DNA from: a virus
Virus record (IMG/VR): IMGVR_UViG_3300043548_000837
Span: 23,060 to 87,059 of that record
Strand: one strand, 5' to 3'
Length of the DNA stretch: 64,000 nucleotides
Both the position numbers and the translations under genes were made by a program. Positions within the stretch are counted from its first letter, which is position 1. Every line of letters begins with the position of its first letter. This document shows positions 1 to 64,000 of the stretch, piece after piece. A model generated the notes under the pieces. It had not been told where the DNA came from and made no database searches. It was given only the letters and a program-made list of their open reading frames with translations.

Positions 1-179
1 CCTGGGCAGCCGTAGGTGCTGTTGTAGCAATCTATTTCCTGTTGCGTAGCTTCAGAAGTCCAAGAAACATCAGCGCGAGTGTTGTTGTCGTATTTCCTCA
101 GTACGAAGTTACAATTACTCGTAACTGGTTCACATCCTCCACCACAACCGCATCCACAAGATCCTAGTATTGAAGCCAT
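1..179 (-). CDS. Partial Cys/Gly-rich protein, N-terminal 59 residues
   Basis: A reading frame begins at an ATG read on the minus strand (179-177) and runs off the left edge. The context CAT-ATG matches most starts in this phage, and the start lies 5 bases after the stop of the upstream 909-residue gene, so the two are probably co-transcribed. Near the N-terminus is a dense cysteine/glycine stretch (GSCGCGCGGGCEP), echoing the CCCYNC cluster and glycine run of the neighbour. Only the N-terminus is visible and the family is not recognised. By position and composition it is likely a tail-fibre or surface-appendage protein; this is inference. Confidence 0.6.
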   Translation of the reverse strand, partial: MASILGSCGCGCGGGCEPVTSNCNFVLRKYDNNTRADVSWTSEATQQEIDCYNSTYGCP

Positions 180-184
180 ATGAG

Positions 185-2914
185 TTATTCTGTAGTGTCT
201 GAGCTAGCTTGCGTTGCTGTACCTGACGAGTCTTGAGGGTCACTCATCAAAACCCAAGCTTTTTTAGTTTTCCCATCCACACAAATATCTATTTGTTGGA
301 AATAGATGTAGGTATTAGCTGGAAGCCCGTTAGGGTCTATTTTAACCGTGGTACCTGTATTTGTAGTAGATAGGGTGATTGCACCGTCCTCTACGACCAT
401 TTTGGCGGAATCTCCTGTAGACTCTATGGTTCCTGGATATATGTATGTGTTGAGAGGATTTCCTGGCTCTACTTCCTGAGTAATGGTAGCTCCATTGATT
501 GTGGTAGTGGTATTATCCATACCAGTTACAGTGATAGTACCTTTATCTATATGGGTATTGTCGTAACCAGTATCTGCTTCTGAATTATTACCGCAAGTTA
601 TCGCTCCATTATATATTCGTACAGTTCCGTCAGTTCCCGCGATATTAACATCGTCTTTACATATTTCTGTATAATTGTTTGCTCCGCCTGAGTTAGTGCC
701 GCTTCCTGTATCTGTTCCTATAAATGTAATCTTTCCTGGACTAATTTCTGTCCTACCGCAACCCTGTCCTCCGGTACTCTCGGTAGGATACAGCTTAATA
801 TAGCCCCCACTGATCTCTCCTTTATTTTGACCTACCTTATCTGTAAAAAATGCGTAGTAATCTCGCATTTCTATCGAACCAAGCTCTCCGTTATCGATTG
901 TAAGTCCGGACCCAGCCAAAGATACGCTCCGGTCACCTGTGACGTGTGTCAGCTCCTTACTGTCTATATAGGTATACCCGTCAGCACCGTTCAGGTTAAT
1001 AGTGCTGCTACATAAATCTATTGAGCTTCCGCTGCCGCCGTTTGATGCGCCTCCAATACCTTCACAACAGTCTCTGGGTACATAGGTATCAGCCTGAACT
1101 TGACTGAAATTGATGACTCCCTCACACATGTTTATGAAATGCTGACAATTGTTTGTGCAGCAGGGTTCTTGTGTCTGATGTATGTGTGTGACCTCTAGAA
1201 CATCTACGTTCAGCTGGTGGATACAAGGAGTGTTTTTGTCGCAGTTATAGCAGCAGCATCCACCACCTCCTCCACCTCCTCCACCTCCTCCACCTCCTCC
1301 ACCTCCTCCACCTCCACTACCACCTCCACCACCTCCACTACCACCTCCACCTCCACTACCTCCACTACCATCTCCACCTCCAGTTCCTCCTCCTCCTGTA
1401 CCTGTACCAATGACACTGCCTCCTTGTACAGGCAAGAACACTGAAGCATTACCCATAGTAAAAGACACCTTACTAACACAAGGGTCTTTTTTATCTTTAA
1501 CTACGGTTAGTGTAGGCTTTAGGTCTATGGTGCCTATAGGAAGATTATTTATATTATAAAGAGTTATCTTCCCTCCACCTTTATTCTCCACATCAAGCGT
1601 AGGCTCTTTGCAGGCTTCAATTTCTATCTCGCCTGATAAGGTAACCCCGCAGTTTGGCTGTCCGCTAGCCTGCAGCATTAGCGGTTTTTTAATTTTAACA
1701 GGTTTTCCTTTTATTACGAGCGAAGACTGCGCTTGAAAATCTACACAGGCGTCTACATTAATCTCTCCTTCTAGAGCCAGCTCACAATTATTGTAAGATA
1801 CAAGCCTTAATGTACTTGGGACTGTTTCTGTTATCACTTCGTCGCTCTCACCAGGCTGCGGACCTTCAGCGCCTTTTTTAACCCTTTCTTCTGGAGGAAG
1901 CTTATTTAATTCGGTGTAGTACTCGGGAGTTTTAGGTGGAGGAGGTTTAGCAGTAATATACTCGTCATAGACTATGACTGTTTTACCGTTGAAGTCCGTA
2001 TATCTTGTTATTTCTTTAGCTCCTGGAGCAGGAAGCTGTGCTCCAATTTTTGCAAATTTTTTAATGGTTCTTGATGTAGCAGAACCATTAAATCTAACTG
2101 ATGAACCTACGTTTACTTCTTTACAGGCGTCTACAGCTATAACGCCTGCCATGACAATTCCACAAGTTTCACCGTCAGAATAAGGCTGGAAGTACAAAGA
2201 GCTTCTTTCTACAGGCTCACCATAAAATATGATACCGTTATGTACTTCAAGTTGTCGACATACCTCAAGAGTTGCAATATTTCCATATATCGTAAGTCCA
2301 CAATCAGGAGCTGATGTTGTTTCCGCCCAAATATTCCCGTGCGTCGCACCAGAGAATGTAATGTCTGCGGTGGCTGTAAAATTTTCGCAAGCGGTTACAT
2401 TTATATCGCCTAGAAGGGAAATTCCGCAGTCAGGCTGACTGTTAGCGGTTACGTTAAAGCTACTATTTTTAGCTGCGCCGCTGAAGGTGACTTTGTTCTC
2501 GGCAGTAAAAGATTCACAAGCCTCAACACAGATAGACCCTTCTAAAGTTATTCCGCATTCTGATGGAATTCCTTCTTCTGCTCTTTCAGGTCCGGTGGAT
2601 GTAAGAGCTAGATAGCTGTTTCGTGTAGACGGACAGGTCTTTACTTTCGCAGAAGTAGTAAGTACTTCGCAGGAAGGAAAATTTACCGGAGGAGGAGGTA
2701 CGTATACTGGAGGTACAGGAATTACCGGAGGAAACTGAAACTCACAAGATGGGTCTAGTTCAAGTAGAGGCTTTTGAGTTAAAACTAAAGGCACCTCAGG
2801 CGGTAATTCGCACTGAGGTGGCTGCGCTGACTTGGGGATTGCGAGATACTCTGTGTAGTATTCTGGAACTATTCCGCCAAGGTGAATTTTAGATGCATCT
2901 ATTTTAGGAGCCAT
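185..2914 (-). CDS. Cys-repeat, polyglycine-linked surface/fibre protein (909 aa)
   Basis: The protein has three parts. Residues 1-100 are proline-rich. About 115-440 hold six copies of a cysteine-paired unit of the form CGxxLxGxIxVxAC; the first four have leading cysteines at residues 120, 163, 205 and 251, and two more follow a Pro/Lys-rich spacer. About 500-555 is a glycine/serine/threonine run ending in about 20 glycines and a CCCYNC cluster. The C-terminal 350 residues resemble a repetitive beta-solenoid (short TxxxGGxxI turns). There is no enzymatic motif. The repeated beta modules and flexible linker suggest a tail fibre, whisker or capsid-surface fibre. The ATG overlaps the stop of the upstream membrane-protein gene (TAATG). 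Function is inferred from architecture only. Confidence 0.75.
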   Translation of the reverse strand: MAPKIDASKIHLGGIVPEYYTEYLAIPKSAQPPQCELPPEVPLVLTQKPLLELDPSCEFQFPPVIPVPPVYVPPPPVNFPSCEVLTTSAKVKTCPSTRNSYLALTSTGPERAEEGIPSECGITLEGSICVEACESFTAENKVTFSGAAKNSSFNVTANSQPDCGISLLGDINVTACENFTATADITFSGATHGNIWAETTSAPDCGLTIYGNIATLEVCRQLEVHNGIIFYGEPVERSSLYFQPYSDGETCGIVMAGVIAVDACKEVNVGSSVRFNGSATSRTIKKFAKIGAQLPAPGAKEITRYTDFNGKTVIVYDEYITAKPPPPKTPEYYTELNKLPPEERVKKGAEGPQPGESDEVITETVPSTLRLVSYNNCELALEGEINVDACVDFQAQSSLVIKGKPVKIKKPLMLQASGQPNCGVTLSGEIEIEACKEPTLDVENKGGGKITLYNINNLPIGTIDLKPTLTVVKDKKDPCVSKVSFTMGNASVFLPVQGGSVIGTGTGGGGTGGGDGSGGSGGGGGSGGGGGGSGGGGGGGGGGGGGGGGGGGCCCYNCDKNTPCIHQLNVDVLEVTHIHQTQEPCCTNNCQHFINMCEGVINFSQVQADTYVPRDCCEGIGGASNGGSGSSIDLCSSTINLNGADGYTYIDSKELTHVTGDRSVSLAGSGLTIDNGELGSIEMRDYYAFFTDKVGQNKGEISGGYIKLYPTESTGGQGCGRTEISPGKITFIGTDTGSGTNSGGANNYTEICKDDVNIAGTDGTVRIYNGAITCGNNSEADTGYDNTHIDKGTITVTGMDNTTTTINGATITQEVEPGNPLNTYIYPGTIESTGDSAKMVVEDGAITLSTTNTGTTVKIDPNGLPANTYIYFQQIDICVDGKTKKAWVLMSDPQDSSGTATQASSDTTE
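1258..1394. repeat. Short tandem repeat encoding polyglycine linker
   Basis: Near-perfect tandem copies of the 9-mer CACCTCCTC (six consecutive copies from about 1264), grading into CCACCTCCA variants. Read on the minus strand it is GGAGGTGGA-type sequence coding for the glycine run of the 909-residue protein. A repeat this regular can change length by replication slippage, so linker length may vary between isolates. Confidence 0.9.
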
Positions 2915-3246
2915 TAAAGTAGCTTATTAAATACGAGATAAAAAAACAATGTCAAAGGAGCGATAATAACTCCTGAAGTCATTCCCAGATAAATCGAAGA
3001 AGACACACCTAACCAAAAGCTTAAGCAAACAGGACAAGAAACAAGGCGCACAAAAAAGCAGTCATTATAATACTCGACTAAAAAGTCTACATAACTGCCT
3101 CCATAACCCTCATCGTGAATCTTATAGTATTCCGAAAGCTTAAGAAGATTTACACGAAACAGTCTCATATACTCTGCGAATGCGTTGGTCCTCAACCATA
3201 CGAGAAGCAGAAAAGAAAGACTTAGAGCTATGGAGGCAGTTTGCAT
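2914..3246 (-). CDS. Small integral membrane protein with CPxC motif (110 aa)
   Basis: An N-terminal hydrophobic segment (about residues 1-18) is followed by a soluble stretch rich in Tyr and Asp, then two closely spaced hydrophobic segments (about 67-106). The motif SCPVCLSFW opens the second half; a CPxC pair beside a membrane helix can bind metal or be redox active, but no partner is seen. The size and two to three membrane passes would suit a holin or inner-membrane phage protein, but no lysis enzyme is visible beside it. It lies 2 bases after the 85-residue coiled-coil gene, in the same minus-strand operon. Exact role unknown. Confidence 0.65.
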   Translation of the reverse strand: MQTASIALSLSFLLLVWLRTNAFAEYMRLFRVNLLKLSEYYKIHDEGYGGSYVDFLVEYYNDCFFVRLVSCPVCLSFWLGVSSSIYLGMTSGVIIAPLTLFFYLVFNKLL

Positions 3247-3248
3247 AG

Positions 3249-3506
3249 TTATTCTGCTGTGGCTTCTGAACTTTCGAGCTCGTTGATACGCTTCTCAAGC
3301 TCAGTCAAGAGGTTCTTCTGCGCGATGGTAGCTATGCGCATACTCTGCAAGTTAGACACTTGCTCTGAGAACTTCCTGATATTGCTTTCTTGCTCTGCGA
3401 GATTTTTTTCAGCTTGTCTCAGTCCGTCAGCAATAAGCAGTAGTGACACATGCTTTTTTTCAGGCTCAGATTCTGTAACGATGGGTAGTTCTACACGATC
3501 ACTCAT
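3249..3506 (-). CDS. Small coiled-coil protein (85 aa)
   Basis: The protein is charged. From about residue 25 to 78 it has a heptad-like Leu/Ile pattern (AEKNLAEQE, LTELEKRINELES) predicting a coiled coil; the first 20 residues are likely unstructured. There is no signal peptide or membrane segment. It starts 14 bases after the stop of another small coiled-coil gene and ends 2 bases before the membrane-protein gene. It may be a trimerisation or assembly helper for the fibre genes downstream; this rests on position only. Confidence 0.6.
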   Translation of the reverse strand: MSDRVELPIVTESEPEKKHVSLLLIADGLRQAEKNLAEQESNIRKFSEQVSNLQSMRIATIAQKNLLTELEKRINELESSEATAE

Positions 3507-3519
3507 ATATGGTACTGGT

Positions 3520-3693
3520 TTAGTTTTCGACTGCGTTGTTTTCTGTTAACAGCTCTTTGATTTCAGCTTGAATCCTTTTTATATCTTCGTTGTAAGCTTT
3601 GACAAGATCTTTTTTGTTCTGCTTGGCTACTTCTAGTTCTACTACGAGGTTGTAGACTTTTTCTTCTGTGGTGGTTTGCGTTGTGTTACTCAT
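3520..3693 (-). CDS. Very small coiled-coil protein (57 aa)
   Basis: An ATG at 3693-3691 on the minus strand opens a 57-residue frame ending in TAA at 3522-3520. After a short Thr/Gln-rich start (MSNTTQTTTEE) the rest is a regular amphipathic helix with Val/Leu/Ile every three to four residues and many Lys/Glu. It is the first gene after the strong minus-strand terminator at 3741-3773, so it needs its own promoter; a weak candidate (TTGTCT, 17 bp, TAGTTT) ends 8 bases before the ATG. The family is not recognised. Confidence 0.6.
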   Translation of the reverse strand: MSNTTQTTTEEKVYNLVVELEVAKQNKKDLVKAYNEDIKRIQAEIKELLTENNAVEN

Positions 3694-3740
3694 GAGCTGC
3701 TAAACTAGTGGATGGCTGGGGTTAAGACAAGAGATTTCGA

Positions 3741-3774
3741 CAAAAAAAGACGTACTGGCGAACCAGTACGTCTC
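3741..3774 (-). terminator. Intrinsic terminator, TTCG tetraloop
   Basis: Read on the minus strand: AGACGTACTGG, loop TTCG, CCAGTACGTCT, then TTTTTTTG. This is an 11-bp perfect stem with a stable UUCG loop and a run of seven U, a textbook Rho-independent terminator, 20 bases after the stop of the octapeptide-repeat gene. Confidence 0.93.
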
Positions 3775-3793
3775 TTGTTGCTGTGAGCTAAAT

Positions 3794-4510
3794 TTAGCTG
3801 TTGATTGCGGCAAGCTGCTCGTTGGTCAGGTTGTCCTTTTGTACTTGAGTGAACTCGAGTTTTTGCTCGTCTGTGAAAGACGCCAATTGCGCTGGCGAAA
3901 GCGCTGCAAGCTGCGCTGCAGTAATTTGCTGTAGGTCGACGATCTCGAAAGCCTGGAGCTGCTGCGCTGACAAAGCAGCAAAGTCTTCCGGCTCGATTTC
4001 TGGGATCTGTGCTATGGTGAGATCTTCGATCTGGGTTTCGGTCAATCCTGCAAAAGTAGCTGTGTTCAAGTCGGCGATAGCTTGTGGGTCTAGCTTTGAG
4101 ATATCTCCGATAGCCACCTGCAGCAAATCTCCTTCACCAGATTCAAGCGCTTGTCCTGAGCCATAAGCGTCAGTGCCATAACCTTCAGGTCCAACGCGGC
4201 CAGTACCGCGAACGTATTCGATGATATAGCTAATCTTGGCAGGCTCTGGGATGTCGAGCGTAAGAGGAGCAGACACATCTGTACCTGGGTAGACCTCAAG
4301 AGAAACAACAGGATCTGTATGCGCAATGATAGAGGCCTTGATAATATCGCGGGCTGGAACATCAGCGAACACAAGAGTGTCGAGGAAAGCATAGCTCGAG
4401 GCTTCGATAGATCCGTAGCTCACCTGAAGCTTTTCATATCTAGAGCTCTTAAGACCTCCGATATCTGTTGTTGTGTTTACTGCAACTTTTTTGATTTTTT
4501 TGGATGCCAT
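3794..4510 (-). CDS. Probable abundant virion protein with 12 octapeptide repeats (238 aa)
   Basis: The first 135 residues look like a small beta-rich domain (VYPGTDVSAPLTLDIPEP) ending in a Gly-rich hinge. Residues 140-235 are twelve uninterrupted octads of the pattern (L/F/I)(T/S/D)xxQ(L/I)xx, for example LTETQIED, LSAQQLQA, LSPAQLAS, LTNEQLAA. The gene is flanked by its own promoter (4650-4622) and a strong terminator (3773-3741), with a 5-prime leader rich in A and C (AACAAACAACC type). This self-contained unit, also seen for the decoration and capsid genes, suggests high expression, so a capsid decoration or tail protein is likely. The family is not recognised. Confidence 0.75.
   Translation of the reverse strand: MASKKIKKVAVNTTTDIGGLKSSRYEKLQVSYGSIEASSYAFLDTLVFADVPARDIIKASIIAHTDPVVSLEVYPGTDVSAPLTLDIPEPAKISYIIEYVRGTGRVGPEGYGTDAYGSGQALESGEGDLLQVAIGDISKLDPQAIADLNTATFAGLTETQIEDLTIAQIPEIEPEDFAALSAQQLQAFEIVDLQQITAAQLAALSPAQLASFTDEQKLEFTQVQKDNLTNEQLAAINS
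3806..4093 (-). repeat. Coding region of 12 tandem octapeptide repeats
   Basis: Twelve 24-nt units encode residues 140-235 of the 238-residue protein. Units are strict in length but divergent in sequence. The period of eight with a hydrophobic residue at positions 1 and 6 and Gln at 5 could build short helical turns or a solenoid; no structure is known to me for this exact pattern. Confidence 0.85.
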
Positions 4511-4621
4511 ATTTGGTTTTGGTTGTTTGTTTTGTTGTTAGATAGCAACAAGATTCTCAGAGGCAACAGAAGCTTTTAGTAAGCTTCCAGAGGATCGCTG
4601 ATCTACTCCATTGCTATCTTT

Positions 4622-4650
4622 ATTATCTAGCATATCTTATCTTTAAGCAA
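4622..4650 (-). promoter_or_regulatory. Sigma-70-like promoter for the octapeptide-repeat gene
   Basis: On the minus strand: TTGCTT, 17-bp spacer, GATAAT. It begins 7 bases after the stop of the SET gene and gives a transcript with a leader of about 105 bases rich in A and C. Confidence 0.6.
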
Positions 4651-4656
4651 GACATA

Positions 4657-5058
4657 TCATACCCATTCTGGGCAAGATACTCCACTTGGTCTGGGTTCAA
4701 GCCTATAGTCAATAAATAGCTCTTCATCTTTAGGTATATCTTTGTTGGCTACAATCTTATGTATATTTAATATCCATTCGCAATTAGGAGTGCGGGAGTG
4801 GTTTATGTAACTAAACTTACTATACTTGTCGCTGGTGATGCATTCTTCGCTATTTAGCATTACATACCAGTTTTTACTTTGCTGCTCTATAGAGAGCTCA
4901 GCGTATCGGAGTTTTTTCCAATCTCTAGGAAACAGTCTATAATCTATTACTAAGTCACCTCGAGCGATATTCTTAGCAGCAAAAAGCCCATAACCTTCCG
5001 TAAGACTTTTTTTTACGTAAGTGAAAGGCGCATCATCGTTATCTATAATGATGCTCAT
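4657..5058 (-). CDS. Compact SET-domain protein, putative protein-lysine methyltransferase (133 aa)
   Basis: Hallmarks of the SET fold are present in order: GYGLFAAKNIARGD (residues 22-35, the GxG SAM-binding start), FSYINHSRTPNC (82-93, with N86-H87-S88 of the NHS motif) and the catalytic-end motif EELFIDY (112-118, Y118). At 133 residues it is close to the minimal SET enzyme of chlorella virus (119 residues). Such proteins transfer methyl groups from S-adenosylmethionine to lysines. The substrate is unknown. The start ATG overlaps the stop of the RNA polymerase beta-N gene (ATGA), so the two are translationally coupled. It ends in TGA, the rarest stop here and the only TGA not forced by an overlap. 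Family assignment strong, activity inferred. Confidence 0.85.
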   Translation of the reverse strand: MSIIIDNDDAPFTYVKKSLTEGYGLFAAKNIARGDLVIDYRLFPRDWKKLRYAELSIEQQSKNWYVMLNSEECITSDKYSKFSYINHSRTPNCEWILNIHKIVANKDIPKDEELFIDYRLEPRPSGVSCPEWV

Positions 5059-5717
5059 CTGACAAGAAGGCTGTATAGCTTGTCTATCTCTGACCCGGTA
5101 TACGTCATTCTATTAGCGTTATAGATTTTTTCACCCCAGGCAGTTTTCATCGCCCCGTCAGTGACGCCTAGGTCTTTGAGTATCCCAAATAACTTAATCT
5201 GAGAGTTCTTGATCATTAATACAAAAACTTGCTGATCAGGCAAAAACAAAATGCGCGCAGACTGACCTGTACGGGCTTCTGGGTTGATGTGCGCTTCAGG
5301 AATTCCGTCTTGCCTAATTCTTGAATAGACTCCAGGCAAAAGCCTTTGCTGGTTTACACTCTCATACTCAGAGCCGTTGTAGATTGCTGTGTTGTGGTTC
5401 GTGATGTACGGAAGCTGAGCTATGGTTGTATGTTTGCTTTCAACCACCTTGCCTGAAGCTTTGTGTACCAGGTCAATTGTACCTTTAAGAGGAACAGTGA
5501 GATCTTTTTTCTCAAGTACAGCCTTCTTCTTGTGTGAGCTAGAGATGTGTTCAAAAGGATCTACTTTCAGATTCCTAGCTTGAAGCTTGAAGTCTTGGGT
5601 CTCGATAGCGTTGAGCTTTTTTTGAAAAGCGTCCGTTGCTGTTTGGAATACAGCATGTCGCAGATTTACAGGATCGAAAAAAGCCCGAGTGTTTTTAGGA
5701 GGAGTTGCCTTTTGCAT
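5055..5717 (-). CDS. RNA polymerase beta subunit, N-terminal fragment (220 aa)
   Basis: Residues 95-135 match the beta-lobe signature of bacterial RpoB: QLPYITNHNTAIYNGSE (101-117) corresponds to the cellular PLMTDNGTFVINGTE, and QQRLLPGVY (123-131) to QLHRSPGVF. Residues 150-205 follow the next cellular block (ARIIPYRGSWLDFE..., then the ATIILRALNY helix). The fragment covers roughly E. coli beta 50-240 and then stops; cellular beta has about 1340 residues. The catalytic C-terminal half is the fused gene at 13577 on the other strand. The intervening beta segment (lobe 2 and rifampicin pocket) is not found here. The upstream 76-residue gene overlaps its start and the SET gene overlaps its end. 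Part of a phage multisubunit polymerase. Confidence 0.83.
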   Translation of the reverse strand: MQKATPPKNTRAFFDPVNLRHAVFQTATDAFQKKLNAIETQDFKLQARNLKVDPFEHISSSHKKKAVLEKKDLTVPLKGTIDLVHKASGKVVESKHTTIAQLPYITNHNTAIYNGSEYESVNQQRLLPGVYSRIRQDGIPEAHINPEARTGQSARILFLPDQQVFVLMIKNSQIKLFGILKDLGVTDGAMKTAWGEKIYNANRMTYTGSEIDKLYSLLVR

Positions 5718-5925
5718 TTTTACTTAGTTTAGTTTTAACTGCCCGCGTAAGAGCAATCCAGACTGTATGATAATCTTCTAGGTTTTGAAAATCTTCAATA
5801 TCTAGCTCAACGTCAAAAAATCCTCCAGGATACACGACCCTGTCTTTTTCGGCTCCTACCTCTTCAACATAGTAGCCTTTAATGCTGATTGAGGGTATGT
5901 AAATTTGTTTTGAACTCTCTGCCAT
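5695..5925 (-). CDS. Small unrecognised protein overlapping the beta-N gene (76 aa)
   Basis: A short acidic protein with beta-like alternation (QIYIPSISIKGYYVEEV, GGFFDVELDIEDF) ending in a Lys/Asn-rich tail. It has no cysteines and no membrane segment. Its last 23 bases overlap the start of the RNA polymerase beta-N gene in another frame, giving a tightly packed three-gene group with beta-N and SET. It could be a structural wedge protein or a polymerase accessory factor; no motif decides. Confidence 0.55.
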   Translation of the reverse strand: MAESSKQIYIPSISIKGYYVEEVGAEKDRVVYPGGFFDVELDIEDFQNLEDYHTVWIALTRAVKTKLSKNAKGNSS

Positions 5926-5973
5926 AATCTAAAGAAACTACCTATTACGCTAGATTAACGCAAGCAATTATCT

Positions 5974-6705
5974 CTAGTGATTGAGAAGTCTGTTTAAATA
6001 CGCGCGGTTTTGTTCATCTTCTAATAACTTAGCCATCTCAGGATATTTGGTGACTACCTCGAGCTCTTCTGCTTTGAGCTCGTGCTGATTTTCTTGAGGA
6101 GCAGCTACTGTATCTAAAACTCTGTTGGCCATTCTACGTTTTGCTGCGTCAGCCAGTGCTTTAGTAATCACATCGGCCTTTTTGTCTGCCAGCTCCCCAA
6201 TTTTGTTAAAAGGGTCATTAAGCGAGGTTACGCCTGCTCTGGGAGTTAGAGCGTTGGGCTTAGGACCCATATAGTTATTAACAACCACAGGCTGACCTGT
6301 GCCTCCTCCTCCTCCTCCTTGCTGACCCTTATTCATGAGAGAGGGTAGCATCATAGCTCCTATAGCCAAAGGGGCCACCTTGCCTACGTTATCGACAATT
6401 TTGGGGATGTTGTCGACCAGCTTATTAAACCCTGAAAAGCCTCCACCTACAGCTTTTGCTGCTGTGTTGGCTGCTGTACCTCCAGAGTATAATAAGTTGT
6501 CTGGATTTTGGCTCCAGCGCCTGTGGGTCTCTGGAGCTATTTTACTCATAAGCCAAGGCACTCCTGTTGTAGCTACGGCAGTAGCGCCAGCGAGCAGCGG
6601 TACCCATGCCTTTTTTTCTATAGCGCTAGCCTTAAGCTCTTCTGAAATTCCTTCGTCTAGTTTGCTCCAGTCTATGTTCATATTAAGCGTAGGGCTGAAG
6701 TTCAA
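5974..6705 (-). CDS. Virion-type protein with glycine-rich hydrophobic segments (243 aa)
   Basis: Two hydrophobic stretches rich in Ala and Gly (about residues 34-55, WVPLLAGATAVATTGVPWLM; about 110-123, VAPLAIGAMMLPSL) flank a small-residue region. A polyglycine linker (GQQGGGGGG) follows, then a charged helical C-terminus. No enzymatic motif is seen. It overlaps the end of the 241-residue gene by 23 bases. The alternation of amphipathic and hydrophobic segments resembles proteins carried in virions and ejected into the envelope, but this is inference. Confidence 0.55.
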   Translation of the reverse strand: MNFSPTLNMNIDWSKLDEGISEELKASAIEKKAWVPLLAGATAVATTGVPWLMSKIAPETHRRWSQNPDNLLYSGGTAANTAAKAVGGGFSGFNKLVDNIPKIVDNVGKVAPLAIGAMMLPSLMNKGQQGGGGGGTGQPVVVNNYMGPKPNALTPRAGVTSLNDPFNKIGELADKKADVITKALADAAKRRMANRVLDTVAAPQENQHELKAEELEVVTKYPEMAKLLEDEQNRAYLNRLLNH

Positions 6706-7408
6706 CTCGGGTAGGCAACTTGTCTCTCATATAGGCATCAGGCTCTTCGCGCATCTTCTTTCTCAAAAGATACGTTAGATACGCTGCACCCGACCCGGTA
6801 TTCAAAAGCCCTGTAGCTGCAAGGTCAATAGCGGGGTCGAACGGTTTTTTAGCCACACTCACAGCCTCACCTAAAAGTCTTCGAACAGATCCCTCCTCAA
6901 TAGGTACATCCTCGTGAAAGGCCTCTTTCTCAAAAACGGCCTCATAAGCAATACCGTTGCAAAAAGAGTCTACATGCGGTGTCTCTTCGTGAGCCCCTGT
7001 TTTAATTTTAGTCAGCAGGTCAATGTACTCTTTTTGAGCGCTTGCGAGCTCAGACTGAATTCGTTGCTTTTCTTGAAGGAAGTAATCTTTCTTGGCATCT
7101 CTAAAACCTTCCTGGCCTCCCATAACCATACGCAAAGGATGGCTTTGATTTCTCAAGGCGCGGCTAAGTACAGAATTGTCACCATAGGCTGCTGTTTTTT
7201 GAGGGTGAGGCATCAGGTGTTCTGGAATAGGGATACGTAACACGCTCTCGTCTTCAAGGTCAGTATTTCCGAACATCTCTTCCTGTCGACGAGCTTCTCT
7301 TGCTCTTGCGAGCTGCAGGGCGCTAAAAAGACTTCTTCCGAAGTTTGTAGACGCTTCGTACTGTTCTTCTGGAGATAAAGGTAAATCTGTGAGAGCTTGT
7401 TTTTGCAT
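6683..7408 (-). CDS. Unrecognised virion-type protein, helical (241 aa)
   Basis: Mostly helical and charged, with an Arg/Glu-rich segment (about residues 33-45), a coiled-coil-like region (about 108-137, QEKQRIQSELASAQKEY) and a C-terminal small-residue patch (AATGLLNTGSGAAYLTYLLRKKM) typical of this gene cluster. The sequence SFCNGIAYEAVFEKEAF (about 147-163) loosely resembles the GFxxxAxExG motif found in scaffold-region proteins. It lies 12 bases downstream of the 127-residue gene and overlaps the next gene. Function unknown. Confidence 0.55.
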   Translation of the reverse strand: MQKQALTDLPLSPEEQYEASTNFGRSLFSALQLARAREARRQEEMFGNTDLEDESVLRIPIPEHLMPHPQKTAAYGDNSVLSRALRNQSHPLRMVMGGQEGFRDAKKDYFLQEKQRIQSELASAQKEYIDLLTKIKTGAHEETPHVDSFCNGIAYEAVFEKEAFHEDVPIEEGSVRRLLGEAVSVAKKPFDPAIDLAATGLLNTGSGAAYLTYLLRKKMREEPDAYMRDKLPTRVELQPYA

Positions 7409-7420
7409 AACCTATTTGGT

Positions 7421-7804
7421 TTATTCTTTTTTACTTCCGTATATGATAAATACTCGAAATGTTCCTTGAGGAGTCCATGTGTCTTTCCAGGACACAATCA
7501 TGTACTTTTTATTGTTCATGAGCTCGTTGAGCATGTCCTGATCTTTTTGCTGCTCAGGGTCCAGAATGATGTTTTTGAACGTATAGCTGCTCATGTCATG
7601 AGCCCTAGGCTTTTTGCGAATGCCTTTAGCCTGTTCATAAGCGTCAATTACAGCTTCAGGATCAAATCCTTTGTTCTGCACTTCGTTGCGCACATTCCTT
7701 TTCTTAGAGTAGTCTGACGACTGCTCGTATGAGCTGGAACCAAAGTCAAAATGCTCTGTGGCTCTGACTTCTCCAGGAAGATCAGTAATTTTAATAGACT
7801 CCAT
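7421..7804 (-). CDS. Unrecognised small protein (127 aa)
   Basis: A hydrophilic, low-cysteine protein. A disordered-looking first half (SSSYEQSSDYSKKRN) leads to a compact C-terminal part with alternating hydrophobics (KKYMIVSWKDTWTPQGTFRVFIIYG) that probably forms a beta sheet. Its start overlaps the end of the upstream 127-residue gene by 14 bases, so the genes are in one operon. I do not recognise a family. Confidence 0.5.
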   Translation of the reverse strand: MESIKITDLPGEVRATEHFDFGSSSYEQSSDYSKKRNVRNEVQNKGFDPEAVIDAYEQAKGIRKKPRAHDMSSYTFKNIILDPEQQKDQDMLNELMNNKKYMIVSWKDTWTPQGTFRVFIIYGSKKE

Positions 7805-8174
7805 GTTCTCTACGTAGGTTTTCTGTTACTCTGCGCACAAGGCTTACTTTCTCTCTCTCTTTAGCTAGTGCGCGTTCAAGAGAATCAACACTTTGATCCA
7901 TTTCGTCAAGAGTAAAGCCAGCCATCGCTCCTCCTGCGAGCGAGCCTTTGAGTGCCATTTCTGGGAATCCTCCAAGGCCTCCTAGTGCCGAGTCGACGCC
8001 TTTGTTCATATATTTGGGTAGCATATCCATCCCCATCTGAGCCACTTTTAAAACTCCTTCTCCAGTGTCCAGCCTCTTGAGTGCTTGTTCAAATTCGTGC
8101 AGAGAAGAACCTCGCTTGCTGAGCTCAAGAGCAAGCTCGGCTTTTACTGCTTGTGCGTATTTTGACATTTCCAT
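7791..8174 (-). CDS. Unrecognised helical protein with Gly-rich patch (127 aa)
   Basis: The N-terminal 40 residues form an amphipathic helix (YAQAVKAELALELSKRG). A small-residue stretch follows (SALGGLGG, LAGGAMAGF, about residues 63-85), then a Glu/Arg-rich helix (SLERALAKEREKVSLVRRV). This order (charged helix, glycine-rich patch, charged helix) recurs in neighbouring proteins of the minus-strand cluster. The ATG context is cat-ATG-like (ATATGG). Function unknown; a virion protein is likely. Confidence 0.5.
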   Translation of the reverse strand: MEMSKYAQAVKAELALELSKRGSSLHEFEQALKRLDTGEGVLKVAQMGMDMLPKYMNKGVDSALGGLGGFPEMALKGSLAGGAMAGFTLDEMDQSVDSLERALAKEREKVSLVRRVTENLRREHGVY

Positions 8175-8175
8175 A

Positions 8176-8520
8176 TTAGAGAAGTATTCGAGATTTGCCT
8201 GTATGTGGATCGAACGAGGTGTGTTTTCGCTGACTCACATGGTTGTATATTATATTACCCAGACCAAACCCAGCCAAGCTTAATAGTGTTTTTGCTGGGC
8301 TCGACAGCTTGCTATAGTTTGCTGCTGCCCTGGCAATGATCATTCCAGCTGCTCCTGCCATGAGATGGTCAAAAGCCTCTGGAGAGTTTAGCATCTCGAG
8401 CAAAGACTTTTTTTTGTGCTCTGGAATTCCGTTGTCTTGTTTGATGAGGCGTATAAGCGTGGCCGCCTGTGTAGGTACAACAGGACCCATCTCTACGGGA
8501 AGTATTGACAGATTATGCAT
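8176..8520 (-). CDS. Small protein with two hydrophobic segments (114 aa)
   Basis: It contains a short N-terminal Pro/Thr-rich part, a charged linker, and two hydrophobic Ala/Gly-rich segments (about residues 54-68, MAGAAGMIIARAAA; about 79-92, LLSLAGFGLGNII). It could be membrane-active. It is spaced by one base from both neighbours, indicating translational coupling. There is no recognisable family. Confidence 0.5.
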   Translation of the reverse strand: MHNLSILPVEMGPVVPTQAATLIRLIKQDNGIPEHKKKSLLEMLNSPEAFDHLMAGAAGMIIARAAANYSKLSSPAKTLLSLAGFGLGNIIYNHVSQRKHTSFDPHTGKSRILL

Positions 8521-8521
8521 G

Positions 8522-9793
8522 TTACGTAGCTATTGCAGCTCCTCCTATGGTTGGTATCGCTGCGGCTGCGAGATTGGCTAATATTTGATTTCTCTTTTTG
8601 CTTGGATCTAGCTCACGCTCGATCTTTCGCTCAGGATTGATCATGTCTCGCAAAGAGGACACGCCTGACGCGAGTCCGTATAGTGCAGTGCCTGTGGCGA
8701 GGGGATGCTCTCTGGCTGTGTTTGTGAATCCGGTACCTACAGCTGAGGCTCCGTAGCCTAGAGTCTTTATGAGGTTGCTCAAATCTGTCGAGTCTAGGCT
8801 CAGCGTAGGATGCGAGGGGTCGAAAGCTTGTTTGCAGAAGTCTTCGGCACCCTTCAGGAGGCTCTCAGGGTCTAGAAGCAGAGCATTCTCATACTCTACA
8901 GGAGCTTCTTTTGACGCTTCCTGGCTTGCAGGCGCTGTCTTGCTTTTGATTGCTTGCAGCTTTGCTAGAAACTTTTTACTCGGGCTGTACCTCCAGTTCT
9001 GTCCTTCTTCATGCTGCAGCATGAACGTAGGATTGTCTCCTCCGTCAGCTAGAGTCATGTATATGTTGTCTGGACTGCTTCTGTGTACTTGAGCTGTACC
9101 TTTACCTATCGAGTCTTTTTCAAAATCTAGAATGTTGTCGTCTTTGAGCCTATTTACTCGCAGATCCTCAGCAGGAAAGCTTTCAGGAAATCCTCCAAAT
9201 GTATACACCAGATTCCCGTCACTTAGGCGAAGTCCGTCTTTTGTTCTAGCGTACTTCCACTTTGATTGTGCGCTGATGTTCGGAAGTATGTTTTCGTTTA
9301 CGGGCATGCTCGAGACATCGAAGGCCATCTTATTACCAATCATTGGCGTGGTGTCCTGATTCTGCACGCCTCGAAAAGCTGCAGGGTTTTTATTGATAAC
9401 TTTCAGCAAGGTGTCGTCAGAGGTAGACTGGATCTTGTTTCTTACTTCGTCAGGTGTGCTTTTGTTCAGGAAGTTCTGAATCAGCGAATTTCCTCCTGGT
9501 ACACCTACACGCCACTCGTGCGCTTTAGCGTTGTCTATGAACTTTGGAAGGTTGAATTTGTTTTGTCTTACTCTTGAAAGAAACTGAGCTGGGTTTTCGT
9601 TCGGTACGCTTGTCTGCAGCTGTGGTACAGGAGCTTCTGCTTTTTTTACCCTAGTCTTCTTTTTAGGTCTGCAGCTGTCTTCGCTATACGCTTCTTTGCC
9701 TGGAACAGGCTCGTAGCCTTCCCAGCAACGAGCAAATTTCTCGAGCTCCTCAGACACACCCAAATAGAAAGCTGGTAGATTGACAGTTAGCAT
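8522..9793 (-). CDS. Virion-type protein with CxGYEPVPG motif (423 aa)
   Basis: Near the N-terminus (about residues 23-41) is a cysteine-bracketed motif, C-WEGYEPVPGK-x6-SC, followed by a basic run (RPKKKTRVKK). I recall similar C..GYEPVPG..SC motifs in uncharacterised proteins of large phages, with no function attached. The middle (about 60-260) looks like a folded alpha/beta domain, with alternating hydrophobics around GNLVYTFGGFPESF. The C-terminus has two small-residue hydrophobic stretches (HPLATGTALYGLASG; NLAAAAIPTIGGAAIAT at the very end). It lies 6 bases after the 1093-residue gene. Probably a virion component, possibly ejected. Confidence 0.55.
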   Translation of the reverse strand: MLTVNLPAFYLGVSEELEKFARCWEGYEPVPGKEAYSEDSCRPKKKTRVKKAEAPVPQLQTSVPNENPAQFLSRVRQNKFNLPKFIDNAKAHEWRVGVPGGNSLIQNFLNKSTPDEVRNKIQSTSDDTLLKVINKNPAAFRGVQNQDTTPMIGNKMAFDVSSMPVNENILPNISAQSKWKYARTKDGLRLSDGNLVYTFGGFPESFPAEDLRVNRLKDDNILDFEKDSIGKGTAQVHRSSPDNIYMTLADGGDNPTFMLQHEEGQNWRYSPSKKFLAKLQAIKSKTAPASQEASKEAPVEYENALLLDPESLLKGAEDFCKQAFDPSHPTLSLDSTDLSNLIKTLGYGASAVGTGFTNTAREHPLATGTALYGLASGVSSLRDMINPERKIERELDPSKKRNQILANLAAAAIPTIGGAAIAT

Positions 9794-9799
9794 TTCCTT

Positions 9800-12700
9800 T
9801 TACTGTTGAGCTAGAGGAGTGATTAGAGGGTTCTGCTGATTTGCGGCTGCAGCTCCTGGAGATATTGCTCGGGTGCCTGTACCTGGAGCGTCTTTCCACA
9901 TATTTATCAGCTTTGGAAGATAGTGATATCCTGCTGCTCCTCCAAGCAGAGGAAGCAGCCACGCTGCAGGCCCCTGGAGACCCATCTGACCTCCTAGAAG
10001 TGCGCTCAGCAATGCTCCTCCAGCTGCACCCATATATTGATTGCCCACCCCTGGAATGATCTGATTTCGGTCGTCTTCTGGGGTGAGCGAACTTGTGAGG
10101 TTCTTGAATGCGTCTTTTCCTTTTTGCGCTAGCCCTGACACGCTTTCGCGCAGCTGATCTGCTGCCGGAGAGAGCTGTTCTTTTGTTTTGTTGAATGTGT
10201 CCTGCGCGCTTTCGGCTATTCCTGCTCCTGTATTTTTAAGAGTGTTTCCTATCTCAGAGGCAGCGTTGCTTATGTTGCTTGCTACTTCGCCTCCGCTGTT
10301 CTTGAGAGTTTCACCTGCGCTAGCTAGTCCAGCTCCTCCCTTTTCTTTTGCAGCGTTGAATACGCTCTTTAGACCCTCTCCGACAGTACTGGCCACATCT
10401 CCTAGCCCTTGAGGCTGAGAGGTACCAAGAACGCTGCTGAGCTCTTCTGCTGTTTTGAGTACTCCTTTCAAAAAATCCTCGTCCTGTCCTTCTTTGAGCA
10501 TTTCGCTAGAGAAGCCTTCCCAGAAAAAACTGGCTTCGAGCTCTGCTGCTTTTTGAAAGCTTCCTAGGTCTTCGGTAATGTTTGTTATTTGCTCTGGAGA
10601 GTAAATGCAGGCTTCTCCTAGAATTCCAGCAGCTTTGAAGAGCTCTTCTCTGATATAGTTTAGAAATCTACCTTCGCTAGAGGCTGCTCTCTTTTCTTTC
10701 GAGAGCTCGTGCATGGCTTGTTCGACAGAGAGCTCTGACATTCCAAGAAGGCTGGCAGTCTTTCTGAAAGCTGTTTGTTGCTGAGGATTGCTCAGATTTA
10801 CGCTGCCTGTTTTTTCTGGAGTCATAGTAGGAACTTTAGGTGGTTGGGAAACCATAGAATTCATCTTGGACCTGTCTAGTTTAGAGTTCGGGTCAAAAGC
10901 TCCTCCGTGAGCTTTTCTGAAAGCGTTCATATGATCTTGACTATAGGACGGCTTTACAGGTTTGGACGCAACGACAGGCTTCGGAGCTGGTGCAGGGCTG
11001 TTGAGTAGTGGGTTTTGCGACTGGTCGCTGCTTGCTTGAGCTGGTGACGGTTCGGAAGTAGGTGCAGCACCTGTATCCATTTGAATAGGTGGAGCGGCAG
11101 GGTCTGCTTGAGGCGCACTCTCTAGAACTGGTTCTGCTTGCGCTGGAGGAGCTGGTGCAGGAGCTGGGGTGGGTTCTGCTGCTGCCGGTACAGGAGCAGG
11201 CGTTGGAGCAGCGCTAGGGCTTGGGTTCAAACTCTCGTTGGCCTGCTGGGCGAGTGAGAATATTCTGTCAGGACTCTTTCTGAGGGCTTCTGCACCTCCT
11301 TGAGATTTGACTATGTCTAGGAAAGCCTTGTTCATAGGACTTCCTGCTCTTCCTAGTTCAGGAAATCTGTCGGTAGCGTCTTGTTGGGCTTTTAGATATG
11401 GATCGTTGTTTGTTCTGATCTGGTTCTGAACGATCTTGTCGTTTTCTCTTTCAGAGTTGCTCAAGGCTCCTCTGAGCACAGGAGCTTGAGCCTTTTGTGG
11501 TTCTTGTCTGGAATATCTGAACCCTGGCTGCGTTGAAGCTCGACCAAACTGGTCTCTTCTAGCCTGCATGTCGTTCATCTCTTGATCGAATGCATTTCTG
11601 CGAGCTGTATCAGCGTCTATTGCATTTTGCTGTGCACCTCGCATCTGCTTGATAGCGTCTCCTGAGTTCATTCCTCCAGCCACCAGATCGTTGTACTGCT
11701 TTGTGTACTGGTCTTGAATCTGCTGCTGAAACTGAGCGTTGTCTCTGGCTTCTGCTCGTGCGCGAGCGCCGAACAATGCTTTCTTGAGTAGATCTTTGTT
11801 GAGAGATACAGGCTTCATTTCTTCTTTGGAGGCTTTTCTGGATTTTTTAATTGTATTTGACTTTTTCTTTTTTTGCAACAGCGGATGTAGATAGTCTTGA
11901 GACTCTGTTTTTTTAGGAATCATGCTAGAGTTGAACCTGCGAACAGGGCGATAGTCTAGCCCCTCCTCGTTCTTGAACAGATTCACGAGGTTTCTGTAGC
12001 ACTCTACAGTTTTGATGTTGAGCTCGCGCACGTTAGTTTCTCTGATCTCGCGCAGATAGGTGTTAGCGAGAGAATAGCAGTTGTGCAGATAGCTGTAGAC
12101 CTTTTCTACCTCTTCATACTTCGTAGCGCGCCTAGGAACCATAGCTCCGTCTACTTCTTTCCTCAGTAGGCTGAAAGATCTGTCTTCGAAGATAGAGTTG
12201 AACTCTTTTTCAAGCTCTAGAGCTTTTTCGTCGAGAGAGTAGAGAGTGTCGTTTTCTCTAGGAATGTAGAAGATCAAGTGAGTGTGAGGGCGATATTCTT
12301 CTTTTAGGATAGAGTCTACACTTACTTCATGGCTGTAGGCGTAGGAATAGATCTTCCGTGCTTTCAGCCAGCGCGCAAAGATCTCTGAGTTGCTCTTAAA
12401 GAACTTGTGATAGTCTTCTTTGGCTTCGTTGAAGTTTGATAGCTTTCTGTAGGCAACACCGCTGGTAATCACCGCTTGGTAGCACACAAAGCCGTGTTCT
12501 GATAGGGTCTGAGGAGAGAAGCTGTTGTTCCACTTCCTGTAGGCTCTGAGGCATGTCTTAGCGTCTACAGCACGATTGTCGACACACTCACGACTATACA
12601 CACTATAGGCATCACTAGGGCTTTTTAGGTTAGAGACAATACTGCAACGACCATTGTTAATGATGTTGTTCATGTCGCAGCCAATACTCAGCAATAGGTG

Positions 12701-13081
12701 AGTTTCGAGATTTTTAGCTTTAAGCCCATACCTGTTAGAGTTCGATACGATATCACTAGAGATGAGCTTGTGTAAGAGAGTCTGGTCGTCGCCAGATAGG
12801 AGATTCCAGTTAGTGAGATAGTCCTCTGGAGAGCACCAGTTAATGTCATGCTTGTCGCGAACAACAGTGCTCCGAACGTTACAAGAGTTAGTGAGGAATG
12901 CTTCGCTAGCGCTAGTGAATAGAGCGAGCTTCTCAGCTGATGGCTTTCCGTACGTAGCCCTATAGTCCCAGAGATTCTCCTCAACAGCTTCCGCGCTGTA
13001 CTGAGAGTAAGAGGAGTCTTCACCTAGACGCTCTTCACTCATCCGGATGAATTCCTGTAGTGAGATGCTTACGCCTTCCAT
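9800..13081 (-). CDS. Large protein: HUH-endonuclease-like N-terminus fused to disordered and hydrophobic virion-type region (1093 aa)
   Basis: Residues 1-380 are a folded domain. Within it, YSHEVSVDSILKEEYRPHTH (249-268) runs into LIFYIP, resembling the E-x-T plus HUH block of rolling-circle Rep proteins (H266 and H268 as metal ligands). A Tyr-rich helix (329-342, YSYLHNCYSLANTY) sits where the catalytic Tyr would be expected. Residues 404-419 are very basic. From about 425 to 790 it is Gln/Ala- then Pro/Ala-rich and disordered. About 790-1093 has helical Lys/Glu stretches and a glycine-rich hydrophobic segment (about 1028-1060). M422 could serve as an internal start, separating the Rep-like part. 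It is the first gene left of the divergent control region. HUH assignment is tentative. Confidence 0.6.
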   Translation of the reverse strand: MEGVSISLQEFIRMSEERLGEDSSYSQYSAEAVEENLWDYRATYGKPSAEKLALFTSASEAFLTNSCNVRSTVVRDKHDINWCSPEDYLTNWNLLSGDDQTLLHKLISSDIVSNSNRYGLKAKNLETHLLLSIGCDMNNIINNGRCSIVSNLKSPSDAYSVYSRECVDNRAVDAKTCLRAYRKWNNSFSPQTLSEHGFVCYQAVITSGVAYRKLSNFNEAKEDYHKFFKSNSEIFARWLKARKIYSYAYSHEVSVDSILKEEYRPHTHLIFYIPRENDTLYSLDEKALELEKEFNSIFEDRSFSLLRKEVDGAMVPRRATKYEEVEKVYSYLHNCYSLANTYLREIRETNVRELNIKTVECYRNLVNLFKNEEGLDYRPVRRFNSSMIPKKTESQDYLHPLLQKKKKSNTIKKSRKASKEEMKPVSLNKDLLKKALFGARARAEARDNAQFQQQIQDQYTKQYNDLVAGGMNSGDAIKQMRGAQQNAIDADTARRNAFDQEMNDMQARRDQFGRASTQPGFRYSRQEPQKAQAPVLRGALSNSERENDKIVQNQIRTNNDPYLKAQQDATDRFPELGRAGSPMNKAFLDIVKSQGGAEALRKSPDRIFSLAQQANESLNPSPSAAPTPAPVPAAAEPTPAPAPAPPAQAEPVLESAPQADPAAPPIQMDTGAAPTSEPSPAQASSDQSQNPLLNSPAPAPKPVVASKPVKPSYSQDHMNAFRKAHGGAFDPNSKLDRSKMNSMVSQPPKVPTMTPEKTGSVNLSNPQQQTAFRKTASLLGMSELSVEQAMHELSKEKRAASSEGRFLNYIREELFKAAGILGEACIYSPEQITNITEDLGSFQKAAELEASFFWEGFSSEMLKEGQDEDFLKGVLKTAEELSSVLGTSQPQGLGDVASTVGEGLKSVFNAAKEKGGAGLASAGETLKNSGGEVASNISNAASEIGNTLKNTGAGIAESAQDTFNKTKEQLSPAADQLRESVSGLAQKGKDAFKNLTSSLTPEDDRNQIIPGVGNQYMGAAGGALLSALLGGQMGLQGPAAWLLPLLGGAAGYHYLPKLINMWKDAPGTGTRAISPGAAAANQQNPLITPLAQQ

Positions 13082-13113
13082 GTGTAGACAATGACCTCTG
13101 CGTGGATGTGATC

Positions 13114-13141
13114 TTAGCTAGTGTGGATGAGGTGATATAGT
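13114..13141 (+). promoter_or_regulatory. Candidate rightward promoter in divergent region
   Basis: TTAGCT, 16-bp spacer, TATAGT. It lies between the outward-facing 1093-residue gene and the zincin-like gene, about 95 bases before the latter's ATG. The -35 is a weak match and a second -10-like box (TATACT) follows at about 13156. Confidence 0.35.
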
Positions 13142-13153
13142 ACACCTATCATC
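13126..13153. promoter_or_regulatory. Inverted repeat around the -10 box, possible operator
   Basis: GATGAGGTG, 8-base centre, CACCTATCATC: arms GATGA/TCATC and GGTG/CACC are complementary apart from two inserted bases. The centre contains the TATAGT of the candidate promoter, so a protein bound here would block it. It could also be a simple hairpin. Confidence 0.35.
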
Positions 13154-13234
13154 TATATACTGTGGCTAGCCTTTTCCAGATTGCTGGTAAGGGAGCTTTC
13201 TTGTATACTGAAGCCAACCCTGGGGTGCCTGGCT

Positions 13235-13552
13235 ATGCGAGCTATTGAAAAAATAAAGAAAATTACCATTTGCGGGAAGTCGTACAATTTTTCCGTGAAG
13301 AGGCTTCGCAATGCTCGGGGACTTACAGAGCATCCAGATACCAAGCGAAAAACAGTCTACATAGACTCTCGAGAAAAAGGCAAGCAGCTGCTTGCTACGC
13401 TAATCGACGAGTTTATTCACTGCGCCATCTGGGAAATTCGAAATGATGTGGTCGACCAGATCTCGGACGACATCGCCAACGCTCTTTGGCGCTGCGGGCT
13501 CAGGTTCGAGGACGAGCAGAACGACAACGAATCAGAAAAAGTTGATAAATAG
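13235..13552 (+). CDS. Zincin-like phage protein with altered HExxH motif (105 aa)
   Basis: The start ATG at 13235 (ggctATGcg) fits the local start pattern; an upstream alternative start would add 18 residues without that context. The core, YIDSREKGKQLLATLIDEFIH followed by CAIWEI and later DIANALWRCGLR, matches a phage family normally carrying a zinc-metallopeptidase HExxH helix (form TLIHExLHAxxW...IAxxLWRLGxR). Here the first His is Asp: D58-E59-x-x-H62. The Glu and second His remain. It may bind metal differently or have lost catalysis. It is the first gene of the rightward unit, just before the polymerase fusion gene; a SprT-like or regulatory role is possible but unproved. Confidence 0.65.
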   Translation: MRAIEKIKKITICGKSYNFSVKRLRNARGLTEHPDTKRKTVYIDSREKGKQLLATLIDEFIHCAIWEIRNDVVDQISDDIANALWRCGLRFEDEQNDNESEKVDK

Positions 13553-13570
13553 TATATTCGCAGCTATCTT
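13542..13570 (+). promoter_or_regulatory. Candidate promoter giving a leaderless polymerase mRNA
   Basis: TTGATA, 17-bp spacer, TATCTT (4 of 6 matches to the -10 consensus), inside the end of the zincin-like gene. Only 6 bases separate the -10 from the ATG of the 999-residue gene, so transcription would start at or next to the A of ATG. Confidence 0.45.
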
Positions 13571-13576
13571 CAGTGT

Positions 13577-16576
13577 ATGACCCAGAAAAATCACAAGTTT
13601 ATTCTAGATAATGGTAAACTCAAAAAGGTACCAAAAACATTTAAGGCAAAATATAGCATTAAAGACCCTTCAGAGTTTTTCAGTCCTGTTACCAATCTAA
13701 TTCCAGGTTTGAGCTCTGTGTCTGGTGCTCGTGTACTGATCGGGGACAAGTCTTCGTTACAGGCGATGACTCTTACGAACAGACAGGCTCCTCTCGTGCA
13801 GGCCGCACCCAAAGATGAGAAGGTTAATAGCTTTGTTAAGCAGTTCGGCAAACTGACCACAGTCAACGCGTCTACCAGCGGTACGGTTACCAAGATAGAC
13901 GAAGATAAGATAGTTATCAAAGATGCTTCAGGAAAAGAACACACTCACGACAAGCACAGCAATTATATTATCGGTAGAGAAAGTTTCATTCATCACGATC
14001 CTACCGTTAAAGTCGGCGACAAAGTGAAGTCAGGGGATCTGCTTGCGGCCTCTAACTACTCGGACAAAGAAGGACAGCTGGCGCTAGGTATGAATCTGAA
14101 GACTGCGATCATGCCATTCAGGTCATTAAACTTTGAAGACGCTTTAGCTATATCTGAATCAGCAGCTCAGAAACTTGAAGGAGAGCAACTGATTCCTGTT
14201 CGCATGGAGTTAGGCAAAGGATTATCTACCGATAAAGACAAGTATGTTTCTCTATTTCCAAATAAATTCTATAATGACCAGTTATCGTCGATAGACAGTC
14301 GCGGAGTTGTTAAAAAAGGCACCGTGCTGCATCACGGCGATCCTGTGATTCTCGCTTTCCAGCCGAAGACTTTGAAATCGCTAGATATTCAGCTAGGTAA
14401 ATTATCTAGCGCCATTAAAAACGCTTTTTCTGACGTCTCGATGATTTGGGAATATGAATATCCTGGCGAAGTAGCCGACGCATCTTTTAGTGGAGGCCTT
14501 GTAGCTGTAACCGTGAAGACCAAGCGTCCCATGTCTCACGGAGATAAACTCAACATGCCATTCGGAGCCAAAGGCGTAGTACACATCGTCCCAGATACAC
14601 AGATGCCCCAAGGCGAAGACGGAAAGCCTGTCGATGTATTGCTTAATACCATGAGTATTACATCTCGTGTGGCTCCAGGGCTTGTAAATACGATGGCTCT
14701 AGGCAAAGTGGCCGAAAAAACAGGCAAACCTGTGATGTCTCCTGGATTTACTGAGAAGTCCTCGGTGCAGCAGGCTATTGATCTCTTAAGTTCTCATGGA
14801 ATTAAAGATACTGAGAAGCTGTACGATCCACTTTCTGGCAAACATATTGATGTCATGACAGGACCTATTTACTTTAATAGGCTTCACCATATCGCAGAAG
14901 ACAAAGTTTCCACCAGATCAGCAGCTACTACATACGATATTAATATGCAGCCTTCCAAAGCAGGCTCGCATGAGAAAGCCAAAAGGCTAGGCAACCTTGC
15001 AACCACTGTAGCGTTATCTAATGATGCCAAAGCCGTATTGCGCGATATTGCGACAGTCAGAGCCACAAAAAATGACGAATTTTGGACAGCTCTTAAGTTG
15101 GGGCACAATCCACCTCCTCCAAAAGTTCCTTTTATTTTTAATAAATTTATAAGTCACCTTCAAGGAGCGGGAGTCAATGTGCAGCAGGACGGGTCTAAAT
15201 TTCACATATTGCCTCAGACCGACAAAGATGTGGTAGCGTTGTCTAGTGGCGAGATCAAAGAACCTTTAAGCTACAAGCTAAAGAAAGACGCGCTTGTTGC
15301 TGAGGATGAAGGTTTGTTTGACCCAACTTTGGTAGGACTTCGTGGAGACAATTATAACCATATAGCTTTAAATCATAAAATTCCGAATCCGATGGCTGAA
15401 GAGCACATAAGAAAGCTCTTAAATATGACAAAAGTCGCCTATGAGGAAGCCATTGCTTCTGGAGAACTTGAGAAGAAGCTTAAAAATATTGACCTGGATA
15501 AAAAGCTGGAAGAGCTGAAATCTTTCATAAGCTCGAAAAGAAAATCAGGCCGAGATGAGGCGGTGAAAGCGTATAGCTTTCTGACCATGCTGAAGCAGAA
15601 CGATCTTAAGCCTGAGGACATGCTTTTGAGTAAAATTCCTGTAATTCCTGCACAATACCGTCCAGTTATGTTGCAAGGCGACCAGGTTTTAACTGCAGAC
15701 ATTAACGAGCTGTATAAAGATCTCATGCTTGTTAATAACTCTTATGGTGAAGCAAAAGATCTAGAATACGTGGACCCTGAGCATCTACATACAGCAAAAA
15801 AGCATATTTACGATGGTGTAAAAGCTATTTACGGACTAGGTGACCCGGTTAAGCAAAAGAGTGTTGAGAAAGGCTATAAAGGGTTACTCGCTTCTGCGCT
15901 AGGCCTTCAAGGAGGATCAGCTAAGGAGAGTATGTTTCAAGCCAAGGTGGTTAATAAGCCTATCGACCTCGTTGGTCGCGCAGTGCTGTTACCTGACTCC
16001 AAGCTTGATATGAACCAGGCTAGTATTCCTCAGCAAATTGCCTGGAGTATTTACGCCCCGTTTATTATCCGTAGACTGGTTCGCCAAGGCATTCCTGCAA
16101 CCAAAGCTAAAGAATACCTTGAGAATAAGCACCCGTTAGCTCTTTCAGCGTTACATGAGGAGATGCAGGATAGGCCAGGAATTGTCACTAGAGATCCCCA
16201 GCTATCTAAGTATAATTTTCAAGGGATGTATCTTAAGATGAATCCTGACCCTAAAGACTTCAGTCTTAAGCTTAATCCACTAGTTTTTAAAGGTTACGGC
16301 GGAGATTCTGATGGTGACCAGTTAAATATACAGCTGCCCGCATCCGACGACGCTAAAGAAGAGGTTAAGGAAAAGCTATTACCGGAAAAAAATCTGATAT
16401 ACCACAGAACATTCAGTCCAATATATACTCCATCGAACGAAGCGGCCACTGGGCTGTTTGCCGCCAGTTTCGAAGACAAAAAGAACCCACCGCATAAGTA
16501 TGCGTCAGCTCAGGAGGTGGTGAGGGACTTTTTGGCAGGCAAGCTGGATATTGGTGACCGAGTAGACATCGACTAA
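13577..16576 (+). CDS. RNA polymerase: beta C-terminal half fused to beta-prime N-terminal half (999 aa)
   Basis: The protein opens at the cellular beta block SLIPFLEHDDANRALMG (here NLIPGLSSVSGARVLIG) and continues to the beta C-terminus. Catalytic lysines K324 and K332 lie in HGDKLNMPFGAKG, matching GDKMAGRHGNKG of RpoB; VDVLLNTMSITSR matches VDIVLNPLGVPSR. Around residue 550 beta-prime begins (SSGEIKEPLSYKLKKD matching SFGEVKKPETINYRTFKPE). IPVIPAQYRPVM matches LPVLPPDLRPLV; IDLVGRAVLLP matches VDYSGRSVI. The metal site is D910-S-D912-G-D914 (cellular NADFDGD, the Asn is Gly). It ends near E. coli beta-prime 600. The N-terminal beta-prime zinc ribbon cysteines are absent. Fusion and split points both differ from the cellular arrangement. 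RNA polymerase identity is highly secure. Confidence 0.95.
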   Translation: MTQKNHKFILDNGKLKKVPKTFKAKYSIKDPSEFFSPVTNLIPGLSSVSGARVLIGDKSSLQAMTLTNRQAPLVQAAPKDEKVNSFVKQFGKLTTVNASTSGTVTKIDEDKIVIKDASGKEHTHDKHSNYIIGRESFIHHDPTVKVGDKVKSGDLLAASNYSDKEGQLALGMNLKTAIMPFRSLNFEDALAISESAAQKLEGEQLIPVRMELGKGLSTDKDKYVSLFPNKFYNDQLSSIDSRGVVKKGTVLHHGDPVILAFQPKTLKSLDIQLGKLSSAIKNAFSDVSMIWEYEYPGEVADASFSGGLVAVTVKTKRPMSHGDKLNMPFGAKGVVHIVPDTQMPQGEDGKPVDVLLNTMSITSRVAPGLVNTMALGKVAEKTGKPVMSPGFTEKSSVQQAIDLLSSHGIKDTEKLYDPLSGKHIDVMTGPIYFNRLHHIAEDKVSTRSAATTYDINMQPSKAGSHEKAKRLGNLATTVALSNDAKAVLRDIATVRATKNDEFWTALKLGHNPPPPKVPFIFNKFISHLQGAGVNVQQDGSKFHILPQTDKDVVALSSGEIKEPLSYKLKKDALVAEDEGLFDPTLVGLRGDNYNHIALNHKIPNPMAEEHIRKLLNMTKVAYEEAIASGELEKKLKNIDLDKKLEELKSFISSKRKSGRDEAVKAYSFLTMLKQNDLKPEDMLLSKIPVIPAQYRPVMLQGDQVLTADINELYKDLMLVNNSYGEAKDLEYVDPEHLHTAKKHIYDGVKAIYGLGDPVKQKSVEKGYKGLLASALGLQGGSAKESMFQAKVVNKPIDLVGRAVLLPDSKLDMNQASIPQQIAWSIYAPFIIRRLVRQGIPATKAKEYLENKHPLALSALHEEMQDRPGIVTRDPQLSKYNFQGMYLKMNPDPKDFSLKLNPLVFKGYGGDSDGDQLNIQLPASDDAKEEVKEKLLPEKNLIYHRTFSPIYTPSNEAATGLFAASFEDKKNPPHKYASAQEVVRDFLAGKLDIGDRVDID

Positions 16577-16674
16577 TCGTTTAGTCTTGTAAGCTCTTGC
16601 TTAAAGGCAATAGATGTGCAATTCTTAGTTATAACCCTTTTTAAATATTCTTTATTTTTAATCTTCTCTAGACT

Positions 16675-16875
16675 ATGCTTGATGAAAACATATGGCTCCA
16701 GCTATCTGATGATGATAAAATAATAGAAATTAAAAATTATTTAACAATCTATTTATCTATTGAGTCTGGCCAGCATGAGTTGTATCTTCAACCAGACCAG
16801 GGCAAGCTACCCAGCATTAAAAAAGAACTTGAGTCTAAAATATTTAAAATATTAGAAATAGAGAACTTATCATGA
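16675..16875 (+). CDS. Small acidic protein between polymerase genes (66 aa)
   Basis: The ATG at 16675 has the T-preceded context (gactATG). The protein is acidic and helical, with Leu/Ile periodicity over nearly its whole length (NYLTIYLSIESG, KELESKIFKILEIENL). Its TGA stop overlaps the next ATG (ATGA), so it is coupled to the Gln/Pro-rich gene. No family is recognised. Its place between the two halves of beta-prime makes a small polymerase-associated factor possible, but nothing in the sequence shows it. Confidence 0.6.
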   Translation: MLDENIWLQLSDDDKIIEIKNYLTIYLSIESGQHELYLQPDQGKLPSIKKELESKIFKILEIENLS

Positions 16876-17705
16876 AAATCTCAGAACTACTTGAAGAATA
16901 CGACAAAGTAACCAACTTAGGGGTACACAAAAAGGCTGCGCTATCCTCAGATTACTGGACAGAAAAGAGAGCTTTTGTACCCAACCCTCAGGCAGCTCAA
17001 CCTCAGCAACCTCAACCTCAGCAACCTCAACCTCAGCAACCTCAACCTCAGCAAGGACAACCCCAGCAAGGACAACCCCAGCAAAATCCACTGATGGACC
17101 AGGTCATGCAGCTGGTACAGCAACTACCTCCTCAAGTACAGCAGCAAGTTGGTCCTCTTTTGCAGCAAATCCAAAGCCTACCTCCCGAGCAGCAACAGCA
17201 GCAATTACAGCAGTTATTGCAGCAGCTCTCTGCAATGCAGCAAGGACAACCTCAGCAAGGACAACCTCAGCAAGGACAACCTCAACAAGGACAACCTCAG
17301 GAGCAGGGCATGGTAGCGCAAGCTTCTTTTGAAGAAGAGTTATTTGCAGCTATGCAGCAAGGAGGAGGTCAGCCTCAGCAAGATCAGGGACAGCCACAAC
17401 AACAGCAACCCCAGCCTGGAGCTGAATCTCAAGAAGCAGCGGCAGCGGCAGAAGAGACAAAAAACGAGCTAGATAATGTGCGTGTTTCTCTAACTGTACG
17501 CGAGTTGTTAGACCTTGTAGGTAAAGGCACAGCTTCCGCATCTCTATTCAAAGTCAAACAGCTTGCAGACCTGCACAAGCAAAAAATGGACCAGGCAAAG
17601 CAGAAAGCAGACGCCGATCAGCAGGCGCAAGCCCAGAAAGCCCAAGAGTCTCAGCAAGGCATGATGGGTGGAGGCATATACCCTACACCTATGGGAGGAA
17701 TGTAG
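16872..17705 (+). CDS. Gln/Pro-rich, prion-like low-complexity protein (277 aa)
   Basis: A folded-looking N-terminus (residues 1-35) precedes long low-complexity tracts of PQQ and GQPQQ repeats (about 43-75 and 120-145), interleaved with Gln-rich amphipathic stretches (QQLPPQVQQQVG, QLQQLLQQLS). A short conserved-looking helix, NVRVSLTVRELLDLV (about 203-217), and an Ala/Gln/Lys C-terminal helix follow. The composition resembles prion-like domains that self-associate or form condensates. It lies directly between the two RNA polymerase beta-prime genes. It may act as a virion core/scaffold filler or tether for the polymerase; both are guesses. Confidence 0.7.
   Translation: MKISELLEEYDKVTNLGVHKKAALSSDYWTEKRAFVPNPQAAQPQQPQPQQPQPQQPQPQQGQPQQGQPQQNPLMDQVMQLVQQLPPQVQQQVGPLLQQIQSLPPEQQQQQLQQLLQQLSAMQQGQPQQGQPQQGQPQQGQPQEQGMVAQASFEEELFAAMQQGGGQPQQDQGQPQQQQPQPGAESQEAAAAAEETKNELDNVRVSLTVRELLDLVGKGTASASLFKVKQLADLHKQKMDQAKQKADADQQAQAQKAQESQQGMMGGGIYPTPMGGM
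16997..17084 (+). repeat. CAACCTCAG-type tandem repeat (PQQ / GQPQQ)
   Basis: Tandem 12- to 15-base units of CAACCTCAGCAA and GGACAACCCCAG coding for Pro-Gln-Gln and Gly-Gln-Pro-Gln-Gln. It is prone to length change by slippage. Confidence 0.85.
17239..17306 (+). repeat. Second GQPQQ tandem repeat
   Basis: Four to five copies of the 15-mer CAAGGACAACCTCAG within the Gln/Pro-rich gene, nearly identical at DNA level, which points to recent expansion or strong selection for composition. Confidence 0.85.
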
Positions 17706-17712
17706 TACCGTT

Positions 17713-18123
17713 ATGGCAGACTTCACAAAATTAGCAGCCTTCTTGGACTCGTTCAGCAAAGACGATCTGAACTACGACGCTGCATGCTATATTAAAGCCA
17801 AGATTGCTGAAGATCTACAAGACAGAGACACTGTGAATAATGGCGACTCTGACGACCTGCAAGACAATGAAGTCACTATGGCTACTCCAGATCAGCAATC
17901 TGGAGAAAACCTGGAAGGAGGGATTATGTCTTCAGCCTTTAAAGAGCTTGACGCGTTGAACCAGCTTGATGAGGAAAAAGAAAAAGTTGAGCTGGTAGAC
18001 AATAATGAGCCATCTACGAGCAAGGACCTCTTATCTTCCTCTGCAGAGGCTTTCGGAGACAACGCGCAAAATCGCAAAGAAGCTTCTTTGTTTTCAATAT
18101 TACAACAAAAATTTAAAAAATAA
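17713..18123 (+). CDS. Acidic unrecognised protein before beta-prime-C (136 aa)
   Basis: The start is placed at ATG 17713 (cgttATGgca), 7 bases after the stop of the previous gene; an upstream in-frame start would lie inside that gene. The protein is strongly acidic with Asp/Asn/Ser-rich disordered parts and an amphipathic C-terminal helix (SLFSILQQKFKK). The stop overlaps the ATG of the beta-prime-C gene (TAATG), so translation is coupled to the polymerase subunit. No motif is recognised; an acidic polymerase-bound protein or virion scaffold are both possible. Confidence 0.65.
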   Translation: MADFTKLAAFLDSFSKDDLNYDAACYIKAKIAEDLQDRDTVNNGDSDDLQDNEVTMATPDQQSGENLEGGIMSSAFKELDALNQLDEEKEKVELVDNNEPSTSKDLLSSSAEAFGDNAQNRKEASLFSILQQKFKK

Positions 18124-19973
18124 TGGCTACCACTACTGTAGGGCAGGTATTATTAAAATTTTTTATCCCTAGCCAATTCCATAGCTTAGTAGAAGGTATT
18201 ATCCTTGATAAGAAAGGTATAGGAAAGCTCTTCGCTGACCTGGCAGAGAAAGCTCCAGACCAGTATAGTAAGATAGTCTCAGACCTAACTAGGCTAGGGT
18301 TTGAAATTGCGACAAGACAAGGCACATCGATCACTCTAAAGGACCTCGTTTCCCCTGTAGATAAAGATAAACTCTGGAATGACTTTGAAAAGTTTACAGA
18401 AAAAGTTGAAAAGACAAATGATTCTAGAGCTGTAAAAGATAAAAAAATTTTTGATCATTACAACTCAATGATGTCAGATATCGAAAAAGATATTCTGGTT
18501 AAAGGGTTATCAGACAATCGTTCTCTAGCAAAAATTATTTTAGCCGGGTCCAGAGGTACACCAGCGCAATACAGAGGGACTATTAGCACTCAGGGTTTTG
18601 TTGTAGACGCTGAAGGCAAACCTAAAATGGATATTCCGATTAAGAGCTCCTACGCGGAGGGGCTTTCTCTGCCTGAGTATTTGACTACGTCTTTCGGTAC
18701 GAGAACTGGAGAAGTTTTAAAAAAGATTTCAGTAGCCCAGGGAGGGTACGGATCAAAACAGTTTGCGCGTGCGCTAATGCCATTACAGGTTGTAGAGGCT
18801 GATTGTGAAACAACCAACGGTATAGATGTGCCGATTAACGACCGTGAGTCTGTTGGAGCCTTTTTAGCTAAAGGGGTAGCTGGATACAATAGGAACAACC
18901 CTATTACATCTAATATGCTCGGAGATTTAAAGAGTCAAAATATTACCAGCATAACTATTCGTTCTCCGATGACCTGCCAGTCCAACAAAAAGCATCACTC
19001 TGGAGGCTTGTGTCAGATGTGTGTAGGTAAGAGAGAAAAAGGAATGGCTGCTATGGATAGCTATGTTGGTCTTGTGGCAGGAACTGCCGTTGCAGAACCA
19101 CTGACTGAGAGCGCTATGAAAGCTCGACACAGTGGAGGCGCAGCCACAAGTCTAGGAGGTCAGCAGGGGTTTAAGCTAATTAACCAGCTAGCCAACATAC
19201 CGAAAACCTTTGTAGGTAAAGCTCCTCTAGCTCAAGAGGACGGCATAATTACAAATTTAGAACCTGCGTCTGCAGGTGGTTATTTTATTGAGGTTAACGG
19301 CAACGAGCACTACATAGGTCCAGACCAAGAACCCAAATTCAAAAAAGGCGATCGTGTAGAGCAGGGAGAAGCTTTGAGTTCAGGTCTTGTAGACCCTCGC
19401 GAGGTTGTACAGTACAGAGGTATAGGTGATGGCAGGAAGTATTATATGGAAGCCATGAAAAAAGCTTTCGATGATAGCGGTCTGCCTGTTAATCGTAGAA
19501 ACTTTGAGCTTATAGCCAAAGCTGCCATAGACCACGTTAAGATTACTGACCCTGACGGGCTAGGAGACTATCTTCCTGACCAAGTAGTGGCTTATTCAGC
19601 TATTGAAAAGGATTATGTCCCTAGACCTGAATCTAAGCAGCTGAGGCTTGATCTTGCTTACGGAAAGTACCTAGAAAAACCTGAGCTTCACTACACGATA
19701 GGCACAAAAGTGACTACAGCAGTAATAAAGCATCTAAAAGAGCACGGCGTTGAATCCGTTATGGTGCATGAAGCTCCTCCAAACTTTGAACCTACTATGG
19801 TACGCCTCGTAGATGTACCTGAGCACCACGATGACTGGATGCATGTCTTGAATAGTACCAACTTAGCTAAAAGATTTGTAAACCTAGTCAATAAAGGCGC
19901 AACTTCGGACACCAAAGGCGCAAGTCCTATTCCAGGCCTAGCTTATGGTGTTGGTTTCGGTGAAAAGTCTTAA
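18123..19973 (+). CDS. RNA polymerase beta-prime, C-terminal half (616 aa)
   Basis: TTVGQVLLKFFIPSQF at the N-terminus matches cellular beta-prime TTVGRAILWMIVPKGL (E. coli about 617), directly following the region where the fusion protein stops. AGSRGTPAQYRGTISTQGFV matches the [20 protein letters not shown] block. The four zinc-2 ligands are C228, C285, C297 and C300. The trigger-loop block AEPLTESAMKARHSGGAA (324-341) matches GEPGTQLTMRTFHIGGAA, with M332 and H336 conserved and the usual Arg replaced by K333. The C-terminus is shorter than bacterial beta-prime and lacks large insertions. This subunit holds the bridge helix and trigger loop and completes the active site with the 999-residue fusion. 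Identity secure. Confidence 0.94.
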   Translation: MATTTVGQVLLKFFIPSQFHSLVEGIILDKKGIGKLFADLAEKAPDQYSKIVSDLTRLGFEIATRQGTSITLKDLVSPVDKDKLWNDFEKFTEKVEKTNDSRAVKDKKIFDHYNSMMSDIEKDILVKGLSDNRSLAKIILAGSRGTPAQYRGTISTQGFVVDAEGKPKMDIPIKSSYAEGLSLPEYLTTSFGTRTGEVLKKISVAQGGYGSKQFARALMPLQVVEADCETTNGIDVPINDRESVGAFLAKGVAGYNRNNPITSNMLGDLKSQNITSITIRSPMTCQSNKKHHSGGLCQMCVGKREKGMAAMDSYVGLVAGTAVAEPLTESAMKARHSGGAATSLGGQQGFKLINQLANIPKTFVGKAPLAQEDGIITNLEPASAGGYFIEVNGNEHYIGPDQEPKFKKGDRVEQGEALSSGLVDPREVVQYRGIGDGRKYYMEAMKKAFDDSGLPVNRRNFELIAKAAIDHVKITDPDGLGDYLPDQVVAYSAIEKDYVPRPESKQLRLDLAYGKYLEKPELHYTIGTKVTTAVIKHLKEHGVESVMVHEAPPNFEPTMVRLVDVPEHHDDWMHVLNSTNLAKRFVNLVNKGATSDTKGASPIPGLAYGVGFGEKS

Positions 19974-19987
19974 TTTTTAGTTGGTTC

Positions 19988-20016
19988 TTGATATACAAGG
20001 AAAAAATTTATAAAAT
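19988..20016 (+). promoter_or_regulatory. Sigma-70-like promoter
   Basis: TTGATA, 17-bp spacer, TAAAAT in the 65-bp gap after beta-prime-C. The predicted leader to the ATG at 20039 is about 16 bases and carries no well-placed Shine-Dalgarno sequence. Confidence 0.6.
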
Positions 20017-20038
20017 GAAGGGATTATAGACTATTCAT

Positions 20039-22291
20039 ATGCGAAATACCGCTTTATCTAAAACTGCAGCAGACGACCAAATTGAAGGAGCCTTCTTTCA
20101 GCTAGCCTATCAGAGGCTGCAGGACACCCTTAAAAATCTAATTCCTTTTCTTGTAGGGTTTGAAATAGTTAAAAAGAACGAGGACAATACGAAGGCTCTT
20201 GGAGTCTTTGGTTTTCGCTCTGAAAGCGGTCAGGTCCTTTTTGTTCCTGCTTTTTTTGTTAATGGTAAGGTAAAGCCTCTCGACCTGCTTTATAGTAAAA
20301 ACAACGAGCAATTTTACCCGCTTAATGAAGATTTCGCTGAAATGTTTATTAAAGAGGACTTGCTAGGCCTTGGAGAAGACTCCAGAGAGAATAGGTCTGA
20401 TATCATGCGAGACGCTACTCAGGGCGACTATAGGCAGATGAGTGTTCCTCCAAGAACAGGAAGATACGCTATTGCTTCTGTGCTTGATTACGTTAAAGAC
20501 TCAGACAATCAGACAAAAGAAGCTTTTACAGACCTTATCGAGAAAGACGCTGAATTTTGTGAGTCTCTTTTACGCTTCTATCCGCTAGAGAAGGTTGCTG
20601 AAGCTATCAAGCTTGAAGATGGCGACAAGTATCGCAAAGGCGATAAGGCCTCTAAAAAAATTGACCTGGTTAAGGTTGTTAAGCCCTCAGATAAAGAAGA
20701 AGTCAAAAAGCTTACAGACCACGACAAGCAGACCTTAATGACTCAAGGGTATGTCATCGTAGATGACCGTGCAGAAAGTCAAAAGTCTTCTTACGGAGCT
20801 GTAGACTATATTAAGAAATTTACTAACCCTACAGATTCCGGGTTCTACTCTTATGTTACTAAGCTCGGAGGACTTCGTTACGGATTGCTTATTGTACGCC
20901 CGAAGCAATTGCAGCAAGATTTTGCTACAGACGACACCCTGGTTATTGACCTAGATAGTAAGGAAGGGAACACCTATGTCCGAGACCATAAACAGGTCTT
21001 TATTAAGGATCAGATCAGAGTCCAAGATTACTCGATGGTGCATAAGATGATGGTTGACCCTGCTGAAGCCAAGCCAGGGTACTCAAACGTTTATATTTTA
21101 ATTAACGAAAACCTCAAGGCCACACAACCCTTCCGGATTAACGCTAACTTTAAAGATGCCTCAGGTATCCGCCGTATCAGTGTAGAACCATATACTGAAT
21201 ATTACGAATGCTATCCTGAACGCTCAGGACCTAAAGACCGCCCAGGTAGCGTTCATGCACTTCCCAGAGGTAACTTCTATGAGCATCCAAAGAGAGCTGA
21301 CGAGATCATGCTTGTGATGACGAAGAAGCAGGGTGATCGCTTCGAATATAAAGATAAGATGCTTTATGTCCCAGGAGGCTTTAAATTACTTAAAATCAAT
21401 CCTGCAAACCAGTCGCATGATAGTAGCTTTTACGCTTATCCAGCCCTCGGGATGTCTAAAAAAGACAAAGAAGATCAAGACAAACGCAAGAAAGAGCAGG
21501 AGGCTGAAAAAGAAAAGTATTTGAGGGGTGAGCCTGGATCTCCTAGCACACTACACGGTCTCCTTCGCGACAAAAATATCTTCCCGATGACTGTGCATAC
21601 AAACGGTAGTGAGTATTTTGTAGATATTAATGGAGCCAAGAAAAAATATGAAGATCCTTTAGCCGCCAAGATAGCTATGGTTGTAGATTTAGGAATGGAC
21701 CAGAAGGTGGCTTCGGAGCTTCTTGATTCATTGGTTCCAGGGTTTACAAAGAAAGGACATATCAAGCTAGCTTTTACTGGTGATGTTTATCCTCAACCAT
21801 TTGAAGAACAGCCTTACACTAACGAATTCGGTCAACAGACCTACGTTGGTGTCGGTCAAGAAAACACATTGCCTACCATGGACAGCTACACAGGCAATCC
21901 TACCCAAAAAGATCTAGGCACTATGCCAGAGATTAAGGGTATTGATCCTCGCCTTGTCCAACAAGCCACACAAATGGCTCAAAACGGGCAAAAAGAAATT
22001 TTTGACACTCAGATGATTGGAGCCTTGGCTAAATACGTTAGTGTAGGAGACAAGATTTCTGAATACCTACCATCAATGATCGAGGCCATGGATAGACTAG
22101 GGCGCATCCTGTTCCTGCTGCATTGGGATACGGACAAGTTCAAAGAAATGTACGGACGCGGAGATTTACCTGAACTGCTAGAGCTTGTAACCAGTGTTTT
22201 CAAAAACGTAGGTGAGCTTATCGTGTTCTTAAAGAGAAAGTCTCCTGAGCTCTCGATCAACATGTCTAAAGCTGATGGCTTTGAAGCTTAA
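20039..22291 (+). CDS. Large unrecognised virion-region protein (750 aa)
   Basis: The start is CAT-ATG. The first 110 residues look like a folded alpha/beta domain (GVFGFRSESGQVLFVPAFFVNGKVKPLDLLY). The middle has many Lys/Asp-rich loops and a beta-rich part around 270-400. A highly charged helix lies at about 470-500 (SKKDKEDQDKRKKEQEAEKEKY). The final 150 residues are Gln-rich and helical, with LPSMIEAMDRLGRILFLLHWD. Its size and position upstream of the protease invite a portal assignment, but I see none of the portal-like order of wing, stem and crown and no tail-end homology. It may be a virion core protein working with the adjacent polymerase. Confidence 0.7.
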   Translation: MRNTALSKTAADDQIEGAFFQLAYQRLQDTLKNLIPFLVGFEIVKKNEDNTKALGVFGFRSESGQVLFVPAFFVNGKVKPLDLLYSKNNEQFYPLNEDFAEMFIKEDLLGLGEDSRENRSDIMRDATQGDYRQMSVPPRTGRYAIASVLDYVKDSDNQTKEAFTDLIEKDAEFCESLLRFYPLEKVAEAIKLEDGDKYRKGDKASKKIDLVKVVKPSDKEEVKKLTDHDKQTLMTQGYVIVDDRAESQKSSYGAVDYIKKFTNPTDSGFYSYVTKLGGLRYGLLIVRPKQLQQDFATDDTLVIDLDSKEGNTYVRDHKQVFIKDQIRVQDYSMVHKMMVDPAEAKPGYSNVYILINENLKATQPFRINANFKDASGIRRISVEPYTEYYECYPERSGPKDRPGSVHALPRGNFYEHPKRADEIMLVMTKKQGDRFEYKDKMLYVPGGFKLLKINPANQSHDSSFYAYPALGMSKKDKEDQDKRKKEQEAEKEKYLRGEPGSPSTLHGLLRDKNIFPMTVHTNGSEYFVDINGAKKKYEDPLAAKIAMVVDLGMDQKVASELLDSLVPGFTKKGHIKLAFTGDVYPQPFEEQPYTNEFGQQTYVGVGQENTLPTMDSYTGNPTQKDLGTMPEIKGIDPRLVQQATQMAQNGQKEIFDTQMIGALAKYVSVGDKISEYLPSMIEAMDRLGRILFLLHWDTDKFKEMYGRGDLPELLELVTSVFKNVGELIVFLKRKSPELSINMSKADGFEA

Positions 22292-22300
22292 TCTCAGCAT

Positions 22301-23275
22301 ATGCCAGATTCTGAGAAGCCGAGTACTTACGCTGAGAGGCTAGCTGCATTAAACTTGCTTCGTGAGAACTTGTTTTATGCTAACCCTGGGAGGTATTCCG
22401 CCTCTGATGTTGCAGAGGATTTACCAGGGTCAGCCAGAACACTGGCACCTATCGTTAAAAATGTACTACCGTCAGCTTCAATCATTTCTTCGGATCCGGA
22501 AGAAAGGAAAAAGCAGATTATAGAAGCACTGAAAAGAATCAAGCGTTCTGGAGGAGCGCACAGCTCGCTAGGCAAAGAGATTCTAAATAATGTAACCTCT
22601 ATGGGCGGAGGGGCGCTGACTGCAGGATTTATTTTAAGCTCTGCGGTTAGGTTGCTCGGGTGGAAAGGACTGACCAAGCTAGACGCTACAGGCAAAAAGG
22701 TTTTTCAAAACCCATTTCAACTCGGCAGGAATCTAGACCGGCTGTCTGCCAGGAAAAATTATGCAAATGCACTATTACGTAGAAGTGGTTACGACGCCTT
22801 GACTGGTGCAGGTTTGGCAGCCGCCGCAGGAACAGCCTACCCATTATACGAGCATTATAACCCATCAAAGAACCAAGCACTCATCGAGGCTGCGGATATA
22901 ATTCAAAGACAACCCTATTTGACCAGCATACCTGGCAGCGAGATGGTTAGCGCTCTAAGGGCTGACGACGAGGACTCAGCTTTAATGACTAAACTCAAAA
23001 ATACAGGAGTAGGCTCTCTTTTAGGTGGAGCTGCCGGAGTTTTTACTGCGACACATCCTCCAATAATTACAGCCCTAGGAAGAAGTATAGGTAACGCTGC
23101 TAGATATGCTAAAGGCAAACCTTTACTTACTGTAACTCCGAGGCTCATCAATGAACTAGGTCACGAGCTGCCAAAAGCGTTAGCCTGGGGAGCTGGTATC
23201 GGTGGGGTAGCTGGAGCTTTAACAGACAGAATGCCTAGAGATGAACGAAAAAAAATTAGCCCCAATACGCCTTAA
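22301..23275 (+). CDS. Protein with four glycine-rich hydrophobic segments (324 aa)
   Basis: The CAT-ATG start lies 9 bases after the previous stop. Hydrophobic small-residue segments lie at about residues 101-123 (GGGALTAGFILSSAVRLLGW), 170-186 (LTGAGLAAAAGTAYPLY), 234-255 (GSLLGGAAGVFTATHPPIITALG) and 296-310 (ALAWGAGIGGVAGAL), separated by charged helices. This pattern suits a protein that inserts into or crosses a membrane, such as a phage ejection protein, though a structural core protein remains possible. Its end overlaps the next gene by 35 bases in another frame. Confidence 0.6.
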   Translation: MPDSEKPSTYAERLAALNLLRENLFYANPGRYSASDVAEDLPGSARTLAPIVKNVLPSASIISSDPEERKKQIIEALKRIKRSGGAHSSLGKEILNNVTSMGGGALTAGFILSSAVRLLGWKGLTKLDATGKKVFQNPFQLGRNLDRLSARKNYANALLRRSGYDALTGAGLAAAAGTAYPLYEHYNPSKNQALIEAADIIQRQPYLTSIPGSEMVSALRADDEDSALMTKLKNTGVGSLLGGAAGVFTATHPPIITALGRSIGNAARYAKGKPLLTVTPRLINELGHELPKALAWGAGIGGVAGALTDRMPRDERKKISPNTP

Positions 23276-24332
23276 CCAGATAGGCTCATTTTACAACTTC
23301 CCAAATTGGAGGTACTTAATTTATTTAGATCCCTCTAGAGCCAACCTAGCGTATTGCCGAAGAAAGCCGCAGGACGGAGCGGCCTGTCTTAGGAGATACT
23401 TACACAGCCATAAAGATCTTAAAGAGCGCTCTGTAGTATCCCTTTCGCTGTCTCCTTTCATTCACAAGCTTGTATCTAGTCTCTCTGACGAGCAGAAGTC
23501 TACGTTTTACAAGCTATTCAATAAAAAGCTTAAACTAGACGGCGACAAAAAAGTTTTCGTCCCTAGCTATAGAGAAGAAAATGTAGAGCTCTGGAGCATC
23601 AAACATATTGAGCTTATCACAGACACACCACTACGCAATTTTTTACTTCACGTAAGTAATGTAAAATTCTCTAGCAACTACGACTTCGCAGTCAAATACA
23701 AGCTATCTAAAGAGCATCAGAGAAATTTTTGCGTTATCGGTTACTGTATATATGCAGGGCTATCGGATGCGGTGATAGCTTACAGGTACAAACTTTTACC
23801 AGGGCAAGTAAAAGCCATTAGAGAACTCTTTTTTGACTTCACTAACGCGCCTACAGAGGTGGTAGCTAGAGCTGCTTATTTTACTCAGTTAACCGACAAC
23901 CAAGTGATTAGTGACATGGATCGTAGGTATTTTAAGATCATAGGTTCGTTAGGAGAACTTGGGTTGAAAGCCGAAGCCGATCCTTCCAGTTTAACCACTG
24001 AAGAGAAAGAAAGACTCAACAGCTATTTAGCCGATTCCATGCTGGATAACGTAACTTCTCTGTATTTTTCTATCGAAGATAAAAAAGATGCTCTGGCATA
24101 TAATACAGTGATTAATAATCTTGCCTCTTTCTTCATCAAGAAAGAAGAAATTAATTACTTTAGGTCTAAGGTCAGGAACCTGGACGCAAGCACCAATAGG
24201 ATAGTGAACCAAAGAACCGACTTTGATTCGAGCATGCAGGATGAGGATGTTCTAGCTATAGAGATGATCTCTAAATTGGCCCTCAAAGAGAATACCCTTC
24301 CAGAATATAAAGTGATTACTGAATTGAATTAA
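23241..24332 (+). CDS. Unrecognised helical protein (363 aa)
   Basis: The first ATG (23241) lies inside the preceding gene. The protein is basic in its first third (many Arg/Lys, including CRRKPQDGAACLRRY) and helical throughout. The stretch VIGYCIYAGLSDAVIAYRYKLLPGQVKAIRELFFDF (about 170-205) has the shape of a helix-turn-helix, which can occur in DNA-binding phage proteins including small terminases, but no family can be named. It ends directly over the promoter of the next transcription unit. Confidence 0.6.
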   Translation: MNEKKLAPIRLNQIGSFYNFPNWRYLIYLDPSRANLAYCRRKPQDGAACLRRYLHSHKDLKERSVVSLSLSPFIHKLVSSLSDEQKSTFYKLFNKKLKLDGDKKVFVPSYREENVELWSIKHIELITDTPLRNFLLHVSNVKFSSNYDFAVKYKLSKEHQRNFCVIGYCIYAGLSDAVIAYRYKLLPGQVKAIRELFFDFTNAPTEVVARAAYFTQLTDNQVISDMDRRYFKIIGSLGELGLKAEADPSSLTTEEKERLNSYLADSMLDNVTSLYFSIEDKKDALAYNTVINNLASFFIKKEEINYFRSKVRNLDASTNRIVNQRTDFDSSMQDEDVLAIEMISKLALKENTLPEYKVITELN

Positions 24333-24352
24333 TTTTTGCTCCGTGATATAAC
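24324..24352 (+). promoter_or_regulatory. Sigma-70-like promoter, short leader
   Basis: TTGAAT, 17-bp spacer, TATAAC, overlapping the stop of the previous gene. It leaves about 10 bases of leader before the ATG at 24369. Confidence 0.55.
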
Positions 24353-24368
24353 TATAGAGATTAAACAT

Positions 24369-25823
24369 ATGGAAGAGCCAAATATTCTCATTAAAACTGC
24401 GCTGCACGACGCGGTACAAAAAGTTAACGAAGGTATGTCTCCAACCAAAGCACTTCAAAAGGTGGCTTTGGACCTCGACTTGAACCCTAACTTTATTCAA
24501 AGAACAGGCGAAGCCTTAAACGTAGCGCTCCACTACAAGCATTTTAAAACAGCCAGTGACAGATCTGCTGATTTTGAAATAGCCGACATTCCTCATGCCG
24601 TGCAGCACGCTTTTACCCGCAATGAAAAGACTGCGGCAGAATACTCTGCAGATATGTTTTCAGGAGCCGCGCAGAACGATACTGTATTTAATTACACAAG
24701 AATTCTTAATAACCCTCAATATAAACGCGCTTTTTTAGAAATATCTGAAGCTCCAGAAAAGCACGAAGCTTTTCCTACAACACTAAACACTTTACTGGAC
24801 AAGTCTGCCAATTACGTACAGCGATTAAATAAAGATCTTGAAGCTGCTGAAGTAGCTAAAGTTGCTTCTGAAATTGCACTGAACGACTCGTTTTCTTCGC
24901 TTTGTGACGAATTCAAGAAAGACGCAGCCTACCGCACTTCTTTTGACGAATTCGAGTCACAGGTTTTTGCAAAACACGGTGAAGCAGCTGTGCCTTACGT
25001 AAATTTAATTTATAAAGCTGCAGGACTCGCAGAAGATAGAGGCGTGCACGACTCAAGCTATATGATGTTTAATCCCTGCAAGGAAGCCCGCCTGTTCGAC
25101 TCTATGATGATGGCTGGGCAACAGCTTGTAGTAGCAGAGAAACAAGCTTCTGAGCTTGCTGAAAACTACAGTTTTGAGTCTTCATTCTTAAAAGAATGCA
25201 ACCACGTATTAGGGAAAAAGGCAGCCAAGCAAGAAGAAGAAACCTCTGAGAAGGAAGAAACCTCTGAGAAGGAAGAGTCTTCGGAAGAAGACCCTGTGCT
25301 TGCTGAGATTAAAAAAAAAGCCTCAGATAAAAGCTATAGCGTAGCAAAAGCCTATGCAGAGGATCCAGTACTTGCAGAGGCTATGCAAAAAGAGGCTTTT
25401 TTCGGAGGGTTGATGGGTCTAGGTAAATTTATGGCGGGACCCGTACACGACCTAGCTCACGAGCAGGCGGCACATGCCTTTTCTTCAGGATTCAAGCACG
25501 GACCTACAGCAGCTAAACCAAATCTAACATTAGAAAATATGCAGAGGAAGTTATTGCTTCAAGAGCTGATGTTGACTGACACAATCCTTTCTAAAGTTAA
25601 TCCTGTTAAAGTTGCCAGAGCTTTTGAGCAGCTCATGAGGCTTTCCCCCGAAATTTCAAAAGAAAAAGAAGTTGTGCGTGCAGAGTTAAGAGCCATGGTT
25701 GCTTCGCAGGCATTGAGCAAATACGACGCAGATTTGATGACCAAGCTCGACACAGGAATGCTTAAGCGCCGAGTAGCTACCCACCAATTTAACGCAGGTA
25801 ACACAGAAAACTTTAGATTTTAA
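24369..25823 (+). CDS. Helical virion-region protein (484 aa)
   Basis: I chose the ATG at 24369 (aaacATATG) over a TTG 33 bases upstream, because the TTG lies within the promoter spacer and the ATG fits the CAT-ATG start context. The protein is Ala/Lys/Glu-rich and almost wholly helical. A Glu/Ser-rich tract with two identical EETSEK units lies at about 290-305, followed by DPVLAE, which is repeated about 30 residues later. A small Gly-rich patch (FFGGLMGLGKFMAGPV) sits near 355-370. Its place before the protease and scaffold genes suggests an internal head protein. No family is recognised. Confidence 0.6.
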   Translation: MEEPNILIKTALHDAVQKVNEGMSPTKALQKVALDLDLNPNFIQRTGEALNVALHYKHFKTASDRSADFEIADIPHAVQHAFTRNEKTAAEYSADMFSGAAQNDTVFNYTRILNNPQYKRAFLEISEAPEKHEAFPTTLNTLLDKSANYVQRLNKDLEAAEVAKVASEIALNDSFSSLCDEFKKDAAYRTSFDEFESQVFAKHGEAAVPYVNLIYKAAGLAEDRGVHDSSYMMFNPCKEARLFDSMMMAGQQLVVAEKQASELAENYSFESSFLKECNHVLGKKAAKQEEETSEKEETSEKEESSEEDPVLAEIKKKASDKSYSVAKAYAEDPVLAEAMQKEAFFGGLMGLGKFMAGPVHDLAHEQAAHAFSSGFKHGPTAAKPNLTLENMQRKLLLQELMLTDTILSKVNPVKVARAFEQLMRLSPEISKEKEVVRAELRAMVASQALSKYDADLMTKLDTGMLKRRVATHQFNAGNTENFRF

Positions 25824-25827
25824 TACT

Positions 25828-26202
25828 ATGCCCGCACTGCTTAAAATAAGAAGATTCATCGACAACGATGTTTTTAAAATTACTTTTTCGTTAGACTCTG
25901 AAAAACTTCCTGAAAGCGATAAAGAGTTACTTAGAAAGTTTGGTGAGCCGTCAATAGATATCGGTGGAACCTATACTCCCGACGTAGGTGATGCGTACAC
26001 TCTTCCAGTAAAGTATATTCGAATTAAATCAGACTTACCGTATACACAGGAGTTCGACAGCAAATCTGAAGCTTATAAAGATGATACAGAAGCTAAAGCT
26101 CTCAAGTTTCAGGAAACTTTTATCACGAATTACTCGGAGGCATTTGACACGTTAAGAGCGAAGTCAGACACATTCACAGGTGAACAAGTAGAGAACATCT
26201 AG
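25828..26202 (+). CDS. Small unrecognised beta-rich protein (124 aa)
   Basis: It starts 4 bases after the previous stop (tactATG). Alternating polar and hydrophobic residues (IDNDVFKITFSLDSEKL, DAYTLPVKYIRIKSDL) suggest a small beta-sheet domain followed by a helical tail. It has no cysteine and no membrane segment. It is transcribed with the 484-residue and 547-residue proteins and is probably a minor structural protein. Confidence 0.55.
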   Translation: MPALLKIRRFIDNDVFKITFSLDSEKLPESDKELLRKFGEPSIDIGGTYTPDVGDAYTLPVKYIRIKSDLPYTQEFDSKSEAYKDDTEAKALKFQETFITNYSEAFDTLRAKSDTFTGEQVENI

Positions 26203-26203
26203 T

Positions 26204-27847
26204 ATGCAATACTTAAGAAAAACCTCAGGCCTATTAACACACGCCGCAGGGAAAGCATTGCCTGTTTTGGGTGGAGCTGTGTCTGCGTATGATATGGCTA
26301 AAGATATCGGTAAAGGGGACATGGTAGGTTTGGGTATAGATGCAGGCTCTGCAGCACTCTCACTGTCAGGAGCGATCAATCCGCTCTTTTCAATACCTGC
26401 AGGTATGGCTCTTGATATATACAACCAAAAACGAAAAGCTGCCCGTGACGCCAGACTGCAGAGCAAGCAGATGGCTGACAGATATCAGCAAGCCTCAAAA
26501 ATAATGCGCAGTAACCAAAAATACGCAGCTTCCAACTTTTCTAGAGATTTAGAGGACCCTCGAGCAGGGCTAGACTCGGATCTTTATCAGGCAATTTCTC
26601 CTATAATTGGCAGAAGTGACGCAGAGAACCTTTCTCCTGAGGAGGCAGTAAAAGACAGGCTTTTACGTGAGCAGGTAAGAAAAGGCCTCGTGGGTCTCGA
26701 GTACATGACAGGTCTCAAGAAAAATACAGGGAATACGTACTACGACGAACATCCTGTTGCAGCTGTAGGCACAGATATCCTAGGTAACTCAGGCAAGTTG
26801 GGGCTCGGGGCAGGCGCTTTAGGTGCTGCATCTAATTTACGCAACAAATATAGAAACCTTAAGATGACTCGTCCTTCAGAGGACGCACGTAAAGGTAATT
26901 ATGGTGTAGACCCTGCACACCCAAGGAATTTATTAAATCCGAAAGAAGGACCTGTGCGGGCAGACATCTCTCGTGTTTTCGGAGATTTTACAACTGACCC
27001 AGAAACAAGGCTTGCACTCATTGACGAGCTCAATGCTTCTGGAGGAAAAGCTTCAGATTACGCCTCAAAATACCAAGAGCTAGTAGCGCGAGGCGAAGAT
27101 CCTAAAAAACTATTCGCTGAAGCCAACAGGACCAATGGCGCTGCAATGCTTGAAGACTATGCCAATTTTCATGAATCTACACAAAGAGCGAAAGCTTCTG
27201 GAGGACTCAAGAAATATTGGGGAGAAGATATGCACACTGCTCCAGGAGCAGGTACCGCGAGCGAAGGCGTATTACACAAGTTCACTAGAGAAAATCTAGC
27301 CCCTTCGCACATGCAGGGGTTTACAGATTTAGCCGAAGCCTCTAATTTTACCAAAGCTAATCCGCACTACAATAGGAACATTTTGAAGCGAATTGCTGAA
27401 GAATATTCCCCAGGTGCAGGGGCAAAAGCTTTTGCTGAAACAGGATTGCGAGATCTTGAAAACATACCATTTCAAAACGCAGGACTGAGTAGGTTACTGA
27501 AGCGCACAAAGCTTCCGTTAGCTGCAGGAGCTGCAGCTGCCGCTGGAGGAACAGGGCTTTACGCACTGGTTAAAGCGTTACAAAATCAAACTCACTCAAA
27601 GCAAAAAATGGATGAGTGGAGAAAAACGCTACTGCAAGCCAGAGGAGACTTCGACCGCGCGAGTCAGTACGGACCACAACAGCAATTCCAGAGACATCAA
27701 CCTCAACTCGAGGAGAGCTCTCCTGAAATTCCGCTCGAAGTTCCTCCTGAGCCTCCAAGAGATGAAGAACCTCCAGCAGTCAGACCTCAACCTATAAGCC
27801 ATCCTACAGATATTGATTGGAGTGAGGCTTTAAACTCGGTTAGATAA
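26204..27847 (+). CDS. Virion-region protein with hydrophobic ends (547 aa)
   Basis: A small-residue-rich N-terminal region (about residues 15-68, with GGAVSAYDMAKDIG and GAINPLFSIPAGMALDI) is followed by basic helices, a central Arg/Lys/Gly-rich domain (LGLGAGALGAASNLRNKYR), and a second Ala/Gly-rich hydrophobic stretch near 434-455 (LPLAAGAAAAAGGTGLYALV). A Pro/Glu-rich C-terminal tail (about 495-535, EIPLEVPPEPPRDEEPP) is likely disordered. This resembles other proteins in the window with paired glycine-zipper segments. A DNA-ejection or head-interior role is plausible. Not recognised by family. Confidence 0.6.
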   Translation: MQYLRKTSGLLTHAAGKALPVLGGAVSAYDMAKDIGKGDMVGLGIDAGSAALSLSGAINPLFSIPAGMALDIYNQKRKAARDARLQSKQMADRYQQASKIMRSNQKYAASNFSRDLEDPRAGLDSDLYQAISPIIGRSDAENLSPEEAVKDRLLREQVRKGLVGLEYMTGLKKNTGNTYYDEHPVAAVGTDILGNSGKLGLGAGALGAASNLRNKYRNLKMTRPSEDARKGNYGVDPAHPRNLLNPKEGPVRADISRVFGDFTTDPETRLALIDELNASGGKASDYASKYQELVARGEDPKKLFAEANRTNGAAMLEDYANFHESTQRAKASGGLKKYWGEDMHTAPGAGTASEGVLHKFTRENLAPSHMQGFTDLAEASNFTKANPHYNRNILKRIAEEYSPGAGAKAFAETGLRDLENIPFQNAGLSRLLKRTKLPLAAGAAAAAGGTGLYALVKALQNQTHSKQKMDEWRKTLLQARGDFDRASQYGPQQQFQRHQPQLEESSPEIPLEVPPEPPRDEEPPAVRPQPISHPTDIDWSEALNSVR

Positions 27848-27851
27848 TCTT

Positions 27852-29285
27852 ATGCACAAAGGACTGATAAAATTTAGCGCTACTCAAGACTGGAACTGGG
27901 ATGTAGACCCTGTGCAGCTTATACATAATGTTAATACGTTGACTAAAGCCGGGGCAGACAACTCAGAACTCCGGGTTGAAAAAACAGCAGGGCAAACAGA
28001 TGCTCTTGTGATTGCTCTGGGAGCGTACGAAGGTACAGGAGCTAACCGCAACGGAGACATCTTTAAAGAAGCTGAATGTCTTAAAAATTATCAGACCTTT
28101 GTTAAATCAGGCAGTAAAAAAAGAGATGGTTCTTATGATGGTAGAGCTCTAAATAGACATCATAAAAATAAACCTGAGGACCCTAAATACGGGAATATTA
28201 AAGCCGCTTCTTATAACAATAAGATGAAGCGTATTGAGCTGGTTATTGGCTTAGATAATGACAAGTGTGCTGAAGAAATTCAAAAATTGGCAGAAGGTAA
28301 GCAAATTAATGTAAGTATGGCCGCAAAGGTGGCTTACGATAAATGCACTTGGTGTGGATATGAAGCTAAAGACGACCGACATAGGTGTAAGCACATCCCA
28401 AAAGAGCTTGGTGAAATCAACAAGCGTGGAGAGATGTGCAGTATGGATAATATTAAGCCAAAATGGTTTGAGCTCTCTATAGTTGGCAGGCCTGCAGACC
28501 GCATTGGTATGAGCCTCAAATTAGCTTCAGACAATAACTATATTAAGACCGCTTTTGATTACAAAGCGATCTATCCAGGATTTGTAGCCCCTCCGGATGA
28601 TTATCTCGAAATCAGTAAATATGCATCTGAAAAGCGAGAATTACTCAAGAAGCTATCTGCGCTAGAAAAGCACGTAGACGCTGTAATGACAAACAAACCT
28701 AAAGACAGTAAAGATAGGTTTATTGCAGAACATAAGGCCAAATTAAAGCATTCTGACAGTATTTCGGAAAATACTATAGAGGAACTCAGAAAATATTCTC
28801 CAGCCAAACTTTTAAAAGCTCTAGCAGATCAAGGCATCATTTTTTCTCCAGAAGACTTTATTAAGTATGTTTTTGGAGCTGGTAAGCTGGGTAATGCTTC
28901 TAACCTTTTCGCCAAGGTTAAGAGTCATCTTCCATCCATTTTTTCAAAACTAGACGATGACGGAGACGATGTTGTCAACAATGACAAATATGAACCTTCT
29001 GAAACCGTAGGGTTACCTAAAGACCTTTTAAATATGGTTAGTCGCCTGTTTGACGATCACTCATTATTTGAAGCTCCAGCGCATAATAGAATTATGCGTA
29101 TTACAATCGTTAAAAAAATACCTACAGACAAACAGGAGCAAAAACAGCAACCCTCAAAAGAAGCCTCTGTTAAAGAACTCGCAGAGCAATATGCCGCTTA
29201 CAAGCTAGCCGCCTTACGCTATCTGGACGAATGTAACAAACTTGACGAGGACGTAATGCTGAACGCTTTAATACAAAACAGATAA
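27852..29285 (+). CDS. Prohead maturation protease with zinc-ribbon-like insert (477 aa)
   Basis: Residues 50-220 match phage head-maturation serine proteases: ANRNGDIFKEAEC (64-76), a catalytic His in ALNRHHKNKPED (H103 or H104), catalytic Ser in INVSMAAKV (S155) and the closing ELSIVGRPAD (207-216). Between Ser and the end lies C165-x2-C168-x10-C179-x-H181, a likely metal-binding insert seen in a subset of these proteases. It cleaves scaffold and capsid precursors inside the prohead. The C-terminal 250 residues are helical and charged, possibly a self-cleaved scaffold portion. Followed by acidic scaffold-like genes and the capsid gene, the usual head-module order. Confidence 0.85.
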   Translation: MHKGLIKFSATQDWNWDVDPVQLIHNVNTLTKAGADNSELRVEKTAGQTDALVIALGAYEGTGANRNGDIFKEAECLKNYQTFVKSGSKKRDGSYDGRALNRHHKNKPEDPKYGNIKAASYNNKMKRIELVIGLDNDKCAEEIQKLAEGKQINVSMAAKVAYDKCTWCGYEAKDDRHRCKHIPKELGEINKRGEMCSMDNIKPKWFELSIVGRPADRIGMSLKLASDNNYIKTAFDYKAIYPGFVAPPDDYLEISKYASEKRELLKKLSALEKHVDAVMTNKPKDSKDRFIAEHKAKLKHSDSISENTIEELRKYSPAKLLKALADQGIIFSPEDFIKYVFGAGKLGNASNLFAKVKSHLPSIFSKLDDDGDDVVNNDKYEPSETVGLPKDLLNMVSRLFDDHSLFEAPAHNRIMRITIVKKIPTDKQEQKQQPSKEASVKELAEQYAAYKLAALRYLDECNKLDEDVMLNALIQNR

Positions 29286-29291
29286 AATTTC

Positions 29292-29320
29292 TTGGAGTAA
29301 TTCAAGAATTCATATAAGAT
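29292..29320 (+). promoter_or_regulatory. Sigma-70-like promoter, near-leaderless
   Basis: TTGGAG, 17-bp spacer, TAAGAT; the ATG at 29330 follows 9 bases later, so the transcript would have at most a few untranslated bases. Confidence 0.5.
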
Positions 29321-29329
29321 TAAAAAGAT

Positions 29330-31141
29330 ATGCCAAAAATTCCTAAAATTAAATTAGCTGCTGAGTACCTGCTTAAGCTTGCGGAGACTGCAGAAATGGA
29401 GATGTCTCCAGCAGATGAGCAGGCTCATGAGCAGTTAGAAACTCCTGAAGAGGAACTTTTAGAGCACCAAGATACAGCCAGTGAAGACCCTAACCTTGAG
29501 CAGCATCCTTTAGAAGAAGAAGCTTTAGCTCCTGCCGAAGAGCCAGAGCACGAGCAATTAGAAGCTCCTGAAGCCGAAGCTATTGAGCACCCTGAGGAGC
29601 AAGTCCATGACGACTTGGCTGTGGAGCAGTTACTTTCTCAACTTACCCCTGAGCAAATTGAACAGTTAGCTACAGAGCTGTCCGAGGACATTCAAACTCC
29701 AGGAGAAGAAGACTCAGGCAACACAGCAGCTCTGGCACAAGCGATTCAAGAGCATTTAACACAAAACCCTGACGCTACCGTACCAGAGGCTTCTCCAGAA
29801 AAACTCGCAGCTTTGGAAATATTTAAAACTGCTGAGTATATTGAAGGATTCTTATCTCAAGCTACATCAGAAGGCGTCACAATCAAGAAGGCTGTAGACT
29901 TATACGACCGTGTATTAATTAATGTTTTAGAGCTGGTTAAAGACGCAGAAGCTAAAAAAAAACATGAAGAGTCTGAAACCCCTGAAGAAGAAAAGCTAGA
30001 GCATGAAAAAGGTGAAGAACCTTTAGATGAAGTCAAGAAAGCTGCCTATTATCAGGGGTTTATTGACAGTGCACACGAATATGGACTTACACTAGACCAG
30101 GCGTTAGACTTCGCTAAGCAAGCAGGTCTTCGTGACGCGGCTAAGAACCTTGGCAGGTTTCTTAAAGAAACAAAACCTGTGAGGGCTGTTAAAGACGTAG
30201 TCGAAAAAGCTAAAAACACTATCACTGTACCTGCTGAGAAAGCTAAAGACTTATTTAAAGAATTAGGTACAAGTAAAAATAAACCCAAGCGTAGTGTTTT
30301 TGAACCCAAAACTACAGGAAAGGGTATTCACTATGATGAGTCTGGAGGTAAAGCTTTTCTTAAAAAGCAGTCTTCGTTAGTTGAAAATTACGTAGGACTA
30401 TCTCCTGAGGATTCGGCAGCTTTGAAACTAGCAGACTTAATTAAAGACGCAGGAGTCAGATCTCGACTTATAAATAAGGCCGTGTCTTCAGGAAGCAAAG
30501 CTAAAGGAGCATTCACTAGGACTAAAGTACCCAGATCTGGCAAAGCTCCGTCTGCGTATGAGGCAGCCAGCGCGAGATATCCAAAAGACATCCCACCGCC
30601 TACCGCAGCACCTAAAGTCACACCTAACCCTGCAGCTTCTGCAGCCCAGGCAAGCGAAGCCCCTAAAGGGGCAGGCAAGGCAAAAGCTTCTACTTTTTCT
30701 TCTATTGAAGAAGAGCTGATGTATGAAGAAGCTCGCAGAAGACCATCGCACCATCGTAGCCCTGCAGAGCAGGAGTTAATCAATCGAGTAGAGAGAGAAG
30801 CGGCAGAGCGAGTACATGCAAGTAACAGAAGCAGAGCTACACCTCCACCAAACGCAGAGTCAAAAAAGCAAAAAGATTTACGACAAAAAGCAGTAGAGAT
30901 GGCAGACCCTTCGCAGGCTACATCTTTTGAAAACACACTTAATCATTCTTTAGACACACCTATAGGTCCTCTCCCTCCAGGACTAAAGCACAGACTCGCG
31001 GCCCAGCTAGGTGCTGCAGGCCGATTTGCGTCAGAAAATCCACTTAGCGCAGCTCTTGTCACGGGGGTTGGTGGTGCAGGGCTATATGCAGGGTTACAGG
31101 ACCACCCAGAAAATCCTCAGCAATATCCATACTACCGCTAA
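29330..31141 (+). CDS. Acidic scaffold- or core-like head protein (603 aa)
   Basis: The first 160 residues are extremely acidic (runs such as TPEEELLEHQ and EEEALAPAEEPEHE), as in phage scaffold and prohead-core proteins. Two copies of a GF motif follow: AEYIEGFLSQATSEGVT (about 167-183) and YYQGFIDSAHEYGLTLDQA (about 242-260). The second half is basic, Pro/Ala-rich, and ends with a glycine-rich hydrophobic stretch (SAALVTGVGGAGLYAG) and a Tyr-rich tail. It sits between the protease and the capsid gene, where a cleaved scaffold is expected. Function inferred from composition and position. Confidence 0.65.
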   Translation: MPKIPKIKLAAEYLLKLAETAEMEMSPADEQAHEQLETPEEELLEHQDTASEDPNLEQHPLEEEALAPAEEPEHEQLEAPEAEAIEHPEEQVHDDLAVEQLLSQLTPEQIEQLATELSEDIQTPGEEDSGNTAALAQAIQEHLTQNPDATVPEASPEKLAALEIFKTAEYIEGFLSQATSEGVTIKKAVDLYDRVLINVLELVKDAEAKKKHEESETPEEEKLEHEKGEEPLDEVKKAAYYQGFIDSAHEYGLTLDQALDFAKQAGLRDAAKNLGRFLKETKPVRAVKDVVEKAKNTITVPAEKAKDLFKELGTSKNKPKRSVFEPKTTGKGIHYDESGGKAFLKKQSSLVENYVGLSPEDSAALKLADLIKDAGVRSRLINKAVSSGSKAKGAFTRTKVPRSGKAPSAYEAASARYPKDIPPPTAAPKVTPNPAASAAQASEAPKGAGKAKASTFSSIEEELMYEEARRRPSHHRSPAEQELINRVEREAAERVHASNRSRATPPPNAESKKQKDLRQKAVEMADPSQATSFENTLNHSLDTPIGPLPPGLKHRLAAQLGAAGRFASENPLSAALVTGVGGAGLYAGLQDHPENPQQYPYYR

Positions 31142-31148
31142 ATAATTA

Positions 31149-31177
31149 TTTACATTAGTGTAAAACCTAAATAAAAT
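31149..31177 (+). promoter_or_regulatory. Sigma-70-like promoter with short palindrome
   Basis: TTTACA, 17-bp spacer, TAAAAT. The -35 forms one arm of the perfect palindrome TTTACA-TTAG-TGTAAA (31149-31164), which might be an operator. The leader to the ATG at 31205 is A/C-rich with no Shine-Dalgarno. Confidence 0.6.
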
Positions 31178-31204
31178 CAAAACAATCAGTAACCACTAAA
31201 ACAT

Positions 31205-32104
31205 ATGGCCAAACTAACTAAACACGCAGAAGTTCTTGAACAGCTCCACTCTATGGTGAAGAAGCAAGCTGAAGAAGCTCAAAAAAATATCTCAGGTAAA
31301 CCAGGCGGAGATGTTAAGAGTGTTAGTGTCGGTAGTGAACACGACACAACTAACAAAAACTCTGTAGGACCTGAAAACGTCGCTCAAGGATATCATCAAA
31401 AACCTTCTGAAGATTCTGCGGAACCCCTCGCCGGGTCCAAGACAGCCAACGACCTCGGTACTGAAATTCTCGATATCATCCGTAAGCAGGCTGAAGCTCA
31501 AGATACCGTCACAGGCAAACCTGGAGACGTTAAATCTGAAAGTACAGACGAGCACAAGACTGACAAGAACAAGGTTAAGCCTGAAAGCAATTCTCAGGAC
31601 TATGAGCAAAAGCCTTCGACTGACAGCTCTAAGCCCCTTGCGTCTGCAAAGAAAGCTGAAGTTGAGGAATTAGCAGCAAAAGTTGCTTCTTATGAGCTCG
31701 GACGCCAATTTTGTGCTGCCCTGCTCAAGACTGCTGCAGAGCAGCAAGCTCCTGACGAGCTTGAGCTCATGAAAGAAGCAGGTCGTCGCGACTTCGACCT
31801 TATGATTGCTGAAGCTGCCGAAAACCTTGAAGCTGCAGAAGCTCAAGAAAAGCAGGCAGAGTTTCAGGGTGCTGAAGACTTCGACAATTTAATGAAGCAG
31901 GCCGCTTATAACGAAGCTATGCAGCAAAACCAGCAACTCCAGGCTAAGCTCGCCGAATATGAAGCCTACATCAAGCAAGCTGAAGAAACTCAGTATGCCC
32001 AATTTGTGGAAGCTCAAGCTCAGGAGCAGCAAGTCAAGCTAGCCGAGTCTGTGGCAGAAATGGTACTCAGCAAGCTTAAGTCTGAGATCGTTCCTGCCGT
32101 TTAA
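31205..32104 (+). CDS. Scaffold-like helical protein (299 aa)
   Basis: The N-terminal half has two related repeats (about residues 24-62 and 96-132) containing GKPGGDVKSVS / GKPGDVKSES and then YHQKPSEDS / YEQKPSTDS with PLAGSK / PLASAK, each about 70 residues apart. The C-terminal half (about 140-299) is a long Ala/Glu/Gln coiled coil. Both are typical for head scaffolds. It heads its own promoter and is followed by three small genes before the decoration and capsid genes. Confidence 0.65.
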   Translation: MAKLTKHAEVLEQLHSMVKKQAEEAQKNISGKPGGDVKSVSVGSEHDTTNKNSVGPENVAQGYHQKPSEDSAEPLAGSKTANDLGTEILDIIRKQAEAQDTVTGKPGDVKSESTDEHKTDKNKVKPESNSQDYEQKPSTDSSKPLASAKKAEVEELAAKVASYELGRQFCAALLKTAAEQQAPDELELMKEAGRRDFDLMIAEAAENLEAAEAQEKQAEFQGAEDFDNLMKQAAYNEAMQQNQQLQAKLAEYEAYIKQAEETQYAQFVEAQAQEQQVKLAESVAEMVLSKLKSEIVPAV

Positions 32105-32115
32105 TTGGTTTCATT

Positions 32116-32274
32116 ATGCCTGCTCCTCTCGAAGAAGCTAAATCCCCTGTAGAGGAGCAGGCTATCCACGCACTAAACCATTTAAGCGATAAAGATAAAG
32201 AAAAAGTACTCAAGTACATCGCAAGTCTTTTAACCCTCGAGCAAATAAATCATGACGAAGCAAGCGCTACATAA
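32116..32274 (+). CDS. Very small helical protein (52 aa)
   Basis: The ATG at 32116 (ttcattATGcc) opens 52 codons ending in TAA at 32272-32274, overlapping the start of the next gene by 23 bases in another frame. The sequence is acidic then amphipathic (HLSDKDKEKVLKYIASLLTLEQ), likely two short helices. It lies between two scaffold-like genes. No family recognised. Confidence 0.55.
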   Translation: MPAPLEEAKSPVEEQAIHALNHLSDKDKEKVLKYIASLLTLEQINHDEASAT

Positions 32275-32641
32275 GATTGAACAGTTTGTAAAAGTTGCCC
32301 TTGCCGAAATCGCCGAGCTCAAGCAGCAACTACAAGCAGAGCAAGTTAAAAAGGCAGCTGTTCAGGTACAGCATAGTGAGTTTGAGGCTGCCCTAAAAAA
32401 GGCTGCACAAGCGATGTATAACTCAGACTTTATTAACGACGAGGAAGAAAAAGCGCTCTTCGTCAAAAAGGCTCAAGAAGATGTTAAGTACCTCGCTAAG
32501 GTTGTAGAAAAAGTTTGCGTGGCTGCAGACGTTTCATACATGGGCAAGGTAGCTTCAGTTAAAACAGCCCCACAAACAGATGACCCAGTCATGCGTAGGG
32601 CTTTTGGATACAGCAGTTACGACAACTTACTCGACGACTAG
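32252..32641 (+). CDS. Small coiled-coil head-region protein (129 aa)
   Basis: The ATG lies inside the end of the 52-residue gene. Residues 5-40 form a coiled coil (LAEIAELKQQLQAEQVKK) and the remainder is helical with Lys/Glu/Ala. The tail ends RRAFGYSSYDNLLDD. It probably belongs to the scaffold or internal head set by position. Family unknown. Confidence 0.6.
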   Translation: MTKQALHKIEQFVKVALAEIAELKQQLQAEQVKKAAVQVQHSEFEAALKKAAQAMYNSDFINDEEEKALFVKKAQEDVKYLAKVVEKVCVAADVSYMGKVASVKTAPQTDDPVMRRAFGYSSYDNLLDD

Positions 32642-32650
32642 AATAAACTT

Positions 32651-32806
32651 ATGACTGAATCTGAACTGGTGGCCTATATTGAAGGATTTATTAAAGCAGC
32701 CTCAGACGAAGGGTTGTCACAGCCCGAAGCTCTTGAGCTAATGATGAAGTTGGCTGCGGACACTTCGATAGATTTCCCAGAAGATCAAATGGTTGATGTA
32801 GATTAA
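32651..32806 (+). CDS. Tiny protein carrying the GFxxxAxExGL motif (51 aa)
   Basis: The ATG at 32651 (aaacttATGac) gives 51 codons ending TAA at 32804-32806. Residues 8-26, AYIEGFIKAASDEGLSQPE, match the motif seen twice in the 603-residue scaffold-like protein and once in the 83-residue protein after the sheath gene. The rest is an acidic tail. A free copy of this helix-turn-helix-sized module suggests it binds the same partner. Last gene before the decoration-protein promoter. Confidence 0.6.
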   Translation: MTESELVAYIEGFIKAASDEGLSQPEALELMMKLAADTSIDFPEDQMVDVD

Positions 32807-32823
32807 AATATTTAAATATCTAG

Positions 32824-32852
32824 TTGACCTCGCTATTATTTTTTATAATAAT
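32824..32852 (+). promoter_or_regulatory. Promoter for decoration and capsid genes
   Basis: TTGACC followed by an overlapping -10 cluster TATAATAAT (AATAAT at 17-bp spacing, TATAAT at 14). This is the best -35 in the window. It yields a leader of about 100 bases that ends in an A/C-rich stretch. Confidence 0.6.
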
Positions 32853-32948
32853 TGCATATAACTTTCGATAGACACATTGCTGAAAAAGCCTTGATCGGCG
32901 TTCGGGGTGTAAATGCGAAGAGACAACAAACAAACAACAAAACAAACA

Positions 32949-32955
32949 AAAGGAG
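32949..32955 (+). promoter_or_regulatory. Strong Shine-Dalgarno site
   Basis: AAAGGAG, 6 bases before the ATG at 32962. It is the only clear, well-spaced Shine-Dalgarno I found, and marks the presumed decoration gene for high translation. Confidence 0.8.
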
Positions 32956-32961
32956 AACATT

Positions 32962-33465
32962 ATGATTAATTTCAAAAAAGGTCCTGCTCTGAGCTTACAC
33001 CAAGTTAACTACGTTGGTAAGCCTGCTGCAGGTCAAGGTATCGTTGCCGGTATGGTGGTGCGTTTCGACACCGCTTTTGGTACATGGAAGAAAGGCGCTT
33101 CCGCAAATCCAGCCCCAATCAATGCGGAGTATGGATTCGCCATCAACAGTCAAGACGCTGGAGATGTTATCGAAGCAGGAGCCATTGGAGTTTACGCTCT
33201 CGATGGTATGTCTGTTATCGAAACTGACCAGTTCACAGGCGTTATTGGAGATTACGCTGTAGGTGCCCCTGTTTCCGTTGGAACAGATGGCAAGATCAAA
33301 CCTCTCACAGTTACAAACAACGCTGTAGCTACATCCGACAAGGTTATCGGATATGTTGAAGGGTCTCGCGAACTACCCGGACGCGCTGCTTCCACCGATA
33401 TTGCTGGGCGTACATTCACATATCCTACTAACACCACTGTGTTGGGAATTAAGCTCGCTGTCTAA
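32962..33465 (+). CDS. Putative head decoration protein (167 aa)
   Basis: A compact beta-rich protein with many Gly/Val/Ile turns: AGMVVRFDTAFGTWKKG, YGFAINSQDAGDVIEAGAIGVY, YAVGAPVSVGTDGKI. The pattern recalls small phage head-decoration or stabilisation proteins placed just before the major capsid gene. It has its own promoter, an A/C-rich leader and the only strong Shine-Dalgarno, consistent with a high-copy virion protein. It lies 24 bases before the capsid gene, with which it shares the downstream terminator. Confidence 0.7.
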   Translation: MINFKKGPALSLHQVNYVGKPAAGQGIVAGMVVRFDTAFGTWKKGASANPAPINAEYGFAINSQDAGDVIEAGAIGVYALDGMSVIETDQFTGVIGDYAVGAPVSVGTDGKIKPLTVTNNAVATSDKVIGYVEGSRELPGRAASTDIAGRTFTYPTNTTVLGIKLAV

Positions 33466-33489
33466 TTAAACCAGTAACAAAATAACTAT

Positions 33490-34449
33490 ATGGAAAAAAT
33501 CGCAAACCAAAAAGTGTTCAACGACACCTTCCTTGAGATGGTGAAGGCTGGTGAAGAAAAGAAGGCAGCTGTCAGTATGCAGTCTTTTACTCGTAACAAG
33601 CTTCGTGAAGAAAGCTTCACAGAAAAGATCATTACCCCTATCGACATCAGCAATGATGACCTCGACAAGGCCGAGAATCCTGAGTTACTTGTTAAGTGGA
33701 ACGACCGTGAACCTGATACTGCTCCTGCTGTCACAATCCCTCTCGGAGTTGTGCCTGACATGTTCCAGTTCGCTGGTACTCGTTATCCTTCCTACTTCAC
33801 TCGTATCACGAGCCCTAAGTACAACAAGGACATCGACCAGCTTCGTGGGTATGATTACGACATTCGTGCAATCATGCTCGAGTTGTCTACAAAGGACATT
33901 GCTACTGAAATCGACACACGTTTCATGACTCGTGTCGATAGCATCATCGGAGCTGTTAATACAGCTAACCCATTGAATGGCCTTGGGCTTCCACAGAATG
34001 TCACTATTTCTGGAGGTATCACTCGTGAAAACATGGCTGAAGCGTTTAAGGTTATTAAGCGTCTCCGTGTTCCTTTCGGTCCTTCTCAGCCTGATGGTGG
34101 AGAAACCAAAGGAGTGATGTTGATGAACAATGTTACAGCAGACGACTTCGTCAAGATGAGCCGCTCTGAAGTTGGTGGCGACCTCGCACAGGATATGTTC
34201 GTTAATGGCCTTCCTTCCAAGACTCTCTTGGGTGTGAAGCCTATCTACACAATCAAGCGTGACCTCGTCCCTGACGGCGTTATCTATCTGTTCTCTTCCG
34301 AAGAGTTCTTCGGCAAGTACTACAGACTACAGCCTCTCACAGTGTTCATGAAGAACGAAGCTTACTTCCTTGAGTACTTCCAGTACATGAACCTCTCGCT
34401 TGCCATCGGCAACGTGAAGGGTGTTGTGAAAGTCGACTTCAACGGTTAA
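33490..34449 (+). CDS. Major capsid protein, HK97-like (319 aa)
   Basis: A helical N-terminus of about 40 residues is followed by an alpha/beta body with features of the HK97 fold: long spine-helix-like stretch (DYDIRAIMLELSTKDIATEIDTRFMTRVDSIIG, about 118-150), then NVTISGGITRENMAEAFKVIKRLRVPFG, and a C-terminal beta part ending in LSLAIGNVKGVVKVDF. Size suits a major capsid protein. Codon choice is more uniform (CTC, CGT, AAG) than in neighbours, as in highly expressed genes. It follows the protease, scaffold-like and decoration genes and ends in a strong terminator. Confidence 0.85.
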   Translation: MEKIANQKVFNDTFLEMVKAGEEKKAAVSMQSFTRNKLREESFTEKIITPIDISNDDLDKAENPELLVKWNDREPDTAPAVTIPLGVVPDMFQFAGTRYPSYFTRITSPKYNKDIDQLRGYDYDIRAIMLELSTKDIATEIDTRFMTRVDSIIGAVNTANPLNGLGLPQNVTISGGITRENMAEAFKVIKRLRVPFGPSQPDGGETKGVMLMNNVTADDFVKMSRSEVGGDLAQDMFVNGLPSKTLLGVKPIYTIKRDLVPDGVIYLFSSEEFFGKYYRLQPLTVFMKNEAYFLEYFQYMNLSLAIGNVKGVVKVDFNG

Positions 34450-34475
34450 TACACCAACAATTAGCGTAGCGTTAG

Positions 34476-34506
34476 AAAAAGGGACCTTCGGGTCCCTTTT
34501 TTGTTT
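34476..34506 (+). terminator. Intrinsic terminator, TTCG tetraloop
   Basis: AAAAAGGGACC, loop TTCG, GGTCCCTTTTTT then TGTTTT. A perfect stem, UUCG loop and U run, 27 bases after the capsid gene stop. Confidence 0.95.
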
Positions 34507-34518
34507 TCTATATGTCTC

Positions 34519-34546
34519 TTGATATAGTCAATAAATACGGTATAAT
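34519..34546 (+). promoter_or_regulatory. Sigma-70-like promoter giving leaderless mRNA
   Basis: TTGATA, 16-bp spacer, TATAAT (perfect -10). The ATG of the next gene (34553) begins 7 bases after the last base of the -10, which is where transcription normally starts, so this mRNA should be leaderless. Confidence 0.7.
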
Positions 34547-34552
34547 TTATCT

Positions 34553-34828
34553 ATGAATAACTTCGAAAATATTCTTAGTGAGTTCGCAGCTTTTATTGAA
34601 AAGTCTGCGGTCGCTATGAACGCTCCTCACACAGGGTTGACTACAGGCGAGTCTACAGAACAGTCGGGACAAGTTAGCTCTGCTCCAGCGGCAGGACAGC
34701 CAGTAGCTAGAGTAAACGAAACAAATGCTATCAGTACGCAGGCTGCACCTCAAATGTCTCAGCCCTTAAGCAAGGTCCCTACGTCTAATGCGTCACCTAA
34801 AAAAATGACTTTTAACTCTTTCAAATAA
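34553..34828 (+). CDS. Small disordered neck-region protein (91 aa)
   Basis: A short N-terminal helix (NFENILSEFAAFIEKSAVAM) precedes a Ser/Thr/Gln/Ala-rich disordered stretch and a final MTFNSFK. First gene of the neck/tail unit after the capsid terminator, predicted to be read from a leaderless mRNA. Role unknown; perhaps an internal or connector-associated protein. Confidence 0.6.
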   Translation: MNNFENILSEFAAFIEKSAVAMNAPHTGLTTGESTEQSGQVSSAPAAGQPVARVNETNAISTQAAPQMSQPLSKVPTSNASPKKMTFNSFK

Positions 34829-34832
34829 CCTT

Positions 34833-35279
34833 ATGGCTGCCCCAATTTTAACAAGCGAAGAAGTTAGGCTCTTCCTTCAGGATAGAGAAGAACTCAACCC
34901 TCTTTTGCTAGGAATCAGATTTACGCCTGAGATGATCGAGCAGGCAATGATCAATACGGTAGATTACTACAACCTGATGAACCCTCCTACAGGTATCATG
35001 TACTCTATCGAGTCATTTCCGTACAGATCTCTACTCTTACTAGGCACAGCTGCTTATCTGCTTAGGTCAGGAGCTATTAATGAGGCAGCCAACCAGTTAA
35101 CATATTCTGCTGACGGTATACAGGTTAACGATAAAGACAAGGCCCAGATATTTATGTCGCTTGCCCAAAACCTACAGCAAGACTTCAAAGAGTTAGGGCA
35201 GCAGATAAAGATGAATCAGAATATTTCACAAATTTACGGAGTTAAACACTCTGAATATATTTACAGACGTAGATACTAA
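34833..35279 (+). CDS. Putative head-tail connector protein (148 aa)
   Basis: A helical protein whose N-terminus (LTSEEVRLFLQDREELNPLLLGIRFTPEMIEQAMINTVDYYNLMNPP) has the small helix-bundle look of head-completion or connector proteins encoded right after the capsid gene. A hydrophobic helix follows (YRSLLLLGTAAYLLRSGAI). Its stop overlaps the next ATG (TAATG). Assignment is by position and fold impression, not by a diagnostic motif. Confidence 0.55.
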   Translation: MAAPILTSEEVRLFLQDREELNPLLLGIRFTPEMIEQAMINTVDYYNLMNPPTGIMYSIESFPYRSLLLLGTAAYLLRSGAINEAANQLTYSADGIQVNDKDKAQIFMSLAQNLQQDFKELGQQIKMNQNISQIYGVKHSEYIYRRRY

Positions 35280-35617
35280 TGGAAGAATCTGGATTACAAC
35301 AGTCAGCTGGAGGTGTAATAGATGCCATCAGAGTCTTGAAAGTTAATAAATCAGGACTTAGGAAAATACGCGCACGCCTAGCTCAGAAAAAGCCTGTTAA
35401 AAGCATCCATGGTTTTGATGAACCCGCCAAAATAACCAAGTCTAGCCAACCTGATGAAGGCTATGGCATCTTCAAGGGATTAGCACAGCACACTCATGCT
35501 TTTGGTGAGATGCCTATAAATATTATGGTTCACGACGCTAGGTCTATTCATAATGGGCATACTATGCTATACGTACCAGGTGCGGCACAAACTAACCCTG
35601 AGTATCATAATTTTTAG
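35279..35617 (+). CDS. Small unrecognised neck-region protein (112 aa)
   Basis: A basic first half (SGLRKIRARLAQKKPVK) precedes a His/Gly-rich second half (LAQHTHAFGEMPINIMVHDARSIHNGHTMLYV). Several His residues could bind metal but no classical site is evident. It is coupled to the connector-like gene by a TAATG overlap. Probably a neck or tail-terminator partner; not recognised. Confidence 0.55.
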   Translation: MEESGLQQSAGGVIDAIRVLKVNKSGLRKIRARLAQKKPVKSIHGFDEPAKITKSSQPDEGYGIFKGLAQHTHAFGEMPINIMVHDARSIHNGHTMLYVPGAAQTNPEYHNF

Positions 35618-35622
35618 CCTTT

Positions 35623-36447
35623 ATGATCGGCGAAGCTAATAAGGTTTTTAGAAAAATAAATGTTATCCCTGACTGGGTTAACGGCCATTTTATTCAATGG
35701 GAGCTAGACCCTTTTTTTAAAGGTACTAGACCATACAATTTCAGTCTAGAGATTTCTGAGGCTATAGACTTTTCAGAAGTGGCCGCAAGCAAACTTAATC
35801 TTGGTGAAGTATTCTTTGCTGTGGACGACTTCAAGATCCGCCAGTCGTGGTCACCCTATTATGCCTATAGAATCACTTTGCAGACCGCAGATAACAGAAT
35901 GTATAGGTCACTTCCAACACTTTTTAGCGCTACACGACAAGAGCACCGTAAATACGCAATGGCTGCTGAAGTGATCAGAAAAGAGATCACTGTTTGTCGC
36001 TACGCAGGCAATGAGGCCTGGCTACTTAAGCGTAAAATCTTCGGCTCTAAAACTAAAACAGTAGCTTACCAAAACGTAGACCCTGTAAGTGGTGTACCTA
36101 TAACAGACACGGCCCATGAGGATTATGGTGTAGGTATTGACGAAGGGTTTTATGCTCCTGTTCCCTGCACGTATTATATAGAGAGCTCACAACAAGACAA
36201 ACAGCTCGACCCTCAAGGAGTCGGCGTAAAAGAGACATTTACAACGATAGTGAGACTTCCAGGGTATCCAATTGTTGAGGTCAGAGACGTGATTTGCTCT
36301 GCCAAAGACGGTGCGCGCTATAGCATACAGTCAAAAGGAGCAAAGCAGTTCCCAGGTACGAATATCACTCTGACTCAGAAAGCTTCAATGAACCTAATTC
36401 CCTCTACTGACACGGTATACTCTATAGCTATCCCTGTCGCTCTCTAG
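35623..36447 (+). CDS. Putative neck protein (274 aa)
   Basis: Beta-rich, with regularly spaced aromatic residues (WELDPFFKGTRPYNFSLEISEAIDF; SWSPYYAYRITLQTADNRMYRS). The C-terminal third looks like an Ig-like or barrel domain (VEVRDVICSAKDGARYSIQ). In this gene order it may be a neck or head-completion protein. No family is recognised with certainty. Confidence 0.5.
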   Translation: MIGEANKVFRKINVIPDWVNGHFIQWELDPFFKGTRPYNFSLEISEAIDFSEVAASKLNLGEVFFAVDDFKIRQSWSPYYAYRITLQTADNRMYRSLPTLFSATRQEHRKYAMAAEVIRKEITVCRYAGNEAWLLKRKIFGSKTKTVAYQNVDPVSGVPITDTAHEDYGVGIDEGFYAPVPCTYYIESSQQDKQLDPQGVGVKETFTTIVRLPGYPIVEVRDVICSAKDGARYSIQSKGAKQFPGTNITLTQKASMNLIPSTDTVYSIAIPVAL

Positions 36448-36449
36448 TT

Positions 36450-37133
36450 ATGCACGAAAGCGAAAGCAAACCTCCAGTTGTTTACGTTTCTCCTTATGTC
36501 CGTGAGACAGAAGAGAAAGACGTTAAAGAAATTATTCTTACCCCATGGACAGTGCAAAATATTTGCTATGAGGTAATTAAAAATTACATGACTGAAAACT
36601 CTCCACAGAAAGAGGGTTACAGATTCACGCAAACGTATGACCCAGACGAACTCAAGACAGGCATAGCTCTTGAAATTGCTTATCACTATAAAGACGTAGT
36701 CGTACAGAAAAGACCTGCGATATTTGTATCTAGAGGCGAAATTAATTTTAAGTTCCCGACCATTAATCAGGTCACTGCGTTAAATCCTAGAGATTCTGAA
36801 AAGACTAGGTTTGCGATGCTAGATATGCCTATAATATTGACTGTGGTCGCTACTAACGTAGGATTCACAGAGCAATTAGCCGAGTACATATTCAAAATAT
36901 TTCTCAGGTATCAGGAAGTCATTAAAAACGACTTTTGCTTAAGACAATTTAAACTTGTAGGTATGACGCCTCCTTCGCTATACTTAGAAAGCAAAGACCA
37001 CTTTGCTGTACAGATACAGTTACTAGCTACTTTCGACATGGGAGCAACAATTAAGCGCGACGACTTGAGACTAAAAACTGTAGCCTACACAGTGTACACT
37101 AATTTTGCAGAACAACCTTTAGAACAACAATAA
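36450..37133 (+). CDS. Putative tail-completion/sheath-terminator protein (227 aa)
   Basis: An alpha/beta protein located immediately before the sheath gene, where myoviruses encode tail-terminator proteins. VVQKRPAIFVSRGEINF and LDMPIILTVVATNVGFTEQLAEYIFKIFLRYQEVIKNDF have the strand-helix order seen in tail terminators that cap the tube. Assigned by position and overall pattern only. Confidence 0.5.
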   Translation: MHESESKPPVVYVSPYVRETEEKDVKEIILTPWTVQNICYEVIKNYMTENSPQKEGYRFTQTYDPDELKTGIALEIAYHYKDVVVQKRPAIFVSRGEINFKFPTINQVTALNPRDSEKTRFAMLDMPIILTVVATNVGFTEQLAEYIFKIFLRYQEVIKNDFCLRQFKLVGMTPPSLYLESKDHFAVQIQLLATFDMGATIKRDDLRLKTVAYTVYTNFAEQPLEQQ

Positions 37134-37139
37134 AAAGTG

Positions 37140-37168
37140 TTGCTCCGGTAGGTATTTTAAATTAATAT
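37140..37168 (+). promoter_or_regulatory. Sigma-70-like promoter before the sheath gene
   Basis: TTGCTC, 17-bp spacer, TAATAT; leader of about 30 bases, ending in A/C-rich sequence. Confidence 0.55.
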
Positions 37169-37205
37169 TGTTAAATATAGCTCAGCAATCTACACCACAA
37201 ACATT

Positions 37206-40097
37206 ATGGCATACATCACACCTAGAGTTAAGATTCAGCAGGAATTTTTACAGCTCCCTGTATATAGAGAATATCCGTTACCTGCGTTCATTATCGGACC
37301 TAACTACGCACTAACCAGATACAGTGTAGACGCTGAAAGACCGTTCACGGCCCTAGGAACCTACAATGGTGGAGCCTTAGCCACTGGTAACGCGTATATC
37401 TCCGATGCAGACACAACGTACGACTTCCCTAACGTCCCTGCAGGTGGAAACGTAGACCATAGTTACACTAAAGTTTATGCTGAAGCTGTTGAGGCTCAGT
37501 ATTTCCCGAATGCTGAGTTAAACAGTAACTTACCTACACAAAATGACGTCGCATTGGTGCCGACTGAGTCAGGAGAGAATAGCACGAACCAAGTCCGCTT
37601 TAAGAATGCTATACTCAAGACAGGTAATGGCGAGTCTCGCTCAAATTTTTTCTCTAATCGTGATGTTACTGTCGGCGACATCATCGAAGTTTCTACCTCA
37701 GGTGCTAACCCCGTTTCCGTTAAAGCCAAAGTTAAAGCAATTCTGCCTGAAAATAGTTTGATTTCAAATGACTACGCTTCAGTTGTGGATGACGCCACAG
37801 CCGACAGCTCCAACCCTGCACCGACCAACGAATACTACGCAGCTACTCCTGTACCATCTGGAGCGTCTGGGTCTACAGTGATTGTGACCAATGAGTCTAC
37901 CGCATACAAAGGGCATTCGTCTTTAGGTATTTTTAGTGACACATATACCGTTACATCCACTAGAGCAGGTCACGACCCTGAAGACTGGGAATTCTCCATT
38001 TCTTCAGCCAGTTCAGCTTTCACTACAAAGACCGGAGTAAAGTTCACCCTTCCTTCTACAGGTACAGTCTACACTTTAGTTATCGACGACGAAGATGGTT
38101 GTGAAGTTAAACTTGAGTTCGATACTGACAGCGCTGCTCTTGTAGTCGGAACTATCTGGACGATACCAAATTTCAGGGCACCCATTTCGGCGGCGCTACC
38201 AGATACAGACGGCGACTATACAGGTTCAGTCAGTCAAACTTATACGATTACCGTTACTCGCGGAGGATTGTTCTACGATCCTGCACAGAATAATGCAGAC
38301 ACCTGTGCAAAACTGCTTATTAAAGCCTCAGACATAGACACCTCCTCGATTATCCTGCCTAAGAAAAATGAATATTTTAACTTAGGCAGCCTTGGAGCTA
38401 AGGCAAGGTTCACTGCAGGTGTGTCAGGAGATTATCTTATCGCTGGAAATACCTACTACGTTCCTGTAGTCGCAGAATCCTTCGGACCTTATAGTATTGT
38501 AGAACTTTCTGAATCTCTGCCGACAGCGATGTTTGACCCTTTAGTAGAGCTTAATGCTTCTCTATCTCTTACCCAGAAGTCTATCCAGATTCCTGCCATT
38601 AAAGATATATCCACAGACGCCAGGAATTGGACACAAGAAGACGCGCATATCACTATTAACAGCGATATAACCACATATAATAACAGCCTCCTTGCTTCTT
38701 CCTCAGAACCAGCGAGACTTCCTGTTTTAGCCGCCAAGTTATTCGTTGAGCATAGAGATCTCTTGCAAGGCACAAGCAGCGCAATCGATTCAGTTAGAGA
38801 TTTAGCCTCGATAACAGAGAAACTCGGAACAGTACACCCAGACAATCCTCTCGCTCAAGGAGTTTATGACGCTGTATTAAACGCGCAAAACATGCAAGTT
38901 TACTTTATCGGTGTGCAGACAGATGACCTCGCTGGATACGCGGAAGCTATTCAAATTTCAGAGAAGAGCGATAAAGTGTACAGTTTTGTACCTCTAACAT
39001 TTGACCGCACAATTCAAGATGCTGTAGTGGCTCATGTTAATGCTTACAGCACTCCTGATGTTGGCCGCTGGAGAATTGCCTGGCTCTCTGTTCCAGATCA
39101 GAAGACCAAGCTCATGTATGACCTCGACGAAAATGGAGATTCTTACTACGCAACAATTACAGACAACACTGCAGTTAGCGGAACTCAGATTAACTTAGTT
39201 ACTGTTGAAGGAGCTAAGTTTATTGACGATGGTATCCGTCCCAACGACACAATCAGAATTAATTTTAGACTTAATGCTGATGGTGAGCATGTTTATGACG
39301 AATATGTTGTAGACCGTGTACGTACAAACACTCAGTTACTGATCACTACCAAACTTAGCAGAGAAATCCCTGCAGCGGCTAAGACTAAGATTCAGGTTGT
39401 TAGGAACTACACAAGGTCTGAAAGAGCCGCAAACATTGCAGCTATTGGCGGAAATTACAACAACCGTCGCGTGCGTGTTGTTTTCCCTGATACCTACAAG
39501 TACGGTAACGCAGCCTTGGGCGAAGTCTCTGTGACTAAGCAAGGTTATATTGCTGCGGCAGGACTTGCAGGGCTTAGATCTGGAGTTGTCCCTCACCAAG
39601 GATTAACAAACTCAGAATTCCTGGGAGCTACAGACTTGAGTAAGGTTGTTCTTGAATTCTCTCAGAGCGAGCTAGACTTAATGGCTGAGAAAGGTATCTG
39701 GCTTATCACTCAGGAAGTGGTTGGCGCTACCCCTTATGTCAGACATCAGCTCACAACTGATGAACGTAGCTTGAACACCTCGGAAGACTCTATCACTACT
39801 AACGTAGATTCTATCAGCTACGCGCTAAAAGACGTACTTGCTCCGTTCATCGGTAGGTACAACGTCAACCCTGAGAACATCCTCGAAATCCGCTATGCTA
39901 TCGCAGCTCAACTTAGGTTTAGAGCTAACGATACGTATGTCGCTCGCGCAGGTAATCAGCTGGTTAGCTTCGTAGAGAAGGATGACATCGTCAGAATTGA
40001 ACAAAACGCCACCTACAAAGATAGAGTGGATGTTGAAGTCAGACTGCATGTGCCGTATCCGTTGAACTACATCAATCTCAGATTGCTTGTAGGCTAG
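37206..40097 (+). CDS. Tail sheath protein (963 aa)
   Basis: The C-terminal 250 residues carry the conserved sheath core: GLAGLRSGVVPHQGLTNSE followed by a beta strand and FSQSELDLMAEKGIWLI, then YVRHQLTTDERSLNTSEDSI and the last domain beginning APFIGRYNV. The N-terminus (ITPRVKIQQEF) also fits. At 963 residues it is larger than T4 gp18 (659 residues), with an extra beta-rich region at about 60-450 probably forming surface domains. It polymerises around the tube and contracts. The tube gene follows two small genes downstream. Confidence 0.9.
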   Translation: MAYITPRVKIQQEFLQLPVYREYPLPAFIIGPNYALTRYSVDAERPFTALGTYNGGALATGNAYISDADTTYDFPNVPAGGNVDHSYTKVYAEAVEAQYFPNAELNSNLPTQNDVALVPTESGENSTNQVRFKNAILKTGNGESRSNFFSNRDVTVGDIIEVSTSGANPVSVKAKVKAILPENSLISNDYASVVDDATADSSNPAPTNEYYAATPVPSGASGSTVIVTNESTAYKGHSSLGIFSDTYTVTSTRAGHDPEDWEFSISSASSAFTTKTGVKFTLPSTGTVYTLVIDDEDGCEVKLEFDTDSAALVVGTIWTIPNFRAPISAALPDTDGDYTGSVSQTYTITVTRGGLFYDPAQNNADTCAKLLIKASDIDTSSIILPKKNEYFNLGSLGAKARFTAGVSGDYLIAGNTYYVPVVAESFGPYSIVELSESLPTAMFDPLVELNASLSLTQKSIQIPAIKDISTDARNWTQEDAHITINSDITTYNNSLLASSSEPARLPVLAAKLFVEHRDLLQGTSSAIDSVRDLASITEKLGTVHPDNPLAQGVYDAVLNAQNMQVYFIGVQTDDLAGYAEAIQISEKSDKVYSFVPLTFDRTIQDAVVAHVNAYSTPDVGRWRIAWLSVPDQKTKLMYDLDENGDSYYATITDNTAVSGTQINLVTVEGAKFIDDGIRPNDTIRINFRLNADGEHVYDEYVVDRVRTNTQLLITTKLSREIPAAAKTKIQVVRNYTRSERAANIAAIGGNYNNRRVRVVFPDTYKYGNAALGEVSVTKQGYIAAAGLAGLRSGVVPHQGLTNSEFLGATDLSKVVLEFSQSELDLMAEKGIWLITQEVVGATPYVRHQLTTDERSLNTSEDSITTNVDSISYALKDVLAPFIGRYNVNPENILEIRYAIAAQLRFRANDTYVARAGNQLVSFVEKDDIVRIEQNATYKDRVDVEVRLHVPYPLNYINLRLLVG

Positions 40098-40099
40098 AT

Positions 40100-40351
40100 A
40101 TGACTGGCTTTGAATTAGGGTTCTTATCTGCTGCTCAGGAATACGGGATGACTGCACAAGAAGCGTCCCGTATCCTGAAAAGCGCATATTTGCAGGATCA
40201 CGAGCACCAGTTGTTTAAGCGTTTACCAGATTCAGAAGAAAACGAAGACGAGCAAGTTTTGCCCGCAGACCTAGAAGCCTTAAAAGAAATGCTAAAACAA
40301 GACTTCATAGATAAGCACATGAGTGCCGCCAAACATAGAATTCAATTATAA
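40100..40351 (+). CDS. Small protein with GFxxxAxExGM motif (83 aa)
   Basis: Residues 3-20, GFELGFLSAAQEYGMTAQ, are a variant of the motif in the scaffold-region proteins. The rest is acidic with a Lys/Met helix. It begins 2 bases after the sheath stop (agatATG). Finding the same motif in a tail-region gene suggests a common docking module rather than a scaffold-specific one. No other family features. Confidence 0.6.
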   Translation: MTGFELGFLSAAQEYGMTAQEASRILKSAYLQDHEHQLFKRLPDSEENEDEQVLPADLEALKEMLKQDFIDKHMSAAKHRIQL

Positions 40352-40353
40352 CT

Positions 40354-40557
40354 ATGCGTGTTGTTGTTGTAGGTGATTTTAGAGAGCCTGTATTACTGTC
40401 GACAGATAAAGCTACCGCACTACTAATTTACTCGGACGACGGAAAACCTAACGTGATATATCGAATGATTGCTGAAGGCAAAGGTTGGGTGAGATATACG
40501 AAGGGAGAAGATACTAATTTTGAAGATGTTGCTAGAGCGCTAGGTTTATTAAAGTAA
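40354..40557 (+). CDS. Small unrecognised protein (67 aa)
   Basis: Begins MRVVVVGDFREPVLLSTDKATALLIYSDDGKPNVIY: a strand followed by helix and strand, compatible with a tiny alpha/beta domain. It starts 2 bases after the 83-residue gene. The promoter of the tail-tube gene follows directly after its stop. Unknown function. Confidence 0.55.
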   Translation: MRVVVVGDFREPVLLSTDKATALLIYSDDGKPNVIYRMIAEGKGWVRYTKGEDTNFEDVARALGLLK

Positions 40558-40563
40558 ATTTTA

Positions 40564-40592
40564 TTGTATTTCTTCGTTCGGTAAGGTAAAAT
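40564..40592 (+). promoter_or_regulatory. Sigma-70-like promoter of the tail tube gene
   Basis: TTGTAT, 17-bp spacer, TAAAAT. The leader of about 36 bases is A/C-rich (AACAAGATAAACAACTAACC) with no Shine-Dalgarno. Confidence 0.65.
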
Positions 40593-40634
40593 TAAAGATA
40601 GATAACAAGATAAACAACTAACCATTATAACACT

Positions 40635-41045
40635 ATGTCAGATATTTATGGATTTAGCTCAAATGTAAGTACGCCAGCAACAGCCGATAAGAGTACTATT
40701 GGCTGGGGAGGTAGTGTTGCTGGGGCCGTACAGGTAAGTATTAGTTACAACCAGCAAATTAACAAGCGCCGCTCCATGGGTAATGGTGGAGCTATCGTAT
40801 GGGCCAGCCAACCCACAGGACAGATCAATATCCAGAAGTTGGTTATTGGCAGTCTTGTGAAGGGCGCTGCAGGCTTTCAGGCTTGTACACCAACTACAAT
40901 AACATTTAATGCAGGTAGCTGCGCTTCTGGTGGCGGAGGAGTTACAGCAACAGGTTGCGTTGTGTCTCAGTACACAATCACCGCAGAAACAGACGGGATG
41001 ACTGTTATGGAGAACGTGGTGATTGATTTCGTCTCCTTAAGTTAG
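40635..41045 (+). CDS. Tail tube protein (136 aa)
   Basis: A small beta protein rich in Gly/Thr/Ser with the usual order of tube proteins: VAGAVQVSISYNQQINKRRSMG (early strand and loop), GQINIQKLVIGSLV, and a final YTITAETDGMTVMENVVIDFVSL with the typical terminal strand pair. A glycine-rich loop with two Cys (NAGSCASGGGGVTATGC) is unusual. It has its own promoter and is followed by a hairpin terminator, consistent with a high-copy tail protein. Confidence 0.8.
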   Translation: MSDIYGFSSNVSTPATADKSTIGWGGSVAGAVQVSISYNQQINKRRSMGNGGAIVWASQPTGQINIQKLVIGSLVKGAAGFQACTPTTITFNAGSCASGGGGVTATGCVVSQYTITAETDGMTVMENVVIDFVSLS

Positions 41046-41075
41046 TCTTGCTACCCTAAATATCTGCTTGCTAAT

Positions 41076-41113
41076 AGGCCTCAGTCTTCTATAGTGAGAC
41101 TGAGGCCTTTATT
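41076..41113 (+). terminator. Strong hairpin abutting the next start codon
   Basis: AGGCCTCAGTCT, 9-base loop, AGACTGAGGCCT, then TTATT and the ATG at 41114. A 12-bp perfect stem but only a short U tract, so termination would be partial. It may instead protect the tube mRNA 3-prime end or limit translation of the downstream spike gene. Confidence 0.75.
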
Positions 41114-43456
41114 ATGAGTCAACCTAGAAATATATTTACCGGGGTAGTTATTACCTCAAAAGCTGGTTCAAGAGCTGTTGTCGTTGCCAGAGAGTCCTAC
41201 GGCTCATCTAATACAGGGGAAATGGGCAACTTGATCGAGGGTGTCGTTGTAGCTAGTGTAGTGTCTTCTTTTTTAGGGTTTAAAGACTGCACGCTTCCTC
41301 AGCCAGGCGCACGAGTACTGTGTGTCGAAGATTCAGCTATAAGTTGCTTTGTTATAGGGTCAATTCCGCAAGCTTCTCTTGAGGTAGAAGCCATGCCTTC
41401 TAGATCAACACTAGGACAAGGCTGTGCTCTAGACGACAAAGCAAACAGGATAGGTCACGAAGCGCACTTACGCTCGATGTGCGATCTACGTAGACCTACC
41501 GACCTTGTTGATGGTGAGTATAGCGTAGGCAACGAATTAGGCGTACTTTTAGGTTTGTATCAGCAGTTGGCTGTCTTAAAAGCTTCTGAGCTAGCACAAG
41601 TACAGTGCTTTTTACTAGACGATCTCGTAAGAATTATAAGCCACAATTTTCAACACTACACAGCTCTAGGAGAATACAATATCTACCATGACGGTAAGCG
41701 CTTGATGGCTGAGTTTGGAGCAACACACAAAGTAGCCGAGTCTTATGGTAGCCCTGCCGTAGAATCCGATAAAGGAAGTCTTAAAACGTTTGACAAAACA
41801 GGTAAGCACAAACCCGACGACTCTGATGACTTTTATGAACTCGTGCAAGACGAGCGCATGAAGGCTGTCGAAAGGTTCAAGATGTTCCTAGGTAGCGTTG
41901 GAGACTTCCTCCAGTTGTTCCTAGTAAGACCTAATCCTGAATCTCCTAGAGTACTGAATGGCGACGTTAAAGAAGAAACCACAGAGACAGGTTTATGGAA
42001 CTTGCATGTAGGTACCGACGGCGGAATGCATATGCGTAGTGTTAAGGAGGTTTTCATAGAAAAAACCAACTGGATACGCGTACCTGTCAGGCAATACGCT
42101 CCGGATGATCCTGAAGGTGATGATGCTCAAAAGCTAGACTATACACCGAAAAAACCTTTTGAGTTTAACAGAGATTTTAATTACAAAGGTAATCCTTTTG
42201 CCTACGCGCTGCAGATAAGAGATTACCTAGCGTACATCAACGAAAAAGAAAACTACCAAAACTTCAGCACTCACGAAAAAGACTTTTTTGTGAGCAAGGA
42301 TGTGGATAAGGAAGAGCATGTGGGTAAGTTTGGTAAAGTGGACCAGGAAACGACATCTACTGTTAACCAGTACCAGCTAAAAACTGCAGGAATATATTTA
42401 ATGCCTAACGGAGGCATAACCATTCGAGATACCTGGAATTCCTCTATAGTAATGGAGGGAGGGAACATCTATATTCAGCCAGCAAAAGACCTGGTGATGC
42501 AGCCCCTCCGGAATACTGTAGTTAAGGCGGGCGGGTTCATCAACATGGCCTGTAAATATCATTTAGATCTTTCTTCTTCCGATGAAGGCCTACGGATTAA
42601 AACAGACAAGTCGCAGTACTTCTATTCTGACAACGGAGGCGTTGTAGTTGAAGCTAACGGCTCTCAAGATACCCCAGGAAGCCCCAGTCCTATTGAGGAG
42701 GCTATTGACTATGTAGGAGGTATCGTACTCAAATCTAAGCTGAGTATTTATCGTTACGCAGAAAACGACATTCTAGACTATACCAAGAGACAGCTATTAC
42801 TACAGTCCATAGGCACGATAGATGTTGTGGCAAATCAAACAGCCACTGTATACGGGAAGCAGAATCTCCATCTTTTCTCGGACGGAATGCTCTTAGGTAT
42901 GGCGCAGAATACTCTCGTTATTGCTGAAGGAGGAGCCATGATGGCTGGCGCAGGATCTACAGTACTTGGACAGAAAGACCAGAACCTTGGAGTTAAGTAC
43001 GACGAGAAGAGCACTTTTGTTGACGTCATTAAAGGAGTTTTAGATACTGCAACGCTGACTACTTCTTTAGGAAAAGCCAAAGAAGACAAGCAAGACATTA
43101 TAAATAAAACCACCTTCGAGTTTGAAGCTAATTTCGACGCACTTACTTTTAAGTTTTTGAAGTCTAACAAATATAAAGTGTCTAAAGAGCAGGACGCTAT
43201 ACCCATGACTATAGCTCAGCAAGACGCTCAAGTCACAGAGCTTTATAACTTAACTGAGTGGGAAGAGAAAGAAGTTAACTCAACACTACCATACCCAGGA
43301 GCAGAAATGTTCCCTGAGTTCTATTGCGCTTCCGAAGGTATAGTTAATTTAGAGAAAAAAGAAGTTAGTAAAGACTATACAAACATGCCTTCTCCTGATA
43401 ATAAACCAGGAGAAATTAAGCTAGAGTCGCTGTTTAGCTATAAAGTACAAATATAA
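41114..43456 (+). CDS. Baseplate central spike, gp5/VgrG-like (780 aa)
   Basis: The N-terminus has an OB-fold-like beginning (FTGVVITSKAGSRAVVVARES ... PQPGARVLCVEDSAISCFVIGSIPQ), like the hub-spike proteins of contractile tails. The middle (about 100-420) is charged and helical. From about 430 there are repeated short beta turns (GGITIRDTWNSSIVMEGGNIYIQ, then VMQPLRNTVVKAGGFINMAC) suggesting a triple-stranded beta-helix needle. There is no obvious lysozyme domain or C-terminal PAAR tip. Confidence 0.75.
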   Translation: MSQPRNIFTGVVITSKAGSRAVVVARESYGSSNTGEMGNLIEGVVVASVVSSFLGFKDCTLPQPGARVLCVEDSAISCFVIGSIPQASLEVEAMPSRSTLGQGCALDDKANRIGHEAHLRSMCDLRRPTDLVDGEYSVGNELGVLLGLYQQLAVLKASELAQVQCFLLDDLVRIISHNFQHYTALGEYNIYHDGKRLMAEFGATHKVAESYGSPAVESDKGSLKTFDKTGKHKPDDSDDFYELVQDERMKAVERFKMFLGSVGDFLQLFLVRPNPESPRVLNGDVKEETTETGLWNLHVGTDGGMHMRSVKEVFIEKTNWIRVPVRQYAPDDPEGDDAQKLDYTPKKPFEFNRDFNYKGNPFAYALQIRDYLAYINEKENYQNFSTHEKDFFVSKDVDKEEHVGKFGKVDQETTSTVNQYQLKTAGIYLMPNGGITIRDTWNSSIVMEGGNIYIQPAKDLVMQPLRNTVVKAGGFINMACKYHLDLSSSDEGLRIKTDKSQYFYSDNGGVVVEANGSQDTPGSPSPIEEAIDYVGGIVLKSKLSIYRYAENDILDYTKRQLLLQSIGTIDVVANQTATVYGKQNLHLFSDGMLLGMAQNTLVIAEGGAMMAGAGSTVLGQKDQNLGVKYDEKSTFVDVIKGVLDTATLTTSLGKAKEDKQDIINKTTFEFEANFDALTFKFLKSNKYKVSKEQDAIPMTIAQQDAQVTELYNLTEWEEKEVNSTLPYPGAEMFPEFYCASEGIVNLEKKEVSKDYTNMPSPDNKPGEIKLESLFSYKVQI

Positions 43457-43461
43457 CAACT

Positions 43462-43977
43462 ATGAATGACCAACCATTAATCAATCCATCTATTGAATTA
43501 GATCAGTCTCCATTGCCAGTAACCGATATTTCTCCTGAGGACAAAGAGCGCTTCTTCAAGAGTATTCTTGCGGACAAGCCTTATGAAGAGGTTGTTTCTC
43601 TTTTCGATGACCAGATCAAGGTTAGGTTTAGAGCAATGACTGTACAAGAAAACACTGATGTCGTTAATCAGATCGTTGCAGATAGGAAAGCTGGCGTGGC
43701 TGCAGACACTGACGCCTATTTCATTACAGTTACGACATACCGTCTAGGCGTCTGTTTGTTAACTATCGACGATAATCCGTACTGTACATTGACCAAAGAT
43801 ACGTTCGTACCGTTCACAGAGAACGATACATATATTCTTGCCCGCTGCAAAAGCATGCGCTCCTGGTCTACTGCAAGACTTGCGGTTTTTATCGACGCGT
43901 TCAAAAAGTTTGAATCGAAGCTGATCAAACTCACAGGAGAGGTACAAACTCCAAATTTTTGGAAAGCCAGCGCATAA
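43462..43977 (+). CDS. Tail assembly chaperone, upstream frame (171 aa)
   Basis: A mixed alpha/beta protein located one gene before the tape measure. The heptamer A-AAT-TTT (43953-43959), in phase near its 3-prime end, is a canonical -1 slippery site that would join it to the overlapping frame, giving a 287-residue product. This is the G/G-T layout of many tailed phages. The proteins bind the tape measure during tail assembly and are absent from the virion. Confidence 0.75.
   Translation: MNDQPLINPSIELDQSPLPVTDISPEDKERFFKSILADKPYEEVVSLFDDQIKVRFRAMTVQENTDVVNQIVADRKAGVAADTDAYFITVTTYRLGVCLLTIDDNPYCTLTKDTFVPFTENDTYILARCKSMRSWSTARLAVFIDAFKKFESKLIKLTGEVQTPNFWKASA
43953..43959 (+). promoter_or_regulatory. 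Slippery heptamer for -1 programmed frameshift
   Basis: Zero-frame reading is CCA AAT TTT TGG; the X XXY YYZ heptamer A AAT TTT is exactly in phase. After a -1 slip the next codon is TTG at 43959, the first codon of the downstream frame. The fusion would have 166 residues from the first frame and 121 from the second. Confidence 0.75.
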
Positions 43978-44324
43978 GAAGTCTTAAAGAAGGCTACTTA
44001 CGCGGCTGGCTTAAGTTTGATTATCCTAATAGATACTCTCGTATTCGAGAAGAAATAATCCTTGAATACATTGAGGAGCAGCATGTCGTCGACTTGCTAC
44101 AAAACAGGCTACTGGTTGAGACTATATTACGCAGCTCTTTATCCAGTAAGGCTAAAGAGATTCTGCAGCCTATTTTTGACACCTCCAGGGCGATCACGGA
44201 ATTGAAATTGCCTTCAGCCGTCCCAAAAGATACAATTAAAGAAAATAAACAAGATCCTGAGGCACTTAAAAAAGAAATGGCTGAGTGGAAAGAATTGTTT
44301 AAAAAAGCGTCTGAAGCAAAATAA
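43959..44324 (+). CDS. Tail assembly chaperone, downstream frame reached by -1 frameshift (121 aa)
   Basis: The frame opens at TTG 43959, overlaps the upstream frame by 19 bases and contains no ATG until near its end, and it lacks the TATG start context seen elsewhere. It is therefore best read as the T-like domain made only as a fusion. The sequence is helical and charged (RIREEIILEYIEEQHVVDLLQNRLL; KKEMAEWKELFKKASEAK). It ends 5 bases before the tape measure. Confidence 0.75.
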   Translation: MESQRIRSLKEGYLRGWLKFDYPNRYSRIREEIILEYIEEQHVVDLLQNRLLVETILRSSLSSKAKEILQPIFDTSRAITELKLPSAVPKDTIKENKQDPEALKKEMAEWKELFKKASEAK

Positions 44325-44329
44325 CCACA

Positions 44330-47300
44330 ATGTCCGTACAGTCATTTCCAGGCTATGAAGCAGATACCGAATTCTCCCACATGGGGAGAAACTTTGGTAA
44401 CCCTATGATGAACTTCATGATGTCCATGATGTTCGGACAGAACCTCATGCCTTCTAGAGACTCAGGGCAGACCATGTATGACGCCCTGATCCAACGCGAG
44501 AGATCTCAGCACTTTTTACAGCTTCAACGTTCGCAAGGCTCAAACAACATGCTCTTTAAGAGGATGGGGCTAAACCAGAACCCTGTAGCCAACATATTAA
44601 GTCAGATGGCCATGTCTTCGCCAGACAGCGCAATGGGCAAACTATTGTCTCCTGCGCTAGGAGGAAATCCAATGGCTGCGTCCATGCAGATATATGGAGG
44701 ACTCAGCGGAGCCAGCATTATGGGTAATTTTGGCAGATCTAGCGGTGCCACCGTCGAAGAGACGGAGAGTACCATGGAGGCGCTGATGAACAATATGTAC
44801 AAAACCCAGAGCTATGAAGGCCCTGGAGGCATGAGAGAGGAAATAAATAAAAAGACTCAGAACAGGATCAGAAATCTTGCAGAGAACAAAGAAAACGATG
44901 CGTACCTGAGGAGCATGGGCATCAACGTTACCAGAGGGGCCGACGGCAAACTTTCACCAGAGTCTAAAAAGCAGATAGACTCTCTCGAAGTTGCTCCTAC
45001 AGGGTTAACTGAGAACCAAGTAGCCCAGAACAGATCAGACACAGCCTCTAAAATTAATAGCAGTCTATCTTCATTGCTCGAGTCTTCAGACAAGGAAACT
45101 TCTGACGCCCTAGATAAGCGAGTAGAAGAGCAACTAAAAGCTCACGGAGTAGCTACTGCAGACCAGATCAAGAGCGCAAGAAATAGTGGAGATAAAGCTA
45201 CATACGCCAACAAGATCAGAGAATACCTAGATAAGTATGAAGTCACCGGAGGTGATGTTAAAACTCCTGAAGCCCGAGAAGCTAGAAAAGGTATCGTATC
45301 CTCGTTACAGCCTGAATTAAAAGACCTGGCGCAAGCTTCAGGGCTTGTAGAAAGAGACCAAGCCAATGCAAAGCTAGAGGCAAAGCTAAAAGAAACAGGT
45401 ATAGCTTCTAGCCATATAGAGAAAACAAAAGTTGGCGGAATTATTGTGGCGGCTAAAGCCGAAGACATGCTCAAGAAGTTTGAGAAAGGCACACTCGGGC
45501 AGCGCAGTAATAAAGACCAGGAACTAGAGAATAGAATAAATCGGAGACGCACGATAGCCTCTGAGTTAAGCACTGAAATAGATGACGTACGGAACCTAGA
45601 CGATAAGGACAAGACTAAAAACGATAAGATTAAAGCTCTTAGAAAGCGGATGGAAAAAGAGCTAAACCTTTCTGAGGATAAAGCTAAGGAAATATTTGAC
45701 GAGGATCGAGGAATGACTTCTGCTGACGGGATCAGCTCTAAAGGTGCAGGTAAAGCTAAAGAGGCTTTGCGTAAGCATACTGAGCTTGATGATGTCGAAA
45801 AAGGTTATGAAGAAGCCAAGGCCGCCCAAAAGGCAGAAAAGCGCTATACAGGGTATAAGTTTGAAAATTCTATGGGGTTTAAGCTAGAGGATTTCACATC
45901 TGCTTATGTGCAGTCCGCAAATCTTCGCATGCTCGGAGACAGTCGAGGGGTTAGCATCGCTGGTAAAATGGCAGATTTTTCAAAAAATGCTGGAGGCACT
46001 ATGGACGCCGCGAGGTCCCTTTTCGGAGACAAGTCAGGTGCAGAGCTTATAAGCAAAATCAGTGAGATGACCGGCAGCTCTGTGGACCTTTCAACAGCAA
46101 AAGGAAACGAAGCTGCAGAAAAACTATTGCGTGATGTGAAGGCTACAGCTCATGTAGCTGGAGTTAGTATAAACACCATGCTCTCAATTATTGACGCGAC
46201 AAAAGAGCTCGCAGCAAGCAATCCGCGCCTTGCAGGTATTAGCAGCAAAGCTACAACCACCATGGCTATGAACGCTGTTACCAAAGCTGCAGATTTTGGT
46301 ACAGGTATGACAGCCAAAGAGTATCGCCAATCAGGAGGAAACCAAGCGATAGCTGCAGACGAAGTCAGCCGCACGCAAGCTTTCATGAGCTCTGGATTAG
46401 GTCGGCAGCTTTTTGGTATAATGGGACTTGTTGAAGGTCTGGGTACCATGACTGATGAAAATGGTGTGGAATATGACCCAGCTGATAAAGTTCGAGAAAT
46501 GATTGCGAATAAGGAGCTAACCATAGATTCTTTTAACACTGGAGAAGGCTTCGATAAAATTATAAAGGCTACGCAAGGTAGAGTAAATCGAGACCAGCTG
46601 GTTAGATCAGGACAAAACGAAATACTTGTCAAGGCTGGCAGAGCCAACGAATCCACTGCGCTTACAGTGGAAGGGGCTGCTGACGAGATGATTTCAGACG
46701 AATTCTGGAAGATAGCAGCGACCCGGAATTTGTTTAAAGAAGATTACTACGCTAAAGTGGCTGAAGAGCGTAAAAAAGGAGATAAAGGCAAAACTTCTGA
46801 AGAGATACTTAATACTATGGTTGGCCAGGCTAACTTTGACGATATAGTAGAAGGCGGCGGTCAAGCTCTGATTGCTACTTATGGTGCTGGAGTAGCTCGC
46901 AGGGGAGCAGATGCCGCAAGAGACCCTGAGGAGCGCGCAAGAGTTCAGCAAAAGAGAGATGAGCGGGCCAAGGCAGACGCTCGTATTAGTCGTGTATATG
47001 CAGCTAATTATTCGCCTATATCTCAGCAGATGATTGGAGCAATCATGGAAGGTAAAGACTTTGCTGAAAGCGCACAACTGATGGGAGGCATCTTTGCTAC
47101 AAGAGACTATAAAAAAGAAGAAACAAAAGCAGCTGTACAAAAAGCTAGAGATGCTGGCTCAGCCATAATAGATATTTCAGCCAAAGCTCAAGGCAGTCAG
47201 TCTGAGCTTAAAAAGAGAGGTATAGACAAAGAGATGAATAAGTTTATCGAAGGCCGCAAAGCTGAAGCTGAGGCTCTTGGCGAGGATGCGTCTTATTTGT

Positions 47301-48019
47301 CTGGAAATATTTCTATGGAGGAGTACGAGCACGAGGCCAACTATCTACGCCATGTACAAGGTACATCTAGCGCAAAAGAAGCTAAAGCTAAATTAAAAGA
47401 TCTTGAGGCGAATGAAAAGAATCTGGATGACGTAGGCAAAAAGTCTCTCGCTGCTTTACGCACAGCAAAAAAAGCAGGACACTTAGATAGTGATGCCGCA
47501 CTAAAATTGGCAAAGTCAGGCAAACTTGAAGGTGTAGCTGCAGCTACAGTACAAGCGCAGACAGATAAAAACATCGAAAGAGTTAAGAGTGAGGAAAAAA
47601 ATCGAGTACTTGGTAATCTAGGTTCAGACCTTCAGGAGAAAGCCGGAAGCGATGCTGAGATTAAGGACGCTCTTGCGTTTTACGAAAAGCAAGGGCTCAC
47701 AGGATCCGCAGCCATTGAAAAGATGTATGAGGACCATCAGAATCCTACAAAAGGAGTAAATAACTTTTTCAGAGACGAAAAAACCGGAGAGCGTAGAAAA
47801 TTAAAGCAAGGCTCAAAACTAGAGAGCGCGCTTGTAGAAGCTGAAGGAAACATAGCTCAGGCGGCTCAAGATATAGATAAGAATAAAGCAAAAAGTGAAG
47901 GAGGCCCCAACAAAGAACTCACTGACGCATTAAATAATCTCAAAGATATAATCAAAGGTGGTGGCGGTATAGGTGACGCTTTGAGCGGGCTAGCCACAGC
48001 ACTCAGCACCCTAAAATAA
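44330..48019 (+). CDS. Tape measure protein (1229 aa)
   Basis: A long, almost entirely helical Ala/Lys/Glu/Asp-rich protein directly after the chaperones and before baseplate genes, as tape measures are in all contractile-tailed phages. The N-terminus is Met/Gly-rich (GNPMMNFMMSMMFGQN). A less charged region near 515-780 may be a folded domain. No lysozyme or peptidase motif and no clear membrane hairpin are seen. At about 1.5 angstrom per residue it would set a tail of roughly 180 nm. Confidence 0.85.
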   Translation: MSVQSFPGYEADTEFSHMGRNFGNPMMNFMMSMMFGQNLMPSRDSGQTMYDALIQRERSQHFLQLQRSQGSNNMLFKRMGLNQNPVANILSQMAMSSPDSAMGKLLSPALGGNPMAASMQIYGGLSGASIMGNFGRSSGATVEETESTMEALMNNMYKTQSYEGPGGMREEINKKTQNRIRNLAENKENDAYLRSMGINVTRGADGKLSPESKKQIDSLEVAPTGLTENQVAQNRSDTASKINSSLSSLLESSDKETSDALDKRVEEQLKAHGVATADQIKSARNSGDKATYANKIREYLDKYEVTGGDVKTPEAREARKGIVSSLQPELKDLAQASGLVERDQANAKLEAKLKETGIASSHIEKTKVGGIIVAAKAEDMLKKFEKGTLGQRSNKDQELENRINRRRTIASELSTEIDDVRNLDDKDKTKNDKIKALRKRMEKELNLSEDKAKEIFDEDRGMTSADGISSKGAGKAKEALRKHTELDDVEKGYEEAKAAQKAEKRYTGYKFENSMGFKLEDFTSAYVQSANLRMLGDSRGVSIAGKMADFSKNAGGTMDAARSLFGDKSGAELISKISEMTGSSVDLSTAKGNEAAEKLLRDVKATAHVAGVSINTMLSIIDATKELAASNPRLAGISSKATTTMAMNAVTKAADFGTGMTAKEYRQSGGNQAIAADEVSRTQAFMSSGLGRQLFGIMGLVEGLGTMTDENGVEYDPADKVREMIANKELTIDSFNTGEGFDKIIKATQGRVNRDQLVRSGQNEILVKAGRANESTALTVEGAADEMISDEFWKIAATRNLFKEDYYAKVAEERKKGDKGKTSEEILNTMVGQANFDDIVEGGGQALIATYGAGVARRGADAARDPEERARVQQKRDERAKADARISRVYAANYSPISQQMIGAIMEGKDFAESAQLMGGIFATRDYKKEETKAAVQKARDAGSAIIDISAKAQGSQSELKKRGIDKEMNKFIEGRKAEAEALGEDASYLSGNISMEEYEHEANYLRHVQGTSSAKEAKAKLKDLEANEKNLDDVGKKSLAALRTAKKAGHLDSDAALKLAKSGKLEGVAAATVQAQTDKNIERVKSEEKNRVLGNLGSDLQEKAGSDAEIKDALAFYEKQGLTGSAAIEKMYEDHQNPTKGVNNFFRDEKTGERRKLKQGSKLESALVEAEGNIAQAAQDIDKNKAKSEGGPNKELTDALNNLKDIIKGGGGIGDALSGLATALSTLK

Positions 48020-48026
48020 TCTAAGT

Positions 48027-48464
48027 ATGCCAGCTTTCTATTTTAATTCGAACGGATCAGAGATTTTCCGGCAAGGAGGAGGAGCACAGATCGTTAAAAT
48101 CCCTGCTGTTGACAGTATTGTGGGTAGTGGAGGTTTGGCTGTTTACAGTCAGGTTACATTCCAGGTCAATGAAACTCTTCAATATTTTCTAGCGTTTGAC
48201 GATGTGATCAAGTTTATTCACTTCGGCAAAGCCGTAGGGAATGTAACAGCTGAAGGAATATTATACTGCGACTGCTCAGGCAATTTGCCAGGTTTAAGCA
48301 GAGCAACATCAGCTATAGGCACCCTCAGAGGGAAAGCCGTAAAACTTACCCTAGGAGCTTACACAGTTACAGGTATTCTGACTAGTGCGACGATAAGCGC
48401 TCTTGCCGACCAAGACACTTTTGGGCAGTTTGCATTTAACTTCGCTATAGTCAACCACAGTTAA
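48027..48464 (+). CDS. Tube-like baseplate protein (145 aa)
   Basis: A compact beta protein (IPAVDSIVGSGGLAVYSQVTFQVNETLQYFLAFDDVIKFIHFG; KLTLGAYTVTGILTSATISALADQ) with the size and strand pattern of tail-tube-fold proteins. Position after the tape measure fits a tube-initiation or hub protein rather than the main tube. It has one Cys pair (YCDCSG). Assignment moderate. Confidence 0.55.
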   Translation: MPAFYFNSNGSEIFRQGGGAQIVKIPAVDSIVGSGGLAVYSQVTFQVNETLQYFLAFDDVIKFIHFGKAVGNVTAEGILYCDCSGNLPGLSRATSAIGTLRGKAVKLTLGAYTVTGILTSATISALADQDTFGQFAFNFAIVNHS

Positions 48465-48467
48465 TTT

Positions 48468-49445
48468 ATGGTCAACCATTTTGCCTCTTTGCTTGGAAAT
48501 TTCAGTCTGACCGCCCAAAGACTGATGCAGGTTCCCTCTGTCTTGGGTGACGCAGCCGAAGATCCAGATCTCCAAATTTCTATCGACGGAGAATTATTGA
48601 TTTCTTTGGATGAGTACTATATGTCTTTAAGGTATGAACGAGTAGACAATCCTTTAATCTGGAAAGATCATGTTCCTCTAGTGTTGCCTAGAGAACTTGC
48701 TAACTTCGGGGAAATTTTGTTCCCGTCAAACTCTTCGCTCTATTACAAAGTTTTTTTGCTGTATAGCTACCTAAATATCATTTCCGCTACTTCATTTGCT
48801 GACGAGATATATAGGTACGACTCAAGAATTACTTATAACCTGGCAGATATGCAGAACTATTTTAGGTTGCAAAGAAATTCCAAAGCAGTGAGCAGCGACT
48901 CTAATTTCAATCTAAACCTACTAGGTAAATTCATAGCATCTGAAAACATGCTGTATCATTTAAATAACTTTGTTGTTAAACAAGTAGGTAACTCTTCACA
49001 GCTGCTTGTATTTTCTACTACAGAAGGAGCATACTATAATGAAGATGCTATAGCTTCACCTACACCTGCAAACATGGAAGTCAATTTAACTCTAAGCACT
49101 ACGCCTGACACCTCTAGAATAATACGCGTAGGTGCTACAGGACTATCGTTCTTTATATCTGGACCATTCAACGACAGTTCTTTAGGCTTCTCAACACAGT
49201 CTGAAAGGTTTTGGGCTTTCACCTCAGAGACAGCACCTATTTTTAATTTTGCGAAGCTTATGAATACGATTGAAAGCCTTCCTAACGCTGTAGAAGCTAT
49301 GCTAAATTATAGACATAATGCTGCGGACGCCACATATGAGAACATCTGGAAAATGCATTATAACACAGCCTACCGATTTGTAGGGCTGCTGCTAGCTTAC
49401 GTGAACAGAATTAACTTATTATGGCTACAACAGACGTCACAATAA
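48468..49445 (+). CDS. Unrecognised baseplate-region protein (325 aa)
   Basis: A helical and beta mixture with many Tyr/Asn (YRYDSRITYNLADMQNYFRLQ). The central part (about 185-245) is beta-like, and the end is helical (AAYTYENIWKMH-like region). It lies between the tube-like and hub-like genes and overlaps the latter by 25 bases in another frame. It is probably a baseplate hub or tube-cap component; family not recognised. Confidence 0.5.
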   Translation: MVNHFASLLGNFSLTAQRLMQVPSVLGDAAEDPDLQISIDGELLISLDEYYMSLRYERVDNPLIWKDHVPLVLPRELANFGEILFPSNSSLYYKVFLLYSYLNIISATSFADEIYRYDSRITYNLADMQNYFRLQRNSKAVSSDSNFNLNLLGKFIASENMLYHLNNFVVKQVGNSSQLLVFSTTEGAYYNEDAIASPTPANMEVNLTLSTTPDTSRIIRVGATGLSFFISGPFNDSSLGFSTQSERFWAFTSETAPIFNFAKLMNTIESLPNAVEAMLNYRHNAADATYENIWKMHYNTAYRFVGLLLAYVNRINLLWLQQTSQ

Positions 49446-51061
49446 CTTCTAGTCTTGGTGAGGCTATTGGTGTAACTATAACACTGGCTGTAGGGTCAAT
49501 ACCCTCAGCAGCTGTAGACCTACGCCCATCTGGCGGCGGAGCTAAAGTTGTGGGAGGTGGAAGTTTTCCAGATATTGATTCACGCAGGAGAACTGGCGAA
49601 GAGTCTGTTAGTGTTAATGTGAAAGTCAGAAAAGGCTCCGGAGGGTCAGCTAACAGGTCATTTACCTTTAAAGGTATTCTAGACGGCTACTCTATAAGTA
49701 ATATTGTAGGAAATAACTCTTACCAGGCAGTAATTAAACACAAAGCTCAGTGTCTTTTAGAGCTCACCACGCTGATGCCTGGATTGTTTCCCGCAAGTAC
49801 AAATATTTATAGGATTTCCAATCATTCTATCACTACGTCTGCCCAAGGAGATGAGTCAGAGTCTGTTAAGCAGTGGTGCGCTTTAACTGGGAAAAATCCT
49901 GGGATACTAGAGCTACCTCCTATAAAGTTCTACGTTGAACTTCTTAAACTCATCATAAAAGAGCAGCAAGGAGGCTGGGAGAATTACACAGGCAAAGACC
50001 CTATGGTTAGTGGTGAGCCTGCGTACAAAGAGATTTTTTCTTCTTCGCAGTATCAGAAAAGCTTAAATTCAGCTTCTGAGGTTTTAGGTAACTTGAGTTT
50101 TGAAGGCTGCTCAGGCATGATTGATAGTCTTAAGATGGGTACGGTGGGGTTAAGGGTAAAGGATATCTTTGCAGGAGGACCCTCTATTCTTTTAGAAAAT
50201 TTATTAAACTTCTTATCCTCAGTAGGTTGCTCTATTATTTTTGGAGGCAGCAAAAGCTACATCGTCCCAATTAACTCGGTTATAAAACAAGATAAATATA
50301 CTCCTGGGGTAGGACAATTAAGTACTACTGTTAACTGCGCAGGCCCCGCAGACTATAGCAGCTATTCTTTTAATGACGTAGGCTTTCGCGACGTCAACAG
50401 CGTGATTTTATTGACTCCACAATACACAGGGGGGCCTCATCTCGGACCAAAAGGACACGATAGAGCTGTGATTGGTTGCTTTGCGGCACCTGCGGGCGAA
50501 GCCAAAGGCTCTGGGGTGTATGTTACTCGAGCGCATCCGTGGATGGATGTCTCTGCTACAGCTCCGAAAGCTACAGATGCTAAAAAAGGAAAAATTAATC
50601 AAGACGGAGAGAGCTCTCCTTACGAAAAACAAATATCGTTTGCTGATGCAGCAAAGACCACAAACAAGAGCCATGCAGAACGAGAGAGTAAAAAAACAAA
50701 AGAAGTAGAGAGTTCTGCAGGAAAGTACATGAAAAACTTTGCAGAAACAAAATATTACCAGGCGAGATTTACAGATAGACAAGGTGCCATAACCCTAGAC
50801 TTTAACCCTGCATGGGCTCCAGGAACTGGAGGAGTTTTGTTTGTGCGTGAATCTGGTATGTATCTGCACTTTTATGTTACGTCTGTAGTGCATAGAATTG
50901 AAACAGGTCCTCCTAATGTAGGTTCGGCTATAACTATCATTAATTTTTGCTGTGGTAGGTTCGGTAAAGATCCGGTAGGCTCATCTTCCGACGACTTCTT
51001 GGGGTATGACGCAGGCGTAGAAAAAGGAATTCGTGAGGGTTACGCAAAATCTTTCTCATAA
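49421..51061 (+). CDS. Putative baseplate hub protein, gp27/gpD-like (546 aa)
   Basis: The N-terminus is beta-rich (SVNVKVRKGSGGSANRSFTFKGILDGYSIS). A helical middle (about 165-200) leads to a second beta domain (LRVKDIFAGGPSILLENLLNFLSSVGCSIIFGGSKSYIVPINS) and a C-terminal part with GGVLFVRESGMYLHFYVTSVVHRIE, the kind of order seen in hub proteins that sit under the tube. A charged, probably disordered insert covers about 385-435. Its start lies inside the previous gene. Confidence 0.55.
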   Translation: MATTDVTITSSLGEAIGVTITLAVGSIPSAAVDLRPSGGGAKVVGGGSFPDIDSRRRTGEESVSVNVKVRKGSGGSANRSFTFKGILDGYSISNIVGNNSYQAVIKHKAQCLLELTTLMPGLFPASTNIYRISNHSITTSAQGDESESVKQWCALTGKNPGILELPPIKFYVELLKLIIKEQQGGWENYTGKDPMVSGEPAYKEIFSSSQYQKSLNSASEVLGNLSFEGCSGMIDSLKMGTVGLRVKDIFAGGPSILLENLLNFLSSVGCSIIFGGSKSYIVPINSVIKQDKYTPGVGQLSTTVNCAGPADYSSYSFNDVGFRDVNSVILLTPQYTGGPHLGPKGHDRAVIGCFAAPAGEAKGSGVYVTRAHPWMDVSATAPKATDAKKGKINQDGESSPYEKQISFADAAKTTNKSHAERESKKTKEVESSAGKYMKNFAETKYYQARFTDRQGAITLDFNPAWAPGTGGVLFVRESGMYLHFYVTSVVHRIETGPPNVGSAITIINFCCGRFGKDPVGSSSDDFLGYDAGVEKGIREGYAKSFS

Positions 51062-51069
51062 TACAAGCG

Positions 51070-51702
51070 ATGAATAACATAGAAAAACTAATCAAGGATA
51101 ATAAGAAACTTATCGACCTTGAAGCATCCAGATATGCTAGTAATCTGCCGCTGATCACCGTACAACTAGAGGCTTACAAGCTGGCTAGAGAAGCAGCTAA
51201 AACGTATAACGCAGCTTCTGGCATTAAATTTAGTACACACCTAGTAAACAGTCTTAAAAAGCTTTCAAGGTTATCTACAAAATATGGGACTGTGTTGCGA
51301 ACACCAGAAAACACCCAGTTTGATTTAAATAAACTTAACAAGCTAGAAAAAGACCTAGAACATCAGCTCGGGCGCACTCCAACAACAGAAGAGCTATCAC
51401 ATCACTCAGGAATGTCTGTGAAAGCAGTCACTAACACGCTGAAGAGCAAGAAGACTAGTACAGGTATTTCTTCGCTGTTCGACTCCCCTACTCTATTTTC
51501 AAGCCAGAATGACGAGTGGGTTCAGTTTGTTTATCATGATCTGTCAGATAAAGACAAGTTGATCTTCGAACATAAAACAGGGTTTGGAGGTAAACCAATT
51601 CTAGATAATACACAGCTAGCAAAAAAGTTAAATTTGTCTGTGAGCACCCTCAGTAATAGGTTAAAATTAATAAACTCAACTTTGTCGAAAGGCTGGAAGT
51701 AA
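51070..51702 (+). CDS. Sigma-70-family factor (210 aa)
   Basis: Three sigma regions are readable in order. Region 2: AREAAKTYNAASGIKFSTHLVNSLKKL (39-65) matches the core-binding and -10 helix pattern AxxxFDxxxGxKFSTYxxxxI. Region 3: QLGRTPTTEELSHHSGMSVKAV (99-120) matches ELGREPTxEEIAxxLGMxxxxV. Region 4: from LSDKDKLIFEHKTG to QLAKKLNLSVSTLSNRLKLI (158-201) holds the -35-recognising helix-turn-helix. It has no region 1.1 and is shorter than RpoD. It sits between the hub and wedge genes, 8 bases after the hub gene, and its stop overlaps the next ATG (AATG). The likely partner is the phage polymerase, or the host core enzyme. Confidence 0.86.
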   Translation: MNNIEKLIKDNKKLIDLEASRYASNLPLITVQLEAYKLAREAAKTYNAASGIKFSTHLVNSLKKLSRLSTKYGTVLRTPENTQFDLNKLNKLEKDLEHQLGRTPTTEELSHHSGMSVKAVTNTLKSKKTSTGISSLFDSPTLFSSQNDEWVQFVYHDLSDKDKLIFEHKTGFGGKPILDNTQLAKKLNLSVSTLSNRLKLINSTLSKGWK

Positions 51703-52112
51703 TGTATAAAAAAATATCAGATGTGTTATTCGATATCGCGGATCTGTTTGAGTCCTCGATCCCTGAAGCTCGTCTCGCAAACGATTTCAGAGGACGCACA
51801 TGGTTTTTAAAAGCTATAGATTATAGTAAAAAACTAATTCTTGCGGATCTTAGAAAGATCACCGACTCCGAAGACCTCAATAAAGAGTATCGTACCAGAT
51901 ATAAAGACGAAGACCCTAAGTCCAGAAAAGGCTTGAGTGCAGTAAAGGCCGAAGTCAGTATGCTATACAGCTTCAAAAAATCTTTCGTACAAAGATATAA
52001 AGGCAGAATTCATTTCTATAGAGATGACCTTTCCCAAAAAGGGGCACGTGTTATGGCTACCGCAGGACAGGCTCACGGACTGTTTGAGCTATTCAAAAAA
52101 AATCTAGACTAG
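51702..52112 (+). CDS. Small unrecognised protein coupled to the sigma factor (136 aa)
   Basis: Translation is coupled to the sigma gene through an overlapping stop-start (TAATG). It is basic and helical (KKISDVLFDIADLFESSIPEARLANDFRGRTWFLKAIDYSKKLILADLRK). I see no zinc or HTH motif. It may be a baseplate subunit, like its downstream neighbours, or a sigma partner. Not recognised. Confidence 0.55.
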   Translation: MYKKISDVLFDIADLFESSIPEARLANDFRGRTWFLKAIDYSKKLILADLRKITDSEDLNKEYRTRYKDEDPKSRKGLSAVKAEVSMLYSFKKSFVQRYKGRIHFYRDDLSQKGARVMATAGQAHGLFELFKKNLD

Positions 52113-52115
52113 CCT

Positions 52116-52595
52116 ATGCCTATATCAGGAACATCTACGGACTATACAGGAAGAAAGAAGGATATAAGTATCTTTCAGAACCCTGACGCCATGCGTGTAG
52201 GAGCTCAAGATGTATCTGCCTCTTTTGGCAGACAGGCTAAATTTTGTGCAGGTGTACAGAAGCTTCTGCAGCGTTACGCCATATTGCTTCTTTCAGATCT
52301 GGGATCGCAGCCAAATTATCCTAATTTTGGTACAGACTTTATGTCTACTATAAAGGCTGGAATATCTCCTGTAGATAAACTGGCGGCTATGCAAATATTT
52401 TCTAGCGCAAGTTACGACGCAGTATTGCTTTTGCGAGAATATCAAACATCCAGACCTGAAATACCTCCTGACGAGCGTATAGTTAGAGCAGAATTAGCAG
52501 GAGTCAGCCTATATGGCTCGTATGCTGCTTTTGATGTTACGATATATACCGAAGCTGGCGAAGAGGTTAAATTTTTAGTACCTTTACCGAAATAA
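52116..52595 (+). CDS. Baseplate wedge protein, gp25/W-like (159 aa)
   Basis: Size and order fit: AILLLSDLGSQPNYPNFGTDF (about 55-75) resembles the GpW/gp25 core where the tail lysozyme-like fold binds the wedge, and it lies immediately before the J-like wedge gene as in other contractile tails. The end is beta (GSYAAFDVTIYTEAGEEVKFLVPL). Confidence 0.65.
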   Translation: MPISGTSTDYTGRKKDISIFQNPDAMRVGAQDVSASFGRQAKFCAGVQKLLQRYAILLLSDLGSQPNYPNFGTDFMSTIKAGISPVDKLAAMQIFSSASYDAVLLLREYQTSRPEIPPDERIVRAELAGVSLYGSYAAFDVTIYTEAGEEVKFLVPLPK

Positions 52596-52598
52596 TAT

Positions 52599-54212
52599 AT
52601 GGCAGAATCATTCGAGAATACTGTAGATAGAATAACCGCGTTTATAGCTCAAAATTTTACAGATATTGAGACAGGGCCAGGTTCAGTCATTAGTGAGTTA
52701 CTTATCAAGCTGGCCGCCACCATACAAAATGAGCAGTACAATCGTATTACAGAGTTAAGTCAGTCAAACGCTATAGCTACCGCATTAAATTCTACCGAAG
52801 ACACATATTCAGAAGCCATAGATAAGGTGGCGTCTAATTACAACACATACAGAAGTCGAGGCTCGAAGGTTACTGGGAGAATACGTGTTACTGTCTCTTC
52901 AGCGTCTGAGTATAATTTAAACCAAGGGTTCACGTTTGTTCAGTCGGCTTTAAACTTAAACTTTCTCGTATCTAAAGATACTTACGCTAGCCCTAACCCA
53001 TCGGCAGTTCTCGAAGAGATTCAGGTGTACAGCGATCAAGGGCTATATTATTTTATTCTAGATGTAGAGGCCGAGAACTCTGGACCAGACTACCAAATAC
53101 CTTCAGGTACGGTGTTTTCTATACCTGAAAAATATTACTTGAGAGACTTTGTACGCGCAGAAGCTTACGGCAACTTCTCTGGAGGCCGAGCCCCAGAAAC
53201 AGATAAGCAACTTATCGCTAAGCTGAAGAGTAATATAGGTAATAGTAAACTCGAGTCTGAATTCGGAATACGTAATAAGTTTAAAGACACTTTTGTGGGC
53301 TTCCAAGAGCTTTCTGTTTGTGGAGCCAACGACGATGAGATGCAGAGAGATAAGCAAAACATTTTCGGTATAGCTACATTTGGTAAGGCTGATGTATATG
53401 TCCGTAGCAGCCTAGGGCTTCAAACGTTGGCCGTAACAAAAAAAGGTACGTTGGTTGACGCAGCTCAAAACATATGGCAGGTGTTTATCGCGAATACGGA
53501 TGCGCCAGGGTTCTACTATATTCAGTCTATCATACCAAAGACTACAGATATTAGTTTTGGCGGAACGCTGATAATCAAAAACACAACTTTCGGGCATTCT
53601 ATTTTTTACGGACAACGTAATAATGAAGGTTTGACTGATAGAGATGCAAGGTTCTCTAAATATCAAACAGCCACAGTCACATTTCAGTATGAAGCTCCAG
53701 CCAATGTGACTGAACTAGACTTTGAACTACATATTTTAGGGCAGCCAAATCTTCTCGAAATGCAGGACTTGCTGCTTATAGACTCTCAGCGGCTGGCTTG
53801 CGCAGACTATCTGGTTAAAGCGGTTGTACCCTGCTTGGTTACAATGCAGATTAATCTAGTTAAGAAAAATCCTATAGATACATACGCTTCGCTAAACTTA
53901 CAGCAGTTAAAAAAAGATATTTTTAACTATGTGAATACTATACCGTTTGGCGAGCAGCTGTATGCTTCAAACATTATTAAGTTGTGTCACAACTATAACA
54001 TCAAACGGGTCGACCTACCTATCGCTATGAGTGGTCAAATTCTAGCACCAGACGGCTCTGTCATATATTTAAACAGCGATGATGCGCTATTGATGCCTTA
54101 CGACATACCTAAAGGCGTCAGCCCTAAAACCACAAACTACTTTATAGATTACTACAGAGTAGAAAACGGCGCTGTACAGCCGATAGACAATATCGGTATT
54201 AACATCACTTAA
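52599..54212 (+). CDS. Baseplate wedge protein, gpJ/gp6-like (537 aa)
   Basis: The pattern of baseplate J proteins is visible: an N-terminal helical part (ITAFIAQNFTDIETGPGSVISELLIKLAATIQNEQYNRI), a beta middle (VTGRIRVTVSSASEYNLNQGFTF, IPSGTVFSI), and the characteristic NFSGGRAPETDKQLIAKLKSNI (about 191-212). The last 100 residues are helical and strand-rich (YVNTIPFGEQLYASNIIKL), as in the C-terminal wedge domain. It forms the ring that links the hub to the fibres. Confidence 0.8.
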   Translation: MAESFENTVDRITAFIAQNFTDIETGPGSVISELLIKLAATIQNEQYNRITELSQSNAIATALNSTEDTYSEAIDKVASNYNTYRSRGSKVTGRIRVTVSSASEYNLNQGFTFVQSALNLNFLVSKDTYASPNPSAVLEEIQVYSDQGLYYFILDVEAENSGPDYQIPSGTVFSIPEKYYLRDFVRAEAYGNFSGGRAPETDKQLIAKLKSNIGNSKLESEFGIRNKFKDTFVGFQELSVCGANDDEMQRDKQNIFGIATFGKADVYVRSSLGLQTLAVTKKGTLVDAAQNIWQVFIANTDAPGFYYIQSIIPKTTDISFGGTLIIKNTTFGHSIFYGQRNNEGLTDRDARFSKYQTATVTFQYEAPANVTELDFELHILGQPNLLEMQDLLLIDSQRLACADYLVKAVVPCLVTMQINLVKKNPIDTYASLNLQQLKKDIFNYVNTIPFGEQLYASNIIKLCHNYNIKRVDLPIAMSGQILAPDGSVIYLNSDDALLMPYDIPKGVSPKTTNYFIDYYRVENGAVQPIDNIGINIT

Positions 54213-54214
54213 TC

Positions 54215-56062
54215 ATGCTAAGCGACATTCTTTCTTTGAATTTTCCTGCTGGGGATGTTACAGATGGTCAGCATTTGTACAGAACTCTAGGTTCTTTTTG
54301 GTCGCAGATATTTCAAGACCGTAACGAGCTGAAAGGGTATACCACTGCCCTTGCTGAAGAGGTTATTCAGTCGTACTATAACTTAATAGAAACTGTAAAT
54401 CAGTATTCGGTTAAAGACATCGACTTGTTTCATAAAGAAAAGTGGTTGCCTCTAGTTATTAAAAAGTCTGAATACAATAAAGCTCCTTTCGTATACTCTC
54501 CCAACGGTGCAGTTTTTGGTTACCAACCTGAGTCAGATTTATTTTATGCCAACCAGCTTTTTAGGTTTGGCTTCCCAAAAGAAACATTAGGAGGGCAGAT
54601 ATTTAGTTTTACTCCTAAAATTAAGTTATCTTCCCCAGGACTTGTAGCTAACCGGGTCATTGCTCCGTCACTTTTACTTATTCCTGGGGTTGACGTTGTA
54701 CTCAACGAAAACACATTATATTTTAAGACGGATCTATTCAACAACGAGTATATTCCTAAAGCTAAAGTAGTCGAAGACCTAGGCAAAGTAGCTACATACA
54801 AAACATCAGAAGGAGAGCTTGTTGAGGATGAGTTTATTGTCTTATGGATGTATATGGCATCCGTAGATGACTCTCAGGTATATAAAAATTTTGGAACTAT
54901 TTTTGATATTAATTTACCGACTTCTGAAAGCTACAAGAATTTGCTAGGAGCTATTATAAATTTACAGGTCGAAGGGGCTACAATAACAGCACTAAACTCG
55001 ATGTTTGCTATGCTGGTTAATGCTCCTGTAGCGATAGAGTCTCGTGAGGTTATAGAACACATGTATTCTGACGAAAGGTACCAATACGCTATCACAGACA
55101 AACATGTTTATAAAATTCCTGCAGATCAGTATTTCAGAGGAGACCTGAATGAAGGTAGTGTTATTTTTTCTGGAGAACCTTTGACAGAGCACATTCAGAT
55201 TGTAGACACAGCCATCGACCCTTTGTGGTGGAAGACTGAGTTATACTCAAGCAAGCTAGGCTTTCCATCTCATGTTTTTGCCGCTAATACAGAACAACAA
55301 CTTTTTTTCGTCAACACAGATGAAGTTATAACTTATTTAGGTGCACTGCCCGCACCGAACAACAGGCTTGTTTTTCCTGTAGAAGGAAGACCTGAAGATG
55401 TCCAGGCGTTTCAAGATTACATTAACCAGCCTGCACGTAAGCAGAAATTATTACAAGCCCTGCAGTTTAAAGAAGGGCAAACAACTACAATGGTAATCAA
55501 CCCAGTAGATTTCCTTTTTGTGAATATTTTTAAGAATAACACACTGCTGCTAAAGCTAGATTTCTACAATCGAGAGAGATTAGACTTGTTTTTTTCTTTA
55601 TTCTCTACACTGCAACCTCTACTACCTGCACACGTATTCACTCTTGTTCTTCTCAAGCTCCAGCTAGCTGAAGAAACAATGACAAACTTAAATAGTAAGT
55701 TACGTATTCCAGGTTTTCCTGACGAGCTCTTTAGCATTGACGGCTCATCTGGGCTAAATGGGTCTAGACCTGGTGACCTTAGCGACCCAGATTACTATAA
55801 AGACTATATTAATAGACTTTTTTGCGTCTCTTTAGGGCCTTATCGCAATGGTCAACCACTACATGCAGACGGTTCAGCAAAGTTTAATCATGTAACTAAC
55901 ATAGATGAGATGTTCATTAACAATAATGCTTCGCCTTTGTCAGGTATATCTACAGGCGCACTACGTACCGACATCCCTTTACAGGTAAAACCGCCAGGCG
56001 AGCTATTTCCGAGAACGCCCTCGACTAGAGAAGTTCCATCGATCTTCTTAATAGACTTTTAG
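54215..56062 (+). CDS. Baseplate wedge/fibre-attachment protein (615 aa)
   Basis: It follows the J-like gene by 2 bases. The N-terminal 80 residues (HLYRTLGSFWSQIFQDRNELKGYTTALAEEVIQSYYNLIE) resemble the helical start of gp7- or I-type wedge proteins. The bulk is mixed, with beta-rich segments, and a C-terminal flexible Pro/Gly part (SSGLNGSRPGDLSDPDYY). It likely bridges the wedge and the tail fibres encoded downstream. Family not secure. Confidence 0.55.
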   Translation: MLSDILSLNFPAGDVTDGQHLYRTLGSFWSQIFQDRNELKGYTTALAEEVIQSYYNLIETVNQYSVKDIDLFHKEKWLPLVIKKSEYNKAPFVYSPNGAVFGYQPESDLFYANQLFRFGFPKETLGGQIFSFTPKIKLSSPGLVANRVIAPSLLLIPGVDVVLNENTLYFKTDLFNNEYIPKAKVVEDLGKVATYKTSEGELVEDEFIVLWMYMASVDDSQVYKNFGTIFDINLPTSESYKNLLGAIINLQVEGATITALNSMFAMLVNAPVAIESREVIEHMYSDERYQYAITDKHVYKIPADQYFRGDLNEGSVIFSGEPLTEHIQIVDTAIDPLWWKTELYSSKLGFPSHVFAANTEQQLFFVNTDEVITYLGALPAPNNRLVFPVEGRPEDVQAFQDYINQPARKQKLLQALQFKEGQTTTMVINPVDFLFVNIFKNNTLLLKLDFYNRERLDLFFSLFSTLQPLLPAHVFTLVLLKLQLAEETMTNLNSKLRIPGFPDELFSIDGSSGLNGSRPGDLSDPDYYKDYINRLFCVSLGPYRNGQPLHADGSAKFNHVTNIDEMFINNNASPLSGISTGALRTDIPLQVKPPGELFPRTPSTREVPSIFLIDF

Positions 56063-56079
56063 CCCTGCATACATATAAT
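56052..56079 (+). promoter_or_regulatory. Candidate promoter, near-leaderless
   Basis: TAGACT, 16-bp spacer, TATAAT (perfect -10), straddling the stop of the wedge gene. The ATG at 56088 follows 8 bases after the -10. Confidence 0.5.
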
Positions 56080-56087
56080 ATAGCTTT

Positions 56088-56651
56088 ATGCCAACTAACG
56101 AAAATTTGAATACGTCGGACTCTCTTACAGGCTTCGTCAAGATCTGGAAAACGCACCAAACCACAGGAGTATCTGAGCTGGTTGTTGATAAACGCAACAT
56201 GATACTTAAAGGTGGGGCAAAGATTATAGCTCACGCACTTGGCGGTGATCAGTATGCAAAGATTTGGGGCATGTACATTGGATACAATAATGATACTGGT
56301 ACCTTAGTGCCTCGTACTATAGATGTAGACTATTCGGACAAGTTTTTGAACTATGTTGCGCCTTATGGTTATTTGAGAGAGCCTTTAACTTTCTCACCCA
56401 CATACCAAACTTCTCTAGGTTATGATGAGAACGTTGTTCTTTTCTCTACGATGATCACATCTGCAACAAAAGCCGGGGGAGCAAGTTTTGACTCCACCAG
56501 CAGAATTTATGAAGTGGCTTTGGTTTCAGCTGTGGCTGCAGACGAGCTAGCAAAAGACACAGTCTTTTCTAGAACGAATTTTAACCCTATTCAATATAAC
56601 TCTAGCTACAACTTCACCATAACTTGGGGTGTCAGAGTATTACTTCCATAA
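56088..56651 (+). CDS. Tail-fibre region protein (187 aa)
   Basis: A compact beta-rich protein (VSELVVDKRNMILKGGAKIIAHALGG, KIWGMYIGYNND, YNFTITWGVRVLLP) that looks like a fibre head or baseplate-attached lectin-like domain, in the place where contractile-tailed phages encode fibre-joining proteins. No sugar-binding motif can be named. Confidence 0.5.
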   Translation: MPTNENLNTSDSLTGFVKIWKTHQTTGVSELVVDKRNMILKGGAKIIAHALGGDQYAKIWGMYIGYNNDTGTLVPRTIDVDYSDKFLNYVAPYGYLREPLTFSPTYQTSLGYDENVVLFSTMITSATKAGGASFDSTSRIYEVALVSAVAADELAKDTVFSRTNFNPIQYNSSYNFTITWGVRVLLP

Positions 56652-56653
56652 TT

Positions 56654-58735
56654 ATGAGCTTAACTCCATGGCTGCCTCTAGTTAGGCGTATTAAAGATGG
56701 TGAAACTGTAGATCAAGCTACGATTAACGTACCTATTGATCAGATGACTCAGAGAGAGCAGCATCTCTATGAGAAATTTAACGAGCTTGCAGGTAAGTCT
56801 GTGTTGCTCGCTTTTAATCAACCAGTACATCCAGAAGAGCTGCCGCACATAAAGCCTGACACTTTAAATATTGTCTACTTCAGAAGCGATGCTCAAGGTG
56901 CAGGTATTTCCAGAAGCATAACAGGGTTCACCTCAGCGCAAAGTTCTTCCTTGTTCGCTCCCAAAAACTCAAACTACTCTTTCGGTATTACCAAGATGGT
57001 TTACCCGAATACACGGACGGCTGACTTATATATTGAAGGCTTATGCGAGCTTGCAATAGCCCTAGACCATCCTGACAGAGGCATTCTTCAACCAGGTGAA
57101 ACTTTTTCTGTAGGTCCGTATTTTTTATCTGCTAAAAATTTAGGTAAGATTACAAAAGACCCTTCCGGCATTCCTGTCTATGTTGGATACGCGATCAGCA
57201 AAACTAGTTTTTTGTTGCACACAAATGTAGATGAATTTTCTCAGTTTTTTATAAACTACCGATACCATTTGCTAGACCGTGTGGCCGGAACACCCGAGTT
57301 AGACAGCAGTAGCGGTGCATGGACAATTACAGGATCAGACACCTCTAAGCTTGGTTGGGTGGCTGCTGCCTCCTCAGGCACTCCTGTACCTGCAGGAGCA
57401 TTATTTTACTATAACATTCCTCAATTAACCGTCACACTAGACGCTGATGACGAGCTTGAAGACTACGAGAAAGCTGAAGCTCTAGAGCTTAGAAGAGACT
57501 TGCCTCCTGTACCTGCCAACTTTATTCAGTTGTACACGAACGGAACCTTAGAGCGTTATCGCAACGACTACGACCCAGACGGCACATTTTCTGTTAACGA
57601 ATACGGTATCTGGTGGTTTAAGAATAACGACGGAGAACAGCCTTGGTCTTCAGGATACGCGGATATCTTACCTACAGCTACCTGGAGTGATATTAAGGAT
57701 GAGCTAGACGCAGACAATAACCGTATTCGAATGTTTGTCAGCTTCTCTAAGTTCAACCCGGCACTGAGAACTCAGCTGGTGCGCTCGCTTGCTCCTTTTG
57801 ATGCTGTAGACCCATCTGGAAATTATACAAATAGGCCTTCTAATTTCATAAAGTTCTACAGCAAAGACATTCCTTCTGAAACAACAGAAACTGGAGATCT
57901 CCTTGTAGATATTGACCCAAAGTTTAAGCTGTTAGGCTACCGTCCTAGCTCTGCTACCACAGACGCAGAAGAATTCAATTATCCGAGCTCTCCCAGAGTT
58001 CCTGAGTATACTGCGAACAGAGCAATTGCAGCAATTACTTATAGCAAGCCTGAAGGTGAATTTAAAGCTGTAGTTACTCCTGTAGTAGCCTCTATTGAGG
58101 GCCGAAACGGAATAACAATTGTAGAAAAAGCCCCAAACTCAGGAGCCTACTTCATCGACTATACGTCTAAAGGACTTGTAGGTCAGGTAGACTCTATCGA
58201 GCCCATAAATGCCAGACTAGAGTTTATAGGGTTAACTTCATACATAAAATTACCTCCTCCTTCAACAACTCCATACGGGCTGATCGGCAAAATAGTCATT
58301 CCTAGAGGTTATGTTAACTCGTTGCCGCTAAAGCTAAACTTTCATATTTTTGGTGACAAAGATATTGTGGGTGGTAGCAGCTACAGAAACATAGCTTTCC
58401 AGTTCGAGTATTCTGCTGTGGCTACAGCTAACAATCTTGTTTTGTCAGACCACACGTTGCTTACCGCCAACAAGTACGCTCCTGCAGTTAATCCTGTGGA
58501 GTTTCCTTTGGTAGCTTCCACACAGTCACCAAGCAGTTATACAGCATTCACAGCTATCAAAGTGTCTAGTGACGCCTTCACAATACCTGCAGCGTTTATT
58601 CGAGAAGATTCTATCGTCAATTTTAAGATCTCTCGAGTCTCTACAGGGTTAGCATCAAACAATTACGGAGGCGGAGTCACTGGAGGAGCAAATGTAGGCT
58701 TGCTTGGGGTATATTGGGAAATCTTAACTACCTAA
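56654..58735 (+). CDS. Tail-fibre/baseplate protein (693 aa)
   Basis: I start it at ATG 56654 (taattATG, two bases after the previous stop) rather than at a TTG 30 bases upstream inside the previous gene. The N-terminus (LPLVRRIKDGETVDQATINVPIDQMTQREQHLYEKFNE) is a helical adaptor; the rest is beta-rich with repeated Tyr/Pro/Gly turns and FVSFSKFNPALRTQLV. The C-terminal domain ends in a jelly-roll-like strand set (SIVNFKISRVSTG, NVGLLGVYWEIL). Probably a fibre or receptor-binding protein. Confidence 0.6.
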   Translation: MSLTPWLPLVRRIKDGETVDQATINVPIDQMTQREQHLYEKFNELAGKSVLLAFNQPVHPEELPHIKPDTLNIVYFRSDAQGAGISRSITGFTSAQSSSLFAPKNSNYSFGITKMVYPNTRTADLYIEGLCELAIALDHPDRGILQPGETFSVGPYFLSAKNLGKITKDPSGIPVYVGYAISKTSFLLHTNVDEFSQFFINYRYHLLDRVAGTPELDSSSGAWTITGSDTSKLGWVAAASSGTPVPAGALFYYNIPQLTVTLDADDELEDYEKAEALELRRDLPPVPANFIQLYTNGTLERYRNDYDPDGTFSVNEYGIWWFKNNDGEQPWSSGYADILPTATWSDIKDELDADNNRIRMFVSFSKFNPALRTQLVRSLAPFDAVDPSGNYTNRPSNFIKFYSKDIPSETTETGDLLVDIDPKFKLLGYRPSSATTDAEEFNYPSSPRVPEYTANRAIAAITYSKPEGEFKAVVTPVVASIEGRNGITIVEKAPNSGAYFIDYTSKGLVGQVDSIEPINARLEFIGLTSYIKLPPPSTTPYGLIGKIVIPRGYVNSLPLKLNFHIFGDKDIVGGSSYRNIAFQFEYSAVATANNLVLSDHTLLTANKYAPAVNPVEFPLVASTQSPSSYTAFTAIKVSSDAFTIPAAFIREDSIVNFKISRVSTGLASNNYGGGVTGGANVGLLGVYWEILTT

Positions 58736-58739
58736 TATT

Positions 58740-59627
58740 ATGCCTTGGATCGACAGCTTAGATTGGACAGACCTGAATTCTTTACGTAGATACCCTCTAC
58801 GCGAAGGATCTAGCGCCTTGAGTCGTGACGAAGTGTTCTCTATTCCAGATACTCTGATAGTTGATTTCACTTTATGCGCCACTAGTGACGTAAGCCGCAG
58901 GTTCTTTATATCCAAAATAGTTAATAAAGTTAACGCTATAGTTGTTGAAATAAGCGACGAGTATAATATTTTGGTCGGTACCTTTTATGCGGATAAGGCC
59001 AGTCATACACCTGACAAAGATTACTACCTAGCTGCAACCAACGAATATGTTGGAGCTAACGGTAAGATTACGATAGGTTCATTTGAAGGCTTACAGACAC
59101 AGCCTGCAGGTGTACACCTATTCAACAGATCTGCTGCTGAGTTTGAACCTAGAACTGTTGTACCTGGTATACAGGGTATAGACAGAATTACATTTATAGA
59201 CGCACAAAACGGGCAGTATTCTATATCTGGAGATGCTGTTGTAGCCTCTCGAAGCAATCTCAGGTTTTCTTACACGCAGCAGAAGATTTTGATGGATGCT
59301 GGCGATAACCTAGGACTTAACAAGATTTGCGCCACGACAAACTGCGTCAAGAGTATTAATGGTGTAGTACCTGACCCTACCTCAGGAGATATCAGCTTGC
59401 TAGGTATTAACTGTTTAAACATATACAGTGAAGCTCAGTTCACTTTAAGTATGGAAGACACTTGTTGTACTCCATGTTCTGGCTGCGACGACCTAGAGGT
59501 TTTAACTACACGCTTAACTTCGTTAGAGAACAAGTTTATTGAGTTGAAAGGTACGTACAACGATGTCAACTCGCAGCTCTCAAATTACCTCGCGACGATA
59601 AACTCCAATTGCGCCTGCCCAACTTAA
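58740..59627 (+). CDS. Tail-fibre protein with Cys cluster and coiled-coil end (295 aa)
   Basis: The N-terminal 60 residues (LNSLRRYPLREGSS ... LIVDFTLCATSDVSRRFFISKI) are related in layout to the N-terminus of the next gene. A beta middle is followed by C-x2-C-x2-C-type cysteines (DTCCTPCSGCDD, about 238-249) and a short coiled coil (TRLTSLENKFIELKGTYNDVNSQLSNYL) ending NCACP. The metal- or disulfide-like cluster before a trimeric coiled coil resembles fibre tips. Confidence 0.6.
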   Translation: MPWIDSLDWTDLNSLRRYPLREGSSALSRDEVFSIPDTLIVDFTLCATSDVSRRFFISKIVNKVNAIVVEISDEYNILVGTFYADKASHTPDKDYYLAATNEYVGANGKITIGSFEGLQTQPAGVHLFNRSAAEFEPRTVVPGIQGIDRITFIDAQNGQYSISGDAVVASRSNLRFSYTQQKILMDAGDNLGLNKICATTNCVKSINGVVPDPTSGDISLLGINCLNIYSEAQFTLSMEDTCCTPCSGCDDLEVLTTRLTSLENKFIELKGTYNDVNSQLSNYLATINSNCACPT

Positions 59628-59637
59628 CATATATTGT
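59609..59637 (+). promoter_or_regulatory. Weak candidate promoter
   Basis: TTGCGC, 17-bp spacer, TATTGT, over the stop of the previous gene; ATG 59646 follows 8 bases later. Matches the spacing rule of the better promoters but the -10 is poor. Confidence 0.35.
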
Positions 59638-59645
59638 AGCATAAT

Positions 59646-62600
59646 ATGGGAGTCCTGGAGTATCTTACATCTAACGAGCTTATATCTTACCCTTTTAAAG
59701 CTCGCCGAGCTATAGCTGATGGTAATAACCATCCTATAGCAGACAACTGGTTTCTAGATATTCTATTCACTTCTTTTGATGACAGTATTAGAGGTGTATA
59801 TATTTCGAAGATAAAAAAGACTTCATTAGCAGGCCTAGAAATAGCCTTTTCAAATTTAGAAAGCGAAGAACTTCTAGGTACAGCTCTAATTCCTCCAGAC
59901 AAAGTAGTCAATCACTATAAGAACAGTGGGGAAAGCTTTGTAGGTCTCGCGTTTGAGCTGTTCGCCGTCAAAATTATACTAGGAGCAGGCCTGATAGCTA
60001 AGCAAGATTTTGAACAGGTGTATACGTCCTCTGAAGCCTCGCTAGCCTCATCTGCCGTCACCCTAAACTCTCCTAGGTTAAAAACATTAACTTTTGAAAG
60101 TATTTCTTTTGACCCTAAAGTTTCAACTAGTCCCACTACAGAAGTACTGATGGTTTATAACTACCCTGAAGTACCTACTGTAAAAGCAAACCATAATACG
60201 GACGCAGTGCAAGTAGGACAAAATAGCGTAGACTTGCTTGTAGCTAGAGGGGCAGGCGCAGGGTTGTACGACCCTTGTACGAAACCAGGAGAGATTGAAG
60301 ACTTGTACAGCTTAAATCTAGTCACTCCTAATGAAGAAGGTGCCTTATTTTTAAACCCGTCCAGCTGCTATACAGCTAACGTGTTAACCAGTAACGCAGA
60401 AACTTTATACGGCGATCTTTTAACGAAGTATAGAACATTTGAAATATATACGAGTCCCACAACAACATCGACGTTTGACGCTGTAAATGTAGGTCACGCT
60501 ATTACATTCGAAAATTTTTGCAAGCCTAAGTGTCCTCCAGAAAATCTAGGAGCTTACGCACACTATCTTAACCGAGTGGCTGACGGAGCCAAAGAGCTGG
60601 ACACTCTAATCACTAGAAGTGTCGAAACTCGAGGAAAAGGCTCTAGCTTTTTAAAGCTGTTTACTGCCGCCGCTTTTTGTGTTACTGGTGACGCTGTCTT
60701 TGCGCGATGCGACGATCCTGCAGATCCTCTTACATATATAGGGTGCGGTGAGCATTTTTTAAAGAACTATCACGAAGGCCGTACGCTACAGCTTTATTAC
60801 GACAACATAACAGTTAGGAACTATAAGATTGTCGAGGTAGTAGATTCTTACCGTGTACGGTTAGACAGTACGCCTCCGCCTCCTGCAGATCCTAGCGGCT
60901 TACTATCTTTCAGAGTTTTAGATAATGGAGTAATATCTAACCTGAATTGCGCGACGCTAAGCTACAATAAAAACGCAGAAAACTTTTTAAAAATATATCA
61001 CCAGATATCATACTCGACCAACGAGGCATACACTCCTGATGGTGTGTATGGTACGAATTTGGCTATTGTTGTAGCAATATACAACCCTTCAGCAAGAGTA
61101 GTCCCTGTTCGGGCGGTATTTAATCCATCCCCTGCACTAAGACAAATCAGTCAGTTTAAAATTGCTAAGGCCGACAGCATCAACATGTCTGGCACTTCTG
61201 AAGTTTTATTAAACTGCAGAGAGTATGTCTTTATTAGCACTGTTTTTGCTATTACCTGCGAAACAGATGGCGGATTTTTAGATGTTTCAGTATTTGAGAA
61301 GGTTTCTGACGCTTGGTTAATGGTTGGCGAGATATTCTCACTTCCTGAGATAGTCGGAGGTGCGTGTCCAGGTACAGCTACAGGAGGAATTGAGAGATAT
61401 GTAGTAACGCAACAAAATAGCTCACTCTTCCACGAGCAGATTGCGTTCCCTGACCCTGTCGCAAGCATATCCGACTTTTACGGAAATACGCCTGCATGGC
61501 TGCTTGCTAATTTCGATCAACCCTCTAATATACTGACACTATCCGCGTCAGCAACAGCGTCAGAAGCCACAAGCCAAAGGTATAATGCATACTTCAAAAC
61601 TTCCGCAGCAGGTACAGCTATATGGCAGCTTTTGATAGACTATATCGCAGCTCCAGAAATTCTTGTACCCCAAAGCGGAAGATTTTCTCCAGTTAACCCT
61701 TTAATTTTAAGTAAAAGTTCTGTTTATACCGCAGAGAATCCTATAATCCAGGTTTCAGCAACTAATATGACTCTGTTTACAGAGTCTCCTGATTTTAATG
61801 CAGCTTCTTTCAAGTACACAGTATCCCCATCAATACTGCCTGACGGGCTCTCTTTTTCTGAAACTACAGGCAATTTAACAGGTCAGTTACCTTCAAGTAT
61901 ACTTCCAGGCTCCGTATTTGAACTCACATTCAACGCAATAAATCCGTCAGGTAGTGCCTCAAATCCGCAGACAGTTACTTTTGCTGTAGCTGTAGAGGCT
62001 GAGCCTATAATATCTCTAGTTTCTCCGCCTGCGAATGAGATATATTTAACGAACAACCTAGATCTTCATACGCTAGCCACGCCGCTCGTAGCTTTTACAG
62101 CCATCAATCTCCCTATATTCGGCTACGACCTTCAAGGCACACTACCTCCAGGACTTTCTTTTGATCGCAGCACAGGTAAAGTTACAGGTAGAGTGACAGC
62201 CTCAACACCAGGGTCGACTCAACTGTTTGTGACGGCTGATAACGTCTATGGCACTTCTAATACTGTAAGTTTCACTATATCTTATCAGGTACATGCAAAA
62301 CCTCAGTTCACTGCACCTGTAGAGGGGCTGGTTTTAGAGCTAGAAGTAGACAACACCACAACTAGCGCAGCTCCACTAATTACAGCCGCGTCACTTCAGG
62401 CTTATGGTGGGACAGACAATTTTGCTCCAGGGCTAACAGATGCTACTCGTAATTATTATATGGCTGCAGGTCTCCCTGCAGGGCTTCAGCTAGAGCGATA
62501 TACAGGTAAAATTTACGGAAAGCTAGCCGACAGCGCACTACCAACAAATTCACTAGGGTCATCGTTTACGCTAACTTATCCTATTCGTCTAGGTGTCTAC

Positions 62601-64000
62601 AACCCTGTAGGTAACGACACTCGCTCTATAACTCTGGTATTTTACAGTGAAGGTGTTCCTGTAATAAATAACATTTTACCTAACACAACCCTCAACGTTA
62701 CCAGAGGCTACGCATACACAGAGAAAACCCCTTTATTCAAAGTAACTGCGCTTAATTCTCCAACAAACTTTATCGCCGTAGGACTACCTACAGGATTGGT
62801 GTGCTCTTCTTCTGGGTATATTACTGGTAGTGTAGGTTTGGATGTGGCTGCAGGAACTTATATCGTATCAATAACAGCTTCAAATAACTTAGGCACATCT
62901 GTAGTCGAGACACTCAATCTGAGTGTACCTTTAAGTTTAATAACCCCCGCACCTAACTCAAGGTTTGCACTACAGGTTGATGCACCTACATCAACTTTAG
63001 CTCAAGTAGTAGCCTCACCTACACTGGCCGGAGATGCGGTAAGTTTATCTGTTACAAATTTACCTCCAGGAATAGTATATTCGAACGGAGCACTTGCTGG
63101 CTCCCCCACATCAATAGGTAAATACAGTGTCACTATCAACGCAACTTCAGCAAACAGTGGTTCTGCTAGTATAGTTATACGTGTAGAAGTCTTACCCGTC
63201 TCCTACTCAGTGTCAGGTACAGTACTAGATGCCTCTTTAGACCCTGTAGCAGATATAGTGATAACTGACGGCAGAGACAAGCAGGCAGTCACAAACGCTG
63301 CTGGCGAGTACACGTTAACAGGACTTTCGTCAGGAGGTTATAACATCGTAGCGTCAAATAATATATACTCAGTCATTCCAACTTTCCAAAAAGTACAAAT
63401 TGTTAGCTCTAATCAAGTAGGTATTAACTTTGCTGTACGCCTGGATACAAGGCTGATTAGCGGTTATGTTTTAGCTCCTTCAGAAGAAGGTGTGCAAGGA
63501 GTGACTATAACTGATGGTGAGGAGATAACTACAACCGATTCTTACGGATTTTACGAGCTGTATGTTTATGGAAGCGGAGCCAAAACAATCAGCCCTTCTT
63601 CAGAGTTCTTCTCTTTCGCCCCACCGCAAATAGTTGTCCCTGCAGGCACCGTGGATGTTGTCAACTCCACTCTTCTGGCTGTGCCTTCACGAAAAGCCTC
63701 AAAGCCTACAATAAACAGCGTAACTTCAGAGGATAAAAAGTTAATTGTGCTTTTCTCTCCTCCGAGCGACGACGGAGGTAGAGCTATAACCAATTACGAG
63801 TACTCGACAGACTTAGGCGAGCACTGGACAGCTTTTGTACCTGAACAGACAACCAGCCCACTAGAGATTACGAAGCATGTTACAGCTGATGGAATTTTTG
63901 ATCTAGTGAACGGCACCACCTATAATATAACCATCAGAGCTGTGAACCCTTCAGGAGGAGGGTCAGAGTCTTTGATTGTAAAAGCTATACCCGGCACAGT
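59646..64000 (+). CDS. Giant tail-fibre protein with Ig-like, CNA-B-like and FN3 domains (over 1451 aa, partial)
   Basis: The frame runs from ATG 59646 to the right edge without a stop. Residues 1-60 (LTSNELISYPFKARR ... WFLDILFTSFDDSIRGVYISKI) parallel the previous gene, suggesting a shared baseplate-binding domain. Residues 60-700 are beta-rich with scattered Cys. About 700-1185 hold at least five Ig-like modules marked by LPxGLxFxxxTGxxxG (near 729, 832, 940, 1044, 1138). Two carboxypeptidase-regulatory/CNA-B-like domains follow (about 1189-1265 and 1272-1340), then a fibronectin type III domain (about 1352-1451, ending NGTTYNITIRAVNPSGGG). Probably an adhesin-like fibre that contacts the host surface. 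Confidence 0.8.
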   Translation, partial: MGVLEYLTSNELISYPFKARRAIADGNNHPIADNWFLDILFTSFDDSIRGVYISKIKKTSLAGLEIAFSNLESEELLGTALIPPDKVVNHYKNSGESFVGLAFELFAVKIILGAGLIAKQDFEQVYTSSEASLASSAVTLNSPRLKTLTFESISFDPKVSTSPTTEVLMVYNYPEVPTVKANHNTDAVQVGQNSVDLLVARGAGAGLYDPCTKPGEIEDLYSLNLVTPNEEGALFLNPSSCYTANVLTSNAETLYGDLLTKYRTFEIYTSPTTTSTFDAVNVGHAITFENFCKPKCPPENLGAYAHYLNRVADGAKELDTLITRSVETRGKGSSFLKLFTAAAFCVTGDAVFARCDDPADPLTYIGCGEHFLKNYHEGRTLQLYYDNITVRNYKIVEVVDSYRVRLDSTPPPPADPSGLLSFRVLDNGVISNLNCATLSYNKNAENFLKIYHQISYSTNEAYTPDGVYGTNLAIVVAIYNPSARVVPVRAVFNPSPALRQISQFKIAKADSINMSGTSEVLLNCREYVFISTVFAITCETDGGFLDVSVFEKVSDAWLMVGEIFSLPEIVGGACPGTATGGIERYVVTQQNSSLFHEQIAFPDPVASISDFYGNTPAWLLANFDQPSNILTLSASATASEATSQRYNAYFKTSAAGTAIWQLLIDYIAAPEILVPQSGRFSPVNPLILSKSSVYTAENPIIQVSATNMTLFTESPDFNAASFKYTVSPSILPDGLSFSETTGNLTGQLPSSILPGSVFELTFNAINPSGSASNPQTVTFAVAVEAEPIISLVSPPANEIYLTNNLDLHTLATPLVAFTAINLPIFGYDLQGTLPPGLSFDRSTGKVTGRVTASTPGSTQLFVTADNVYGTSNTVSFTISYQVHAKPQFTAPVEGLVLELEVDNTTTSAAPLITAASLQAYGGTDNFAPGLTDATRNYYMAAGLPAGLQLERYTGKIYGKLADSALPTNSLGSSFTLTYPIRLGVYNPVGNDTRSITLVFYSEGVPVINNILPNTTLNVTRGYAYTEKTPLFKVTALNSPTNFIAVGLPTGLVCSSSGYITGSVGLDVAAGTYIVSITASNNLGTSVVETLNLSVPLSLITPAPNSRFALQVDAPTSTLAQVVASPTLAGDAVSLSVTNLPPGIVYSNGALAGSPTSIGKYSVTINATSANSGSASIVIRVEVLPVSYSVSGTVLDASLDPVADIVITDGRDKQAVTNAAGEYTLTGLSSGGYNIVASNNIYSVIPTFQKVQIVSSNQVGINFAVRLDTRLISGYVLAPSEEGVQGVTITDGEEITTTDSYGFYELYVYGSGAKTISPSSEFFSFAPPQIVVPAGTVDVVNSTLLAVPSRKASKPTINSVTSEDKKLIVLFSPPSDDGGRAITNYEYSTDLGEHWTAFVPEQTTSPLEITKHVTADGIFDLVNGTTYNITIRAVNPSGGGSESLIVKAIPGT

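Follow-up and report, generated by a model that had tools for sequence, protein, structure and literature searches.

A sigma-70 family factor encoded in the baseplate module of a phage lineage with its own multisubunit RNA polymerase

Tailed phages related to the one analyzed here encode both a multisubunit RNA polymerase (RNAP) and a sigma-70 family factor, and the sigma gene lies nearly always inside the baseplate module. The starting point was a 64,000-nucleotide stretch of viral DNA (the window, to which coordinates without a contig or locus handle refer). Reviews up to 2026 describe jumbo phages that have a multisubunit RNAP without a sigma, or a sigma without an RNAP (PMC7824862, PMC7598289, PMC13282480), and RNAP-encoding jumbo phages are stated to lack sigma homologs (PMC7824862, PMC13282480). 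The window's lineage combines both. Single members are already known from GenBank, including one with an annotated sigma factor, though no description of the linkage between sigma and baseplate genes was found in the open-access literature searched. We lean towards the view that this protein is a late-promoter sigma serving the phage's own RNAP, a reading for which there are no expression, binding or transcription data.

The sigma gene is an open reading frame of 210 codons with an ATG start, bounded exactly by 51070 and 51702, and the opposite strand is interrupted by stops.

51070–51702, + strand: sigma-70 family factor; sigma2 at residues ~1–80, sigma3 at ~81–140, sigma4/HTH at ~150–210 (Pfam, PHROG and PDB profiles, Foldseek)

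The original prediction had read regions 2, 3 and 4 of a sigma-70-type factor in this protein, and the assignment held with all three kinds of profile. Pfam Sigma70_r3 matches with E=1.4e-11 and 44.7 bits (curated cut-off 25.3), HTH_24 is recognized at residues 178–199, and PHROG 351 ‘RNA polymerase sigma factor’ covers residues 3–203 (E=4.7e-10). Used as a single sequence, the protein matches SigB, SigA, RpoD and RpoS in the PDB with E values from 1e-6, while a profile built from 19 relatives covers sigma2-sigma3-sigma4 of SigB (residues 107–332, E=2.5e-15) and also matches SigA (E=7.8e-16). The AlphaFold model (mean pLDDT 75) is all-helical with the helices in the expected order, and all 50 of the 50 listed Foldseek matches are sigma chains or entries of transcription-initiation or RNAP complexes. 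TM-scores to full sigmas are low because the arrangement of the domains is poorly predicted in the model. The requirement for membership of the sigma-70 family, homology at the level of sequence across regions 2, 3 and 4, is satisfied. Core binding and promoter-specific initiation by the protein are inferred, without binding or transcription data.

The protein is not a group-1 (housekeeping) sigma-70, which would have region 1.1 and the canonical melting residues of region 2.3. It lacks region 1.1, beginning directly at region 2, and its promoter-melting residues are replaced: Y430 is a histidine (H57), close relatives read STH...N, and the W433/W434 pair is missing in 39 of 39 aligned relatives (E. 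coli numbering for Y430 and W433/W434). Alternative sigmas also vary at these positions of region 2.3, so this narrows the kind of sigma and does not touch the family assignment.

The gene belongs to an operon (41114–59627) that begins behind a strong terminator-like hairpin, and the genes in it overlap or lie a few bases apart, with every gap at most 25 bp.

41076–41108, + strand: intrinsic terminator-like hairpin, a 13-pair stem followed by TTTATT
49421–51061, + strand: hub-like baseplate protein directly upstream of sigma (profile chain to larger hub-like ORFs in relatives)
51702–52112, + strand: conserved 136-aa protein of unknown function, its start overlapping the sigma stop
52116–52595, + strand: gp25-like baseplate protein (PHROG 975, E=7e-7)
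52599–54212, + strand: gpJ/gp6-like baseplate wedge (PHROG 6, E=4.6e-15; Pfam Baseplate_J, E=3e-4)

The predicted placement of the gene between hub and wedge genes also held and is conserved, with the proviso that the label ‘hub’ for 49421–51061 rests on synteny and the profile chain; the Arash gene at this position encodes a lysozyme-bearing protein annotated as structural. A counterpart of the 136-aa gene comes after sigma in the close relatives L018–L031, and D69 and Arash have a similar-sized ORF there. On a larger scale, the + strand run from 13577 to the right end of the window contains RNAP parts, a head protease, a weak capsid-like match, sheath, hub and wedge, meaning that two RNAP genes share this structural run with sigma.

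The closest named homologs, at 25–33% identity, are gp10 of Salmonella phage Arash (OQ632216) and gene 11 of D69, from the group of Vibrio phages D69/D181/D148. In these phages the order is the same (hub, small ORF, sigma, a protein of ~125 aa, gp25-like, gpJ), and their genomes likewise carry a fused β-β′ RNAP gene. The Arash record names gp10 ‘RNA polymerase sigma factor RpoS’ without further remark, and D69 gene 11 is listed as a hypothetical protein; no paper on phage Arash was found in the literature searched. Unlike the window's clade, Arash and D69 have late promoters without a −35 element and a second sigma that is RpoS-like and not ECF-like.

Sequence homology shows that the window's phage encodes a split multisubunit β/β′ RNAP.

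5055–5717, − strand: RNAP β N-terminal piece 1 (tblastn to the N-terminus of Arash gp206, E=4e-15)
G000:21618–22394, just left of the window: RNAP β N-terminal piece 2
13577–16576, + strand: RNAP fused β C-terminal and β′ N-terminal parts, with active site GGDSDGD (Pfam Rpb2_6, E=1e-46, Rpb1_2 and Rpb1_1; Arash gp206, E=7e-138)
18123–19973, + strand: RNAP β′ C-terminal part (Pfam Rpb1_5, E=4e-14; phrog_25354, E=5.5e-36)

The N-terminal half of β is divided between two separated genes on opposite strands, and Arash and D69 have it as part of a single fused β-β′ protein of ~1525 aa. The phage RNAP can be aligned to bacterial β′ and β chains in the PDB through the clamp-helix region and the β-flap. 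In bacteria, these segments of β′ and β bind sigma. The closest phage relatives of this RNAP are Arash and D69/D181/D148, the same phages that carry the closest named sigma homologs. In its RNAP gene content the lineage resembles the multisubunit-RNAP-encoding Caudovirales (mReC) of Weinheimer and Aylward 2020 (PMC7481178), environmental tailed phages whose β and β′ genes are recognizable by standard models. The defining feature of that group, recognizable β and β′ of a multisubunit RNAP on a tailed-phage contig, is present, though neither contig identity nor tree placement has been established, and the mReC paper (PMC7481178) does not mention a sigma. The pattern of Chimalliviridae and phiKZ-like phages, two RNAP sets and no sigma homolog, does not apply, as a sigma homolog is present and each record has one β match.

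That the sigma occurs together with phage polymerase subunits, also part of the original prediction, held and is conserved in relatives. A scan of IMG/VR gave 21 sigma loci, one of them the window's own phage; each of the 21 has a gpJ-like gene on the same strand no more than a few kb downstream of sigma, and nearly all have a gp25-like gene there too (in L032 following an insert of ~2 kb). Of 24 sigma records, 15 also contain RNAP. Eight of the nine that do not are fragments shorter than 100 kb, and the ninth is G001, with a 29.6-kb overlap with the window's own contig (99.997% identity). Among the sigma records searched, no long one turned up that carries the baseplate sigma family without RNAP. 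The association was also examined in reverse, with 25 contigs of at least 90 kb picked solely for their RNAP: the sigma is encoded on 21 of them (E 1e-31 to 1e-95) and on 10 of the 11 that reach 150 kb; no sigma homolog was detectable in the remaining four of the 25, one of which is 171 kb long. Among the 21 sigma-bearing contigs, 14 have gp25- and/or gpJ-like genes downstream of sigma, six have only a recognizable hub-like gene before it, and in one the locus is truncated by the contig end. The hub-sigma-gp25-gpJ order is kept down to ~25% identity, including in D69 and Arash. Recovery of gene and position in about 40 contigs excludes chance.

Within the compared segment of the operon, sigma is the best-conserved gene, with 74–82% identity among close relatives vs ~35–70% for hub, gp25, gpJ and other neighbors. 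Its dN is 0.12–0.15 with saturated synonymous sites, and all three regions are under constraint, including the C-terminal HTH. A tree separates the baseplate sigmas, as a single group, from ten other phage sigmas with 89/86 support. The family was not found in Va2, Carin-5, Rhizobium Y65 or Vibrio 1.031.O, phages with more distant RNAPs. A 1219-aa open frame in G028 suggested a sigma-hub fusion, but this did not stand, as the hub is encoded by an ORF of its own and the sigma frame simply lacks stops. The sigma, the baseplate operon and a phage RNAP are also carried by a 226-kb contig (RXKB01000001.1) in a ‘Candidatus Dependentiae’ MAG, which looks like a phage contig within a bacterial bin and possibly hints at a host.

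Structural genes in this lineage bear a promoter class unlike that of other genes, as expected of a phage with a late sigma, the exception being four GC-rich relatives. In the window's clade the class reads TTGnnA-N17-TAAaAT.

19988–20016, + strand: late-type promoter candidate TTGATA-N17-TAAAAT before 20039; same hexamers and spacing in relatives
37140–37168, + strand: late-type promoter candidate TTGCTC-N17-TAATAT before the sheath gene at 37206; orthologous site in nine contigs, spacing kept, spacers differing
40564–40592, + strand: late-type promoter candidate TTGTAT-N17-TAAAAT before 40635

The structural-region gaps of nine contigs hold 35 occurrences of TTG-N3-N17-TAnnnT vs 2.1±1.4 in shuffles, and the third −10 base is A in 27 of these 35 TTG-N17-TA sites. 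Orthologous late-type sites keep hexamers and spacing while their spacers differ. For G000 and G006 together, the 19 structural gaps contain eight sites of the TAAnnT form where 0.24 are expected, and the 113 non-structural gaps a single one vs 1.4 expected; in the latter, TATAAT (25 vs 11 expected) and TGnTA[TA]AAT (8 vs 1.05 expected) predominate. Twelve structural regions of D69, Arash and G020 contain TAAAAT vs 2.6 expected, and the non-structural regions of D69 and Arash have TATAAG instead; late promoters of the D69/Arash clade read TAAAATA without a −35. The TAAAAT pattern was seen again in G024 and G035, genomes fetched afterwards, and was not enriched in the four GC-rich distant relatives (G026, G027, G036 and G037). 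The pattern was first noticed by eye and tested afterwards, and orthologous promoters are non-independent samples. A de novo EM motif search of upstream regions gave nothing clear above shuffles, and a general sigma-70 promoter scan of 40000–59900 was at chance (37 vs 34.6). The altered melting residues go with the changed −10; this fits an unusual −10 element without proving it.

In the proposed role, the sigma would lend promoter specificity to the split β/β′ RNAP and direct it to the structural (late) genes, at TTGnnA-N17-TAAaAT or, in the D69/Arash clade, at TAAAATA without a −35. With its gene embedded in the baseplate operon, it would be a positive-feedback late sigma, produced alongside structural proteins and keeping their transcription going, and stock remaining at the end of infection may enter the virion. 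The predicted promoter-specific holoenzyme of the phage's own is inferred from the co-occurrence and from the retained β′ clamp-helix and β-flap segments, with no physical data; recognition of TAAAAT promoters by the sigma and autoregulation are likewise inferred. Delayed expression, also suggested in the original prediction, is supported by co-orientation in the structural operon and by the separate structural promoter class; there are no timing data, and ‘late’ is deduced from gene content. Several points speak against this reading. It is possible that the host sigma-70 holoenzyme also reads TTG-17-TAAAAT, and nothing explains how late transcription would first start if the sigma is made solely from the late operon. 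The four GC-rich members without TAAAAT, the 4 of 25 RNAP contigs without sigma and the low TM-scores also count against it.

Phage-encoded factors of the sigma family that switch the class of transcription are represented by T4 gp55 and SPO1 gp28/gp34. These use the host core RNAP and are not known to be encoded in the baseplate module; late promoters of T4 consist of a −10-like element alone, like TAAAATA in D69. Promoter-specificity subunits of phage multisubunit RNAPs likewise exist as the fifth subunit of non-virion RNAPs, phiKZ gp68 and AR9 gp226. AR9 gp226 does not resemble sigma in sequence, and the homology of phiKZ gp68 to sigma is confined to structure (PMC7598289, PMC13282480), whereas the window protein is a plain sequence-level sigma-70 homolog. 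Another likeness is the g019 sigma of YerA41, an RNAP-encoding myovirus, which is late-expressed, lies in a structural cluster and is found in virions with RNAP subunits (PMC7354516). YerA41_195c (MW570730.1, 129933–130448, − strand) is annotated only as a structural protein and resembles FliA-type sigma region 2–3; by our own identification, from gene order and the FliA-like sequence, it is likely the g019 of that paper. It differs from the window's protein in being FliA-like over regions 2–3 only, weakly similar, and encoded between capsid and sheath genes, outside the baseplate operon. With cultured phages (Arash, D69) and defined candidate promoters available in this lineage, the way a phage multisubunit RNAP chooses its promoters becomes directly testable, and the question arises why tail genes should be accompanied by one for a transcription factor.

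Alternative readings differ in how far they depart from a late sigma of the phage RNAP. One that is compatible with it, though unlikely, holds that the sigma is made late, packaged with RNAP and injected for the first transcription round in the next cell, by analogy with the virion RNAPs of phiKZ and N4. Packaging with the tail had been suggested in the original prediction; it is not shown, and has one published, distant precedent. Purified particles of YerA41, whose RNAP is distantly related, contain RNAP subunits and the late-expressed sigma by LC-MS/MS (PMC7354516), and YerA41_195c, matched here to that sigma, lies in a structural cluster and resembles FliA. The fixed place of the sigma gene in the baseplate module across the clade and the two RNAP genes in the window's structural run point the same way. 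Against this, non-structural genes bear TATAAT or TATAAG promoters and not the TAAAAT class, and YerA41_195c is only weakly related to the baseplate family (E ~0.01) and sits elsewhere in its cluster. The Arash record labels many proteins ‘structural’ but neither gp10 nor the RNAP genes, although named virion proteins, the portal among them, go unlabeled as well. A bolder form, in which the whole lineage has a complete bacterial-style holoenzyme and sigma is built and packaged with the baseplate, is also doubtful; if true, tail assembly, delivery to the next host and the start of transcription would be coupled in one gene module.

About as improbable is a late sigma for the host polymerase, one that would take the host core to late promoters and leave the phage RNAP to work with another factor. 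T4 gp55 and SPO1 gp28/gp34 redirect the host core in this manner, and known phage sigmas work on it; the late promoters are bipartite and sigma-70-like, and D69 has an annotated Srd anti-sigma protein. However, the sigma is almost confined to phage-RNAP genomes, tested in both directions, and the absence of a long RNAP-less record among those searched also speaks against this alternative. The co-occurrence favors the phage core over the host core. Least credible of all is that a former sigma has become a structural part of the baseplate. In its favor are the fixed place between hub and wedge genes and the lost W433/W434 pair, but conservation within the operon is highest for sigma, with constraint on all three regions including the HTH, while the surrounding gp25, gpJ and hub proteins diverge much faster, and the distinct promoter class needs a specificity factor.

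Of the sigma families found, only the baseplate one is shared by both clades; the second sigmas of these phages lie outside its group on the tree and differ by clade, being ECF-like in the window's clade and RpoS-like in the D69/Arash clade. The ECF-like protein of the window's own phage (L007:1507–2091, − strand; G001 near 61 kb) has 194 aa with Sigma70_r2 and r4, and its gene lies directly behind a DnaB/RecA-like ATPase gene, a pair also present in G002 and G008. In the Cobetia phage Carin-5, a gene annotated ‘RNA pol sigma factor’ (L015:14720–15310) adjoins the RNAP gene; Pfam gives no sigma match for its product. A repeated GTTATAAG / GGTATAAG element occurs upstream of non-structural genes in D69 (L002/L012/L135) and Arash (L008/L011/L136), and possibly constitutes the promoter of the second, RpoS-like sigma.
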